In this document: piece by piece, positions 1 to 64,000 of the stretch
Numbering within the stretch: the first letter of the stretch is position 1
Layout: each line of letters begins with the position of its first letter
DNA from: Dysidea avara
Lineage: Eukaryota > Porifera > Demospongiae > Dictyoceratida > Dysideidae
Direction of reading: 5' to 3'
DNA: 64,000 nucleotides
Assembly: GCF_963678975.1 (NCBI RefSeq)
Contig: NC_089272.1
Location: 42,041,391 to 42,105,390, forward strand
Position numbers and translations under genes: made by a program
Notes under the pieces: model-generated
Told to the model about the DNA's origin: nothing
Database searches by the model: none
What the model saw: only the letters and a program-made list of their open reading frames with translations

Positions 1-747
1 GGTGATTTGTTTGCAGCTGAACTCTCAACAGAATGGTTTCTTTGTAGCTGAACTCTCTGCATGGTGGTTTCTTTTAGCTGATTGTTGTACAGGGTTCCTC
101 TACTAGGTGAGTTAATTGATTCAAGCTGAACTCCTTCTAGGGTAATTTGTTCATAGCTGAACTCTCTACAGGGTTATTTGGTTGTAGCTGAACTCTCTAC
201 AGGGTGACTTGTTTCTAGCTGAACTCCCTATGGGGTGATCTGTTGGTAGCTGAATTCTCTACAGGGTGATTTGTTTCTAGCTGAACTCTCTACAGGATGA
301 TCAGTTCACAGCTGAACCCTCTACAAGGTAGCTTCTTCTAGCTGATCTCTCTACAGTGTGATTTGTTTGTAGCTGAGCTCTTTTTGCAGGGTGATTTGTT
401 TGTAGCTTAACTCTCTACAAGGTGACATTTTCTAGCTGAGCTCTCTCTTGTTTCTAGCTGATCTCTCTACAGAGTAAATTGTTAGTAAAGCTGAACTCTT
501 TACAGGGTGGATTTTGGTTGTTAAACTCTCTGCCTGAAAACTTGTTTGTAGCAGAATTCTCTACAAAGTGAATTCTTTGTAACTGAACTCTCTACAGGCT
601 GCATGACTTATTGATAGTTGAACTTTCTTCAGTGTGACTTGTAATAATTATACAGCGATATATTTGTAGCTGAACTCTCTACAGGGTGATTTGCTTGTAG
701 CTGAACTATCTACAATATTAACTGGTTGCTGCTGAACTCCCTCAGCA
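1..747 (-). repeat. 31-bp minisatellite array of copy A
   Basis: Tandem units of about 30-31 bp with the core GTAGCTGAACTCTCTACAGG followed by GTGATTTGTTT. Roughly two dozen units, fairly diverged, with variants reading GATCTCTCTACA or CTTCTTCTAGCTG. The same unit fills the arrays at 17860-20745, 41470-44795 and 58453-63235. Confidence 0.9.
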
Positions 748-750
748 TAA

Positions 751-1107
751 GGCCAATGAAATTTGATTAGCAGTTCCGCGTCTTCGCCCGCATGCCTTTG
801 ATACACCCGCATGGAATTTCATTATTGGTATTTCAGATTGAAATACTCTAATAGAGCAGTCACTTTACTCTAATGGAGCAATCAGCTATACTGTAATGGA
901 AAAATCACTTGTTATATGGATTAGTAACGTACTTTAGCTATTTAATGCAAGAGTAATCAATGTAGATCTCACTTTTTTGGCAGAAATCTTCATGTTTGAG
1001 ATGTGTGTTGTGCTTTTGGAAAATAATGAATAATGAATAATAACCGCCCGCCCGCATCCAATTTTCAAAAATCTGAGCGAGAAACTGGTAATCAAGTTTC
1101 ATTGGCC
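751..1107. mobile_element. PIF/Harbinger-like MITE with 3-bp TSD
   Basis: Termini GGCCAATGAAATTTGATTA and the inverse TAATCAAGTTTCATTGGCC are imperfect TIRs. TAA flanks both sides (748-750 and 1108-1110), the TWA-type 3-bp TSD usual for PIF/Harbinger. Sub-terminal CGCCCGCAT motifs lie on both sides, as in the element at 6662-7268. No transposase is visible. It is inserted in the tail of minisatellite array A. Confidence 0.7.
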
Positions 1108-1962
1108 TAACTTACAATGTAATAGAAATCTATAATGGAGTAAGTCATGAGAACTAGCGGAATGTTCTATCGGGGTACCTGTTCTATTAGAGTATCTCGA
1201 TCTTGCATTTGCTACACGGAGTTGGCTTTCAAATCATAACTCAGTGGTTTGTAACCCGATTGTTCTGTACTACTGCAAGAACTTTTTACGATGAGTATTC
1301 CAGCTACATACCAATTTTCAGCTCATTGCTCTTAGCGGTTTTCCTGATGAGCGTGAAAATTATTGGTATTTTTATTCACGAATCTCGATTGTACAATTGT
1401 TACACACCTTCGGTTTCGTGTCATATCTCCATGATCTTTATTTCGATTGCTTTTAAACCACCAAAGGCACTCCTACAATGGATGATCTATCCACAAAATG
1501 ATTTTCAACTCATTCCGTGAAGTGGTTTACTCTGTAGGCGTGACAACAAATTGATCTTGTTTTACGCGAATAATTGGTCATAAAGCCTTAACCGTTCACC
1601 AAATTTGATAATAGTATTCACCTTTGGACTCCCTTTCGGTGTGCCAAATTTCAAGGCGATCGGAGTACATGTTTGCGTTTTATAGCAAGTTTTGCAAGAG
1701 TGCGAAAATATGAAGAAGAATAAGAAGGAAAAAACGAAACTTTGGCTGCTCGTAACTCGGAAATGGCTTGAGCGATTTCTTTCAAATTTGGAATGTGGAC
1801 TCCCCTAGCTGGCGGGAAACTCTGCAGCATATTTGATTCCAATTGGATAAGGTATCACCGATATACAAAGGTGTAAAAATGACGTTTTCTTTCTTCCTGT
1901 CAATATACCCACGTTGTGGCGCGCCGTCTTCTTGGGCCGCATGACATACTGTCGTGTATGAG

Positions 1963-2008
1963 TGGGTGCGTGCGTGCGTGCGTGCATGCGTGCGTGCGTG
2001 CGTGCGAC
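1963..2008 (+). repeat. GTGC-type microsatellite
   Basis: About eleven imperfect GTGC (TGCG) units, abutting the 5' end of composite copy A on one side and the TSD of a small MITE on the other. Confidence 0.9.
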
Positions 2009-2010
2009 TA

Positions 2011-2247
2011 AGGCCTGTGAAAAGAGGGCATGTGGGCGCATAAAATTTACCTATGCTTTTATGAATTTCATTATAACATTTTATTGCATCATCCTATAGG
2101 CTTGCAATTTTTGTCACTTATTAATAAACATGTATGTAGCTAGCTTTTAAAATGCAGTTTGCAGAATGCTGATTTTTATCCCAGTACAGAAATATGATTA
2201 TTATTATTGGATGAAGTCTACTGCCCACATGCCCTATTTTCACAGGT
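2011..2247. mobile_element. Small inverted-repeat MITE at the 3' side of the retSat pseudogene
   Basis: The left end AGGCCTGTGAAAAGAGGGC and the complement of the right end (ACCTGTGAAAATAGGGC) form TIRs of about 28 bp. CTA flanks both ends (2008-2010 and 2248-2250), suggesting a 3-bp TSD. A homologous, more decayed copy lies at 13493-13695 at the same position relative to the second retSat gene, so it predates that gene duplication and marks its outer edge. Confidence 0.6.
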
Positions 2248-2564
2248 CTAGATATACACATAATTGTGTGAAGTAAACCCACAACCAGACCCTCACAGTA
2301 TTTCTCACAAACATTGTTTACCTAAATTACAAGCTATATCTAGGTGCACATAAAAAATTATAATAAAAGGTAAAGCAGCATACAGTGTATATAGTTAAAT
2401 TATAATCAAACACATATAAGGTGTTTAAAATACATCAAAAACATTGCAGCATTTATACTACATACATGCAAGGGAAACACCAACTATTATAAAATAAATT
2501 GCTCCAAAGGTAAGAGTCTTAGAGTAGCAAAGTGTTCCACAATTAAAGTCAATAGCAGTATTGT

Positions 2565-5089
2565 TTATAGAGTCTCACAGATATCCTGCAAATCCTTGAA
2601 TAAATCGCGTTGTAATAGTGCCATGCTTGTCATTAATCCCCCCTGCATTGCACCTGTAAACCCACATGTATAGATGTCTTGACCAGTAAGATATAGACCA
2701 GGCACCGGAGTCTCAGCACGTAGCATTGCTGCTGTTAAGGGACTGAATCTGTCTCTGTTGTGATCGCAACCATAGATCTCACCCTTGGGAGATGATATAT
2801 AGTGTCTGTTAGTCAAGGGAGTTCCAATTTCAAAACATTTCTCCTTACCATCAAGCTGCGGGAACATCTCTAACACCTGTTCCCAAATTTTGTTACCCAA
2901 AGCATTTTTACGGATATGATATTTTATACTATATTGTCCCATTTTCTCATGATCATCTTTCCAGATTTCAAACCACTCATAAGGTGCCAATGCTATGACA
3001 GCACAAGTGGTCTTTCCTGGAAAACGGTCTTTCCAAGTTGGGTCTTTGGTAGATGGAAATGAAATGAATAGGGAAGGGATTCCTTTCTTTTCAGCATCCT
3101 CAGGTGTACCTGACACATAGCCTTGTATAGTCTTGAGATTATTGTCTATAAAAGTCCAAATGTTACTATTAACTTTTACTCCTAGCTCTTCATAGTTACC
3201 TCGTAAGCCAACAAACAAATGCAATGTTGCAATTCCACTTTTAACATGCTTAAGGCTCATATTTAGGCCAATAGAAGATAATAGGTCATGAGTATTAAGT
3301 ATGCCAGCATTAGATATTATGAATGGTGCTTCGATTTCAACAATTTCGTTACCATGCTGTACACAAACACCAGTGACATGTGTATTGCTACCATTCATTG
3401 AAATACGTTTGACAGGAGCCTTAACTAGAACACATCCACCACTTCTCTTAATCACTGGGATTATGTGAAAAGCAATCTCACTACCTCCGCCAACAGGATA
3501 ATAACCACCATCTAAGAATTGGTTTACTAACAAGGCATGCATTACAAAACTGGTGTCATTTGGAAGATTGCCATAGAAACCAAAGTTGTATGCTAGAACT
3601 GTTTTGAGATCCTCATTATCAGTAATGTCATTAAGAACATCCTGCAAAGTCCGCTTGCTCATCTGAAAAAATCTGAACAATAAACCAACCCAGTGTAATT
3701 GAGAAAATAAACAAACCACCGTGGGAAAAATTTTATGTACTTGAACATAGCTTCACCTTCACATGCAGCCTTGACCATTGTTAACTATTTCTTGATTGCT
3801 TTTACTTCTTTTGGAAAACACTTAGTAAGAGACTCGACAAATCCATCTGAGGTAGAAAGAATATCAAAAATTTTTCTACCTGCCGAATTCCTGATATGTA
3901 CGGTATCATAATTTTTATCCAGTTCCTCCCAGCGAATTTGCCCATCAGAGATTTGATCAAGTAACACCTTTGAAACTGACGGGTTACTATTGCTCATTCC
4001 TCCAACATAGTGAATACCAATATCAAATTCATAGCCTTTGCGAATGAAAGTGTGACAGCAACCACCAGCCTGGTCACGCTGTTCCAAAACGAGGACACGT
4101 TTTCCTGCTCTGCTGAGAATAGCCGCAACTGTGAGCCCGCCAATTCCACTTCCAATAACAATCGCATCTAAATTATCGGGAATCTTTTCTTCGCTAAACA
4201 GCTGCTTGAGGACTTCCTTCCTTTTCTCTGAATCCTTCACTATTGGCATGGGTTTATCCCACTTATTATCAGTACAAAACGGATTTTCACATCTTGGTTT
4301 AGATATCCAGGACAAGCCACTTAATACTGCGAGAAAACGCGCGTATCCGTCTAAACGAAAAATTCGGCGAAGAATATTAGGGAAAAAAAAGTAGTAGTAG
4401 TAGTAGTACTACAATTGTGACTGGATTTTGGAAAAACGATCCAAATCGCACATTAGAAGTTCCGAGATAAACGGTTTTAAAGAATTGAAGCCTGCATAAC
4501 TCTCCAAGGATAGCAAGCACGCGTATGAAATTTACACAAAAGATGCATCAATCTGTTACCTTTCAAGCCACTTCCAGTACTTGTAGCTGCTTGTACAGCT
4601 TCCCGCCAAATAAGATAGAAAATCTGAGCAGTTGGACGAGCGAAGTAGTATCACGAGTGCTCACAAAGGGGTGGAGGCTGGGGGGTGGCGGGGAGGGCAA
4701 AAGTTAGACCTCAAAATGGAGGCAGACCACGATTGGAGTCCAGACACCAGATTACAGGGCTGTGCTGGCTCCTTAGTGGCTGATATGTAGCAAAATCAGC
4801 AGAGAACACGTCTGGCCAACATTATAAGGCTGTCCACCAGTAAACCACTGACTCTTGCCAAGCCAGGTCCTTCACAAGGCCTGAAACCGCCATTTGAGCA
4901 CTCCACACCACCCAGAAAAGACGTGTGTAAAAACCAGCCTCGTGTAGTTTGAGTAGTGCTGAGGGTCAAAACTTGTAGTACGATAGTGCAGCTATCCACT
5001 GGTGGTGTTAGTTTGATTTTGCCTGATGTGCGATTTGGATCGGTTCTGTAAAATCTGGTCACAATTATACAGTAGCCCAGGAATATCAT
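2565..5089 (-). pseudogene. Broken retinol-saturase-like paralogue (retSat copy 1)
   Basis: This is a close paralogue of the gene at 13987-15873, read on the minus strand. The N-terminal codons (MIFLGYCIIV) are at about 5060-5089, then a 648-bp MITE (4416-5063) interrupts the membrane-anchor coding. The FAD-binding region (GSGIGG, LVLEQRDQAGG) is intact at 3785-4390. An in-frame TAG near 3783 replaces the Tyr codon of the paralogue (KYLTMV there). Near 3665 a T-run is one base shorter than in the paralogue (six versus seven), causing a frameshift. The remaining ~370 codons, including the C-terminal TGQD..GAMQGG motif, then read through to 2565. Three independent lesions make a functional product unlikely. 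Sequencing error could explain the T-run but not the MITE. Confidence 0.85.
4416..5063. mobile_element. TGTGACC-family MITE inserted in retSat copy 1
   Basis: Terminal inverted repeats of about 36 bp start TGTGACTGGATTTTGGAAAA at left and match the complement of the right end (TGTGACCAGATTTTACAG). AT flanks both sides, a 2-bp TSD. The other retSat gene has the uninterrupted sequence (CTACAACTATACAG) at the same point, so it acts as an empty site. The interior is non-coding. Confidence 0.8.
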
Positions 5090-5407
5090 ATTCGAGATTT
5101 AATTGTGAGTTTGATACAGTAAACTATGATGATCATAACACACGTACATACTGAAAACTACAACATGCTACTACTTATTACATAACTATATACTTATTAC
5201 TGCACTATTTATATAGTTAGCTACTAATTGCATCGTCATCGATGTCTTTGTAATTACGTAACAAGTTATTTCTAGCTTGGTATAGTGGAGTGAACCTTTA
5301 CACCACTTGGTTTGGCGGGCTTGCTTTTTCACAACGAGTGTTTGCCACCCCCATGCATCGGTGTCAAATGGTCAGCAATCTTGACACGTTTAATATTATA
5401 CGAAGTG
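5089..5407. other. Duplicated upstream flank of retSat copy 1
   Basis: 5089-5258 is homologous to 15874-15977 upstream of the intact gene (shared CTATTTATATAG and TTTGTAATTACGTAA). 5260-5407 shows nothing recognisable. No promoter element could be assigned with confidence. Confidence 0.5.
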
Positions 5408-5523
5408 GATATTTAGCCGGTCACCGGCTAAACATTCAAAAATAGTTATATTTAGCTGGTCGTTTATTGTATAAACATTGGAAGTGTCACCTATAACTCG
5501 AGTATCAAACATACTAGTTGTAT

Positions 5524-5638
5524 GAAAGTAAGTTTTTGGGTGAGTTCCAGGCGAGCTAGGATTGCCCCGGCTTCGCCGGGATGCTCTTCGCTCGCTCCAA
5601 CCCTAGCTCGCCTCGAACTCACCCCAAAACTTACCTTT
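5524..5638. repeat. Long hairpin with nested stem
   Basis: Arms of about 37 bp (GGGTGAGTTC..GGCGAGCTAG and its inverse) surround a ~40-bp loop that itself contains CCCGGC-TTC-GCCGGG. In the second copy (52410-52480) the arms meet with no loop. Confidence 0.8.
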
Positions 5639-5797
5639 ATACAGACAGTGAAAGTCATCATTATGTTTAACAGGAAAACGTCAGGTTAACGTTAGGGCTT
5701 AGGTCGGGTTCAGCTTAGGTTTCTTACAGGTATGGATTATATAATATTAATTTTGTGACATTTAGACTAGTACAAAAACAAGAGGAGTAGCCAGCAA

Positions 5798-5868
5798 GCA
5801 CCGGTGGTACAGTGGTAGAGCGTGGGTACTCCAAACCTGGATGTGTGGATTTTAGCCTTGGTCATATC
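5798..5868 (+). other. tRNA-derived (SINE-like) Pol III promoter segment
   Basis: GGTGGTACAGTGGTAGAGCG is a good A-box region resembling the 5' half of tRNA-Gly. The B-box region is degenerate here (GTGGATTTTAGCC) but well kept in the second copy (GGGTTCGAGTC). The acceptor stem does not close, so it is not a functional tRNA gene. A T-run downstream could act as a Pol III terminator. Confidence 0.6.
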
Positions 5869-6123
5869 ACACTTTTTTCTTCGTTTCTTATACCTTTTTG
5901 TGTCACGATTTTTTTTAATAGCAATGACCAGCTATATTTGACCGGATCTGCAAAAAAGGGACATAATCGCACAAGCCTAAATTTACAATCACTCCAATTT
6001 ATTCTTAATTTAATCTGTTGTACTATATACTCCATATGGAGGTTTCTGTACAGTAAACAAATAATAATAATAATACAGTATAAAGCATTGAATACATTGG
6101 GTGAAATACTTGCGTATTATTGA

Positions 6124-6450
6124 AAATGGAATAGTTTGGAATAGTTTGCCTAATTTGGAATAGTTTGCCTAATTATGGAATAGTTTGCCTAATTATGTGG
6201 AATAGTTTGCCTAATTATGTGGAATAGTTTGCCTAATTATGTGGAATAGTTTGCCTAATTATGTTGTAAATAGTTCTTCGATTAACACTTTTAAATCATT
6301 ATTAGATAGTCATTTAATTGATTCAAGATTTATTTTTGTATAAGTTATTTAATTGATTCAAGAGTTATTTTTGTATAATTACTGCATTGATCGGGTATGC
6401 AGGCTGTGCCTTTACCCGTATTTAATCATAATCATAATCATAAAAATTTC
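6124..6450 (+). pseudogene. LINE 3' end with a 23-bp minisatellite grown from its coding sequence
   Basis: From about 6240 the frame reads WNSLPNYVVNSSSINTF and continues to a stop near 6342, a typical C-terminal tail of CR1/L2/jockey-type reverse transcriptases. Upstream, the segment TGGAATAGTTTGCCTAAT, which encodes WNSLPN, is repeated about six times (6124-6262). A TAATCA-type simple-repeat tail at 6421-6442 marks the LINE 3' end. 5'-truncated and dead. Confidence 0.75.
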
Positions 6451-6485
6451 GTAACTTTTTTTACCCCTGTTTCTTAGTGAAGAAA

Positions 6486-6579
6486 GAGACTAACAATACA
6501 AACCTGGATATCATCTTATTCGCCTGGTGAAGAGGAGTTGGAAAATCTTTGTTTCGTTGCAGTAGATCCAAGGATACGT
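6486..6579 (+). other. Possible isolated exon
   Basis: A pyrimidine-rich stretch ending TTTCTTAG precedes an open segment reading about LTIQTWISSYSPGEEELEN and on to VDPRI, followed by a canonical donor (C|GTAAGT). No neighbouring exon in phase was found and the protein is not recognised. It may be a fragment of a host gene or captured sequence. Confidence 0.25.
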
Positions 6580-6661
6580 AAGTTATGAACGTTTGTTTAC
6601 GTCATGTCGAATCGATCGTACGCGATCGATTTTTCTTAATATAATAATAATATAGATTTAA

Positions 6662-7268
6662 GGCCCCTATTCGGTGATTATTAGTTTCTCATCCAGCTTT
6701 TCTAATTATTATGATGCGGGCGGGAGGGTATTACCATTATGCCATTATTTTATAATATTAACGCACTGATGTACAGACCTTGTCCAAATTGTCTTTCTTT
6801 CTTACTACAAACATTTCCTTTACCAGCTGATTTTACTTTTCGTGATCGCCAACTGTTTTTCGACAGTCAACTGAAAACCTGCTTTGATGAAGTCGATAGA
6901 GCACGATTGCAACTGGCACTGAAGCAATTTGCTAAGGAAAACAACAGTTCTCCTGGTGATATATAGGAACTCACTTCAAATTCCTAACATCGACACAATA
7001 GATCTTGAAACATTTAAGAACGCTGTAAGTAATATAATATAATATGTGATTGTAATGCTCATTAGCGTGTTGCCCCTAGTGGGCTTTGCTAATTAACAAT
7101 AATAATAATAATAATGTAGCGCATTGTAGCATTCATCAACAAAAATTATAACAGCTTGGTATCACGTGTTTTTCTGAGCATGCGCAGAGTAAATAATGGC
7201 TTACCATGCGGTAGCTTAAGAAGGATGCGGGCGGTGGATGAGAAACTAATAATCACCAAATAGGGGCC
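6662..7268. mobile_element. PIF/Harbinger-like element with exon-like interior
   Basis: TIRs of about 33 bp: GGCCCCTATTCGGTGATTAT at left and the inverse at right (ATAATCACCAAATAGGGGCC). TAA flanks both sides (6659-6661, 7269-7271), the 3-bp TSD of the superfamily. GCGGGCGG motifs lie just inside each end, as in 751-1107. It is too short for a transposase and the interior resembles a captured exon (see 6739-7028). Confidence 0.75.
6739..7028 (+). pseudogene. Exon-like ORF inside the Harbinger-like element
   Basis: A 75-codon frame (6739-6966) contains the charged, protein-like segment FTFRDRQLFFDSQLKTCFDE followed by RARLQLALKQFAKEN. It stops at a TAG in ATATAGG. Shifting by one base continues as IYRNSLQIPNIDTIDLETF and then KNA, up to a textbook donor (GCT|GTAAGT) at about 7024. 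This looks like a host-gene exon captured by the transposon and since frameshifted. The protein family is not recognised, and a degenerate transposon-encoded protein is possible. Confidence 0.4.
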
Positions 7269-7359
7269 TAATGTACATACCTCCATAAGTGGAGTATAAT
7301 CATACATATCTGAATCACAATTATGATTGTGTGTGAATGCATATTAAAATTATTTGTTG

Positions 7360-9279
7360 TCAGTTAATTACAAGTGTGTGTGTGTGCAAGTTGGCTTGAA
7401 AATTTTCTACTGAGTTTTGATTGATAACATCTCCTGGCAAGGTATTCCAAAGTTTAATCGATGATGGCATATATGAATATTTGTATGCGTCCACTCTTGT
7501 GTACGGCTGCATGAGGTGACCACGTGTATAGTGACATGTTATTGGTACTAATATGTTGTCATCAATGTCAACATCAACAATATCGTTAATTATTTTGTAA
7601 AACATTATCAGTTTTGCATTTGTTCTTCTGCTTTGCAAACTAGGCCATCCCAAAGATTCCATCATTTTAGTCACGCTAGCGTATCTGTCTTTCTTATTTA
7701 AAACAAATCTTGCTAATCGTCTTTGCACCATCTCTAGTCTGTCGATGTCTGTCTGGTAATGTGGTGACCATACCACTGATGCATACTCTAGAACTGGTCG
7801 TAAATAAGTTTGATAGCATGATGATTTTACAGCAATGGGGCAGTTTGTTAAGTTTCGTCGCAAAAAACCAAGCACAGAATTTCCCTTCTTGACAACATTG
7901 TTGATGTGTTCATGCCAGTTCAGTTTTTGGTCTATGGTGACTCCGAGGTATTTAGCGTGTTCAACTTGTTGGATATTAGTATAGTCTATGTGATATGTAA
8001 GGTTAGGTAAGTTAGACTTATTTGATATTCTTAAACACTCGCATTTACTTGGATTGAAGTTCATTTGCCATTTCTTGGCCCACTGAGATAATGAATTTAA
8101 AATAGTAATGTCTTCCTCTGAATTAATATTCCTGTATAATAAAGCATCATCAGCATATAACTTGATCTTAGATTTAACTACTGTTGGGATATCATTAATG
8201 TAACACAAAAAGAGTAGCGGTCCCAGGACAGAACCCTGTGGGACTCCTGATATTACTGATTGTGGTTGACTGGTTTCTCCATTTAATACAACTTGCTGCT
8301 TTCTATCAGTTAAAAAGGCATTGATCCAATTTAACAATTGGCCACATATACCATATGAGGACAGTTTATGAGATAACTTGTTGTGAGGAACGGTATCGAA
8401 GGCCTTTGACAAGTCCAGCAGAATTGCATGTACTCCACCATTATTCAAAGTAGTCGCAAAGTCGTGTACAGTTGATATCAGTTGGGTTTTGCATGAGCGC
8501 TGCTTACGGAAGCCATGTTGCTGTCTGCATATAATATGATTTTCTTCTAGATGTTGATAAATACTGGTAGAAATTATATGTTCAAGTATCTTACAAACAA
8601 TACATGTTAAGGAAATTGGTCTGTAGTTAGAGGGGTGCGCACTACTTCTCTTCGTAAAGATTGGCACCACGAGGGCATTTTCCAGTCTTGTGGAAGGACA
8701 CTCTGTTCAAGGGAAGCTTGGTAAATTAGAGTAAGTGATGGGGCAATTTCACTTGACATTAGCTTTAAGAGTCTACCAGGGATCTGGTCTGGTCCACTAG
8801 ATTTGTGCGGTTCTATGTTAGAAAGGAGTTGCTCGACTCCTTCGACAGAAATGTTCAGGCTTCTTAATTCAGAGGAAAAATTGGCATCAGCAATATGTGG
8901 GCAATTGTTGTCTTCTCTGGTAAAGACTGAACTAAAATACTTGTTTAACTCTTCAGCCTTTGCCATATTATTAGTAACAACTTCACCGTTTACTTCCAAG
9001 GTAGGAATTCCATTACAGCCTTTTCGCTGACTTTTGATATATAAAAATAGTTTTTTATTCGGACGATTTGATTGTGGATTTATCAAGTTTGTTAAATAAT
9101 TATTATGTGCTTTTCGACATTCACGTTGGGCTGTCCTTTTAGCTGTACAGTAAGCATTCCAGTCTTCAGTAGAGCCAGACATGCGAGCATGGTTATACAA
9201 ATGCTTCTTCTTTCTAATATATTGTTTGGTGTTTGCTGTTATCCAGGGCTTGTTATATCTATTACTAATTAACCTGGAT
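7360..9279 (-). pseudogene. LINE ORF2: reverse transcriptase part
   Basis: Encodes the RT that primes cDNA synthesis at the nicked target. The upstream segment (from 9279) holds the linker to the finger region (KSSGPDQIPGRLLKLMSSEI). A one-base deletion near 8672 shifts the frame between KM and LVVPIF. Downstream, counting from the Met at 8670, are YRPISLT (residues 16-22), LDLSKAFDTVPH (85-96), SGVPQGSVLGPLLF (141-154) and the catalytic YADD (172-175). The C-terminal domain has LEYASVVW and ends WNTLP..NFQANL. The catalytic residues are intact, so only the frameshift and the MITE at 9288-9586 inactivate it. Several other fragments in the window match only the C-terminal domain, as expected of 5'-truncated copies. 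Confidence 0.88.
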
Positions 9280-9287
9280 GGTATTAA

Positions 9288-9586
9288 CAAGAGTTAATAA
9301 TAGTGGAGGGAGAGTGTCTAACACTGCATAGGCCTGTAAAAAATGATCCTGAGAAATTCAAAGGGATTCCTTCAGATGTGTAAAATGTTCACACTGGCAG
9401 AACAAGGTAATGTGATGATTGCACACTGAGAGAACAAAGAAATGTGATGATTGAAACAATCTTCACCTATGGAGAATACCACAAATTACAGAGTTTTACA
9501 GAAAGAATCCCTTTGAATTTCTCAGGATCATTTTTTACAGGCCTATGCAGTGTTAGACACTCTCCCTCCACTATTATTAACTCTTG
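9288..9586. mobile_element. hAT-like MITE inserted in LINE ORF2
   Basis: Nearly perfect TIRs of about 80 bp, beginning CAAGAGTTAATAATAGTGG and ending with the inverse. GTATTAA flanks both sides (9281-9287 and 9587-9593). The TSD is 7 bp, or 8 bp (GGTATTAA) if the terminal base is shared. Removing it restores the LINE frame across ECVNLIPSRLISNRYN. The high arm identity suggests a fairly young insertion. Confidence 0.8.
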
Positions 9587-10514
9587 GTATTAAGTTAACA
9601 CATTCCAAACAAATAGCTTTAAACTCTTCCCACATCTGTTCTATTGATGAACCTGGTGAATACTTGCTTAGAAATGTCCTAGTAAAGTTATTAATCAAAT
9701 CTTTCAGATCATTGATGTTGACTTTTGACCACAACAATTGTTTCCTTTTAGCTGGAGGCATATAAACAGCCTTCACAGATGATTCAATGTAAACTATGTC
9801 ATGGTCACTTATTCCTGGCAGAGGTATACATTTGTTAACTAAATTTGGTCGGTTAGTGGCAAAAATGTCAAGGGTGTTCTTATTTCTTGTAGGGAAATCA
9901 ACCAACTGAGTCAAACCAGCATCACAAAATGTTTCAAGGATGATATTACAGTAAGAAGAAGGATAGTTGTTCCCCGGGATTGAACAATTTGACCAGTTGA
10001 TGTTTGGAAGATTCACATCTCCAGCAAACCATATCACAGCATTAGGATTTTTATCAGCTAAGTCATTTAAGTAGTGACACATTAATTCTAGGTATCTCAA
10101 GTCTGTATTAGGTGCTCTATACACTGATACTACTATTAAAAACTCACTTCGAGATAATTCCAGTTCAGAAGCTATGAGTTCACAAGGGTAGTTACTAGTA
10201 TCAATTTCTTTCCATGAGTAAATTTTATTGCAGGCTAGAAAGACACCTCCAAAACCATCACTTCTATCACGTCTAAATACTTGGTAATCATCACAAAATA
10301 TTTCACTGTTTTGTATGTCCGACCTCAACCAAGATTCTGTTCCTGCAATAATATCAGGTTTGTAGACAGAAACAAAGTTATCAAAGAGTGGTTTTTTTGC
10401 ATGACAGTTTATAACAGCAAGTGTCAATGCAACATTATCATTATTATTGCTTACATTAAGAGTGCATGGATGAGACATTTCTGAAGTTACATACAATTGG
10501 TGTAGTGAGATCAT
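9587..10514 (-). pseudogene. LINE ORF2: endonuclease part
   Basis: An exonuclease-endonuclease-phosphatase fold domain that nicks target DNA. Counting from the Met at 10514: GTESWL (58-63, catalytic Glu), SVYRAPN (130-136), GDVNLPNINW (165-174, catalytic Asp/Asn), LDIFATN (215-221) and PGISDHDIVY (233-242, catalytic Asp-His pair). All key residues are visible. The frame runs into the MITE after VNLIP. The start used here is the first Met; the true LINE ORF2 start may lie upstream, as this family often has a few more N-terminal residues before the first strand. Confidence 0.85.
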
Positions 10515-10588
10515 GATTACTGTCAGTTGTTAGATTAGAATCAATGGGAGACAAGGGTAAATCTAATTGAACTTTAACACTTTCTATA

Positions 10589-11531
10589 TTAGGTACACTG
10601 ATCAGCAAGATCAATCAGACTGGGCTGTTTTATTGGTGGGATTGGTTCGGATAAAATTTCCGGCTGTCGTCTAGGCTGTCTTTTCATAATTGTGCCATTT
10701 TTAATAATTAGGTTCACTTCACCTTGTTGTTTTCTTTTCTTAAGTTCCTCTACCAGCTTCTTGTGTTTCGATCTCTGGAGTTTTGTCATGTCTTGTGCAA
10801 TAAATATGTTTTTATACTCTTCATGAAATCTGAGTTTGGGGGCTCTAGACAGAAGTTCTAACTTTTCGACTTCAGACTCTAATGCAACAAGAAGGGGTCT
10901 AGCTTTATTATCAGTTTTACGGCCAAGACGGAATAACTTAATTATGGATTTTAATATCCAAATCAGTAGAATCTTTGCACATTTTTAGGAGCTTATCTCT
11001 TTCTGCTGTGTCTTCTGGAAAGTTGTAAATGATTATGTTGTTTTTCTTTCTTTCTCGTTCAGCTAATTATTCTGCAATAGTTGTTGCTGTAGATAGTTCT
11101 TATGAGCTGGAAATGTTTCCTGTTGCCTGAGGTTGCTTTTGGCTAGAGAGCAAATCGTTAAACTTATTTTTGAGAGACAGGTTGTTCTGGCTTAGTTCTT
11201 CGATTTGGGACCCAAGTTTTGACACTGTAGTCTTTAAAACTCCATACTGCTCACCAATCACCTTCAGGTCCTGAGAGATATTAACAGGAGAGTCATGGTT
11301 GGCAACAGAAGTGAATTGATTTAGACGCGAGTAGCACTGATTGTACTTACAACAATATACTAGATTAGGGATTTCTCCTTCTACTTGGTTAAATAGCTTG
11401 TGTTTTTCTTTAGGTATTCCCTCACAACTAGCGTGTACCCATCTATAACAAATTTCACATTGAATAGCATCACTTGATTTACCTTTAGATGTACAGCGTT
11501 TCATACAGTGACTACACGTATCACCTGGCAA
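10589..11531 (-). pseudogene. LINE ORF1: PHD finger plus RRM-like nucleic-acid-binding protein
   Basis: The first 143 codons (11531-11100) carry a Cys4-His-Cys3 PHD pattern: CSHC (6-9), CEIC (25-28), WVHASC (31-36), then the CC and C of YCCKYNQC (59-66). A coiled-coil-like stretch follows (SKLGSQIEELSQNNLSLKNK). Two in-frame TAA codons follow, then KKNNIIIYNFPEDTAERD in the same frame. After a frameshift near 10950 it continues as KLFRLGRKTDNKARPLLVAL and then NIFIAQDMTKLQRSKHKKL, typical of ORF1 proteins of this LINE group. It ends at 10589. Such proteins coat the LINE RNA. Dead by at least three lesions. Confidence 0.75.
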
Positions 11532-11540
11532 CTAAACTAG

Positions 11541-11834
11541 CTTGCTCTGGCTTTCTGTCGGCGAAGTGTCCTGTGAGGCTGCAGTTAACTTGATCCAATG
11601 ACTGTTTCATAGCCATGTCGTTCTTCTTCACGAATTTAGCCTTTGTATGCAGTGAAGAAGGGAGAGTAATGGACAAACGTACCCAGTAATTGATTCCCCT
11701 GTTCATGGCGAACACGATGGTGAAAAGTTTAACTCCGTACCTCAATCAGTTGGTAACTTACAACCATTTTTGTAAGCGCATGTAATTTATTTTCCCTATA
11801 CTTGCTGTACAAATCGATTTTTCTGTTGTTGCTA
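11541..11834. other. LINE 5' flank, nothing else recognised
   Basis: Possibly LINE 5' UTR. A minus-strand ORF of 74 codons (11521-11745) has no recognisable motif and overlaps the ORF1 start. Confidence 0.4.
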
Positions 11835-11982
11835 CTTTGTAGGACTGTAACTCCCAAATCTATTGGCACATGAAGCTGAAACGTTGCCAGTAGGCACACT
11901 TGGCTAAGTAGATCATAAATATTTAATAACCAAGAATTCGAAAAATATGCGATTATGTCCTGTTTTTGCAGATCCGGTCACA
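11835..11982. mobile_element. Half of a TGTGACC-family MITE
   Basis: The right terminus reads TTTTTGCAGATCCGGTCACA. No left end is nearby. A similar, inversely oriented end occurs at 5935-5973 (TTGACCGGATCTGCAAAAA..GGGACATAATCGCAC), 6 kb away beyond the LINE. These could be the two ends of one interrupted element or two separate remnants. Confidence 0.5.
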
Positions 11983-11985
11983 AAT

Positions 11986-12106
11986 TAGTCTGGTACATCG
12001 CAGACCCCTGGGCGGGTGCTTATAATCTATAATAGATAAGCCAGCGGGCGCTTATAATCTCTAATCGATAAGCCCCAGCGGATAGGGTCTGCGATGTACC
12101 AGACTA
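11986..12106. mobile_element. 121-bp fold-back element with 9-bp TSD
   Basis: TAGTCTGGTACATCGCAGAC at left is inverted exactly at right. GTCACAAAT flanks both ends (11977-11985, 12107-12115), a 9-bp TSD as in Mutator-like elements. The interior has two copies of GCTTATAATCT and ATAAGCC. It landed at the tip of the TGTGACC-family MITE. Confidence 0.8.
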
Positions 12107-12191
12107 GTCACAAATAGCAACAACCTTTAATATTCACAGTTTTTGCACAAGGCCATGCATATATAGCTAAAGGTCAGCCAAATCCCAGCTA

Positions 12192-12308
12192 ATGGCGAAA
12201 GCAAAATTAAATGTTCTTTGCTCCGAGTCAGTGATGAAAGACACAACTAGTCGGTGGCTGTTTACTAAGCGCGAACTTCAAAACATTAGTGCAATTACAT
12301 CTCGATAG
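12192..12308 (+). pseudogene. 38-codon ORF resembling the N terminus of cyclin T
   Basis: An ORF of 38 codons containing SRWLFTKRELQN. The pattern W-x-F-T-x-x-x-L-x-N is characteristic of the start of cyclin T/K proteins (P-TEFb subunits). It stops (TAG) right after ITSR, where the cyclin box should follow. A decayed or captured first exon is likely. Coincidence is possible because the match is short. Confidence 0.3.
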
Positions 12309-12347
12309 CTAACCAGATGAGCAACATGTTTGCATGAGTGTCAAGAA

Positions 12348-12850
12348 GAAAATGAACGACCAATTTTGGAGTATGCCTCTACTGTATGGTTCCCTTATGT
12401 CAGAACTGATATTGCAAAACTAGAAATGGTCCAACGTAAGGCTGCTTGTTTTGTCTTCAACAAATTCTTGGCATACTCCAGTGTGACCTCCATGTTGTCT
12501 CAATTAAACTGGCAATCACTTGAAGTAAGAACTAATGCCATCATCACCATGTTTTACAAAGTTATCAACAACCTTATTTGTATTGACTTCTCACAAGATC
12601 TCCAACCAGTATTATCATCTACCCGGGGCTATCTTAAAAGATTCATCAGTTTACCTGCTAGAGTTAACTCATATTATCATTCATTTCTCCCACATTCAAT
12701 TCGACTTTGGAACTCACTACCTACTAACTTAACTAATGCACCTGACTTAAATACATTTTGTCATGCACTTCATCTTTATAGACAGCAGTAATTTTAAGTT
12801 TACATCTTTTCACATGCACACAACACTCAATTATAAGGTATGTGCATTAA
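12348..12850 (+). pseudogene. LINE fragment: RT C-terminal domain
   Basis: Reads RPILEYASTVWFPYVRTDIA, then VQRKAACFVFNKF, then LWNSLPTNLTNAPDLNTF, the post-RT tail of CR1/L2-type LINEs. Open up to a stop at 12791, truncated 5' of the RT core. Confidence 0.8.
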
Positions 12851-12959
12851 ACAAATTAAAATTAAAAGCATAGACCCCTACTTCATTTTTTAATTAACAT
12901 TTTTAAAGAAAATAATAGTTAGTTTAGCTAGTACGTATATAAATCATTATAAACTTTTG

Positions 12960-13492
12960 ATGTGTGGACAGATGCATGCTTGAAGTAGATTCAAGTTTTG
13001 GAGTTCATGTGGTCTACCTGGATTACAGCGAAGCCTTTGATTCAGTGCCCCATGCTCATCTTCGACTTGTTGAAAAGTTGAAAGAATAGGGGCAAATTAT
13101 TCCCTGGTTAGAAATTTTCTTGCATGGTCGATCCCAAAGAGTAGTATGAGTTTGAGTGGTCAGACATCACTAGTGGAGTCCAGCAGGGATCAGTGCTAGG
13201 GCCGTTGTTGTTTGTGCTGTATATCAACGATACTGCTAAAGTTATTCAGTGTCATTGCTGATGACACAAAAATGTACTTAATTATTTGAAGCATTTGTGA
13301 TGTAATTAAATTGTAGAAAGGCTTGGCAGAAAGGCTTGGACAAAATGCAAGAATGGTCAGGATTGCAGCTGTTCAATCTCAACCTAGAGAAATTTAAAGT
13401 TATGCACATTCAAACTTTAAATACAAATTACACAATGGGAAATCTTCTACTACCCCAAAGTCCCTAATGAAGTTGACTTTGAAAAAAACTTG
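12960..13492 (+). pseudogene. LINE fragment: RT core, heavily mutated
   Basis: Segments in shifting frames: VVYLDYSEAFDSVPH, WLEIFLHGRSQRVV, SGVQQGSVLGPLLFVLYIND, and ADDTKMY (the YxDD region). It is cut at 13493 by the edge of the retSat duplication. It belongs to a different LINE copy from 12348-12850, because the RT core lies downstream of a C-terminal tail. Confidence 0.75.
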
Positions 13493-13986
13493 AGGCTTGT
13501 GAAAGGAGGGCATGTGGGCACATAAACTTTGCCAAATATTAATAATTCTTTTTAAATGTAATTATTCCATGAGCTTGCAATTTTCATCAAATATGTAACT
13601 AGGCAGGCTGACATTTTATCCCAGTACTGAATTAGGACATATGACTCATTATTGGTTGTAGTAGTTATGTACCCACATGTCCTATTTTTGCATTCTAGTC
13701 ATATTCAATAAACCCACAACCACATACTCACAGCATTTCTTACAAGCATTGTTTACCTAAATTATAAGCTAGATCTAGGTCACATAAAATAATAATAATA
13801 GAAAGTGAAGCAGCATACAGTGTACATATAGCTAAATTATGATCAAGCACATACAAGGTGCATAAAAAAATATTTTAAAACATTGCAGCTTACATACTAC
13901 ATGGAAACACCAGCTATTACAATAAGATATAAATCACTCCAAACATTTATAGTAAAGTGTTCAATTAAAGCAAACAATAACACTGT
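13493..13986. mobile_element. Decayed MITE and 3' flank of the intact retSat gene
   Basis: AGGCTTGTGAAAGGAGGGC at 13493 and a decayed inverse near 13670-13690 match the MITE at 2011-2247. The rest (to 13986) is homologous to 2260-2564 and represents the 3' flank of the duplicated gene. Confidence 0.55.
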
Positions 13987-15873
13987 TTATAGAGTCTCAT
14001 GGATATCCTGTAAATCCTTGATTAGATCGCGTTTTAATAGTGCCATACTCGTCATTAATCCTCCCTGCATTGCACCAATAAATCCACATGTAGAGATGTC
14101 TTGACCAGTCAAATATAAGCCAGGCACTGGAGTCTCAGGACGTAGCATTGCTGCTGTGATGGGGCTAAATCTGTCCCTGTTGTGATCACAACCATAGATC
14201 TCACCCCTGGGAGATGATAAAAAGTATCTGTTGGTCAGGGGGGTTCCAATTTCAAAACATTCCACCTTGCCTTCAAGCTGTGGGAACATCTCTAATACCT
14301 GTGTCCAAATTTTGTTACCCAAATTTTTTTTAAGGTTGTGATATTCTGGACTATATTGTCCCATTTTCTCATGATCATCTTTCCAGATTTCAAACCACTC
14401 ATAAGGTGCCAATGCTATGACAGCACAAGTGGTCTTTCCTGGAAAGCGCTCCTTCCAAGTTGGGTCTTTGGTAGATGGAAATGAAATGAATAGGGAAGGG
14501 ATTCCTTTCTCTTTAGCATCCTCAGGTGTACCTGACACATAGCCTTGTATAGTCTTGAGATTACTGTCTATAAAAGCCCAAATGTTACTACGGACTTTTA
14601 CATCCAGCTCCTCATAGTTACCTCGTAAGCCAACAAATAAATGCAATGTTGCAATTCCACTTTTAACTTTATTAAGGGTTGTGTTTAGGCCATATAAGTT
14701 TGGGGGTAATAAGCGGCTATAGGTATTAAGTATGCCAGCATTAGATATTACAAGTGGTGCTTTGATTTCAACAATTTTTTTATTACCATCCTGTACTTCA
14801 ACACCAGTGACATGTGTATTGTCTTCATTCAGTAAAATACGTGTGACAGGAGCCTTAACTAGAACACGTCCTCCACTTCTCTCAATCACTGGGATTATGT
14901 GAAAAGCAATCTCGCTACCTCCACCAACAGGATAATAACCACCATTTAAGAATTGATTTACTAACAAGGCATGCATTACAAAGCTGGTGTCATTAGGAAG
15001 ATTGCCATAGCAACCAAAGTTATATGCTAGAACTGTTTTGAGATCCTCATTATCAGTAATGTCGTTAAGAACGTCCTGTAAAGTCTTCTTGCTCATCTGA
15101 AAAAAATCTGAATGGTAAACCAACCCAGTGTAATTGAGAAAAGAAACAAACCACTGTGGAAAAAATTTGATGTACTTGAACATAGCTTCACCTTTACATG
15201 CATCTTTGACCATTGTCAAATATTTATTGATTGCTGCTACGTCTTCTGGAAAATGCTGGGTAAGAGATTCGACAAATTCATCTGAAGTAGAAAGAATATC
15301 AAAATTATTTCTACCTGCAGAGTTCCTGATATGTACGCTATCGTAATTATTATCCAGTTCTTTCCAACGAATTTGTCCATCAGAAATTTGATCAAGTAGC
15401 ACCTTTGAAACTGAAGGGTTGCTATTGCCCATTCCGCCAACATAGTGAATACCAACATCAAATTCATAGCCTTTCCAAATAAAAGTGCGACAGCAACCAC
15501 CAGCCTGGTCATGCTTTTCCAAGACGAGGACACGCTTTCCTGTTCTACTGAGAATAGCCGCAACTGTGAGCCCGCCAATTCCACTTCCAATAACGATCGC
15601 ATCTAAATTATCGGGAATCTTTTCTTTGCTAAACGGCTGGTTGAGGACTTCCTCCCTTTTTATTCGATCTTTAACTAGTGGCTTGGGTTTATTCCACTTA
15701 TTATCAGTACGAAACGGATTTTTATATCTTGGTATAAGAATCCAGAGCAAGCCACTTGATATAGCAAGGAGACGAGCGTATCCGTCTAAGCGCTGAACTA
15801 TTTTAGGTGAAAATAATAAAAGAAGCTGTAGTAGTACTACTACTACAACTATACAGTAGGCCAGGAATATCAT
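13987..15873 (-). CDS. All-trans-retinol 13,14-reductase-like (retinol saturase) / carotenoid isomerase-family oxidoreductase
   Basis: An uninterrupted 628-codon protein, close to the usual ~610 residues of animal RetSat. Family members are FAD-dependent, membrane-anchored enzymes that saturate or isomerise polyene chains such as retinol or carotenoids, usually at the ER. Residues 1-22 form a hydrophobic signal anchor. The dinucleotide-binding motif DAIVIGSGIGG (91-101) is followed by LVLEKHDQAGGCCRTF. A GGSEIAFHIIPVIERSGG segment is in the middle. The C-terminal FAD motif starts TGQD (589-592) and continues CGFIGAMQGG. The start at 15873 is supported by the hydrophobic N terminus shared with the paralogue. 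No introns are seen, unlike typical vertebrate RETSAT, so a retrogene origin is possible. A second, dead copy is at 2565-5089. Substrate cannot be told from sequence. Confidence 0.9.
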   Translation of the reverse strand: MIFLAYCIVVVVVLLQLLLLFSPKIVQRLDGYARLLAISSGLLWILIPRYKNPFRTDNKWNKPKPLVKDRIKREEVLNQPFSKEKIPDNLDAIVIGSGIGGLTVAAILSRTGKRVLVLEKHDQAGGCCRTFIWKGYEFDVGIHYVGGMGNSNPSVSKVLLDQISDGQIRWKELDNNYDSVHIRNSAGRNNFDILSTSDEFVESLTQHFPEDVAAINKYLTMVKDACKGEAMFKYIKFFPQWFVSFLNYTGLVYHSDFFQMSKKTLQDVLNDITDNEDLKTVLAYNFGCYGNLPNDTSFVMHALLVNQFLNGGYYPVGGGSEIAFHIIPVIERSGGRVLVKAPVTRILLNEDNTHVTGVEVQDGNKKIVEIKAPLVISNAGILNTYSRLLPPNLYGLNTTLNKVKSGIATLHLFVGLRGNYEELDVKVRSNIWAFIDSNLKTIQGYVSGTPEDAKEKGIPSLFISFPSTKDPTWKERFPGKTTCAVIALAPYEWFEIWKDDHEKMGQYSPEYHNLKKNLGNKIWTQVLEMFPQLEGKVECFEIGTPLTNRYFLSSPRGEIYGCDHNRDRFSPITAAMLRPETPVPGLYLTGQDISTCGFIGAMQGGLMTSMALLKRDLIKDLQDIHETL

Positions 15874-15977
15874 ACTCGAAGTTTAATTATGAGTAGGTGA
15901 TGCAATGCTGTACTATTTATATAGCTAGCTAGCTAGTAATTGCTTTGTCATCAATCAATGGCTTTGTAATTACGTAA
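15874..15977 (-). promoter_or_regulatory. Short upstream region of the retSat gene
   Basis: Only about 104 bp separate the start codon from a composite-element head (15978 onward). The stretch is shared with the dead paralogue. CTATTTATATAG resembles a TATA-like sequence, but no transcription start can be assigned. Confidence 0.3.
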
Positions 15978-16715
15978 TCAATACACCTGCACGGTAGTGT
16001 GTCGTGCGGCCAAGAAGCCAGCACGCAACACCCGCACGTATATTGACAGGAAGAAAGAAAACGCGATTTTCACACTTCCGTAGCTCTGTGTTGCCCCTAC
16101 GAAACAAGACAAATTTTGCTGTGGACACGCCCGCAAACTTCAGTACTCCACATACCAAATTTGAGCGAACTGAATCTCTTCAAGCGTTCCCGAGATATGT
16201 GACTTTCAAAAATTGGCTTAGTTTCTTCGGGTTTTTTTTCTTCCTCTTTTCGCACACTTACAAAAACTGTCACAAAACGCGAACGCCATATCCGATTGCC
16301 TTGAAATTTGGCACACAGAGGGGGTATAAAGGCGCATCATGGTACCAAGTTTGGCTGAATATTTTTATTATTTCGGCACTAATGGCACTCCCATCCTCCC
16401 TGATCTCTAGCTAGAACTTAAAACTAATTTAATTTATATAAAAGACAAAAAGCAGCTAAACCTACAGAGCCTACACAGGCCTACAAAAACACCGCATGGA
16501 CCGCCAGCATACACACAGCAAAACCCCCTGACAGGGGCCTTAAATACGATGAGCAGTGAAGGTGTTAATAGCGATTATTCACGAAAAATAACACTAATAT
16601 CAGATCTGTGGTCGCATGTTAGTCCGAGGATTCACTTTTCTGTTGTACACATTCATCATAATCATGATGGTCTTCTCTCTCTTGTCACGCCTACAGGGTA
16701 AACCGCTGTCACAGT
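15978..16715 (+). mobile_element. Composite element head fragment (copy E)
   Basis: Begins TCAATACACCTGCACGGTAG and follows head C (40629 onward) through TATATTGACAGGAAGAAAG and TCCGATTGCCTTGAAATTTG to about 16352. After ~190 bp of unrelated sequence, homology resumes at 16558 (ATTATTCACGAAAAATAACA). It ends with CACGCCTACAGGGTAAACCG at 16686. No minisatellite follows. It lies immediately upstream of the intact retSat gene. Confidence 0.75.
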
Positions 16716-17033
16716 GATATGTGTTTTCCCGAGTTTCGTGTTTCCCTGCACACATAACCCTAGGGATCCATGTTTCCCCGCACACATATCACTAGGGATG
16801 CGTGTTTCTCCGACAAAGGCGCTAGTGATATATGTTTCCCTGCCAGTTTCTCAGTTTTCTTATGGCTACCACCGCGTTTATATACTTTCTGCTGCTGATA
16901 AGACTAGCTAGCTATACTGCTATATTGCTGGGCTTAGCTAATACTGCTACTGCTCACATATCACAGTACTAATATACTGCTGCTACTGTAACTACTTCAC
17001 TGCTTACTGACTCTACAGCTACTAGCTATAATA
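16716..17033. repeat. Short imperfect repeats between heads E and B
   Basis: Three imperfect ~40-45-bp repeats (CGTGTTTCCCTGCACACATA, ATGTTTCCCCGCACACATAT, GCGTGTTTCTCC) at 16735-16855, then CTACTGCT-rich sequence to 17033. No gene seen. Confidence 0.5.
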
Positions 17034-17815
17034 TCAAGACACACGATATGTCGTGCGGCCCAAGAAGCCGGCGCGCCACACTGTGGGTATATTGACAGGA
17101 AAAAGAAAACGTAATATTCACACCTTTGTATCTCGGTAATCCCTTATCCGATTGGAACCAAATTTGTTACAGTGTTTCCCGCCACCCAGGGGAGTCTATA
17201 TTCCAAATTTGAAGGAAATCGTTCCAGCCATTTCCGCGATACGAACTGGCAAAGTTTCAATTTTTTCTTCTTCGTGCATGTTTTCGCACACTTGCAAAAA
17301 TAATTATTGCTATAAAACGCAAACGCGTACTCCGATCGCCTTGAAAGTTGGTACACAGAAAGGAAATCCAAAGGCGAATCCTAGTATCAAATTTGGTGCA
17401 AATCCAATGAATGGTTCAGAAATTATGACCGATTATTCGCGTAAAACAAGATCGATTTGTTGTCACGCCTACAGGGTAAACCGCTTCGTGGAATGAGTTG
17501 AAAATTGCTATGTAGATGGAGTAACCATCGTAGGAGTGATTTTTGGTGGTTTGAAGAGAATCGAGATAAAGACCATGGAGATATGACACAAAATCCGACC
17601 TGTGTCACAATTACGAGATCGATTTTTATGAATAAAAAAGTATTAGTTTTTTCCACGCCTACTAGGAAAACCGCTTAGAGCAATGAGCTGAAAATCGGTG
17701 TATAGCTGGAATAATCTTCATAGAAAGTACTTACAGTAGTACAGAAGAATCGGATTACAAATCACTGAGTTATCGTACGAATTCGGAAAGCCAACTCCGT
17801 GAATAGCAAATGCGA

Positions 17816-17860
17816 GATCGAGATACTCTAATAGAACAGTCACCCTAATAGAGCATTCAG
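17816..17860 (+). repeat. Hinge motif of copy B
   Basis: GAGATCGAGATACTCTAATA continues as GAACAGTCACCCTAATAGAG. This joins the head to the array in copies A-D and recurs elsewhere in the window. CTCTAATAGAG is a palindrome apart from its central base. Confidence 0.85.
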
Positions 17861-20745
17861 CTAATTTATTTACTCTATTGTAGAATTCTATTACATTGCA
17901 ACTTATTCTGTAGGGAGTTCAGCTGCAAACAGTAAATCTTATAGACAGTTCCGCAAGAAGCAAGTCACCTTATAGAGAGTTCAGCTACAATTCAGCCTAC
18001 AAATATATCATTGTAGTGATCCAGAACATTACAAGTCACACTGAAGAGAATTCAGCAATAAACAAGTCATGCACCCTGTAGAGTTCGACTACACTCTCTA
18101 GAAAATTCAGCTACAAGCAAGTCACTGTGGAGAGTGTTCAGCTACAAAGAAACTACCCTGTAGAGAGCTCATCTATACAAACAAGTTACCCTATAGAGAT
18201 CGGCTGCAAACAAGTAGCCTTGTAGAGAGTTCAGCTACAGACAAGTCACTTAATAGTTTATACAATGTTCAGCTACAAGTAAGTCACTTTGAAGAGAATT
18301 CAGGTCACTCTGTACAGAAGTTTGCTACAAACAAGTCACCGTGTAGAGAGTTCAGCAACCAAAAAACCACCCTGTAAAGAGTTCAGATTTACAAACAAGT
18401 TACTCTGTAGAGAGATCAGCTAGAAACAAGAAGAGAGAGCTCAGCTAGAAGAAGTCACCTTGTCGAAATCTCAGCTGCAAAGAAACCCTGTAGAGAAATC
18501 AACTACAAACAAATCACCCTGCTGAGCGTTCAACTATAAACAAATCAGCCTGTAGAAAGTTCAGGTACAAACAAATCACCATATATAGAGTTCAGCTACA
18601 AAAAATCACTTTGTAGAGAGTTCAGCTACAAAGAAACCATCCTGTAAAGAGTTCAGCTACAAACAAGTTACTCTACAGTGAGATCAGTTTGAAACAAGAG
18701 ATTTCAACTACAAACAAATCACCCTGTAGAGAGTTTAGGTATGAACAGATCACCTTGTAGAGAGTTCAGCTATCAAGTCACCCTATACAGAGATTAGCTA
18801 GAAGCAAGTCACCTTGTAGAGAGCTCAGCTACAAAGAAACCATCTTGTAGAGAGTTCAGCTACAAACAAATCACCATGTAGAGAGTTCAGCTAGATAAAA
18901 GTCACCCTACAGAGACATCGGGTCATCCTATACAGAGATCAGCTAGAAGAAAGTCATGCACCTTGTAGAGGGTTCAGCTACAAAGAACCCAATCTGTAGA
19001 GAGTTCAGCTAGAAACAAGTTACCCTATAGAGAGATCAGCTAGAAACAAGTCACCCTGTAGAGATTTCAGCTACAAACAGATCACCCTGTAGATAGTTCA
19101 GCTAGATACAAATCATCTTGTAGAGAGATCAGCTAGAGGAAGCCACCTTGTAGAGAGATCAGCTAGAAACAAGTCACCTTGTAGAGATTTCAGTGACAAA
19201 GAAACCATCCTGTAGAGAGTTCAGCCACAAGCAAATCACCCTGTAGAGAGTTCAGTTACAAACAAATCACCCTGTAGAGAGTTCAGCTACAAACAAATCA
19301 ACCTGTAGAGAGATCAACTCGAGGAAGTCACCTTGTAGAGAGATCAGCTAGAAACAGATTACTGTGTAGAGAGTTCAGTTACAAAAACATCACCCTGTAG
19401 AGAGATCAGCTACTGTAGAAACACATCACCCTGTAGAGAGTTCAGCTACAAACAAATCACCTTGTAGAGAGTTAAGCTACAAACAAATTAGATACCCTGT
19501 AGAGAAATCAGCTACAAACAAATCACCTTGTAGAGAGTTCACTTACAAATAAATCTACCTGTAGAGATATCAGTTACAAACAAATCACCCATTGTAGAGA
19601 GATCAGATCACCCTGTATAGAGTTCAGCTACAAACAAATGACCCTGTAGAAAGTCCAGGTATTAAAAAGTCATCCTGTACAGCGTTGAAACCGGGTCGGG
19701 TCATCAGGGTCATCCGGGTCACATTTTCTCAGGGTCATCCGGGTCTGACCCGGTTTACAATTTATCCGGGTCTGACCCGGATTTGGATCACGTGAGAAAC
19801 GAAATTGTTCGTTTGACGACGTGGAAACTTATAAACGCTATCGCGTAGCTCTTTCGTGAGCCACGCCCACTTATCGCATTACCAACATACGCTCAGCCAC
19901 GCTCATTTGTTAGTAAGTGTAGTATGTAGCACGAAATTGAGGGTATCTATGGTGAGGGGTAGCTATTGTCAGTAGGTGAAGACCCTTTTTTTTTTTTTTT
20001 CTTTCTTTTTTTTGGTCTTCAACCTACAGCCAGGCTGAAGTTGCAATATTTACTCAACACGAATCGAACGCTCAAAATGTAGACTCGTTCGCTCGCTCGA
20101 GACTATCTGAAACGCGTCTCGGCTTTAATTAATCCTGGTCACATCCGGGTCAGCAGTAGTGACCCGGTTTCAACGTTGATCCTGTAGATAGTTTTGATAC
20201 AAACAAATCACCCTATAGAGAGATCAGCTAGATGAAGTCACCTTGTAAAGAGAACAGCTACAAAGAACCCACTCTGTAGAGAGTTCGGTTAGAAACAAGC
20301 TACCCAATAGAGTGATCAGCTAGAAACAAGTCATCCTGTAGAGAATTCAGCTACAAACAAATTACCCTGTAGAGATTTCAGGTACAAACAGATCATCCTG
20401 TAAATAGTTCAGTTATAGGTACAAGTCACCATGTAGTAGGAGAAGTCACCTTGTAGAGAGATCAGCTGAAACAAGTCACCTTGTAGAGACCAGCTACAAA
20501 GAAACCATCCTGTAGAGAGTTCAGCTACAAACAAGTCACTCTGTAGAGAGTTCAGCTACAAGCAAATCAGGAGTTCAGGTACAAACAAATCACCCTGTAA
20601 AGAGATAAGCTAGAAACAATTCACCCTCTAGAGAGAATCATGTGTAGAGTTCAGCTACAAGCAAATCACCCTGTAGAGAGTTCAGCTACATTTCAAGTCC
20701 CTTAGTAAAGAGATCAGCTGTGAACAAGTTATCCAGTAGGGAATA
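17861..20745 (+). repeat. 31-bp minisatellite array of copy B
   Basis: Units follow the pattern GAGAGTTCAGCTACAAACAA then ATCACCCTGTA; about 75 units once the nested element is removed. Variants with GATCAGCTAGAA and AAGAAACCATC are interspersed. Each unit contains TGTAG and CTACA separated by nine bases, a potential small hairpin. Confidence 0.92.
19685..20173. mobile_element. Inverted-repeat element nested in array B
   Basis: TTGAAACCGGGTC at left and GACCCGGTTTCAA at right are inverted. CG flanks both sides (possible 2-bp TSD). The interior has several CCGGGTC/GACCCGG repeats and a GAAGACC-T-tract-GGTCTTC hairpin (19971-20022). Minisatellite units resume on both sides. No ORF. Confidence 0.65.
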
Positions 20746-20767
20746 ATAGAAATGTAATAAATATATG

Positions 20768-21276
20768 CAGTGTAGGGAGTAATGGGTTAAGTAACGCGTT
20801 ACATAATATTTACTTTTGTGGTACGTAACTAAGTAATATAACGCAATACGCTATAAAAACAGGTAATATAACTCAAGTTACTTTACTTACAAATGTAACG
20901 CGTTACCTAAGTAATATAGTTACTGTAACGAATCTAATATTATTACTACAAGTAACGAAGTTACTAATCTCGTTAGTTATCCACTGAGTAACGCCTAGCC
21001 ACAACGAAGTAGTGAAGCCTACTGAATGAAGCTTATTCACCAGCTTCTTACTTATAACCAAGATTTGCACATTGTCTAACAACACAATCATGTCACGTGA
21101 TAAAGTGGTAGTTTCACACGTGATAGCTTAAAGCTGTGGACACAGTAATATAATACGTAATATTATTATAGTTACTTTATTTTATGGGTAATATGTAACT
21201 GTAACTAAATAGTTCAGTTGCAAGTAATATGTAATATGTAACTAGTTACTTTTACAAAGTAACTTGCCCAACACTG
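20768..21276. mobile_element. hAT-superfamily MITE with 8-bp TSD
   Basis: Ends CAGTGTAGGG and CCCAACACTG, with sub-terminal GTAACGCGTTAC and AACTAGTTAC blocks typical of a widespread animal hAT MITE group. AATATATG is duplicated exactly (20760-20767, 21277-21284). It is inserted between the array and the tail of composite copy B. Confidence 0.88.
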
Positions 21277-21489
21277 AATATATGTATATAATTTGTATAA
21301 TATTACTGATAAAATCAAAAACAAAAACAGGTGAAAGTATTAAAAATCTGCTTTGTCTGTTTATTCTTCCTGTGGTAAAGAAAAAGGATAGGTTAAAAAA
21401 GCCTCAAAGTCAGCCTATGGCCGGCTTTGGGGTATGCAAATGCAAAAAGAAGTGATATCTAATCTACCTGGGACTAATTTGACCAAAAC

Positions 21490-21926
21490 TAGAGTATGCA
21501 TCCTCAGTCTGGGATCCTCACTTATCTAAAGATATCCAAGCCATTGAGAGGGTGCAGAGAATTGCTGCCAGATGGGTAAAATCTAACTACAACTGGGAAA
21601 ACAGTGTGACCAGCATGCTTTCAGAGTTGCAATGGCCCGCATTGAACATTAGAAGACAAATTTCAAGGCTCTCTATCTTATACCAAGGACTACACAATTC
21701 AGTTTCACTAGAAATACCTACCTATATTACAGCCACTACCACCACACCCTTCACCAGATTTCAACATTATTTTCACTTCAATATACCTACTGCTAGAACT
21801 AATTATTATCATAATAGTTACTTTCTAAAATCCTTTCGTGATTGGAACTTACTACCCATTTCTGCTATCAAAGCTGCTACTCTAGAAAATTTTACTAATC
21901 AACTACGTAAGTTATTAATTGTATAA
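21490..21926 (+). pseudogene. LINE fragment: RT C-terminal domain
   Basis: Reads KLEYASSVWDPHLSKDIQAI, then VQRIAARWVKSNYN, then RDWNLLPISAIKAATLENF, up to a stop at 21926. 5'-truncated, adjacent to the end of composite B. Confidence 0.8.
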
Positions 21927-22179
21927 TTATATTATCGTAACTTTTCTTTTTTTATTGTAATATAATGCACTATAACTCACTGATTGATTATAACTAGCAA
22001 TTATATGTATGTACTGTATGCTGTAACTTATTATTTATGAATAGTAATTGTAATCAACACATGCACTGTTTATTATTAGTAACTGTAACATACACATTGT
22101 AGCATACATACTTTAACTTATTGATTGTAACGTGTTCTGTGATTTACATCCTAGGCAAACCAGCTGTGCTGCCTGCCTA

Positions 22180-22236
22180 GTAATCTCTCACAAAGTTACA
22201 TGCTTACCATGTAACTTTGTGAGAGATTATGTGAGT
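22180..22236. repeat. Perfect hairpin at the left edge of unit 1
   Basis: TAATCTCTCACAAAGTTACATG and its inverse are separated by five bases. Only the right arm exists in unit 2 (36367), so the hairpin formed or was lost after duplication. Confidence 0.8.
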
Positions 22237-22659
22237 AACATCAGCTATCATTTCTCGTGATTTTGAAGGACACAATTGCTCAAACATTGGCTGGAAAGAA
22301 AAGTGTACAAGGATGTTATCATATCAAAATTGTATTATAACAATTGAAATTGGCATGATGGCATGACAAAAAGTTGTATATCCACACAGGAAGTAAACTG
22401 ATCACCAACTGATTTGCATGCATATTATTGAAAAATGTAACTACATAGAAAGTTTGATCAACACCAATTAAAAAGATCACTTAATTGCGTAATGCATTAC
22501 TGCCACTATTCGTAAACCACAATGAATACATGATTATGTACACCAATTTTGAAGTTATGGAAATGATTATAGACAAAATGATTACATGTTAATGTCAGCT
22601 GTTATACACTATAGTTTGAGGGAGTTCAGGCGTCAGATTATATCCACATGTCGTTTATA

Positions 22660-24790
22660 TAATTAACCCTCAATTAGTAGTTTCTGTAGTTGCACACTAC
22701 AATTAGCCAAGGTCATCATTGTTCAGTTATTCAATATGGTAAAATGGTTATGTCACTTCTAATCCAGTGGAGCCTGCCTTATAATCTACATAAAATCATC
22801 AGTTAAACTGTTCATTGCAATAATCCCACGATATATGCTGCATGTCTGTTTACATTAATTTAATTTTACTGACTAATGTAACCATGTACCTTCTTCAGTG
22901 TATTGGTTCACAAATGACCTGCCTATTGATAGGATATTTGGTCCTAAGGTAACTGGTCTGGTCCAGGAGTGAACCCATTTTGTATGTGATGAACTAGGGG
23001 CAGTGGAGCAGGCCAAAAAGTGAGGGGGAAAAAAAGGTAACCATATATGCTGACAATAGCTGTCTGCATTCTCCTTTTTAAGTTTCCAATAGTCAAATAG
23101 GACTTCTAATACAGGAAAATTGGAAAATTTAAACTCCAGATTAACTCTAAAGTTTACACAACAGGCAAAGCTTAAGTTTTCAATCAAGTTATTGTACAAC
23201 CCTTCAAGGCAGTTTTATGTTCTGCCAGTATTTGCTTAAGCTTGTATTCCAAATTATTATGTAGATGCTTCATCATCATAGCCATCAACATTATCTTCAC
23301 AAAAAGCTAATGCAAGTCATGATTACTCCCAAAGGCAAACAGTGTGTGTGACTACACAACATCATTCTTTACCAGGCCAATGCATTTTATAGCAAGGTGA
23401 ATGTTTTAAATTGCACAGCCCATCTTTATATTGGGTATACAATTCCTAACAGCTGGCATTAACTATATATCCAATGACTTTAATCGATGCATACAAATTT
23501 TCCTTTTTCCCATCAACCATCAAAATGTAACCAACTCCCTGCTGATGTAATCAATTCCTCTACCCCTAAAGAGTTTTGTAATAACATGAATAACTTTATG
23601 ATCACACCTGTGCGTTATAATCTTCTGATTACTGCACAGTAATAAATATAATATAATAATAATATAATCTTCAATACACAATTGCATAGTTGACTCATAG
23701 TTGTGTAAACATTGTGCAAATGTGGTTTCCATATTTAGGATTGCGGTAAATTTGTGGGAATTATCAAACTATCACATGTCTAGCTGCCATACCCAAAACT
23801 TCAGCTGTGAAATGACTGCCTTAAAAACACAAGTACTTATTAAGCATGACACACAACACACAATTATGTTATGTAGTAGTTAAAGGTCACCTTACATGAG
23901 TACTAATTTTGTTGATCAGATCAAGTGTATAAATTTTACTCCAATGCAACCACAGTGAACATAACCATGTAAACATGTTATGTGTGTCTACAATGGAAAA
24001 AATATGACAATTTGCAGTTCCAGGAATTATAATATTATATAGCCTTGAAATATGAAACTGAAAGTGGTTTATACATGGAATAGCTCCTGTAAACTTTGTT
24101 TACATAAGGGGAATTATTAAAAGTATTAGAAAAGTTTGCTTAGTCATCTACTCAGAACTGACAGTTAGTTTAACTGTGTATACACTTGTATAAGCTATTG
24201 TTCCTGCTATGTAACTATGGCAATGATTAGACAAAATAACGATTTACTGTGCAATTCTTAATATAATGACATGTGTGTAATTAACCCTCGATTAGTAGTT
24301 TCTGTAGTTGCACACTACACTTAAGGTTATCACTACTCAGTTATTCAATATAGTGAAATGGTTATGTCACTTCTAATCCAGTGGAGCTTGCCTAATAATC
24401 TACATAAAGTCATCAGTTAAGCTGATCATTGCAATAATCCCATGATATATGCTGTCTGTTTATTTTACTGACTATTGTAACCACCTGTTTTAGTGTTTCA
24501 TAGTGCATGCAGTAAACTATTTATCTGTTATTCCTCAAGTTGAGTGTCATTGGTTCACAAATGACCTGCCTATTGATAGGGTGAACCCATTTTAGTTATG
24601 TCCACCTAAAAACAATAGAGATCAATATATAGATTTAGTGGAAACTACAGTAAATGAATACTTACTGATAAAATATGCACTAAACACAATTTTCACTGCA
24701 CTACATTCTCTTTGTCAAGTTTCCAATAGTCACAAGTAGGACTTCTAATACAGGAAAATTTAATCTCCTGATTAACTCTAAATGCATTGT
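22660..24790 (+). repeat. Internal direct duplication within the X half
   Basis: About 460 bp (22660-23130: AATTAACCCT..TTAGTAGTTTCTGTAGTTGC) recurs at 24280-24790. The same pair occurs in unit 2 (36840-37310 and 38455-38960), so the internal duplication is older than the unit duplication. Between the copies is a LINE tail (23470-23660). Confidence 0.75.
23470..23660 (+). pseudogene. LINE 3'-end fragment
   Basis: Reads NQLPADVINSSTPKEFCNN, a WNxLP-type LINE C terminus. The unit-2 copy (37660-37830) reads QWNQLPADGINSSTPNEFCN. Followed by TAATATAATAATAATA sequence. Confidence 0.6.
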
Positions 24791-25022
24791 GGTAAATGTG
24801 TATACAGTTCATAGAAATGATCTAGTCAAAAATTTAGTACTTAATAGACAACCTTTAGCTACTAATATATGTGATTCGAAATTGTATTCTGTGTGTCATT
24901 CTTTACTAAGTTAAGTACTTGTGTTTTAAGGCAGTCCTTTCACAGCTGAAGTTTTGAGCATGGAAACTAATAACTAAGAAAGCCAATAATGTAAAATACT
25001 TTTTACAACGTAATATAAGCAA

Positions 25023-25500
25023 GTGTCTCCCCAAACCAAAAGTAATTGTTACAAGGCTTTTGTTAAATCTATATTAGAATATGCAAGCACTGTCTGGTCA
25101 CCCCACATGCAGAGAGACATTGATACCATCAAAAAATGTTCAAAGGTGTGCAGCGAGATTTGTAACTAACAATTATTCCCGATACGCAAGTTTGACTGAA
25201 ATGTTATCCAACTTGAGCTGGCCCACATTAACCAGATGTAGAAATGAACAGAAGGCTATAATGTTATATAAGATCATAAACTGCCAGGTTGATATAAATA
25301 CTGACGATCTCCTTATTCCCAACATCTACCACACCAGAGGACACATAAAAGATTTATGTTACCAATGACAAGGATTAACTCTTACAAATTTTCTTTTTTT
25401 TCCGTCCGCTATCAAAATTTGGAATTCCTTACCACACACATGATCAACTCAACAAAGATTGAACAATTCAAGCACAACCTAGTGGAGACTATTTAATTAG
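25023..25500 (+). pseudogene. LINE fragment: RT C-terminal domain (unit 1)
   Basis: Reads ILEYASTVWSPHMQRDIDTI in two frames, then VQRCAARFVTNNYSRYASLT, then IWNSLP. Paralogous to 39236-39700 and 54711-55180. Broken by stops. Confidence 0.8.
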
Positions 25501-26185
25501 TAATTATTTAGCTATGATTGTAATTGTACTATTGTTTCTTTTATGCAGCACACTCTTCTTGAGGTCTGCACAATACAACAAATAATTATACAAGCAAGTA
25601 CTAAAGATAATATGAAATGAAATGTGGTCAAAATTACATCATAAATAATGAATTAATTAATTAATATACGAGAAAACTACAAGGCATACAGACATGCACT
25701 AACCGGCAATACAATTACCATTGAATGAAGGCACAAACGTATAAAGCTTACTCATTTTCGTGCTGGTGACTAAAAAGCTGTGTTATTCCATATAACGCAC
25801 ACAACAAAACAGTTAATTAAGGCGACCACGCCCTACACAAAACATGAAGGGAGTTTGCACAGCCAGCTGCACAGCACAAGACTGAAGAGGAAGAAGATTA
25901 ATAGCAGTATGTTTGTTTGTACTGTTTATTCTTTTATATTCTTTAACCTGGCTTGCTAGGCTCTGGTTGGCTTGGCTGTCTGTAAATGTATTGTAAACAG
26001 CGTGGTATGTTTTAATGTTTGCTTGTATTGTATATTTTTCCTTCACCTGGCTTACTAGGCTCTGGTTGGCTTGGCTGTCTTTCTTCATCTGGCTCACCTG
26101 GCTAATTTTAACCTGCCATACTCGTAAAGAGCGTGCTTACAAACAGATTGTTTTACCAGCCATTGAGTATTGTTCTGCTATACGG

Positions 26186-26920
26186 TAGGGTCCGCAACGT
26201 GAAAAATGAAGTTGCAAGAAACAAATCCTCAACTATCGTAGTATGTTACCCTTAGTGCCCCATCACTAATACCACCCTTGGTTTGGAACTGCGTTCCCTT
26301 GTTGGAGAGACACGCGGATTTTAATATCTCACGTGATTGATCTTTATTTCGTGCGCTCCAAAGAAGGCGTCCAGAGCTCCCAGATTCTGAGTGTGATTTC
26401 AAGTGTTGTTGGCCTACCAAACCATACATAGAAGTGAGTAAAAATTTTCGCGTGTTTTCCACAAAGGCTGATTTTCTGCTGATGGGTCGAGAAAATTATT
26501 CGTTCGAGGCGCTTTACCAGCCAAGAGAAGAGAAGCCAATCCTATCACATAAGATGGTAATGAAGTTGGATGTATAAGTATTCTACACACCAAGTTTGAA
26601 AGAGCTGCTACCTTTCTAACCATCTGGCTGGCAGAGGTGAAATTTTCAGTGCAATGATCTTCAATGATTTTGGTGGGTTGCCTCCTTCCTACTGTTACAA
26701 ACTGTCTTCCTAGGGGCTTTAAATCAAGGGAAGATCCAGAAGAACATCTGAGGTTTCTAAGAAGTGGTCAAATCCTTGACATTTAAAGTTAAAAGGTCAT
26801 TGGAAACTACTACTCTAATAGAACATTCACTCTATTAGAGAACCATGTACTATAGTCACTACATTTTCCATCTACTATTGGTTGTGTCATTTGAACAGCT
26901 GTAGACAAGTTGCTTAGTTA
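26186..26920 (+). repeat. Left arm of the long-TIR element
   Basis: Contains an open frame (26414-26623, minus) reading MVRKVAALSNLVCRILIHPT, repeated almost exactly in the right arm (30658-30867, plus), so both read outward. Not recognised. The inner part carries ACTACTCTAATAGAACATTC, related to the hinge motif. Confidence 0.8.
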
Positions 26921-27050
26921 ATAAAAGTTGCACAGTCATTATAATATTATTGTAATGTATAGAGAGAGAACCATCATTATTATAAATGAGAAAACACAAT
27001 AAGTACAGTTAGCTTACAGTATGTGCGACCTCAGTCTCGTGTGACCACAA

Positions 27051-27706
27051 TCAGATCGTAGTAAAAGATCTGTGTGAGCATGGCAAGGTAACTACAAGAA
27101 CAAAACTGACAAACATACATACATACAGAAAACAAAAAAAATGATTAGTAGTTACAAATTTAAAGAGACCACTCACTGCAGTTCCTAGCCAAAAAAATTC
27201 GTTGTGAGCATGTAATGCTGCTCTATCTAGAGTCTGTCTTATGTTAGATTTGGTGGCAATAGATGGCTGAGTGAAATCAATAAAACTCTTTAAGGCGTGA
27301 ATACTGCTAGGCAGATAGTGACCTAGCACACTAATTTCTACTGTTTCATAATAGTTAGGAATTTGTAAGCGGTCAAATTCTGAAAGCAGCTCAGTCTTGT
27401 TTTGCTTCCTGGATCTTGCTTCCTGAATGTGATGCTCAGAGTCCAAAGGACAAGTCAGTTCTAGTAAAGCCACAGTAGATGCTTCAGAGTTGTAGACAAC
27501 AATATCTGGCCTGTAAGGTGTGAACAGTAGGCTTGATGGTACAGTTCCGTGAGGTCACTGGCTCGTAAGCCATGTATGTCTGCATACACTTGAATTGATG
27601 AAAAGCCGACAAAAATGTCCACAAGCCAAGATGCCAGAAGATAGAGAACCTTGTCATAATACAGAATATAGATACAGATCAAAGGCCTTGTGTATGTATA
27701 TGTCAA
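27051..27706 (-). pseudogene. PD-(D/E)XK-like nuclease remnant
   Basis: In two overlapping minus-strand frames: VYADIHGLRASDLT, then after a frameshift near 27550 TPYRPDIVVYNSEASTVALL, ELTCPLDSEHHIQEARSRKQ, and NYYETVEISVLGHYLPSS. The PD..ELT..(K)xxK layout resembles the restriction-like endonuclease domains of some retroelements and other PD-(D/E)XK nucleases. The family call is inference from the motif; no RT or transposase is adjacent. Codons become aimless after about 27140. Confidence 0.45.
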
Positions 27707-27999
27707 TTATTCTGCATAACCTAGCTAGCAACTTCTTCAATGTTTAGGACAAAGGCTATAACTTTAAGAACACAACTATGCAATGTTTGAGGTGCATATT
27801 GTATTTTTCGACATCCTCATGCAGTGTGGTTGGGTGATTTTTGTACAGGTGAAGTATAGTCTTCCAGGGACATCCCAGACATCCTGCAATGTACATGATG
27901 ATGGAATCGCTGCTAATTTTCACAAATTGTTGACATATATAGTTACATTTTTATCCAAATGTACTTAGTCATAATTATAGGAATGCATCTAGCTATAAT

Positions 28000-30379
28000 T
28001 TTATTTAAAACAAGGTGGTATATACTTTTAAAAAGTTGCACAACGTTAATTTATAACATTACAATTTTCATTTTGTCATTAGCACTCTCAGTCAAAGTTT
28101 TAAAGCATAAAAATATTCTAGGATGAAATCCCAGACCCCTACCGTGTAGATGATCTCATGCTAAAACAAGCACACTCTAAGTGTTGCACTTCCCTGCATT
28201 CTATGTTGCACACTCATTATCTCACTCAGGAAAGCAGTCACCATAACTGAATCATCCATGATAGCTGTCAATCTAATGATAGTTTATGGAATGATTGGCA
28301 GTATGATTTTAATGTAGGAATAGCAAGGGTGGATGAGATACCTTTATTTAAAGGAGGGCTGGCATCTAGATTGATGATGCCATGGTCTAGCTATATATAA
28401 GTTGAAGACCAAAAAAAGGTCACTACCTGCTGGCAATAGTTTCCCTCCACCAACTAGACTATATCTCCTTATTTATAACTACATATTAATTATGTAGCTT
28501 GCTACACTGCTCCTCTAAGAGTACTGTGACTGCTCTATTAGAGTATCTCAATCTTGACTGCATGCTCTATTATAATAGTACCTCAAATATTGATGCTATT
28601 GAGCTAGGCTCTCCATCACAGCTACAGATAATTTTAGGGAGGCTAAGCCCCCATAATTTTTTCACAGGGTTACATCCCCTTCTTTGCCACCCCTAAGGAA
28701 TAGACTGTTTTTTTTAACCATAAAATTGTGTTAACAACTTTCAAGTGTAGGCTGTGTACCACAATAAGCACATACTAAATTTATAATTATGAGCAAAAGT
28801 AAGCATGTTTATCACTGCAATAATTCCTTCATAATTAACTCTATAATAATTATCTATATTCAGTAGTTGCATTGTGCTCAAGAAATAGACAAACTACCAG
28901 GTATTTCATTTCTCATTCCAGTTCCTGCATCCATTTCCCCACATCCTATTAAGCTATAATAGTGAGGCATACCATATATACTTGTACATTAACCTACTCG
29001 CATGCTAGGTCACTTCAAGAACAAATTGTGTGATTAGTCTATTACATTACACACATGTAATTTACAGTACAATATCCATGGCAGACAATAAACAAATCAT
29101 ACATGTGCACGAGTAGCATGACCATATGCTTAAATAAATTATATAGGTCACATAAACTCAATCATCAGTTTTTCATCCATCAATACCCAAAATATTGCAC
29201 AAGCTAATAGCAAATTGTTTCTTTACAGACTAGTTAGTTGAATTGATAACTAAATGATTTGTAATGTTACTTTTTACTCTGTTCTAGCCATGCATATATT
29301 AACTTTGATGACAGCTTCTTACAGTTGCACTCAACAATCAATGGAACAAACAATCATTGATATGGAAAGGGAATTTTAAACAATGACATAGGCAGAGATG
29401 CAAAATTAATAGATCTAGATGAACAGAAATTTGGCTTTATTAAAGCAGATAACATTGCAGATTGAGGAGTATTTTCAAGATAAGTTTGTTATTATGAATG
29501 GGTGTTGTTACACAGAGCTGTCCAATGCATATGAACCTGTGACAAGCAGAAATCAATACAACAGGTTAAATGTATTCTTTGGACAATAAATGCACTAACG
29601 TGTTCAAGGAATTATTCAACTACGCACATCCTTAAATATCAAGTACTTGCAATTGAATGTAAAAAGTTACACTTTAATTAGTCCATACAGGCACAGATTC
29701 CATCTGGATGCGTGCCCCAGGGATCTGAAACAGTTCTTTGGGTGGCCATTTTCACTCAAAAATTAAGCAGCTACTAACACTTGTGATTGCGCTATTAGAA
29801 TGATTAAGAGCACACTGATCTTTTGCTACAAGAATTGACCACAAAAACTGGGGGACCATGGCCTTGTGGTTCCCTGCCCTATTTTCACTACCTGTGCAAA
29901 ACATGATAAAAGGACACTGTAAAAAACGTGTGTAATCTGTAGGTCTACTACACCTATAAAGTAATAAACTACTCTAATAGAATGGTCATATAGACAGATG
30001 AAACTGTGAAGCTTTACCTCTACCTTAGTCATGAATCAATAATTTAACAAACTCATAGGCCATATATACACAGCAGAATCAGGGTATTATGGCTATACTG
30101 CATTACTAAGTTGTTATTTGTTTAGGCAATTGCACAAGATACATAATTATTATAGTTAATTTTCATATAGAAAACCAGGGATGTAAAATGTGAGGTTACT
30201 GAAGCTGGACCTGCAATAGAGTGCTCTGGCTGATACAAAATGATTACTTCATAGCAAATGAATGGATTTCAAATACTATTATACTCTCTAGCATTCTGTA
30301 CACTGCATTGCTTGCATCATCACAAAGTTAAAATATCAAGATTTAAATGTCCATGAAATGCACACTTGCCAGCAATCTA
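28000..30379. other. Interior of the long-TIR element, little recognisable
   Basis: AT-rich with no convincing ORF. It contains a GACC-A-tract-GGTC hairpin near 28400, a hinge-motif copy at 28517-28556 (inverted: GACTGCTCTATTAGAGTATC) and a partial one at 29966-29985. Confidence 0.5.
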
Positions 30380-31095
30380 TACAGCTGTTTAATTGACACA
30401 AACAAAAGCAGATGGTAAATGTAGTGACTACATGGTTATTCTAATAAAACACTGAATGTTCTATTAGAGTAGTAGTTCCAATGACCTTTTAATTTTAAAT
30501 GTCAAGGATTTGACCACTTCTTAGAAACCTCAGATGTTCTTCTGGATCTTCCCCTGATTTAAAGCTCCTAGGAAGACAGTTTGCAATAGTAGGAAGGAGG
30601 CAACCCACCAAAATCATTGAAGATCATTGCACTGAAAATTTCACCTCTGCCAGCCAGATGGTTAGAAAGGTAGCAGCTCTTTCAAACTTGGTGTGTAGAA
30701 TACTTATACATCCAACTTCATTACCATCTTATGTGATAGGATTGGCTTCTCTTCTCTTGGCTGGTAAAGCGCTTCGAACGAATAATTTTCTCGACCCATC
30801 AGCAGAAAATCAGCCTTTGTGGAAAACACGCGAAAATTTTTACTCACTTCTATGTATGGTTTGGTAGGCCAACAACACTTGAAATCACACTCAGAATCTG
30901 GGAGCTCTGGACGCCTTCTTTGGAGCGCACGAAATAAAGATCAATCACGTGAGATATTAAAATCCGCGTGTCTCTCCAACAAGGGAACGCAGTTCCAAAC
31001 CAAGGGTGGTATTAGTGATGGGGCACTAAGGGTAACATACTACGATAGTCGAGGATTTGTTTCTTGCAACTTCATTTTTCACGTTGCGGACCCTA
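30380..31095 (-). repeat. Right arm of the long-TIR element
   Basis: Inverse of 26186-26920. The 105-codon frame at 30819-31136 runs through the arm into the flank and is probably fortuitous. Confidence 0.8.
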
Positions 31096-31367
31096 TATAC
31101 GGGACCCTTACCAGCAAACATCAATCTACAAGCTAGAAATGATACAACATCGTGCTGCACGGTTTGTTTTAAATAAACCTTGGAGGAGGAACCATAGAGA
31201 CAATATAACTGACATGCTAATAAGATTGAAATAACAATCCCTCGAGAATCGTAGAAGACACATTTAATTCTGTTATTTAAGTTTGTAAACAAGATGATAC
31301 ACATTCCTACACAGTATTCGCCAGCGCCATCCCCCTAACAACTATTACAGTATTGTGTATCTCCTAT

Positions 31368-31721
31368 CATAGGCGGCGGAAAGGGGGGGGGAGGGGGAGG
31401 GGGGGGCTAGGGGGCTAAAGCCCCCCCCTCAGAATGATACCACGCCGAAGGTATCCTTCTTGGTGGGACTCAAAACTGCGATAAAGATCGAGATACTCTA
31501 ATAGAGCAGTCACTCTAATAAGGCAATCACAGTATTAGAGCAGTGTGTAGCGAGTTATGTAAGGATTTTTATGTTGTTTATCAGCTATGAATGCGTAGCT
31601 GGTGAGGTGGGCAGCTATTGTCAGCTGGTTGCGACCTTTTTTTTGGTCTCACCATACCAAACCAGAGACTAAGTCTGGGTCAGTCCAGCCCCCCTCATAT
31701 CAACTACTTCCTCCGCCCCTG
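31368..31721. mobile_element. CAGGGGCGG-type element, partial or with deletion
   Basis: The right end CTTCCTCCGCCCCTG is inverse to the left ATAGGCGGCGGAAAGG. The interior has a G-rich run, a hinge-motif copy (31484-31515) and a GCTATTGTCAG..GACC-T-tract-GGTC module (31609-31650). About 45 bp of the unit-2 sequence is missing at the insertion point, so no TSD is seen. Confidence 0.55.
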
Positions 31722-32384
31722 CCACTGATGAACCCCATTTGGCTACCAGTGACCTCTAGTTGATACTGTGCTGTATATTGGATACCTACATAGCTGAATA
31801 TTTTCCATCTTCGGTGATATTGCCAATAATGTATTTGCTGTATACAATACTACAATGATGTACAGCTCTCTCCTGTATGTTTTGTATGCATATACTGTGT
31901 ACACATCACTGTGCCATTACCACACCAATAATGTACCAGCACTTACTGTAGCTACTGGTGGAATCTAGTTACGATGCCACTGTTGTGTTATATCTGTCAC
32001 TATTGTGACAAAGGTGGATTTGGGATGATGATTATTTTAATCGTGCCTTCACCACCTATTGTAAACGCATCACTTATGTTTATTGTATGTGCTACTGTAT
32101 ATATATGTGTATCTTTTCCACCCACATACACTGTGATGACCATGCACATACTGTGATGACCATGCACACACTGTTTTTACATGCCCTATTAGTAGATTGC
32201 CCCATTGGTGGGTGTACTTGGTTGTGTGTGGGCATTAATATTACTTTGTCTACTAATTGCAATAGTTGCACATTCCATTTGTTATAATTATTAGCTGTGT
32301 ATATTTTGTGGAAATGTGGTTTCCATATTTAGAGTTGTGATAAATTTAAATTAAGTTCGTGGAATTATACAACTATCACATGTC

Positions 32385-32412
32385 TATTATTATTATTATT
32401 ATTATTATTACT
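32385..32412 (+). repeat. ATT microsatellite
   Basis: ATT repeats, also at 48486-48527 and 57739-57763 at the homologous positions in units 2 and 3, with different lengths. Confidence 0.9.
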
Positions 32413-33599
32413 TGGTTATGTAATTATTATTTCTAGGCCCGGGGCGCAACTGTACCCAATATAAAGACGAGTTGTACAATTCAAACCATGTTGATGGCTA
32501 TAATGATGAAGCAAAGTATATTATTATAGTGTAAAAGTAATTTTAAAAACTAAAACATGGGAATAGAGATTGCTGAAAAAGTAAAGAAACAAGAGTCAAA
32601 CAAGCCAGCATGTTAAACACAGATCTAGAGAGATCTCTATTTGGACTCAATGGATATGGTAGCAACAAAGGTAAAAACAGTAGTTTCTCCATGCAAATAA
32701 GTACTGAGAATGCTTCTGTATAAATGTTTATTTGAGTACAAATAGGGATCTTTGTGTGTTTAATTTGCTGGCTTGTTTGATTCTTGTTTCTTTACTTTTT
32801 TCAGCGATCTCTATTTCCATGTTTTAATTTTTTAAATTACTTTCACATTAGTTTGTTTATTTTTTATAAATTAATTTATGGATAGCTAACATGGTAATAA
32901 GATGTGCTGGTGGTGCTTGATATTATACAGTACTAAACATGTATATCAAAGTCATTCAAGTACAGTAGCTGTTAAGCAGTCAGTTAATATTATCAGAGTT
33001 AGCAAACACCAGTGTATTGCTTCCTTACTATTAAATGTAGCTTGTACTATATAGCTCTGACATATCCAACTATAGGCAGTGTACAGCATGCTCTAGTCAG
33101 CAATAGTATGGCTTCAGATTTATCATATAGGCATGCATACTTGTGCAGTTATGTGATCACAGTAAGTCAAGAGCGTAGTGGTACACAACAACATTGTTGC
33201 TCTGGCATGAACTTAAAATACTGTGGTTAAACATAAGTAATGATATTGGGTTTCCAAATGAATGTGTTAACATGAATATATTGGATATTTATTAACACAA
33301 TTAACACATTGGTTACCCTTGCAGAAACTAAGTCAGAAGAGCAATGGAAAAGTGAACCTACAAGAAGCAAAATTGCTTGAGAATGGGTGCTATCATTGTA
33401 ATATGCATTAAAAAATAGGTCATGGATGTTAAGAGAGATATGGAAGGAAAGTTACGTATTTTTATCTGCAAACAGTACTCACATTTTGCTCCAGCCCTGT
33501 AAGAAAAAATTTTATTATTATTATTATTACAGACAGTAACTATTATTATAGTACAGGAATAATATAACAGGCACTAAGCCTGTAATAGTCCTGATCCTA

Positions 33600-34020
33600 A
33601 GATTCTATACATAACAGAAAATAAAACTTAGATACCATATTTAATGGTTTGGTAAAAAGTGTCGCATCTTGTCTTAAATAATGATAAAGTTGGTGCTGTA
33701 ACAACTTCCTTTGGTAGGTGGTTCCAACAGTTTATCATTCGTTGACTAAAAACATTTGCCCTGACATCATTGAGTATTTGTTGTTTATAAAGTTTGAAAG
33801 GATGACCCCTAGTTCATGGTAAAACATCTATTATGAAAAACTGAGATTGATCCAAGTTGAAATGATAATAATAAGATGAACAAAATGGTTGAAAATGACA
33901 GATTTCAGTTCTTTAAAAAGTATTTTATCAAGTCCTTTTGACTTCATCTTTGCTAATGTACCTAAACTTCTTCCAAATAACTTCTAAGACTTCTTTTGAG
34001 GTTGGAAAAGGTTTCTAAGG
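33600..34020 (-). pseudogene. LINE 3'-end fragment (unit 1)
   Basis: The minus strand reads ILNDVRANVFSQRMINCWNH, then LPKEVVTAPTLSLFKTRCDT. Homologous to 49670-50090 in unit 2. A TAATA-rich tail lies at the plus-strand left. Confidence 0.7.
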
Positions 34021-34390
34021 TGGTGTTTAGTTGAGTGTTCTATTAGGATTTTGGAAAAACATAAGCGATCTCTATTATGGACCACTACTGTGGTTCATGA
34101 TATTGCAGGGTGAACTCCTAACTTTACCATTAGAGTAGTAATCTACATAATAATTTGGAATTATGTTCAAGGAAGCTATAGCAAATACTGGCAGAACTTA
34201 AACTGGCTATATAAAAGAGTTGTACAACTACTTGATTGAAAGGTTGAACTGTGCCTGGAAAACATTATTATTACTAGGCCCAGGGCACATACAACCAAGT
34301 ACAACCACCAATGGGGCAATCTACAAATGGGGCATGTACAACAGTGCATGACCAGCACAGTGTGTGTGGATGGAAAAGATGCACTTTCCA

Positions 34391-34848
34391 CATCATATCA
34401 TGCCACGGATGTGGCACTCTTCACTTCTCACTACACGGGATCCAGGAAATATTTTAATAACAGATATCACGTGCAAGCGTAACAGAAATAAAATTACAGG
34501 CGCTTTTTGTGTTTATACTGTACAATTGTGGTGGACTGGTGATGCCACACCCCAGAGAATGATTTACATGATGGTTGTGTGGCTTCTCGTATGGAGGTAT
34601 GTATTTCTCTGTGTGTGTGTGTGTGTATAGCTTTGGCTACTTGGCCCAAAAAGTGGGGGGGAGGGAGAAACATGCTTTTGAAAATAGTTTTGGGGGCCGG
34701 TTCCTACGCCCTTGCAAGGCAGAGAAATGCTCCATGTTAGAACTGATGTCAAAAGATAAGCATGTAGTGTTGGAAATAATTTAAGATAGCCGGGTGTGAT
34801 ACCAAAATAGTTATCACAAAGACAAACAGCCTGCAGGCTACATGTATA
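34391..34848 (+). other. Spacer between units 1 and 2
   Basis: Open stretch at 34437-34594 (ILITDITCKRNRNKITGAFC) followed by GGAG|GTATGT; possibly exon-derived but not recognised. TGTG microsatellite at 34611-34627. Confidence 0.3.
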
Positions 34849-35142
34849 TGTGACCGGATCTTGGAAAACCTACCTTTTGGGCACAAGCAAACTTTTTGGG
34901 AAAACTCAATTGAAAATTTCAACATTTTTTTCAATATTAATTTTTTTTGCACATTTGGATAAAGCAACTATTAAACCCTCTTGATGTGAAGTTTCACACC
35001 CATAGCTTCTTTTTCTTAGGAGATATGGATGATTATATCTGACCATGTAGTAATTTCACATGCGTGGGACAACAATTAACTTACAAATTAGGTGATTTGT
35101 TCAGGTGCTGGAATGGCTAAAACTTAGTCTTAGACAATAATA

Positions 35143-35954
35143 CAGGGCCGTAGCCAGACTTTTATCTGGGTAGGTTCTTTTAGAAGAAAAGTGGACCTTT
35201 TTTGAGGCCCGTTTTATATGGATTACATTATGGTGTGGCATGCTGAAACTAGGGGGGTCTGGGGGCATGCCCCCCCAGGAAATATTTTGAAAATAGACAC
35301 TAAAAGGTTGAATTTAGTGGCATTCCAGTCAATAAAAATAACAATTTTTAGGTAAGCTCAAGACCAGCTATTTGGATGACATCTGGGAAATATCTCTACT
35401 GCTACTGTAATTATACCATCTGTGATTATACCATCTGTGATTATACCATCTGTGATTATACCATCTGTGTCTATAATATATTGGAATGTCACAGTGAATA
35501 AGAATGGGAAAGATTGAGCACTCTGTTGGATCGCGCATTGAAGCATGCATGGATGCTATTTATGGGCTCTGCATGGGAGGGGCTTGCCCACCAAAAATTT
35601 TATATTATGAAAGTTCTAGTTTAGACAACAAATATGGTTTTGTAAATAAATAAGTAGTTACATACAGATTTTATAAGAAAATGTAATTGTGACTGTTCTA
35701 TTAGGGTGATTGACTGCTCTATTAGAGTATCTCGATCTTGCATTGCATTACAAGCACTGAATGAGTCAGCTACTCGGAGCACTTAATTTAGCTTCTTATT
35801 AGTGGTGTTTATTAAACTGGAGCTAATGGACTTATGCTACAGAAAATTTGGACTTGTATACTAAAATTGTGGACCTTTTTGCTAAAATTGTGGACCTTTT
35901 TCCCAAGAGGGCGGTTCTTCCGAACCCCCCGAACCCCCCCTGGCTACGGGCCTG
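35143..35954. mobile_element. CAGGG-type element with 5-bp TSD
   Basis: Ends CAGGGCCGTAGCCAG and CTGGCTACGGGCCTG. TAATA is duplicated exactly (35138-35142, 35955-35959). It contains a GGGGGCATGCCCCC palindrome (35263-35276), a 15-bp tandem repeat (35411-35470) and an inverted hinge-motif copy (35694-35739). A hAT-like group with 5-bp TSDs is the closest fit. Confidence 0.75.
35411..35470 (+). repeat. 15-bp tandem repeat, four units
   Basis: TGATTATACCATCTG repeated about four times. Confidence 0.9.
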
Positions 35955-38900
35955 TAATACATGGCATTTAATTGCATAAATGTACCAAGAATACTTCATT
36001 AAACTATCAGAAATGTCTTTTAAAGTATTCTAGATAGTAAAAACGGAATTATTGGTAAACAAAGTGGTTTGTCACCATTTGTCACCCTTAATCACTCACA
36101 GAACTCAATACATTACCATAAAAGTTAGTTTGTAATGTACAGGAGAGAAAATTGGCCATATCTCAGGAATGCTTAAAGATATTAAGTTGAAATTTTGACA
36201 CAAGAAAGATAAGCACCCAGTACCTTATTTAAGCTATAAAACAGAAAATTGACCAATGTGCCAAAAAGGTAGGTTTTCCAAGATCAGGTCACATATTAGT
36301 AATGAACTTATTCCAGTGAGTATTTGTCATCAAAACATGATTGCTCCAATACAGGATTGGAGGATCACATGCTTACCATGTAACTTTGTGAGAGATTATG
36401 TGAGTAACATCAGCTATCATTTCTCGTGATTTTGAAGGACACAATTGCTCAAACATTGGCTGAAAAGGAAACTGTACAAGGATGCTATCATATCAAAATT
36501 GTATTATAACAATTGCAATTGGCTTGGTGCCATAATGGCATGACAAAAAGTTGTATATCCACACAGGAAGTAAACTGATCACCAACTGATTTGCATGCAT
36601 ATTAATGAAAAATGTAGCTACATAAAAAGTTTAATCAACACCAATTATTATTCACTTAATTGCATAATGCATTACTGCCACTATTCGTAAACCACAATGA
36701 ATACATGATTATGTACACCAATAATTCTGAAGTTATGGAAATGATTATAGACAAAATGTTTACATGTTAATGTCAGGTGTTATATACTATAGTTTGAGGG
36801 AGTTCAGGCGACAGATTATATCCACATGTCATGTATATAATTAACCCTCAATTAGTAGTTTCTGTAGTTGCACACTACAATTAGCTAAGGTTATCACTGT
36901 TCAGTTATTCAACACGGTAAAATGGTTATGTCACTTCTAATCCGGTGGAGCCTGCCTAATAATCTACATAAAGTCATCAATTAAACTGTTCATTGCAATA
37001 ATCCCACGATATATGCTGCATGTCTGTTTACATTAATTTAATTTTACTGACTAATGTAACCATGCACCTTCTTCAGCATATTGGTTCACAAATGACCTGC
37101 CTATTGATAGGATATTCGGTTCTAAGGTAACTGGTCTGGTCCAAGAGTGGATCCATTTTGTATGTGATGGACCAGGAGCAGTGGAGCAGACCAAAGAAGA
37201 AGGGGAAAAAAGGTAAGCATATGCTGACAATAGCTGGCTACATTCTCCTTGTTAAGTTTCCAATAGTCAAATAGGACTTCTAATACAGGAAAATTGGAAA
37301 ATTTAAACTCCAGATTAACTCTAAAGTTTACACAACAGGCAAAGCTTAAGTTTTCAATCAAGTTATTGTACAACCCTTCAAGGCAGTTTTATGTTCTGCC
37401 AGTATTTGCTTAAGCTTGTATTCCAAATTATTATGTAGATGCTTCATCATTATATATAGCCATCAATATTATCTTCACAAAAAGCTAATGCAAGTCATGA
37501 TTACTCGCAAAGGCAAACAGTGTATGTGACTACACAACATCATTCTTTACCAGGCCAATGCAGTTTATAGCAAGGTGAATGTTTTAAATTGCACAGCCCA
37601 TCTTTATATTGGGTATACAATTCCTAACAGCTGGCATTAACTATATATCCAATGACTTTAATTGATGCACACAAATTTTCATTTTTCCCATCAACCATCC
37701 AATGGAACCAACTCCCTGCTGATGGTATTAATTCCTCTACCCCTAATGAGTTTTGCAATAACTTAAATAGCTTTTATGATCACACCTGTGAGTTATAATT
37801 TTCTGATTGCTGCACAGTAATAAATATAATATAATAATAATATAATATTCAATACACAATTGCATAGATGACTCATAGTTGTGTAAACATTGTGGAAATG
37901 TGGTTTCCATATTTAGGATTGCGGTAAATTTGTGGGAATTATCAAACTATCACATGTCTGTAGCTACCATACCCAAACCTTCAGCTGTGAAATGACTGCC
38001 TTAAAAACACAAGTACTTATTAAGCATGTCACACAACACTCAATTATGTTATATAGTAGCTAATTAAAAGGTCGCCTTACATGAGTACTAATTTTGTTGG
38101 TCAGATCAAGTGTATAAATTTTAAACCACAGTGAATATGACCATGTAAACATGTTATGTCTGTCTACAATGGCAAAATTATGACAATTTGCAGTTCCAGG
38201 AATTATAATATTATATAGCCTTGAAATAGGAAACTGAAAGTGGTTTATACATGGGATAGCTCCTGTAAACTTTGTTTACATAAGGGGAATTATTAAAAGT
38301 ATTATATAGTAAAGTTTTGCTTAGTCATCTACTCAGAACTGACAGTTAGTATAATTGTGTATACACTTGTAAGCTATTGTGCCTGCTATGTAACTATGGC
38401 AATGATTAGACAAAATGACGATTTACTGTGCAATCCTTAATATAATGACATGTGTGTAATTAACCCTCGATTGGTAGTTTCTGTAGTTGCACACTACACT
38501 TAAGGTTATCACTACTCAGTTATTCAATACGGTGAAATGGTTATGTCACTTCTAATCCAGTGGAGCTTGCCTAATAATCTACATAAAGTCATCAGTTAAT
38601 CTGATCATTACAATAATCCCATGATATATGCTATATGTTTATTTTACTGACTATTGTAACCACCTGTTTTAGTGTTTTATAGTGCATGCAGTAAACTATT
38701 TATCTGTTATTCCTCAAGTTGAGTGTCATTGGTTCACAAATGACCTGCCTATTGATAGGGTGAACCCATTTTGTATGTGATGGACTACTAATACAGAGCG
38801 GTAACAATATAGCTATGTCCAATTAAAAACAATAGAGATCAATAGATTTAGTGGAAACTACAGTAAATGAATACCTACTGATAAAATATGCACTGAACAC

Positions 38901-39235
38901 AGTTTTCACTGCACTACATTCTCTTTATCAAGTTTCCAATAGTCACAAGTAGGACTTCTAATATAGGAAAATTTAATCTCCAGATTAACCCTAAATGCAT
39001 TGTGATAAATTTATACAGTTCATAGAAATGATCTAGCCAAAACTTTAGTACTTAGCTAATAGACAACCTTTAGCTACTAACATACGTAATTCGACATTGT
39101 ATTCTGTGTGTCATTCTTTACTAAGTTAAGTACTTGTGTTTTAAGGCAGTCCTTTCACAGCTGAAGTTTTGAGCATGGAAACAAATAACTAAGAAATCCA
39201 ATAATGTAAAATGCTTTTTTACAACGTAATATAAG

Positions 39236-39700
39236 CAAGTGTCCCCCCAAAGCAAAAGTAATTGTTACAAGACTCTTATATTAGAATATGTAAGCACTCT
39301 CTGGTCACCCCACATACAGAGAGACATTGATACCATCGAAAATGTTCAAAGGTGTGCAGCGAGATTTGTAACTAACAATTATTCCCGGTACGCAAGTGTG
39401 ACTGAAATGTTATCCAACCTGAGCTGGCCCACATGTAGATATGAACAGAAGGCTATAATGTTATATAAGATCATAAACTGCCGGGTTGATATAAATACTG
39501 ATGATCTCCTTATTCCCAACCCTGACATCTATACCACACTAGGGGACACATAAAAGATTTATGTTACCAATGACAAGGATTAACTCTTACAAATTTTTTT
39601 TTTCTGTCCACTATCAAAATTTGGAATTCCTTATCCCAGCACATGCTCAACTCTTCAGAGATTGAACAATTCAAGCACATCCTAGAGACTATTTAATTAG
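39236..39700 (+). pseudogene. LINE fragment: RT C-terminal domain (unit 2)
   Basis: Reads LEYVSTLWSPHIQRDIDTIE, then VQRCAARFVTNNYSRYASVT. Paralogous to 25023-25500; a short deletion removes VKP before ILEY. Confidence 0.8.
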
Positions 39701-40374
39701 TAATTATGTGGCTATGATTGTAATTGTACTATTGTTTCTTTTGTGCAGAACACTCTTCTTGAGGTCTGCACAATACAACAAATAATTAACAACTAAGTAC
39801 TAAAGATAATACAAAATGCGGTCAAAATTACATCATAAATAATAAATTAATTAATTAATAAGTAATTAATTAATTAATTAATGTACTCGAAAACTACAAG
39901 GCATACAGACATTATGATTATGATCATGATTACTGAAAACACAGTTACAAACTGATATGTTCAGGTAAGGAAAAACATTACAAATCACATAGATAAGAGT
40001 CAGTTATAATTTATCTATAAATACTTGTAGAGATTGGGATTCTATTGTGTCAGTTGGTAAATTGTTCCAATCGCGGATAGATTTGGGGTAGCTAATAGCT
40101 AAATTTATAATGATCTGTTCTAGCAAACGGAATCTCAAAGTGGAAGGGGTGGTGGTGGCGGGTGGGATATGTGGTGTTAGTGAAGTAATTTGGGACTGTT
40201 AAGACTGATGAGGAGTAAACAATGTTGTAGAAGAGTTTTAATCTAGTCACAAATCGTCGGTGTTGAAGTGATGCAGGGGCGGATCCAGGGGGGGGGGGCT
40301 TTTGGGGGCTGAAGCCCCCCCCCCCCCCCCCCCCATTCATATTTAGGCTTTACTTGATCAATATGCTGAGTATT

Positions 40375-40525
40375 ATAATGAAATTTTATAATGAGTATTA
40401 TAATGAAATTTTTTTAATTAAATCTTGATCAATATGCTGAGTATTATAATGAAAATTAAGTATTATAATGAAATTTTTATTATAATGAAATTTTGAGTAT
40501 TATAATGAAATTTTAATGAAATAAT
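40375..40525 (+). repeat. Short AT-rich tandem repeats
   Basis: Irregular repeats of GAGTATTATAATGAAATTTT between the element end and composite head C. Confidence 0.8.
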
Positions 40526-41469
40526 GAAATATGGCAATACTTAATTCAGGTACACAATTACCATTGAAAATGCTCTCAAATTCAATCTTGTATTGTTCAA
40601 ATTTCAAAATTTTCTACTTTCAACATTATCAAGACACACGGTAGTGTGTCGTGCGGCCCAAGAAGCCGGCGTGCAACCCCGTGAGTATATTGACAGGAAG
40701 AAAGAAAACGCAATTTTCGCACCTCCGTAGCTCTGTGCTGCCTTGATGAAACAAGACAAATTTTGCTGTGTACATTCCGTCCAACTTCAGTACTCCACAT
40801 TCCAAATTTGAGCGAAATCGCTTCGGGCATTCCTGAGATATGCGACTTCAAAAATTGGCTTAGTTTCTTCGTTTTTTTTTCTTCTTATTTTTCTTCCTCT
40901 TTTCGCACACTTACAAAAACTGCTATAAAACGCGAACGCGTTATCCGATTGCTTTGAAATTTGGCACACAGAAGGGGGTATAAAGGCGCATCTCTGTACC
41001 AACTTTGGCTGGAATACCATAAACAGGCAAAGAGTTATGAGCAATTATGCACGAAAAATAACACCAATATGTTGTCACGCCTACAGGGTAAACCGAGTAT
41101 GGGAAGAAGCTGAAAATCGGTGGGTGAATAGGTTAACTATTGAACCTCAAACCTTTTGTGGTTTGAAAGAAATCGAGCTAAAAACCAGGAAGATACAGCG
41201 AAGAAATCAACAGTGTGTAACAATTACGCAATCGAGATTAGCTAATTTTTATTATTATTATTATTATTATTATGCTTGCCACGCCTACCAGATAAACCAC
41301 TTGGGGTAATGCTTTGAAAATCGCTGTACAGATGGAGTTATCATCTTAGAAAGGCTCTTCAATGCTGTAGAAAAATCAGACTTAAAGCCACGGAGTTACA
41401 ACACGAAATCCAACTTGGTGTAGCAAGTGCGAGATCGAGATACTCTAATAGAGCAGTCATCCTAATAGA

Positions 41470-44400
41470 GCAGTCACCCTGAACAGAATTCAAAAGATCA
41501 GTTAGAAATAAGTAACCTGTATAGAGATCAGCTACAAACAAATCACCCTGTAGAGAGTTCAGCTACAAACAATTCACCCTGTTCAGACATCAGTTAGAAG
41601 AAGTTTTCTTGTAGAGAGTTCAGTTACAAACAAATCACCCTGTTGAAAGATCAGCTAGAAGATGTCACCTTATAGATAGTTCAGTTACAAAGAAACCACC
41701 ATGTAGAGAATTCAGCTACAAACTAGTGACTCTGTAGATACATCAGCTAGAAGAAGTTACCTTGTAGAGAGTTCAGCTACAAAGAAACCATTCTGTAAAG
41801 AGCTCAGCTGCAAACAAATCACCTATACAGAATTCAGCTACAAACAAATCACCCTGTAGAGAGATCAGCTAGAAGAAGTTACCTTGTAGATAGTTCAGCT
41901 ACAAACAAATCATCCTGTAGAGAGATCAGCTAGAAGAAGTTACCTTGTAGATAGTTCAGCTACAAACAAATCATCCTGTAGAGAGATCAGCTAGAAGAAG
42001 TTACCTTGTAGATAGTTCAGCTACAAACAATTCACCCTGTACAGAGCTCAGTTAAAAGAGGTTTCCTTGTAGAGAGTTCAGCTACAGACAAATCACCCTG
42101 TAGAGAGATCAGTTAGAAGAAGTTACCTTGTAGATCATTCAGCTACAAACAATTCACCCTGTAAAGAGATCAGCTAGAAGAAGTTACCTTGTAGAGAGTT
42201 CAGCTACAAAGAAACCATCATGTAGAGAATTCAGCCACAAACAAATCATGTATAGAGAGTTCAGCTACAAACAAATCTCCCTGTAGAGAGATCAGCTAGA
42301 AGAAGTTTCCTTGTAGAGAGTTCTGCTACAAACAAATCACCCTGTAGAAAGATCAGCTAGAAGAAATCACCTTGTAGAGAGTTCAGCTTCAAAGAAGCAA
42401 TCATGTGAGAGTTCAGGTACAAACAAATTGTCCTGTAGAGAAATCAGCTAGAAGAAGTTACCTTGTAGAGAGTTCAGCTACAAAGAAACCATCATGAAGA
42501 TAGTTCAGGTACAAACAAATCACCCTGTAGAAAGATCAGCTATAGAAGAAATCACCTTGTAGAGAGTTCAGCTACAAAGAAACTATCATGTAGAGAGTTC
42601 AACTACAAACAAATGACCCTGTAGAAAGATCAGCTATAGAAGAAATCACCTTGTAGAGAGTTCAGCTACAAAGAAACCATAATGTAGAGAGTTCAGCTAC
42701 AAATAAATCGGCCTGTAGAGAGATCAGCTAGAAGAAATTACCTTGTAGAGAGTTCAGCTACAAAGAAACCATCATGTAGAGAGTTCAGCTGCAAACAAAT
42801 CACCTGTAGAGAGTTAAGCTACAAACAAATCTCCCTGTAGAGAGATCAGCTAAAAGAAGTCACCTTGCAGGGAGTTCAGTTACAAAGAAATAAACCATGT
42901 AGAGAGTTCAGCTGCAAACAAATCACGTGTAGAGAGTTCAGCTAGAAACAAGTCACCCTGTAGAGAGATCAGCTAGAAAAAAGTCACCTTGTAGAGAGTT
43001 CAGCTAGAAGAAGTCACATTGTAGAGCTACAACGAAACTACCATGTAGAGTTCAGCTGCAAACAAATCACCCTGTAGAGAACTCAGCTACAAACAAATCG
43101 TCCTGTAGAAAGATTAGCTAGAAGAAGTTACCTTATAGGGAGTTCAGCTATGAACAGATCACCCTGTAGAGAGTTCAGCTACAAACAAATCACCCTGTAG
43201 AGAGTTCAGTTACAAAGAAACCACCATGTAGAGAGTTCAGCTGCAAAAAAAATCAATCACTCTGTTGAGAGTTCAGCTAGAAGAAGTCACCTTGTAGAGA
43301 GTTAAGCTGCAAATAAATCACCCTGTAGAGAATTCAGCTACAAACAAATCACCCTGTAGAAAGATCAGCTAGAAGAAGTTACCTTGTAGAGAGTTCAGCT
43401 GCAAACAAATCACCTATAGAGAGTTCAGCTAGAAACAAGTCACCCAGTAGAGAGTTCAGCTAGAAGAAGTCACATTGTAGAGAGTTCAGCTACAATGAAA
43501 CTCCCATGTAGAGAGTTCAGCTGCAAACAAATCACCCTGTAGAGAACTCAGCTACAAACAAATATGCAGTGTAAAAAGATCAGCTAGAAGAAGTTACCTT
43601 TTAGAGAGTTCAGCTACAACGAAACCACCATGTAGAGAGTTCAGCTAGAAAAAAATCACCTGTAGAGAGTTCAGCTAGAAACAAGTCACCCTGTAGAGAG
43701 ATCAGCTAGAAACAAGTCACCTTGTAGAGAGTTCAGCTAGAAGAAGTCACGTTGTAGAGAGTTCAGCTGCAAACAAATCACCCAGTAGAAAGTTCAGCTA
43801 TGAACAGATCACCCTGTTGAGAGTTCAGTTAGAAACAAGGAATCCTGTAGAGAGATCACCTAGAAGTATCGCCTTGTAGAGAGTTCAACTACAAACAAAT
43901 CACCCTGTAGAGAGATCAGCTAGAAGAAGTCACCTTGTAGAGAGTTCAGCTATAAAGAAACCACCATGTAGAGAATTCAGCTGCAAACAAACACCCTGTA
44001 GAGAACTCAGCTACAAACAAATCGCCCTGTAGAAAGATCAGCTAGAAGAAGTTACCTTGTAGGGATTTCAGCTACAAACAAATCACCCTGTAGAGAGTTC
44101 AGCTACAAAGAAACCATTCTGTAAAGGGCTCAGCTGCAAACAAATCACTTGTACAGAATTCAGCTACAAACAAATCACCCTGTAGAGAGATCAGCTAGAA
44201 GAAATTACCTTGTAGATAGTTCAGCTACAAACAAATCACCCTGTAGAAAGATCAGTTAGAAGAAGTTACCTTGGAGAAAGTTCAGCTACAAAGAAACCAT
44301 TTTGTAAAGAGCTCAGCTGTTAACAAATCACCTGTACAGAATTCAACTACGAACAAATCACCCTGTAGAGAGATCAGCTATAAGAAGTTACCTTGTAGAT

Positions 44401-44795
44401 AGTTCAGCTACAAACAAATCACCCTGTAGAGAGATCAGCTAGAAGAAATTACCTTGTAGAGAGTTCAGCTACAAAGAAACCACCATGTAGAGAGTTCAGC
44501 TGCAAAGAAATCACCCTGTAGAAAATTCTGCCACAAACAAATTGCCCTGTAGAAAGATCAGTTAGAAGAAGTTACCTTTTAGAGAGTTCAGCTACAAAGA
44601 AACCATTCTGTAAAGAGCTCAGCTGCAAACAAATCACCTATACAGAATTCAGCTACAAACACATCACCCTGTAGAGAGATCAGCTAGAAGAAGTTACCTT
44701 GTAGATCGTTCAGCTACAAACAATTCACCCTGTAGAGAGAGCAATTAGAAGAAGTCACCTTGTAGAGTGTTCAGTTACAAAGAAACCACCATGGA
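41470..44795 (+). repeat. 31-bp minisatellite array of copy C
   Basis: About 105 units with three recurring types: GTTCAGCTACAAACAAATCA, GATCAGCTAGAAGAAGTTAC and GTTCAGCTACAAAGAAACCA, each followed by a CCTGTAGAGA-like end. They often occur in ordered pairs or triplets, so there is higher-order periodicity. Confidence 0.93.
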
Positions 44796-44820
44796 GATTT
44801 CTGTAATCAATATAATATTA

Positions 44821-45059
44821 TGTGACCGGATTTGCGAAAAGGGGTCTTCCACACACATCCAATTCCGTAACCGTTGGAGACCATAACTCAGTGTTCAAGT
44901 AACATATTAACCTGAAAATTTCACCACGTATTCAGCTATAGTGGTGCTCACCACTGTCCAAAAGTCAAGGCAATAGCTCTTTCCAATCTGAAGTTATCAA
45001 TTGTCAAAGTTGGCAAATTGGATGTGTGTGGAAGACCCCTTTTCGCAAATCCGGTCACA
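44821..45059. mobile_element. TGTGACC-family MITE in composite C
   Basis: A 44-bp perfect TIR beginning TGTGACCGGATTTGCGAAAA; TA on both sides. 239 bp, non-coding. It marks the array end. Half of the same element is at 58341-58452 in copy D. Confidence 0.88.
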
Positions 45060-45214
45060 TATGTATTATACAGTATATATAATTTGTACATTTACTGATA
45101 AAATATTTAAAGTACATCTACTTCATTTTTTCTTCTTCCTGTAGTAAAGAAAAAACATAGGTTTAAAAAGTCCCAAAGCTGGCCTATGTATACAAATACA
45201 AAAAGAAATGAAAT

Positions 45215-45528
45215 CTAATCCAAAACAGCCAAGCTGTAAAAAGTGTGCGGCCCTCAGAAAGGCTATGGTGAAAAAAAGATGTGAAATCCAAGGTGGTGGC
45301 CAAGAAATGGCTGTGATAGTAGGTTAATTGTAAAAATTTTAATAATGACACTTTAGGTAAATTTTGTGAAGCGGCACAAAAATTCACCCGAATTGTCGTT
45401 ATTAAAATTTTTACCATTAACCTACCATCACAGCCATTTCTTGGCCGCCACCTTGGATTTCACATCTTTTTCACCATAGCCTTTCTGAGGGCCGCACACT
45501 TTTTTACAGCTTGGCTGTTTTGGATTAG
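45215..45528. repeat. 314-bp near-perfect palindrome
   Basis: CTAATCCAAAACAGCCAAGC pairs with its inverse at the far end. The arms are ~150 bp with few mismatches and the centre lies near 45371. A second copy is at 57861-58175. Open frames inside it are mirror images of each other and are not genes. Confidence 0.92.
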
Positions 45529-46385
45529 ATTATTCTAACATGCACCTATTCTTGGTTGTCCATACCTACCCAAACTTTTCCATTAGCAAAATGCTTCAGA
45601 GAGCCATACCTATAATCTAAAGGCAGTATATAAAATATCTACAGGCAGAAAGTATTAGGGATTTTATGTGGAAATGTCTCCAAATTGCAGTATTTTAGCA
45701 TCAATTTTTCAAAATTTTCCTTGGGGGGGGGCATGCCCCCAGACCCCCCTAGTTCCAGCATGCTTCGCATGCTGGGAAACACCTCTACCCAAGAGATTAG
45801 TACCTTGACTTAGCCCCCCCCTTTTATAAATCCTAGATCCGCCCCTGGTGATGGCCATTGTTACAGTAGATCTGCTAACATAGATGTAACACTACTGTTA
45901 TATCGGTAGTCCGACTTGACCCAACGAGCAGCACGTCGTTGTACCATTTCTATACTTTGTATCTCCTTCTGCAAGTAGGGGTCCCATACTGCCGATCCAT
46001 ACTCCAACAGTGGTCTCACTATACTGGTGTAGGCTAAACATTTAGTTTCTGCAGAACATCTATAAAAGACATGCACTATCCGGTGATAGAATCGCCATTG
46101 AATGAAGGCACAAACGTATAGCGCTTACTCATTTTCGTGCTGGTGACTAAAAAGCCGTGTTATTCCATATTACACATACCACAAACGCTTAATTAAGGCG
46201 GCCACGCCCTACACAAAACACAAAGGGAGTTCGCACAGCCAGTTGCACAAGACAAGGCTGAAGAGGAAGAAGATTAATAGCAGTATGTTTGTTTGTGCCG
46301 TTTATTCTTTTATATTCTTTAACCTGGCTTGCTAGGCTCTGGTTGGCTTGGCTGTCTGTAAATGTATTGTAAACAGCGTGGTATG

Positions 46386-47076
46386 ATTGATTGATTGATT
46401 GATCGATTGATTGATTGATTATAACTTTACACAGAGACTAAAAAAGGGGCTAGTTGTGGCCAAAAAGCTAGTTGTAAATGACTTTTAGCTAGTTGTAAAT
46501 GGTGATTTGGCTAGTTGTAAAAGTCAGACTAAAATACAAGCTGCACCACAGAAAAGAATAGGGTCAAAAGTTATATGTGCTGTGCATGTTTACAGTGTAA
46601 TGCAGGAATTTGACTAAAAGTACCTCAAGATCCAATCTTGAGATGGCCATTTTTTAAAAATTTCCATCTGTGGTCCACTAAAATTGCAACTTATATAAGT
46701 TATGGTCATTTTCACAGTCCACTATAGACATAAAATAATTGCTTTAAAACTAATACAACAATATAAAGAATTGGCTTGTACATCACAGTAAGTTTGTTTG
46801 CTATTTCCTAGTTCCAGATCTCAGTCAGTGATCTCCAATTGCTTCCCCTTGCCACAATTAAATATGCATGCCCCTGAAATCCCCTCAATCTTTCCCTTCA
46901 CTGCAGGCATTCCACTACATAACAATTGTGATACTATAGAGCACAAAATACAAAATATGTAATTCCAATGCAAAAGCAAATTTGTTTATATGTGCTATAC
47001 CCCCCAGGTCTCAGGTTTGGGCTAGTTGTAAAAAAATTGTTTTTTTAGCCACTGACTTTACCAGTACTGCATACAA
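46386..47076 (-). mobile_element. Unclassified retroposon-like insertion (unit 2 only)
   Basis: Absent from units 1 and 3, which read GTGGTATG directly followed by TTTTAATG or TATTAATG. GTATG is duplicated (46381-46385, 47077-47081). A GATT simple repeat (46386-46422) at one end looks like a LINE/SINE tail on the minus strand. The interior has repeated CTAGTTGTAAA motifs. No ORF. Confidence 0.7.
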
Positions 47077-47189
47077 GTATGTTTTAATGTTTGCTTGTAT
47101 TGTTTACTTGTATTGTATATTTTGTCTTCACCTGGCTTACTAGGCTCTGGTTGGCTTGGCTGTCTTTCTTCATCTGGCTCACCTGGCTA

Positions 47190-47520
47190 ATTTTAACCTG
47201 CCATACTCGTAAAGAGCATGCTTACAAACAGATTGTTTTACCATCCATTGAGTATTGTTCTGCTATATGGGACCCTTACCAGCAAACATCAATCCACAAG
47301 CTAGAAACGATACAACATTGTGCTGCACGGTTTGTATTAAATAAACCTTGAAGGAGGAACCATAGAGACAGTATAACTAACATGCTAATAAGATTGAAAT
47401 GGCAATCCCTTGAGAATCGTAGAAGACACTCATGTTTTAGTCTGTTATTTAAGTTTGTAAACAAGATGATACACATTCCTACACAGTATTTGCCAGCACC
47501 ATCCCCCTTAACAACTATTA
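47190..47520 (+). pseudogene. LINE fragment: RT C-terminal domain (unit 2, Y half)
   Basis: RKEHAYKQIVLPSIEYCSAI, WDPYQQTSIHKLETIQHCAA, RFVLNKP, then a decayed remainder. The homologous unit-1 copy is split by the long-TIR element. Confidence 0.8.
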
Positions 47521-48190
47521 CAGTATTGTGTATCTCCTAATATGTATGCATATAGTGTGCACCCATCACTGTGCTATTGCCACACCACTGATGAACCCCA
47601 TTTGGCTACCAGTGACCTCTAGTTGATACTGTGCTGTATATTGGCTACCTACATAGCTGAATATTTTCCATCTTCGGTGATATTGCCAATAATGGATTTG
47701 CTGTATACAATACTACAATGATGTATAGCTCTCTCCTGTATGTTTTGTATGCATATACTGTGTACACATCACTGTGCCATTACCACACCAATAATGTACC
47801 AGCACTTACTGTAGCTACTGGTGGAATCTAGTTACGATGCCACTGTTGTGTTATATCTGTCACTATAGTGACAAAGGTTGATTTGGGATGATGATTATTT
47901 TAATCGTGCCTTCACCACCTATTGTAAACGCATCACTTATGTTTATTGTATGTGCTACTGTGTATATATGTGTATCTTTTCCACCCACACACACTGTGAT
48001 GACCATGCACATACTGTGATGACCATGCACACACTGTTTTTACATGCCCTATTAGTAGATTGTCCCATTAGTGGGTGTACTTGGTTGTGTGTGGGCATTA
48101 ATATTATTTTGTCTACTTATTGCAATAGTTGCACATTCCATTTGTTATAATTATTAGCTATGTATATTTTGTGGAAATGTGGTTTCCATA

Positions 48191-48427
48191 TGTGACCCGG
48201 TCTGCGAAAAGGGCTCTTATAGCCTTTCCAATTATCCATGTTTGGCTAATCATAACTCCTAATCTACTAAAGCTATCACCATGTAATTACACCCACAGCT
48301 ACTGCCAGGTTAGGGTTGTTGAGTGACCAAATTGTAGGCTTGTACCATATTCACCAGTCAAGTTATGGGTTACCATATATATGCAATTGGAAAGGCTATA
48401 AGAGCCCTTTTTGCAGACTGGGTCACA
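48191..48427. mobile_element. TGTGACC-family MITE, unit 2 only
   Basis: TGTGACCCGGTCTGCGAAAA with the inverse at right (TTTTTGCAGACTGGGTCACA). TA duplicated. Units 1 (32318) and 3 (57681) read TTTCCATATTTAGA without it. Confidence 0.9.
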
Positions 48428-48486
48428 TATTTAGAATTGTGATATATTTAAATTAAGTTCGTGGAATTATACAGCTATCACATGTC

Positions 48487-48523
<37 letters not shown>

Positions 48524-49669
48524 TCTAGGCCCGGGGCGCAGCTGTACCCAATATAAAGACGAATTGTACAATTCAAACCATGTTGATGGTTATAATGATG
48601 AAGCAAAGTATATTATTATAGTAATTTTAAAAATTAAAACATGGGAATAGAGATTGCTGAAAAAGTAAAGAAACAAAAGTCAAACAAGCCAGCATGTTAA
48701 ACACAGGGAGATCTCTATTTGGACTCAATGGATATGGTAGAAACTAAGGTAAAAACAGTAGTTTCTCCATGCAAATAAGTATTGAGATTGCTTCGGTATA
48801 AATGTTTATTTGAGTACAAATAGGGATCTTTGTGTGTTTAATTTGCTGGCTTGTTTGACTCTTGTTTCTTTACTTTTTCAGCGATCTCTATTCCCATGTT
48901 TTAATTTTTTAAATTACTTTTACACTGGTTTGTTTACTTTATATAAATCCATTTATGGATAGCTAACATTATAATAAGATGTGCTGGTGGTGCTTGATAT
49001 TACACAGTACTAAACATGTATATCAAAGTCAGTCACGTACAGTAGCTGTTAAGCAGTCAGTTAATATTATCAGAGTTAGGAAACACCAGTGTATTGCTTC
49101 CTTACTATTGAATGTACATTGTACTATATAGCTCTGACATATCCAACTATAGGCAGTGTACAGCATGCTATAGTCAGCAATAGTATGGCTTCAAATTTAT
49201 CATATAGGCATGCATACTTGTGCAGTTATGTGATCACAGTAAGTCAAGTGTGCAGTGGTACACAACAACGTTGTTGCTCTGGCATGAACTTAATATACCG
49301 GGGGTAAACATAGGTAATGATATAGGGTTTCCAAATGAATGTGTTAACATGAATAGATTGGATATTTATTAACACAATTAACACATTGGTTACCCTTGCA
49401 GAAACTAAGTCAGAAGAGCAATGGAAAAGTGAACCTACAAGAAGCAAAATCGCTTGAGTATGGGTGTTATCATTGTAATATGCATTAAAAAATAGGTCAT
49501 GGACGTGAAGAAAGATATAGGAAGGAAAGTTATGTAGTTTTTATCTGCAAACAGTACTCACATTTTGCTCTAGCCCTGTGAGAAAAATAAGAATAATATT
49601 TATTATTATTATTAATACTATTATTATAGTACAGGAATAATATAACAGGCACTAGGCCTGTAATAGTCC

Positions 49670-50090
49670 TGATCCTAAGATTCTATACACAACAGAAAAT
49701 AAAACTTGGGTATCATATTTAATGGTTTAGTAAAAGTGTCGCATCTTGTCTTAAATGATGATAAAGTTGGTGCTGTAACAACTTCCTTTGGTAGGTGGTT
49801 CCAACAGTTTATCACTCTTTGACTTAAAACATTTGCCCTGACATCATTAAGTATTATTTTGTTGTTTATAAAATTTGAAAGGATAACCCTTAGTTCTTGG
49901 TAAAACATCTATTATGAAAAACTGAGATTGATCCAAGTTGAAATAATAATAAGATGAACAAAATGGCTGAAAATGATAGATTTCAGTTCTTTAAAAAGTA
50001 CTTTTATCAAGTCCTTTTGACTTCATCTTTGCTAATGGACTTAAACTTCTCCCAAATTAACTTCTAAGGCTTCTTTTGAGGTTGGAAAAG
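49670..50090 (-). pseudogene. LINE 3'-end fragment (unit 2)
   Basis: The minus strand reads ANVLSQRVINCWNHLPKEVV and TAPTLSSFKTRCDTF. Paralogue of 33600-34020. Confidence 0.7.
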
Positions 50091-50410
50091 GTTTCTAAGG
50101 TGGTGTTTAGTTGAGTGTTCTATTAGGATTTTGAAAAATGTAGGCGATCTCTATTATGGACCATTACTGTGGTTCATGATATTGCAGGGTGAACTCCTAA
50201 CTTTACCATTAGAGTAGTAATCTACATAATAATTTGGAATTATGTTCAAGGAAGCTATAGCAAATACTGGCAGAACTCAAACTGGCTATATAAAAGAGTT
50301 GTACAACTACTTGATTGAAAGGTTGAACTGTGCCTGGAAAACATTATTATTGTTACTAGGCCCAGGGCACATACAACCAAGTACAATCACCAATGGGCCA
50401 ATCTACAAAT

Positions 50411-51194
50411 TAGGGCCGGAGCCCACGGTCCGGCCGGCCGGTCCGGCATTGGCCGGACCACTTTTCAGCTACTTTAATTTGAAAAAAGATCGAGATACTC
50501 TAATAGAGCAGTCATCATAATATACTCTAATAGAACAGTCATCGCAATACTCTAATAGAGCATTCGGTTTAGAAAATAGCCACTGTTCTACTTAGTCTAA
50601 GTCATTAAATCTATGCTAATTGTCCTCAAATCACTCAAAAGTTCCAGTGAGTCATAAAGAACTAAGCTTTCACTGAAATTTTGAAAGTAAAATTAGCTAT
50701 GAAATGGTACTGTAGTACAAAATTACCAGGATATATCCTTAATGTTAACAAAAAGAGAAAGAGGCTTTGCAAGTAAAATAGCTTCAAGATGCCATTTCAG
50801 AACATCTATAATTTTTTCACCCACAGAGTGACAAATACATGGAACTCCCTGCCAGCAGAAGTTGTTTCAGCACCAACAATCTCTACTTTCAAAGCAAGTC
50901 TTGATAATTATTGGAATGACATAGGATATGGATATGAACAAAGGCCAAGTGCCTAAACTTTATTTTTGTAACCCTGTTTGTATTATCCATCCATTAATAA
51001 TAATAATAATAATATTTAAAAATTTTCCTGGGGAGCATGCCCCCAGATCTCCCTAAATTGGCATGCTGTGTGTGCTTAGCACATGCAGTTGAGTATCACA
51101 TGATCTAAAAATCACATCAGATCAATAAGTAGTATGACCTCCATTGCAGTCCATGGATGGCCGGACCACTCAAAATCTCTAGGCTCCGGCCCTG
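50411..51194. mobile_element. CAGGG-type element with 5-bp TSD, unit 2 only
   Basis: Ends TAGGGCCGGAGCC and GGCTCCGGCCCTG. CAAAT is duplicated (50406-50410, 51195-51199); unit 1 reads CTACAAATGGGGC uninterrupted. It contains GGCCGGCCGG-rich ends, three hinge-type repeats (50486-50565) and a LINE tail (50795-50956: THRVTNTWNSLPAEVVSAPT). Confidence 0.8.
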
Positions 51195-51720
51195 CAAATG
51201 GGGCATGTACAACAGTGCATGACCAGCACAGTGTGTGTGGATGGAAAATATGCACAAACAGTAAACATAAGTGATATATGCAATTACAATAACAGTTTCT
51301 AGTGAAATAACCTGCTTCTTTTATCACTGACGTCTGCTCTTGGAAACTTCAGCAGCCATGCACGTAAGCTGGGCTATATGTCCTAAAGTGGTAACATGAT
51401 ATACTACAAGATGAAATATAGGAGATACACAATACAGGAGATACAGTGCAGGTAATACACAATGCTGTATGCAAGCCAACAAAGGGAGACAGCCAAGCCA
51501 CCCATAAGCCAGGAGACTGCTAGGTGAAGGCAAAATGTACAATACATTATTCATGTCAAGAAAACATTAAAACATACCATGCTCTTTACAATACATTTAC
51601 AAACACTAGAGGTAGCCAACTGAGCCAACTATAGAGCCTAGCAAACTTCCTTTGTGTTGTTGTGTTGGGCGTGGCCACCTTAATTACTTGCCTCAATTTA
51701 CATGGAGCGCATCCGCTGGC
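51195..51720 (-). repeat. Inverted arm of the Y half
   Basis: The reverse complement of this stretch resembles 46200-46350, 47090-47170 and 47925-48085 (shared GTGGCCACGCC, CTGGCTTGCTAGGCTCT, ATCACTTATGTTTA, CACACACTGTG). The Y half is therefore bounded by long diverged inverted arms. Confidence 0.55.
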
Positions 51721-52088
51721 AGCTGGCATGACGACTTGAGACTTGGTGTGCCAGCTGGCAACAATTCCAAAAACAAATGATCAGTAGTTCGTTCGTCTAG
51801 ATCGCTGTTTGAATCCGCCTGGTCGATTAACTGCATTGTAGTGGGCATCACGTGCTAGTTGTTTTGATCGGCGCTAAATAGAATAGTCGTACGGTTTCTA
51901 TCACCTCCACTAAAACATTCGCCCATTATACGATTGTCTCTTCATACAACATGGATTCTATTCCTGGTGAGTGCAAAGCCTTAGGCCTTGTAGTTTTCTC
52001 AAACATTATTGATTTTATTATTAATGACATATTTTTAACCACATTTCGCATTATCTTTAGTACTTGGTTGTATAATTATTAGGCTGTT
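51721..52088 (+). promoter_or_regulatory. Possible host promoter and first exon
   Basis: Non-repetitive sequence, relatively CpG-rich, with ATCACGTGC near 51848. CAACATGGATTCTATTCCTG at 51947 would encode MDSIP, followed immediately by a canonical donor (GTGAGTG at 51967). No downstream exon was identified, so this is only a candidate. Confidence 0.3.
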
Positions 52089-52578
52089 GATATTTAGCCG
52101 GTCATTGCAAAAAAAAAAACTTAGAAAAAATCGTGACACAAAAAAGCTTAAGAAACGAAGAAAAAAAGTGTGACACGTGACCTAGACTCGAACCCGTACA
52201 TCCAGGTTTAGAGTACCAACGCTCTACCACTGTACCACCGGTGCTTGCTGGCTACTCCTCTTGTTTTGTACTATTTAAATTTTACAAATATAAAATACTA
52301 TAATTATAGTCTAACCATATCAGTGAGGAAGAAACCAAAGCTGAACCCGACCCTAACACTAACCTGACGTTTGCCTGTTAAACGTAATGATGACTTTCAC
52401 TGCCTGTATGAAGGTAGGTTTATGGGTGAGTTCGAGGCGAGCTAGCTCGCCTCGAACTCACCCAGAAACTTACCTTCGTACAACTAGTGTATTTGATACT
52501 AGAGTTATAGGTGACACTTCCCAACAAACGACCGGCTAAATAAATATTTGCACCGTGACCGGTGACCGGCTAAATATC
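52089..52578 (-). mobile_element. Inverted-repeat element carrying a tRNA-like sequence, copy 2
   Basis: Ends GATATTTAGCCGGTCA and TGACCGGCTAAATATC. Homologous, in reverse, to 5408-5940 throughout (AGTGTCACCTATAACTC, GTGAAAGTCATCATTA, AAGAGGAGTAGCCAGCAAGC). It contains a perfect-core hairpin of ~35-bp arms centred at 52443. Confidence 0.75.
52180..52244 (-). other. tRNA-derived Pol III promoter segment (A and B boxes)
   Basis: The minus strand has GGTGGTACAGTGGTAGAGCG (A box) and ACGGGTTCGAGTCTAGGTC (B box) about 30 bp apart, then T-rich stretches. The 5' half is tRNA-Gly-like; the acceptor stem is not closed. Better preserved than the copy at 5798. Confidence 0.7.
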
Positions 52579-52589
52579 CACTTTGTAAT

Positions 52590-53232
52590 TATTATTATTA
52601 TTAATTGCTTGGCAGCACACAACTGTCAAGCTGGGCCGCAGGCCTTTGAGAGTGCCCATATCCTGTTGTTCTCCATAAATCATCAAGATTCTTCTTAAAT
52701 AATGCTACCGTTGGTGCAGAAATGACATCTGCTGGAAGAGGAATCCACAAACTCACTACTCTGTTGGTGGAAAAATTATGCCTCGCTAGCAGTCAAGATC
52801 GAAATTTAAAGAGTTTATGGTGATGACCTCTGGTGGTATCCGTAGTAAACATTCAATATCTTGTAGGCCTCTCCATTAGATCTCCCTTTAGATATCTACA
52901 GTACAGTGAAAGTTTCTCTAGAGGAGTTTCATACGGTAAATCAAATGAACTTGGTAATAACTTGGTGGCACGTCTCTGTATATTTTTCGCTAAGTAAGGG
53001 CTCCAGACCTGGATGCAATACTCCAAGTGAGGTCTGACATACATTTTATACAAAAAAAGTCAACAAGTCATCAGAATAAGTTTGAAGGACCTTCTTAGTA
53101 AACCAAGAACTTGCATAGCTTTTGCTGCAGCCTTCTGACACTGTTTCAAGTCTCTAGTGCACCAAATACCAAGGTCTTTGTTTTCTTGTACTTCTGTGAT
53201 TTCAAAGGGTAGGTTTGTGGAACTGTCAGTGG
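52590..53232 (-). pseudogene. LINE fragment: RT thumb to C terminus
   Basis: The minus strand reads ITEVQENKDLGIWCTRDLKQ, AAAKAMQVLGLLRRSF, YVRPHLEYCIQVWSPYLAKN, then VVSLWIPLPADVISAPTVAL. Several stops. An ATT-type tail at 52589-52604. A different LINE lineage from the 7330-11540 element. Confidence 0.8.
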
Positions 53233-53442
53233 CATAGCCAGAATTTTTGCCATGCCAGGGCACTGGGCAGGCAAACCTTCAACCATGCAACACACATACA
53301 AATATCTATCTTCATATGGACATCAATAGACCATTGTAAAAACGTGTATGCATCACTACGTATACTTTAATTACCTACACTACTGTATGCATGACCAATG
53401 TTCTTTAACCTTACTCTAAGTGAATGCTAGCTATTGACCTTC
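53233..53442. other. CAGTGGCATAGCCAG end and unclassified sequence
   Basis: CAGTGGCATAGCCAGAATTT at 53228 resembles the CAGGGCCGTAGCCAG terminus at 35143, but no matching right end was found. Confidence 0.35.
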
Positions 53443-53564
53443 TTATTCCATATACACATCTCCGTCTATGGTCATAATACTAGACTTGGAAGAAACCTTA
53501 ATTAAAGCACGAGGCGCTTTTGGTGTTGTATCACGTGATGATTGTGCTCTTCCAGTGCCACAGC
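53443..53564 (-). other. Possible terminal exon of an unrecognised gene
   Basis: On the minus strand a strong acceptor (TTTTCTTTTATTTCTAG) precedes an open stretch reading CGTGRAQSSRDTTPKAPRAL, IKVSSKSSIMTIDGDVYME, stop. Composition is protein-like and no repeat match was noticed. No other exon was found in 53570-54080. Confidence 0.3.
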
Positions 53565-54082
53565 CTAGAAATAAAAGAAAACAACTGCTGACTGAATAAG
53601 CATTCCATACGATTTGAACTATCACTTAGTAGTATCTACGTGGCTAGGCGGGTGCTAATGCCTCAAATATCTCGCCTTACTCTCCGATTTGAGTTTTGAC
53701 TGCACCAATAGTTACACAAGTTAATCCAATTGTTAACTATCCATCCCACTATTTAATACTGGAAGAGTTAATAATAATCCTTGTCCTTCACTCCTTGTCA
53801 CAATACTGCACGGTGTTTTTTGTAATCTCATGATCTCGCTTCTATTTATTGCCTCCCATTATTTGTACACAATCGAGTTATTTAAAGGGAGAATCCCTTG
53901 GATAATCCCATCCCTATCCATCGACTATATAGTCGGAAGAGAACAGACATTGGTGAAAATAACACGGTTAGTAAGTTATGTTATGTACCAGTATTTTGTA
54001 CAATAATGGAGTAATTCACTTTAATCCAGCCAATGTCTTTAATTGCTCAGGGCTCTGGGTGGCTGATGGTGGCTGCTGATGA
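53565..54082. other. Spacer before unit 3
   Basis: No gene or repeat family recognised. Confidence 0.4.
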
Positions 54083-54113
54083 AACTACAGTAAATGAATC
54101 CCTACTGATAAAA

Positions 54114-54352
54114 TGTGACCGAATTTTGGAAAATCACCCTTATGGGCGCATTTGACACCTAAAATATTTAATGATCAAATCACAAACCCTATTTGTTGAT
54201 GGTTTTAAGCCATTCTCAATACGTTAAATTACAAGAAAATTCTTGAAATATTTTCAAAACTGTGCCCTGCTCTTATTAGCAATCCACTAAACACGAAAAT
54301 TCTAATTATTTCACACACAACCATATGGATGATTTTCCAAGATTCAGTCACA
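54114..54352. mobile_element. TGTGACC-family MITE, unit 3 only
   Basis: TGTGACCGAATTTTGGAAAA with the inverse TTTTCCAAGATTCAGTCACA. AA duplicated. Units 1 and 2 read CTGATAAAATATGCACT uninterrupted (24668, 38879). Confidence 0.9.
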
Positions 54353-54710
54353 AATATGCACTAAATACAGTTTTCACTGCACTACATTCTCTTTGTCAAC
54401 TGAGTTTCCAATAGTCACAAGTAGGACTTCTAATAATTATAGGAAAATTTAATCTCCAGATTAACCCTAAATGCATTGTGATAAATTTATACAGTTCATA
54501 GAAATGATCTAGCCAAAACTTTAGTACTTAACTAATAGACAACCTTTAGCTACTAACATACGTAATTCGACATTGTATTCTGTGTGTCATTCTTTACTAA
54601 GTTAAGTACTTGTGTTTTAAGGCAGTCCTTTCACAGCTGAAGTTTTGAGCATGGAAACAAATAACTAAGAAATCCAATAATGTAAAATGCTTTTTACAAC
54701 GTAATATAAG

Positions 54711-55180
54711 CAAGTGTCCCCCCAAACCAAAAGTAATTGTTACAAGGCTCTTGTTAAACCTATATTAGAATATGTAAGCACTCTCTGGTCACCCCACATA
54801 CAGAGAGACATTGATACCATCGAAAATGTTCAAAGGTGTGCAGCGAGATTTGTAACTAACAATTATTCCCGGTACGCAAGTGTGACTGAAATGTTATCCA
54901 ACCTGAGCTGGCCCACATGTAGATATGAACAGAAGGCTATAATGTTATATAAGATCATAAACTACCAGGTTGATATAAATACTGATGATCTCCTTGTTCC
55001 CAACCCTGACATCTACTACACCAGAGGACACATAAAAGATTTATGTTACCAATGACAAGGATTAACTCTTACAAATTTTCTTTTTTTCTGTCCACTATCA
55101 AAATTTGGAATTCCTTACCCCAGCACATGCTCAACTCTACAGAGATTGAACAATTCAAGCACAACCTAGAGACTATTTAA
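54711..55180 (+). pseudogene. LINE fragment: RT C-terminal domain (unit 3)
   Basis: ALVKPILEYVSTLWSPHIQR, then VQRCAARFVTNNYSRYASVT, and a 113-codon open stretch. The best-preserved of the three paralogues. Confidence 0.82.
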
Positions 55181-55388
55181 TTAGTAATTATGTGGCTATG
55201 ATTGTAATTGTAATATTGATTCTTTTGTGCAGCACACTCTTCTTGAGGTCTGCACAGTACAACAAATAATTAACAACCAAGTACTAAAGATAATACAAAA
55301 TGCGGTCAAAATTACATCATAAATAATAAATTAATTAATTAATAAGTAATTAATTAATGTACTCGAAAACTACAAGGCATACAGACAT

Positions 55389-56271
55389 TATGATTATGAT
55401 TAGAAAACACAGTTACAAACTGATATGTTCAGGTAAGGAAGAACATTACAAATCACATAGATAAGAGTCAGTTATAATTTATCTATAATACTTGTAGAGA
55501 TTGGGATTCTATTGTGCCAGTTGGTAAATTGTTCCAATCGCGGATAGATTTGGGGTAGCTAATAGCTAAATTTATAATGATCCGTTCTAGCAAACGGAAT
55601 CTCAAAGTGGAAGGGGTGGTGGTGGCGGGTGGGATATGTGGTGTTAGTGAAGTAATTTGGGACTGTTAAGACTGATGAGGAGTAAACAATTGTGTAGAAG
55701 AGTTTTAATCTAGTCCAATGGTGGATCCAGGATGGGGCATTTGGGGTAAATCCCCCCCTCCCCCTTCAAGAAATTGCATACAAGATCGAGATACTCTAAT
55801 AGAGCAGTCGATTACTCTAATAAAGCAGTCACAATGTTCATGAGGCAGTGTAGCTTACCTATGAAGCTATAAATAGGATTTTATTTTACATAACAGACGT
55901 GATATATTTGGTAAAGGATAACTAGCTATTATTGTTGTGACCTTTTTTTTGGGGGGGGGGGGGGGGGGGGGTCTTCAACTGTTTTTCAGCAAGGTGCCCC
56001 CCCTCTTTCCAAACTCTGGATCCGCCCCTGTAGTCACATATCGTCGGTGTTGAAGTGATGGCCATTGTTACAGTAGATCTGCTAACATATATGACACTAC
56101 TGTTATATCGGTAGTCCGACTTGACTCAACGAGCAGCACGTCGTTGTACCATTTCTATACTTTGTATCTCCTTCTGCAAGTGGGGGTACCATACTGCCGA
56201 TCCATACTCCAACAGTGGTCTCACTATACTGGTGTAGGCTAAACATTTAGTTTCTGCAGAACATCTATAAA
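55389..56271 (-). pseudogene. 5'-truncated LINE insertion, split by a MITE (unit 3)
   Basis: The same insertion as 39913-46066, with AGACAT duplicated at 55383-55388 and 56272-56277. Interrupted by 55716-56030. Confidence 0.85.
55716..56030. mobile_element. CAGGG-type MITE with 5-bp TSD, unit 3 only
   Basis: Left CAATGGTGGATCCAGG, right inverse of CAGGGGCGGATCCAGA. TAGTC is duplicated (55711-55715, 56031-56035). It contains a hinge-motif copy (55782-55818) and a GACC-T/G-tract-GGTCTTC module (55938-55978). Confidence 0.8.
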
Positions 56272-56699
56272 AGACATGCACTATCCGGTGATAAAATTGC
56301 CATTGAATGAAGGCACAAACGTATAGCGCTTACTCATTTTCGTGCTGGTGACTAAGAAGCCGTGTTATTCCATATAACACACCACAAATGCTTAATTAAG
56401 TCGGCCACGCCCTACACAAAACACGAAGGGAGTTCGCACAGCCAGTTGCACAAGACAAGGCTGAAGAGGAAGAAGATTAATAGCGGTATGTTTGTTTGTG
56501 CCGTTTATTCTTTTATATTCTTTAACCTGGCTTGCTAGGCTCTGGTTGACTTGGCTGTCTGTAAATGTATTGTAAACAGTGTGGTATGTATTAATGTTTG
56601 CTTGTATTGTTTACTTGTATTGTATATTTTGCCTTCACCTGGCTTACTAGGCTCTGGTTGGCTTGGCTGTCTTTCTTCATCTGGCGGCTCACCTGGCTA

Positions 56700-57050
56700 A
56701 TGTTAACCTGCCATACTCGTAAAGAGCGTGCTTACAAACAGATTGTTTTACCATCCATTGAGTATTGTTCTGCTATATGGGATCCTTACCAGCAACCATC
56801 AATCCACAAGCTAAAAACGATACAACATCGTGCTGCACGGTTTGTATTAAATAAACCTTGGAGGAGGAACCATAAAGACAGTATAACTGACATGCTAATA
56901 AGATTGAAATGGCAATCCCTTGAGAATCGTAGAAGACACTCATGTTTAATTCTGTTATTTAAGTTTGTAAACAAGATGATACACATTCCTACCCAGTATT
57001 TGCCAGCGCCACCCCCCCAAACAACTATTACAGTATTGTGTATCTCCTAA
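56700..57050 (+). pseudogene. LINE fragment: RT C-terminal domain (unit 3, Y half)
   Basis: RKERAYKQIVLPSIEYCSAI, then LKTIQHRAARFVLNKPWRRN and LIRLKWQSLENRRRHSC. Open for about 115 codons; 5'-truncated. Confidence 0.82.
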
Positions 57051-57860
57051 TATGTATGCATATAGTGTGCACTCATCACTGTGCTATTTCCACACCACTG
57101 ATGAACCCCATTTGACTACCAATGACCTCTAGTTAATGCTGTGCTGTATATTAACTAGCTACATAGCTGAATATTTTCCATCTTCGGTGATACTGCCAAT
57201 AATGTATTTGCTGTATACAATACTACAACAATGTATAGCTCTCTCCTGTATGTTTTGTATGCATATACTGTGTACACATCACTGTGCCATTGCCACACCA
57301 ATAATGTACCAGCACTTACTGTAGCTACTGCGGTGGCATCTAGTTACGATGCCACTGTTGTGTTATATCTGTCACTATTGTGACAAAGGTTGATTTGGGA
57401 TCATGATTATTTTAATCGTGCCTTCACCACCTATTGTAAATGCATCACTTATGTTTATTGTATGTACTACTGTGTATATATGTGTATCTTTTCCACCCAC
57501 ACACACTGTGATGACCATGCATACACTGTTTTTACATGCCCTATTAGTAGATTGTCCCATTAGTGGGTGTACTTGGTTGTGTGTGGGCATTAATATTACT
57601 TTGTCTACTTATTGCAATAGTTGCACATTCCATTTGTTATAATTATTAGCTGTGTATATTTTGTGGAAATGTGGTTTCCATATTTAGAATTGTGATAACT
57701 TTAAATTAAGTTCGTGGAATTATTCAGCTATCACATGTCTATTATTATTATTATTATTATTATTTCTAGGCTCGGGGCACAGCTGTACCCAATATAAAGA
57801 CGAGTTGTGCAATTCAAACCATGTTGATGGCTATATTGATGAAGCAAAGTATATTATTAT

Positions 57861-58175
57861 CTAATCCAAAACAGCCAAGCTGTAAAAAAGTGTGCGGCCC
57901 TCAGAAAGGCTATGGTGAAAAAAAATGTGAAATCCAAGGTGGCGGCCAAGAAATGGCTGTGATGGTAGGTTAATGGTAAAAATTTTAATAATGACAATTC
58001 AGGTAAATTTTGTGAAGCGGCACAAAAATTCACCTGGATTGTCGTTATTAAAATTTTTACCATTAACCTACCATCACAGCCATTTCTTGGCCGCCACCTT
58101 GGATTTCACATCTTTTTTCACCATAGCCTTTCTGAGGGCCACACACTTTTTTACAGCTTGGCTGTTTTGGATTAG
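57861..58175. repeat. 315-bp palindrome, second copy
   Basis: The same sequence as 45215-45528, with small differences. The outer end touches unit-3 DNA directly and the inner end continues into the tail, so the palindrome behaves as the element's 3' terminus. Confidence 0.9.
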
Positions 58176-58452
58176 ATTTCATTTCTTTTTGTATTTGTAT
58201 ACCCCAAAGCCGGCCTATGGCCAGCTTTGGGACTTTTTTAACCTATGTTTTTTTTCTTTACTACAGGAAGAAGAAAAGATGAAGTAGATGTACTTTAAAT
58301 ATTTTATCAGTAAATGTACAAATTATATGTATAATACATATGTGACCGGATTTGCGAAAAGGGGCCTTCCACACACATTCAATTTGCCAACTTTGACAAT
58401 TGATAACTTCAGATTGGAAAGAGCTATTGCCTTGAAATTTGGGCAGTGGTGA

Positions 58453-61400
58453 TTTCTTTGCAGCTGAACTCTCTACAAGGTAATTTCTTCTAGCTGATCT
58501 CTCTACAGGGAGATTTGTTTGTAGCTGAACTATCTACAAGGTAACTTCTTCTAGCTGATCTCTCTACAGGGTGATTTGTTCGTAGCTGAATTCTGTACAG
58601 GTGATTTGTTTGCAGCTGAGCTCTTTACAAAATGGTTTCTATGTAGCTGAACTCTCTACAAAGTAACTTCTTCTAACTGATCTTTCTACAGGGTGATTTG
58701 TTTGTAGCTGAACTATTCTACAAGGTAATTTCTTCTAACTGATCTCTCTACAGGGTGATTTGTTTGTAGCTGAATTCTGTACAGGTGATTTGTTTGCAGC
58801 TGAGCTCTTTACAGATTGTTTCTTTGTAGCTGAACTCTCTACAAGGTAATTTCTTCTAGCTGATCTCTCTACAGGGAGATTTGTTTGTAGCTGAACTATC
58901 TACAAGGTAACTTCTTCTAGCTGATCTCTCTACAGGGTGATTTGTTTGTAGCTGAATTCTGTACAGGTGATTTGTTTGCAGCTGAGCTCTTTACAAAATA
59001 GTTTCTTTGTAGCTGAACTCTCTACAAAGTAACTTCTTCTAACTGATCTTTCTACAGGGCAATTTGTTTCTGGCAGAATTTTCTACAGGGTGATTTCTTT
59101 GCAGCTGAACTCTCTACATGGTGGTTTCTTTGTAGCTGAACTCTCTACAAGGTAATTTCTTCTAGCTGATCTCTCTACAAGGAGATTTGTTTGTAGCTGA
59201 ACTATCTACAAAGTAATTTCTTCTAGCTGATCTCTCTAGTGGGTGATTTGTTCGTAGCTGAATTCTGTACAGGTGATTTGTTTGCAGCTGAGCTCTTTAC
59301 AAAATGGTTTCTTTGTAGCTGAACTCTCTACAAGGTAACTTCTTCTAACTGATCTTTCTACAGGGCAATTTGTTTGTGGCAGAATTTTATACAGGGTGAT
59401 TTCTTTGCAGCTGAACTCTCTACATGGTGGTTTCTTTGTAGCTGAACTCTCTACAAGGTAACTTCTTCAAGCTGATCTCTCTACAGGGTGATTTGTTTGT
59501 AGCTGAACGATCTACAAGGTAACTTCTTCTAGCTGATCTCTCTACAGGGTGGTTTCTTTGTAGCTGAACTCTCTACAAGGTAACTTCTTCTAGCTGATCT
59601 CTCTACAGGGTGATTTGCTTGTAGCTGAACGATCTACAAGGTAACTTCTTCTAGCTGATCTCTCTACAGGGTGGTTTCTTTGTAGCTGAACTCTCTAAAA
59701 GGTAACTTCTTCTAACTGATCTTTCTACAGGGCAATTTTTTTGTGGCTGCATTTTCTACCGGGTGATTTCTTTGCAGCTGAACTCTCTACATGGTGGTTT
59801 CTTTGTAGCTGAACTCTCTACAAGGTAATTTCTTCTAGCTGATCTCTCTACAGGGAGATCTGTTTGTAGCTGAACTATCTACAAGGTAACTTCTTCTAAC
59901 TGATCTTTCTACAGGGCAATTTGTTTGTGGCAGAATTTATACAGGGTGATTTCTTTGCAGCTGAACTCTCTACATTGTGGTTTCTTTGTAGCTGAAATCT
60001 CTACAAGGTAACTTCTTCTAGTTGATCTCTCTACAGGGTGATTTGTTTGTAGCTGAACTCTCTACAAGGTAACTTCTTCTAGCTGATCTCTCTACAGGGT
60101 GATTTGTTTGTAGCTGAATTCTGTACAGGTGATTTGTTTGCAGCTGAGCTCTTTACAGAATGGTTTCGTAGCTGAACTCTCTAAAAGGTAACTTCTTCTA
60201 ACTGATCTTTCTACAGGGCAATTTGTTTGTGGATGAATTTTCTACAGGGTGATTTCTTTGCAACTGAACTCTCTACTTGGTGGTTTCTTTGTAGCTGAAC
60301 TATGTACAAGGTAATTTCTTCTAGCTGACCTCTCTACAGGGTGATTTGTTTGTAGCTGAATTCTGTACAGGTGATTTGTTTGCAGCTGAGCTCTAAACAG
60401 AATGGTTTGTTTGTAGCTGAACTCTCTACAAGGTAACTTTTCTAGCTGATGTCTCTACAAGGTGACTAGTTTGTAGCTGAAGTCTCTACATGGCAGTTTC
60501 TTTGTAACTGAACTTTCTACAAGGTGACTTCTTCTAGCTGATCTAACACAGGGTGATTTGTTTGTAGCTGAACTCTCTACAAGGTAACTTCTTCTAGCTG
60601 ATCTCTCTACAGGGTGATTTGTTCGTAGCTGAATTCTGTACAGGTGATTTGTTTGCAGCTGAGCTCTTTACAAAATGGTTTCTTTGTAGCTGAACTCTCT
60701 ACAAAGTAACTTCTTCTAACTGATCTTTCTACAGGGCAATTTGTTTCTGGCAGAATTTTCTACAGGGTGATTTCTTTGCAGCTGAACTCTCTACATGGTG
60801 GTTTCTTTGTAGCTGAACTCTCTACAAGGTAATTTCTTCCAGCTGATCTCTCTACAGGGAGATTTGTTTGTAGCTGAACTATCTACAAGGTAACTTCTTC
60901 TATCTGATCTCTCTACAGGGTGATTTGCTTGTAGCTGAACGATCTACAAGGTAACTTCTTCTAGCTGATCTCTCTACAGGGTGGTTTCTTTGTAGCTGAA
61001 CTTTCTAAAAGGTAACTTCTTCTAACTGATCTTTCTACAGGGCAATTTGTTTGTGGCTGCATTTTCTACCGGGTGATTTCTTTGCAGCTGAACTCTCTAC
61101 ATGGTGGTTTCTTTGTAGCTGAACTCTCTACAAGGTAATTTCTTCTAGCTGATCTCTCTACAGGGAGATCTGTTTGTAGCTGAACTATCTACAAGGTAAC
61201 TTCTTCTAACTGATCTTTCTACAGGGCAATTTGTTTGTGGCAGAATTTATACAGGGTGATTTCTTTGCAGCTGAACTCTCTACATTGTGGTTTCTTTGTA
61301 GCTGAAATCTCTACAAGGTAACTTCTTCTAGTTGATCTCTCTACAGGGTGATTTGTTTGTAGCTGAACTCTCTACAAGGTAACTTCTTCTAGCTGATCTC

Positions 61401-63235
61401 TCTACAGTGTGATTTGTTTGTAGCTGAATTCTGTACAGGTGATTTGTTTGCAGCTGAGCTCTTTACAGAATGGTTTTGTAGCTGAACTCTCTAAAAGGTA
61501 ACTTCTTCTAACTGATCTTTCTACAGGGCAATTTGTTTGTGGATGAATTTTCTACAGAGTGATTTCTTTGCAACTGAACTCTCTTCTTGGTGGTTTCTTT
61601 GTAGCTGAACTATGTACAAGGTAATTTCTTCTAGCTGACCTCTCTACAGGGTGATTTCTTTGTAGCTGAATTCTGTACAGGTGATTTGTTTGCAGCTGAG
61701 CTCTAAACAGAATGGTTTGTTTGTAGCTGAACTCTCTACAAGGTAACTTTTCTAGCTGATGTCTCTACAAGGTGACTAGTTTGTAGCTGAAGTCTCTACA
61801 TGGCAGTTTCTTTGTAACTGAACTTTCTACAAGGTGACTTCTTCTAGCTGATCTAACACAGGGTGATTTGTTTGTAGCTGAACTCTCTACAAGGTAACTT
61901 CTTCTAGCTGATCTCTCTACAGGGTGATTTGTTCGTAGCTGAATTCTGTACAGGTGATTTGTTTGCAGCTGAGCTCTTTACAAAATGGTTTCTTTGTAGC
62001 TGAACTCTCTACAAAGTAACTTCTTCTAACTGATCTTTCTACAGGGCAATTTGTTTCTGGCAGAATTTTCTACAGGGTGATTTCTTTGCAGCTGAACTCT
62101 CTACATGGTGGTTTCTTTGTAGCTGAACTCTCTACAAGGTAATTTCTTCTAGCTGATCTCTCTACAGGGAGATTTGTTTGTAGCTGAACTATCTACAAGG
62201 TAACTTCTTCTAGCTGATCTCTCTACAGGGTGATTTGTTTGTAGCTGAATTCTGTACAGGTGATTTGTTTGCAGCTGAGCTCTAAACAGAATGGTTTGTT
62301 TGTAACTGAACTCTCTACAAGGTAACTTTTCTAGCTGATGTCTCTACAAGGTGACTAGTTTGTAGCTGAACTCTCTACATGGTGGTTTCTTTGTAACTGA
62401 ACTTTCTACAAGGTGACTTCTTCTAGCTGATCTAACACAGGGTGATTTGTTTGTAGCTGAACTCTCTACAAGGTAACTTCTTCTAGCTGATCTCTCTACA
62501 GGGAGATTTGTTTGAAGCTGAACTCTCTAAATGATGGTTTCTTTGTAGCTGAACTCTCTACAAGTTAACTTCTTCTAGCTGATCTCTCTACAGGGTGATT
62601 TGCTTGTAGTTGAACTATCTACAAGATAACTTCTTCTAGCTGATCTCTCTACATGGTGATTTGTTTGTAGCTGAATTCTGTATAAGTGATTTGTTTGCAG
62701 CTGAGCTCTTTAAATAATGGTTTCTTTGTAGCTGAACTCTCTCAATGTAACTTCTTCTAGCTGATGCTTTTACAGGGTCACTAGTTTGTAGCTGAATTCT
62801 CTACATGGTGGTTTCTTTGTAACTGAACTCTCTACAAGGTGACCTGTTCTAGCTGATCTTTCTACAGGGTGATTTGTTTGAAGCTGAACTCTCTACAAGG
62901 TAACTTCTTCTAGCTGATCTCTCTACAGGGAGATTTGTTTGTAGCTGAACTCTCTATATGATGGTTTCTTTGTAGCTGAACTCTCTACAAGGTAACTTCT
63001 TCTATTGATCTCTCCACAGGGCGATTTGTTTGTAGCTGAACTCTCTACATGGTGGTTTCTTTGTAGCTGAACTCTACAAGGTTATTTTTTCTAGCTGAAT
63101 TATCTCTTTCCATAGTTGCATGAACTCCCTACAAGGTAACTTCTTCTAGCTGATCTCTCTACAGGGTGACTTGTGTGTAGCTGATCTCTATACAGGTTTC
63201 TTATTTCTAGCTGATCTCTTGAATTCTCTTCAGGG
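58453..63235 (-). repeat. 31-bp minisatellite array of copy D, with 1,310-bp higher-order repeat
   Basis: About 150 units. Types recur in order: TTTGTTTGTAGCTGAA, ACTTCTTCTAGCTGATCTC, GGTTTCTTTGTAGCTGAAC, TTTGTTTGCAGCTGAGCTC. A block from about 59585 to 60894 repeats almost exactly at 60895-62204; distinctive variants such as ATCTAACACAGGG (60541, 61851) and TTGTGGCAGAATTTAT are spaced exactly 1,310 bp apart. Confidence 0.93.
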
Positions 63236-64000
63236 TGACTGCTCTATTAGGATGACTGCTCTATTAGAGTATCTCGATCTCGCACTTGCTGCACTAAGTT
63301 GGATTTCGTGTTATAACTCCGTGGCTTTAAGTCTGATTCTTCTACACCATTGATGAGCCTTTCTAAGATGATTACTCCATCTGTACAACGATTTTGAAAG
63401 CATTACCCCAAGCGGTTTATCTGGTAGGCGTGGCAAGCAGTCGTCTTTTTTTTATTAGCTAATCTCGATTTCGTAATTGTTACACACTGTTGGTTTTTTC
63501 GTTGTATCTTCCTGTTTTTTAGCTCGATTTCTTCCAAACCACAAAAGGTTTGAGGTTCAATAGTTAACCTATTCACCCACCGATTTTCAGCTTCTTCCCA
63601 TACGCGGTTTACCCTGTAGGCGTGACAACATATTGGTGTTATTTTTCGTGAATAATCGCTCATAACTCTTTGCCTGTTTATCGTATTCCAGCCAAAGTTG
63701 GTACTGGGATGCGCCTTTATATCCCCCTTCTGTGTGCTAAATTTCAAGGCAATCGGATATGGCGTTCGAGTTTTATAGCAGTTTTTGTAAGTGTGCGACA
63801 AGAAAAAGAAAAATAAGAAGAAGAAAAAAAACGAAGAAACTGAGCCAATTTTTGAAGTCGCATATCTCGGGAACGCGCTAAGCGATTTCGCTCAAATTTG
63901 GAATGTGGAGTGCTACAGTTGGAGGGCATGTCCACAGCAAAAATCGTCTTGTTTCATCAAGGAAGCACAGAGCTACGGAGGTGCGAAAATTGCTTTTCTT
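63236..64000 (-). repeat. Hinge and head of copy D
   Basis: On the minus strand the head ends GCGAGATCGAGATACTCTAA, then TAGAGCAGTCATCCTAATAG. Nearly identical to head C except for small indels. Frames inside differ between copies, so it is non-coding. Confidence 0.8.

Follow-up and report, generated by a model that had tools for sequence, protein, structure and literature searches.

A minisatellite-carrying element family of the sponge Dysidea avara that ends in a long palindrome

Helitron and parvovirus-type replication are both run by HUH Rep proteins. In parvovirus-type systems the terminal hairpin occurs in two orientations, and self-primed copying is expected to yield tail-to-tail dimers joined by one palindrome. 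The Helitrons Helraiser and Helibat are described as ending in CTRR, with a 19-bp palindrome located 11 nt before the end, Helraiser circles give precise head-to-tail junctions, and tandem arrays of Helitrons have been published (PMC4778049, PMC5876387). For the oyster HINEs, insertion at TT has been reported (PMC7492417). Here we describe a family of elements, each built of a head, a hinge, a 31-bp minisatellite array and a tail, starting from its copies in a 64-kb window (the whole stretch of DNA that was analyzed).

Build and abundance of the family

We confirmed the head-hinge-array-tail family, which is present in very high numbers in the 551-Mb Dysidea avara genome. The head word has 9,873 exact matches genome-wide, against 82 for the reversed word used as a control, and the tail word, with at most 1 mismatch, has 6,347 against 0. 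Within the first 6.1 Mb of contig 1, a correctly oriented head lies no more than 6 kb upstream of 39 out of 51 tails, compared with a wrong-strand head for 2 of these tails and a same-strand head downstream for 7. From this same region we chose 39 copies by their exact head and tail words, a selection that favors intact, young copies. Copy length has a median of 4.7 kb among the measured copies, all chosen with both ends, and the 31-bp array is variable in length, with up to 175 counted unit anchors. A positional survey on contig 1 indicated that the downstream palindrome described below is absent for 14 of 53 heads. Multiplying 9,873 heads by the median of 4.7 kb, with or without this palindrome-less fraction, gives a genome share of very roughly 34-46 Mb, which may be an overestimate because the measured copies were chosen with both ends. 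With ~10,000 copies, the family shows on a large scale how a mobile element can spread a satellite-like array.

The initial annotation of the window had assigned one architecture to five loci. We found 31-bp arrays in copies A, B, C and E, but copy D is a short head fragment, and copy A, truncated at the window edge, begins with a diverged sequence (Table 1). The proposed A|TC start (the bar marks the boundary) is seen in both copy B (17034), where it reads A|TCAAGACACACG, and copy C (40629), and the CCCAAAGC/GCTTTGGG-type hairpin is present in the tail. In copies C and E the tail continues into a palindrome of ~318 bp. Copy B retains the first 8 palindrome bases only (ATCTAATC, 21457-21464), and for this reason we read it as a copy damaged at its 3' end. 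Among the sequences compared, none represented an empty site at CTAA for copy B. The tail hairpin and palindrome of copy E (57859-58250) have a computed folding energy of -194 kcal/mol, with a z of -37.7.

Table 1. Copies of the family and nested repeats in the 64-kb window
Feature	Position	Strand	Basis or remark
Copy A: diverged head (begins TCATACACGACA), hinge, inserted stretch, array start	1-1961	-	cut by window edge
Copy D: head fragment only (TCAATACACC...)	15978-16706	+	other repeat interrupts at ~16707
Copy B head, A|TC start	17034-17830	+	sequence and head word matches
Copy B hinge, ATACTCTAATAGAACAGTCACC type	17815-17859	+	by eye
Copy B 31-bp array, part one	17900-19686	+	
Unrelated repeat with CCGGGTCA-rich ends, nested in copy B array	19687-20180	.	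by eye; array resumes at 20181
Copy B 31-bp array, part two	20181-20760	+	
Nested TAACGCGTTAC-type repeat between copy B array and tail	20776-21275	.	uninterrupted relative of the L026 and L038 insertion sites
Copy B tail, hairpin ~21400-21431, 8-bp palindrome stub 21457-21464	21276-21464	+	remainder of palindrome missing
Copy C: head, array 41495-44797, tail, terminal palindrome, to T after GATTAGA	40629-45530	+	
Copy C terminal palindrome, centre GTGAAGCGGCAC, orientation R	45213-45530	+	
Copy E, palindrome at end	57859-64000	-	head cut by window edge
Copy E terminal palindrome, centre GTGCCGCTTCAC, orientation F	57859-58177	-	reverse complement of copy C centre

Ends, insertion site and Rep proteins

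The 3' boundary had originally been placed at CTAA|TC. We reject this assignment, as 37 of the 39 examined copies run on past CTAA through the palindrome to its end (~320 bp in 35 copies, shortened in 2), and the palindrome likewise follows CTAA in copies C and E. CTAA falls where the palindrome begins, ~320 bp inside the true 3' end. The tail hairpin, which has a 13-bp stem and lies ~350 nt inside the true 3' end, had been remarked upon as being too far from the end, and a true terminus ~320 bp beyond CTAA explains this. The element therefore runs TC...GATTAGA, with the termini 5' A|TCAAGACACACG and 3' GGATTAGA|T. An A precedes TC in 36 of 37 copies; as the copies were picked by a word beginning with TC, the TC start is not independent and the A|TC step alone represents independent evidence. 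On the other side, the element stops at GATTAGA|T in 36 of 37 copies, with L054 reading GAGTAGA|T, and the following base is T in 37 of 37, a count that is partly by construction because the motif used to locate the 3' end (at most 4 errors allowed) contains that T.

The element inserts precisely at the A^T step, and no duplication of the target is visible. Empty sites are clean across A^T for L020, L026 (two relatives) and L038 (two relatives), and an approximate read-through of A^T was found for L019. An AT target duplication would give the same pattern and the same empty site as A^T insertion without duplication. The boundaries anticipated in the initial annotation thus held at the A|TC start and in the clean empty sites, but CTAA|T has to be replaced by GATTAGA|T. 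Near the termini, a 5' hairpin (GACACAC-GRTA-GTGTGTC) is intact in 35 of 39 copies, and a subterminal inverted repeat, GTGCGGCCC, located 22 nt from the 5' end and ~33 nt from the 3' end, reaches at least 9 bp in 30 of 35 copies. The stem of the 5' hairpin is built from bases other than this 9-bp repeat. For the subterminal repeat of L039, an equally long match arose in 16 of 2,000 shuffles.

We also considered the palindrome as an independent inverted-repeat element lying beside the tail. This is disfavored, since 43 of 47 palindrome-like places carry an exact tail anchor, although solo palindromes may exist. The four places without an exact tail anchor consist of three 59-121-bp pieces lying close to or at the edge of a locus, together with a shortened palindrome in L039, where the tail has one A fewer. 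Along the first 3.8 Mb, 17 of 63 palindrome places have no tail word within 700 bp and no head oriented toward them within 6 kb, and at least 2 of these 17 match a looser tail anchor.

In agreement with the lack of a Rep-helicase previously stated for the window, comparison of the 39 copies with the Rep frames of L001-L015 revealed no Rep similarity among the best-scoring matches, and one 157-aa frame from the head had no Pfam match. The genome itself holds many Helitron Reps (150 scored Rep matches), and the Rep of L008/L014 belongs to the Helitron_like_N family. No autonomous relative with shared termini, for which the initial annotation had suggested a search, was found; Rep ends were read for one group, L008/L014. 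This group was rejected as the partner, as its ends read CACGTAGGGCAGGTAACAATGCTAG|T (CTAG|T) with a short hairpin, unlike those of the family, and the head and tail matches near this Helitron (among the 20 + 10 matches listed) are 27-63 bp long and lie outside it. A head beside the L015 Rep was rejected as well. Here, a Helitron of the L008/L014 group has inserted into a family copy, and the Helitron 3' end lies inside the head copy.

Orientation of the palindrome centre, dimers and concatemers

Genome-wide, the centre of the class I palindrome is found in orientation F in 746 copies and in orientation R in 712 (1,458 copies, ~1:1). For classes II/III the two orientations number 875 and 1,575, and reversed-pattern controls for these centre counts gave 0. 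A tree of 37 copies, built from head and tail only, indicated at least 5 changes in centre orientation, with the orientations clustered on the tree. Because of this clustering, and because classes II/III are not 1:1, flips appear to be occasional rather than occurring with every jump. The two arms of the palindrome share copy-private changes, with 72 shared non-consensus cells, whereas 2,000 shuffles gave 30 on average and never more than 52. Some arm sharing may reflect subgroups inside the three palindrome classes. An example is the pair L046 and L047. Over ~4.9 kb, these copies differ outside the palindrome by 11 substitutions and by 4 indel events (164 bases in all, unplaced). Between these two copies the centre is inverted, one pair of symmetric changes is found in both arms, and an arm mismatch of L046 is gone in L047 (one site).

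Two tails flank a single palindrome at 37 places, identified with a stringent pattern and known by position alone. In one such dimer (C8:16238453), the right half ends in a head lying 11 bp from another head. Tail-tail joins with two palindromes occur at 18 places, 0 with gap 0, and head-head joins at 12 places, 2 with gap 0. Tail-to-head junctions with gaps of 0-30 number 245, and the gap is 0 in 53 among the 100 listed. At one junction (C1:20483513), 17 nt corresponding to the reverse complement of the tail lie between GATTAGA and the next head. Had the exact tandems arisen by insertion at the A^T of ends already present, exact inverted joins would be expected at equal frequency. Exact head-to-tail junctions with almost no exact inverted joins fit rolling-circle concatemers.

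Possible mode of copying and comparison with known systems

We consider it probable that the family is a non-autonomous Helitron-like rolling-circle element whose palindromic end is copied by fold-back and whose array is a passenger. A Helitron Rep/helicase supplied in trans would nick the TC end and peel off one strand, and the long 3' palindrome would act as its end signal. Once single-stranded, the palindrome would fold back, and the folded 3' end may sometimes prime copying, or one arm may be recopied from the other. Such copying would flip the centre and equalize the arms, and if it ran on into the tail would produce a tail-palindrome-tail dimer; the array would move with the element as passenger DNA. 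The flips, the shared arm changes and the dimers, as read from the genome copies, suggest fold-back copying of the terminal hairpin as their explanation. The initial annotation had taken the family for a non-autonomous minisatellite carrier of the Helitron/Helentron type, and the A^T insertion, head-to-tail junctions, lack of Rep similarity and 9-bp subterminal repeat agree with this, but the CTAA|T end does not. More tentatively, and on the unlikely side in our estimation, a parvovirus-like terminal hairpin may have evolved in a eukaryotic rolling-circle transposon, where self-primed fold-back would maintain the 3' end, flip the centre, homogenize the arms and yield tail-to-tail dimers that insert, such that rolling-circle and hairpin-primed replication would be combined in one element.

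Template switching is a well-established source of mutation at imperfect palindromes, where it corrects the arms and inverts the spacer, and chromosomal processes also flip and equalize palindromes. An ordinary non-autonomous Helitron may therefore have captured or duplicated a palindrome, with flips and equal arms arising after insertion by chromosomal template switching or recombination, and the tail-tail places by deletion between convergent neighbors. Consistent with this rather improbable alternative, centre orientation clusters on the tree, and ~10,000 copies in 551 Mb are estimated to give some tens of convergent neighbors less than 1 kb apart. However, the ~1:1 centre orientation over 1,458 class I copies, the flip and arm changes of L046/L047 with only 11 other substitutions, and 0 exact double-palindrome tail-tail joins versus 37 single-palindrome places (stringent pattern) speak against this alternative, though not decisively. 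Long palindromes can also yield fold-back read artefacts, and false inversions or inverted dimers derived from hairpins in sequencing or assembly would mimic some of our observations. We regard this as extremely unlikely, given that single copies have different flanks and empty sites, that both orientations recur across many hundreds of copies, that private changes are common to both arms, and that the dimer at C8:16238453 has two closely spaced heads.

A cut-and-paste element (CAAGAC...GATTAG) with a 2-bp AT target duplication would be indistinguishable at any one insertion from A^T insertion without duplication. Its probability is nevertheless very low, as the ends are not mutual terminal inverted repeats but share the 9-bp subterminal match only, and exact head-to-tail concatemers without inverted joins would be unexpected. 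A Helentron-type HINE, with subterminal inverted repeats, a 5' block, a tandem array, a 3' block and a 3' palindrome, is a question of branch and compatible with fold-back. The order of parts is the same as in the oyster Cg_HINE (PMC7492417), and both the 5' hairpin (35/39 copies) and the GTGCGGCCC repeat of at least 9 bp (30/35) point in this direction, whereas insertion at A^T instead of TT and a palindrome that is ~320 bp and terminal instead of short do not, making this assignment quite possible but on balance doubtful.

Returning to fold-back copying in a Helitron-like element, our verdict is that the 3' end of the family is a new kind among non-autonomous Helitron-like elements. The titles and abstracts listed from the open-licence literature on Helitrons/Helentrons, HUH elements, palindromes and sponge genomes (including PMC9659126) do not describe such a 3' end. 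Helitron replication intermediates are still poorly known, and the ends of this family record copying in their centre orientation, arm differences, dimers and concatemers, thereby making the strand events of rolling-circle transposition readable from genome sequence. If the fold-back step is true, Helitron and parvovirus-type replication would be joined. Similar to parvoviruses, both orientations of the terminal hairpin occur (746 vs 712; 875 vs 1,575). The single-palindrome tail-to-tail places (n=37, positions only) may correspond to the dimers of such systems, but recombination could also make them. In contrast to parvoviruses, the long hairpin is at one end only and is known from genome-resident copies, not replication intermediates.

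The family resembles Helraiser/Helibat Helitrons in the TC 5' start, A^T insertion without duplication, head-to-tail junctions, tandem arrays and a presumed 3' hairpin end signal (PMC4778049, PMC5876387). It differs in ending in GATTAGA rather than CTRR, and in a ~320-bp terminal palindrome rather than one of 19 bp located 11 nt from the end; both canonical marks, CTRR and a short hairpin at a distance of ~11 nt, are missing at the true terminus, which lies after the ~320-bp palindrome. Flipped centres, tail-to-tail dimers and copies without Rep similarity further separate it from Helitrons. The canonical Helitron present in this genome (L008, L014) is alike in its rolling-circle class, with a Helitron_like_N Rep, but has CACGTAGGGCAGGTAACAATGCTAG|T ends with a short hairpin. 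With HINE/DINE-1/Cg_HINE elements the family shares two conserved modules around a satellite-like array, a subterminal inverted repeat, a 3' palindrome and no target duplication (PMC7492417), and its 5' hairpin, with a stem of other bases, is a candidate counterpart of their 5' complementary repeat. Unlike HINEs, it inserts at A^T instead of TT, its palindrome of ~320 bp is at the very end, and its array reaches up to 175 unit anchors.

Organization, abundance and ends of the family

The window lies at 42.04-42.11 Mb of contig 1, in a genome of 550.8 Mb and 108 contigs. Copies B (17034) and C (40629) both start at A|TCAAGACACACG and TRF reports 31-bp arrays in copies A, B, C and E, bearing out the A|TC start and the 31-bp minisatellite array proposed in the initial annotation. 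The window edge truncates the head of copy E, copy A is diverged and cut by the opposite edge, and copy D is a fragment of a head. Genome-wide, we found 9,873 exact matches to the head word compared with 82 to the reversed word, and allowing at most 1 mismatch there are 6,347 matches to the tail word (control 0) and 20,396 to the palindrome-arm end (control 0), the latter fitting two per element. On contig 1 we counted 51 tails, those in the stretch that the head list covers. A correctly oriented head was found upstream of 39 of these within 6 kb and of 42 within 9 kb, with wrong-strand heads near 2 and 3, and same-strand heads downstream of 7 and 7, at the same distances. A palindrome follows the head within 6 kb in 39/53 cases and precedes it within 6 kb in 6/53. 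We fetched 39 of the 42 head-tail pairs and one headless tail. From the head to approximately the end of the terminal region, the 39 fetched copies and copy C span 2.1-8.5 kb (median 4.7 kb), and between 16 and 175 unit anchors of the array were counted per copy in these and copy E.

The initial annotation asked whether the boundaries are always A|TC and CTAA|T with clean empty sites. The 5' boundary stands, as A precedes TC in 36/37 copies. The 3' boundary had to be revised: 37 of the 39 copies continue into a palindrome after the tail, of about 320 bp in 35 copies and shortened in two (L027 and L035). Similarity among copies stops at GATTAGAT (GAGTAGAT in L054), the two exceptions (L031 and L040) stopping within the palindrome. 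The base following GATTAGA is T in 37/37 copies, a T included in the motif by which the end was located. Clean empty sites were found at A^T, an insertion point between A and T: the joined flanks of three copies (L020, L026 and L038) match uninterrupted relatives across this junction (five matches). Those of L019 match with small AT-rich differences; matches for L023 and L039 were left out because the relatives are their own tandem neighbours. CTAA, where the palindrome begins, was possibly the original terminus, with read-through later adding the palindrome; acquisition of this kind is described for Helraiser 3' ends (PMC4778049).

Other repeats and motifs in the window and in one fetched copy are listed below. 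The repeat TGTCACAGTGATATRTGTTTCCC... sits immediately after CCGC in both copy D and L031, and the window holds several further long repeat pairs.

Coordinates of interrupting repeats and of features outside the family
Feature	Sequence	Position	Context
Other repeat (TGTCACAGTGATATRTGTTTCCC..., ~32-bp tandem unit)	window	about 16707-16830	interrupts head of copy D
Other repeat (TGTCACAGTGATATRTGTTTCCC...)	L031	about 3420-3640	interrupts palindrome of L031
Hinge-like motif ACTCTAATAGAGCAGTC	window	31495, 35690, 50489, 55778	outside family
Repeat pair, 3.5 kb, 92% identical	window	22198-25666 and 36367-39860	non-family

Inversion of the palindrome centre

As single-stranded DNA, the tail hairpin and palindrome of copy E fold at -194 kcal/mol, compared with a shuffle mean of -44 (n=100, z -37.7). 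The palindrome centres fall into three classes, and among 37 copies (35 fetched, with C and E) every class occurs in both orientations relative to the tail, F and R: 8 F and 6 R in class I, 1 F and 10 R in class II, and 7 F and 5 R in class III. Genome-wide, tail-anchored searches gave 746 F versus 712 R for class I and 875 F versus 1,575 R for classes II and III pooled, all reversed controls being 0. Window copies C and E represent opposite class I orientations, and arm mismatches near the centre, where present, swap along with it in copies of the C versus E type. The arms differ at a mean of 5.8 positions within a copy compared with 9.8 when the left arm of one copy is set against the right arm of another. 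The same non-consensus letter occupies both arms of one copy in 72 cells, where re-dealing right arms among same-class copies 2,000 times gave 30 on average and never more than 52. These shared changes reflect in part groups inside classes; single-copy cases are seen in L041, L052, L024 and L047.

A recent flip is seen in the pair L046 and L047, which differ by 11 substitutions outside the palindrome over about 4.9 kb compared and, somewhere along their length, by 4 indel events totalling 164 bases. Of seven substitutions within the palindrome, four make up the inverted centre, two lie at exactly symmetric arm positions (4963 and 5132 around 5047.5) and one erases the only mismatch between the arms of L046, so that those of L047 match completely. 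A head and tail tree of the 37 copies requires at least 5 orientation changes and at least 7 class changes. Orientation is clustered on the tree, indicating that flips of the centre are occasional. L036 and L023 form long branches, with L043 adjoining L023, and head/tail recombination may add noise.

Junctions between elements

We identified 245 tail-to-head junctions with gaps of 0-30 bp genome-wide. Among the 100 listed, 53 have gap 0 and 25 form a second peak at 8-10, where the junctions displayed carry TA-rich spacers (for example TATATATA), possibly the result of an end reading through into AT-rich flank ahead of joining. Five exact junctions follow one another within 25 kb at 35.130-35.155 Mb of contig 3. 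Gap 0 is absent from the 18 tail-to-tail joins with two palindromes and occurs in two of the 12 head-to-head joins. At C9:6583132-6583465, two tail-to-tail joins 300 bp apart place palindromes in a row. A 2-bp AT target duplication would give the same empty-site pattern as insertion at A^T without duplication, and it is because of the junction data that we prefer the latter, the Helitron reading. Since A^T reads the same on both strands, insertion into existing ends should yield inverted and tandem joins equally; inverted joins are not as frequent, so most exact tandems probably arose by multimer formation. For Helitrons, precise circle-derived head-to-tail junctions and tandem arrays are reported (PMC4778049, PMC5876387).

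A folded 3' end that primes its own extension would be predicted to produce a tail-palindrome-tail structure. Comparison of position lists gave two single palindromes with a tail on either side, and a dedicated pattern search gave 37 such places genome-wide, a lower bound as both anchors had to be exact. Deletion between convergent neighbours via their palindromes would give this structure too; the places are known by position. At one, C8:16238453, the right end is a head, 11 bp from another head (C8:16240526). In the tail-to-head junction at C1:20483513-20483548, GATTAGA is separated from the next head by 17 nt that read, in reverse complement, as the stretch of tail immediately preceding the palindrome. 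A short fold-back copy that had joined a head would leave such a trace, and a truncated dimer would look alike. Junctions with gaps of 18-19 could resemble this one.

Candidate enzymes and relation to known elements

The genome has 150 scored Helitron Rep matches in several score groups, and a comparison of the 39 copies with the Rep frames of the 15 best-scoring (L001-L015) showed no similarity. In L012 a single frame carries an OTU protease and a PIF1 helicase besides Rep. The initial annotation suggested a search for an autonomous relative sharing the termini; of the Rep groups we read L008/L014, and rejected this Helitron as a partner as it ends at CTAG|T with a short hairpin. Its ~6.4-kb copies (L056+L008+L057 and L058+L014+L059) are ~99% identical, end at CACGTAGGGCAGGTAACAATGCTAG|T and differ by inversion of a 385-bp inner segment. 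Inside L036, the strand opposite to that of the element carries two open frames (596 and 327 aa), probably a nested insertion; by eye, the longer resembles a reverse transcriptase. Heads of many copies contain recurring open frames of about 140-200 aa from about position 66, and one 157-aa composite head frame gave no Pfam match.

Functionally, the family behaves as a Helitron does, but it differs in lacking a CTRR end and a short hairpin near the end. We class it as Helitron-like without assigning it to a branch, and its 3' end as a new type. Compared with HINEs, non-autonomous Helentrons (PMC7492417), the family differs in its target, which is not TT, but is alike in the order of parts; it also has a 9-bp subterminal inverted repeat.
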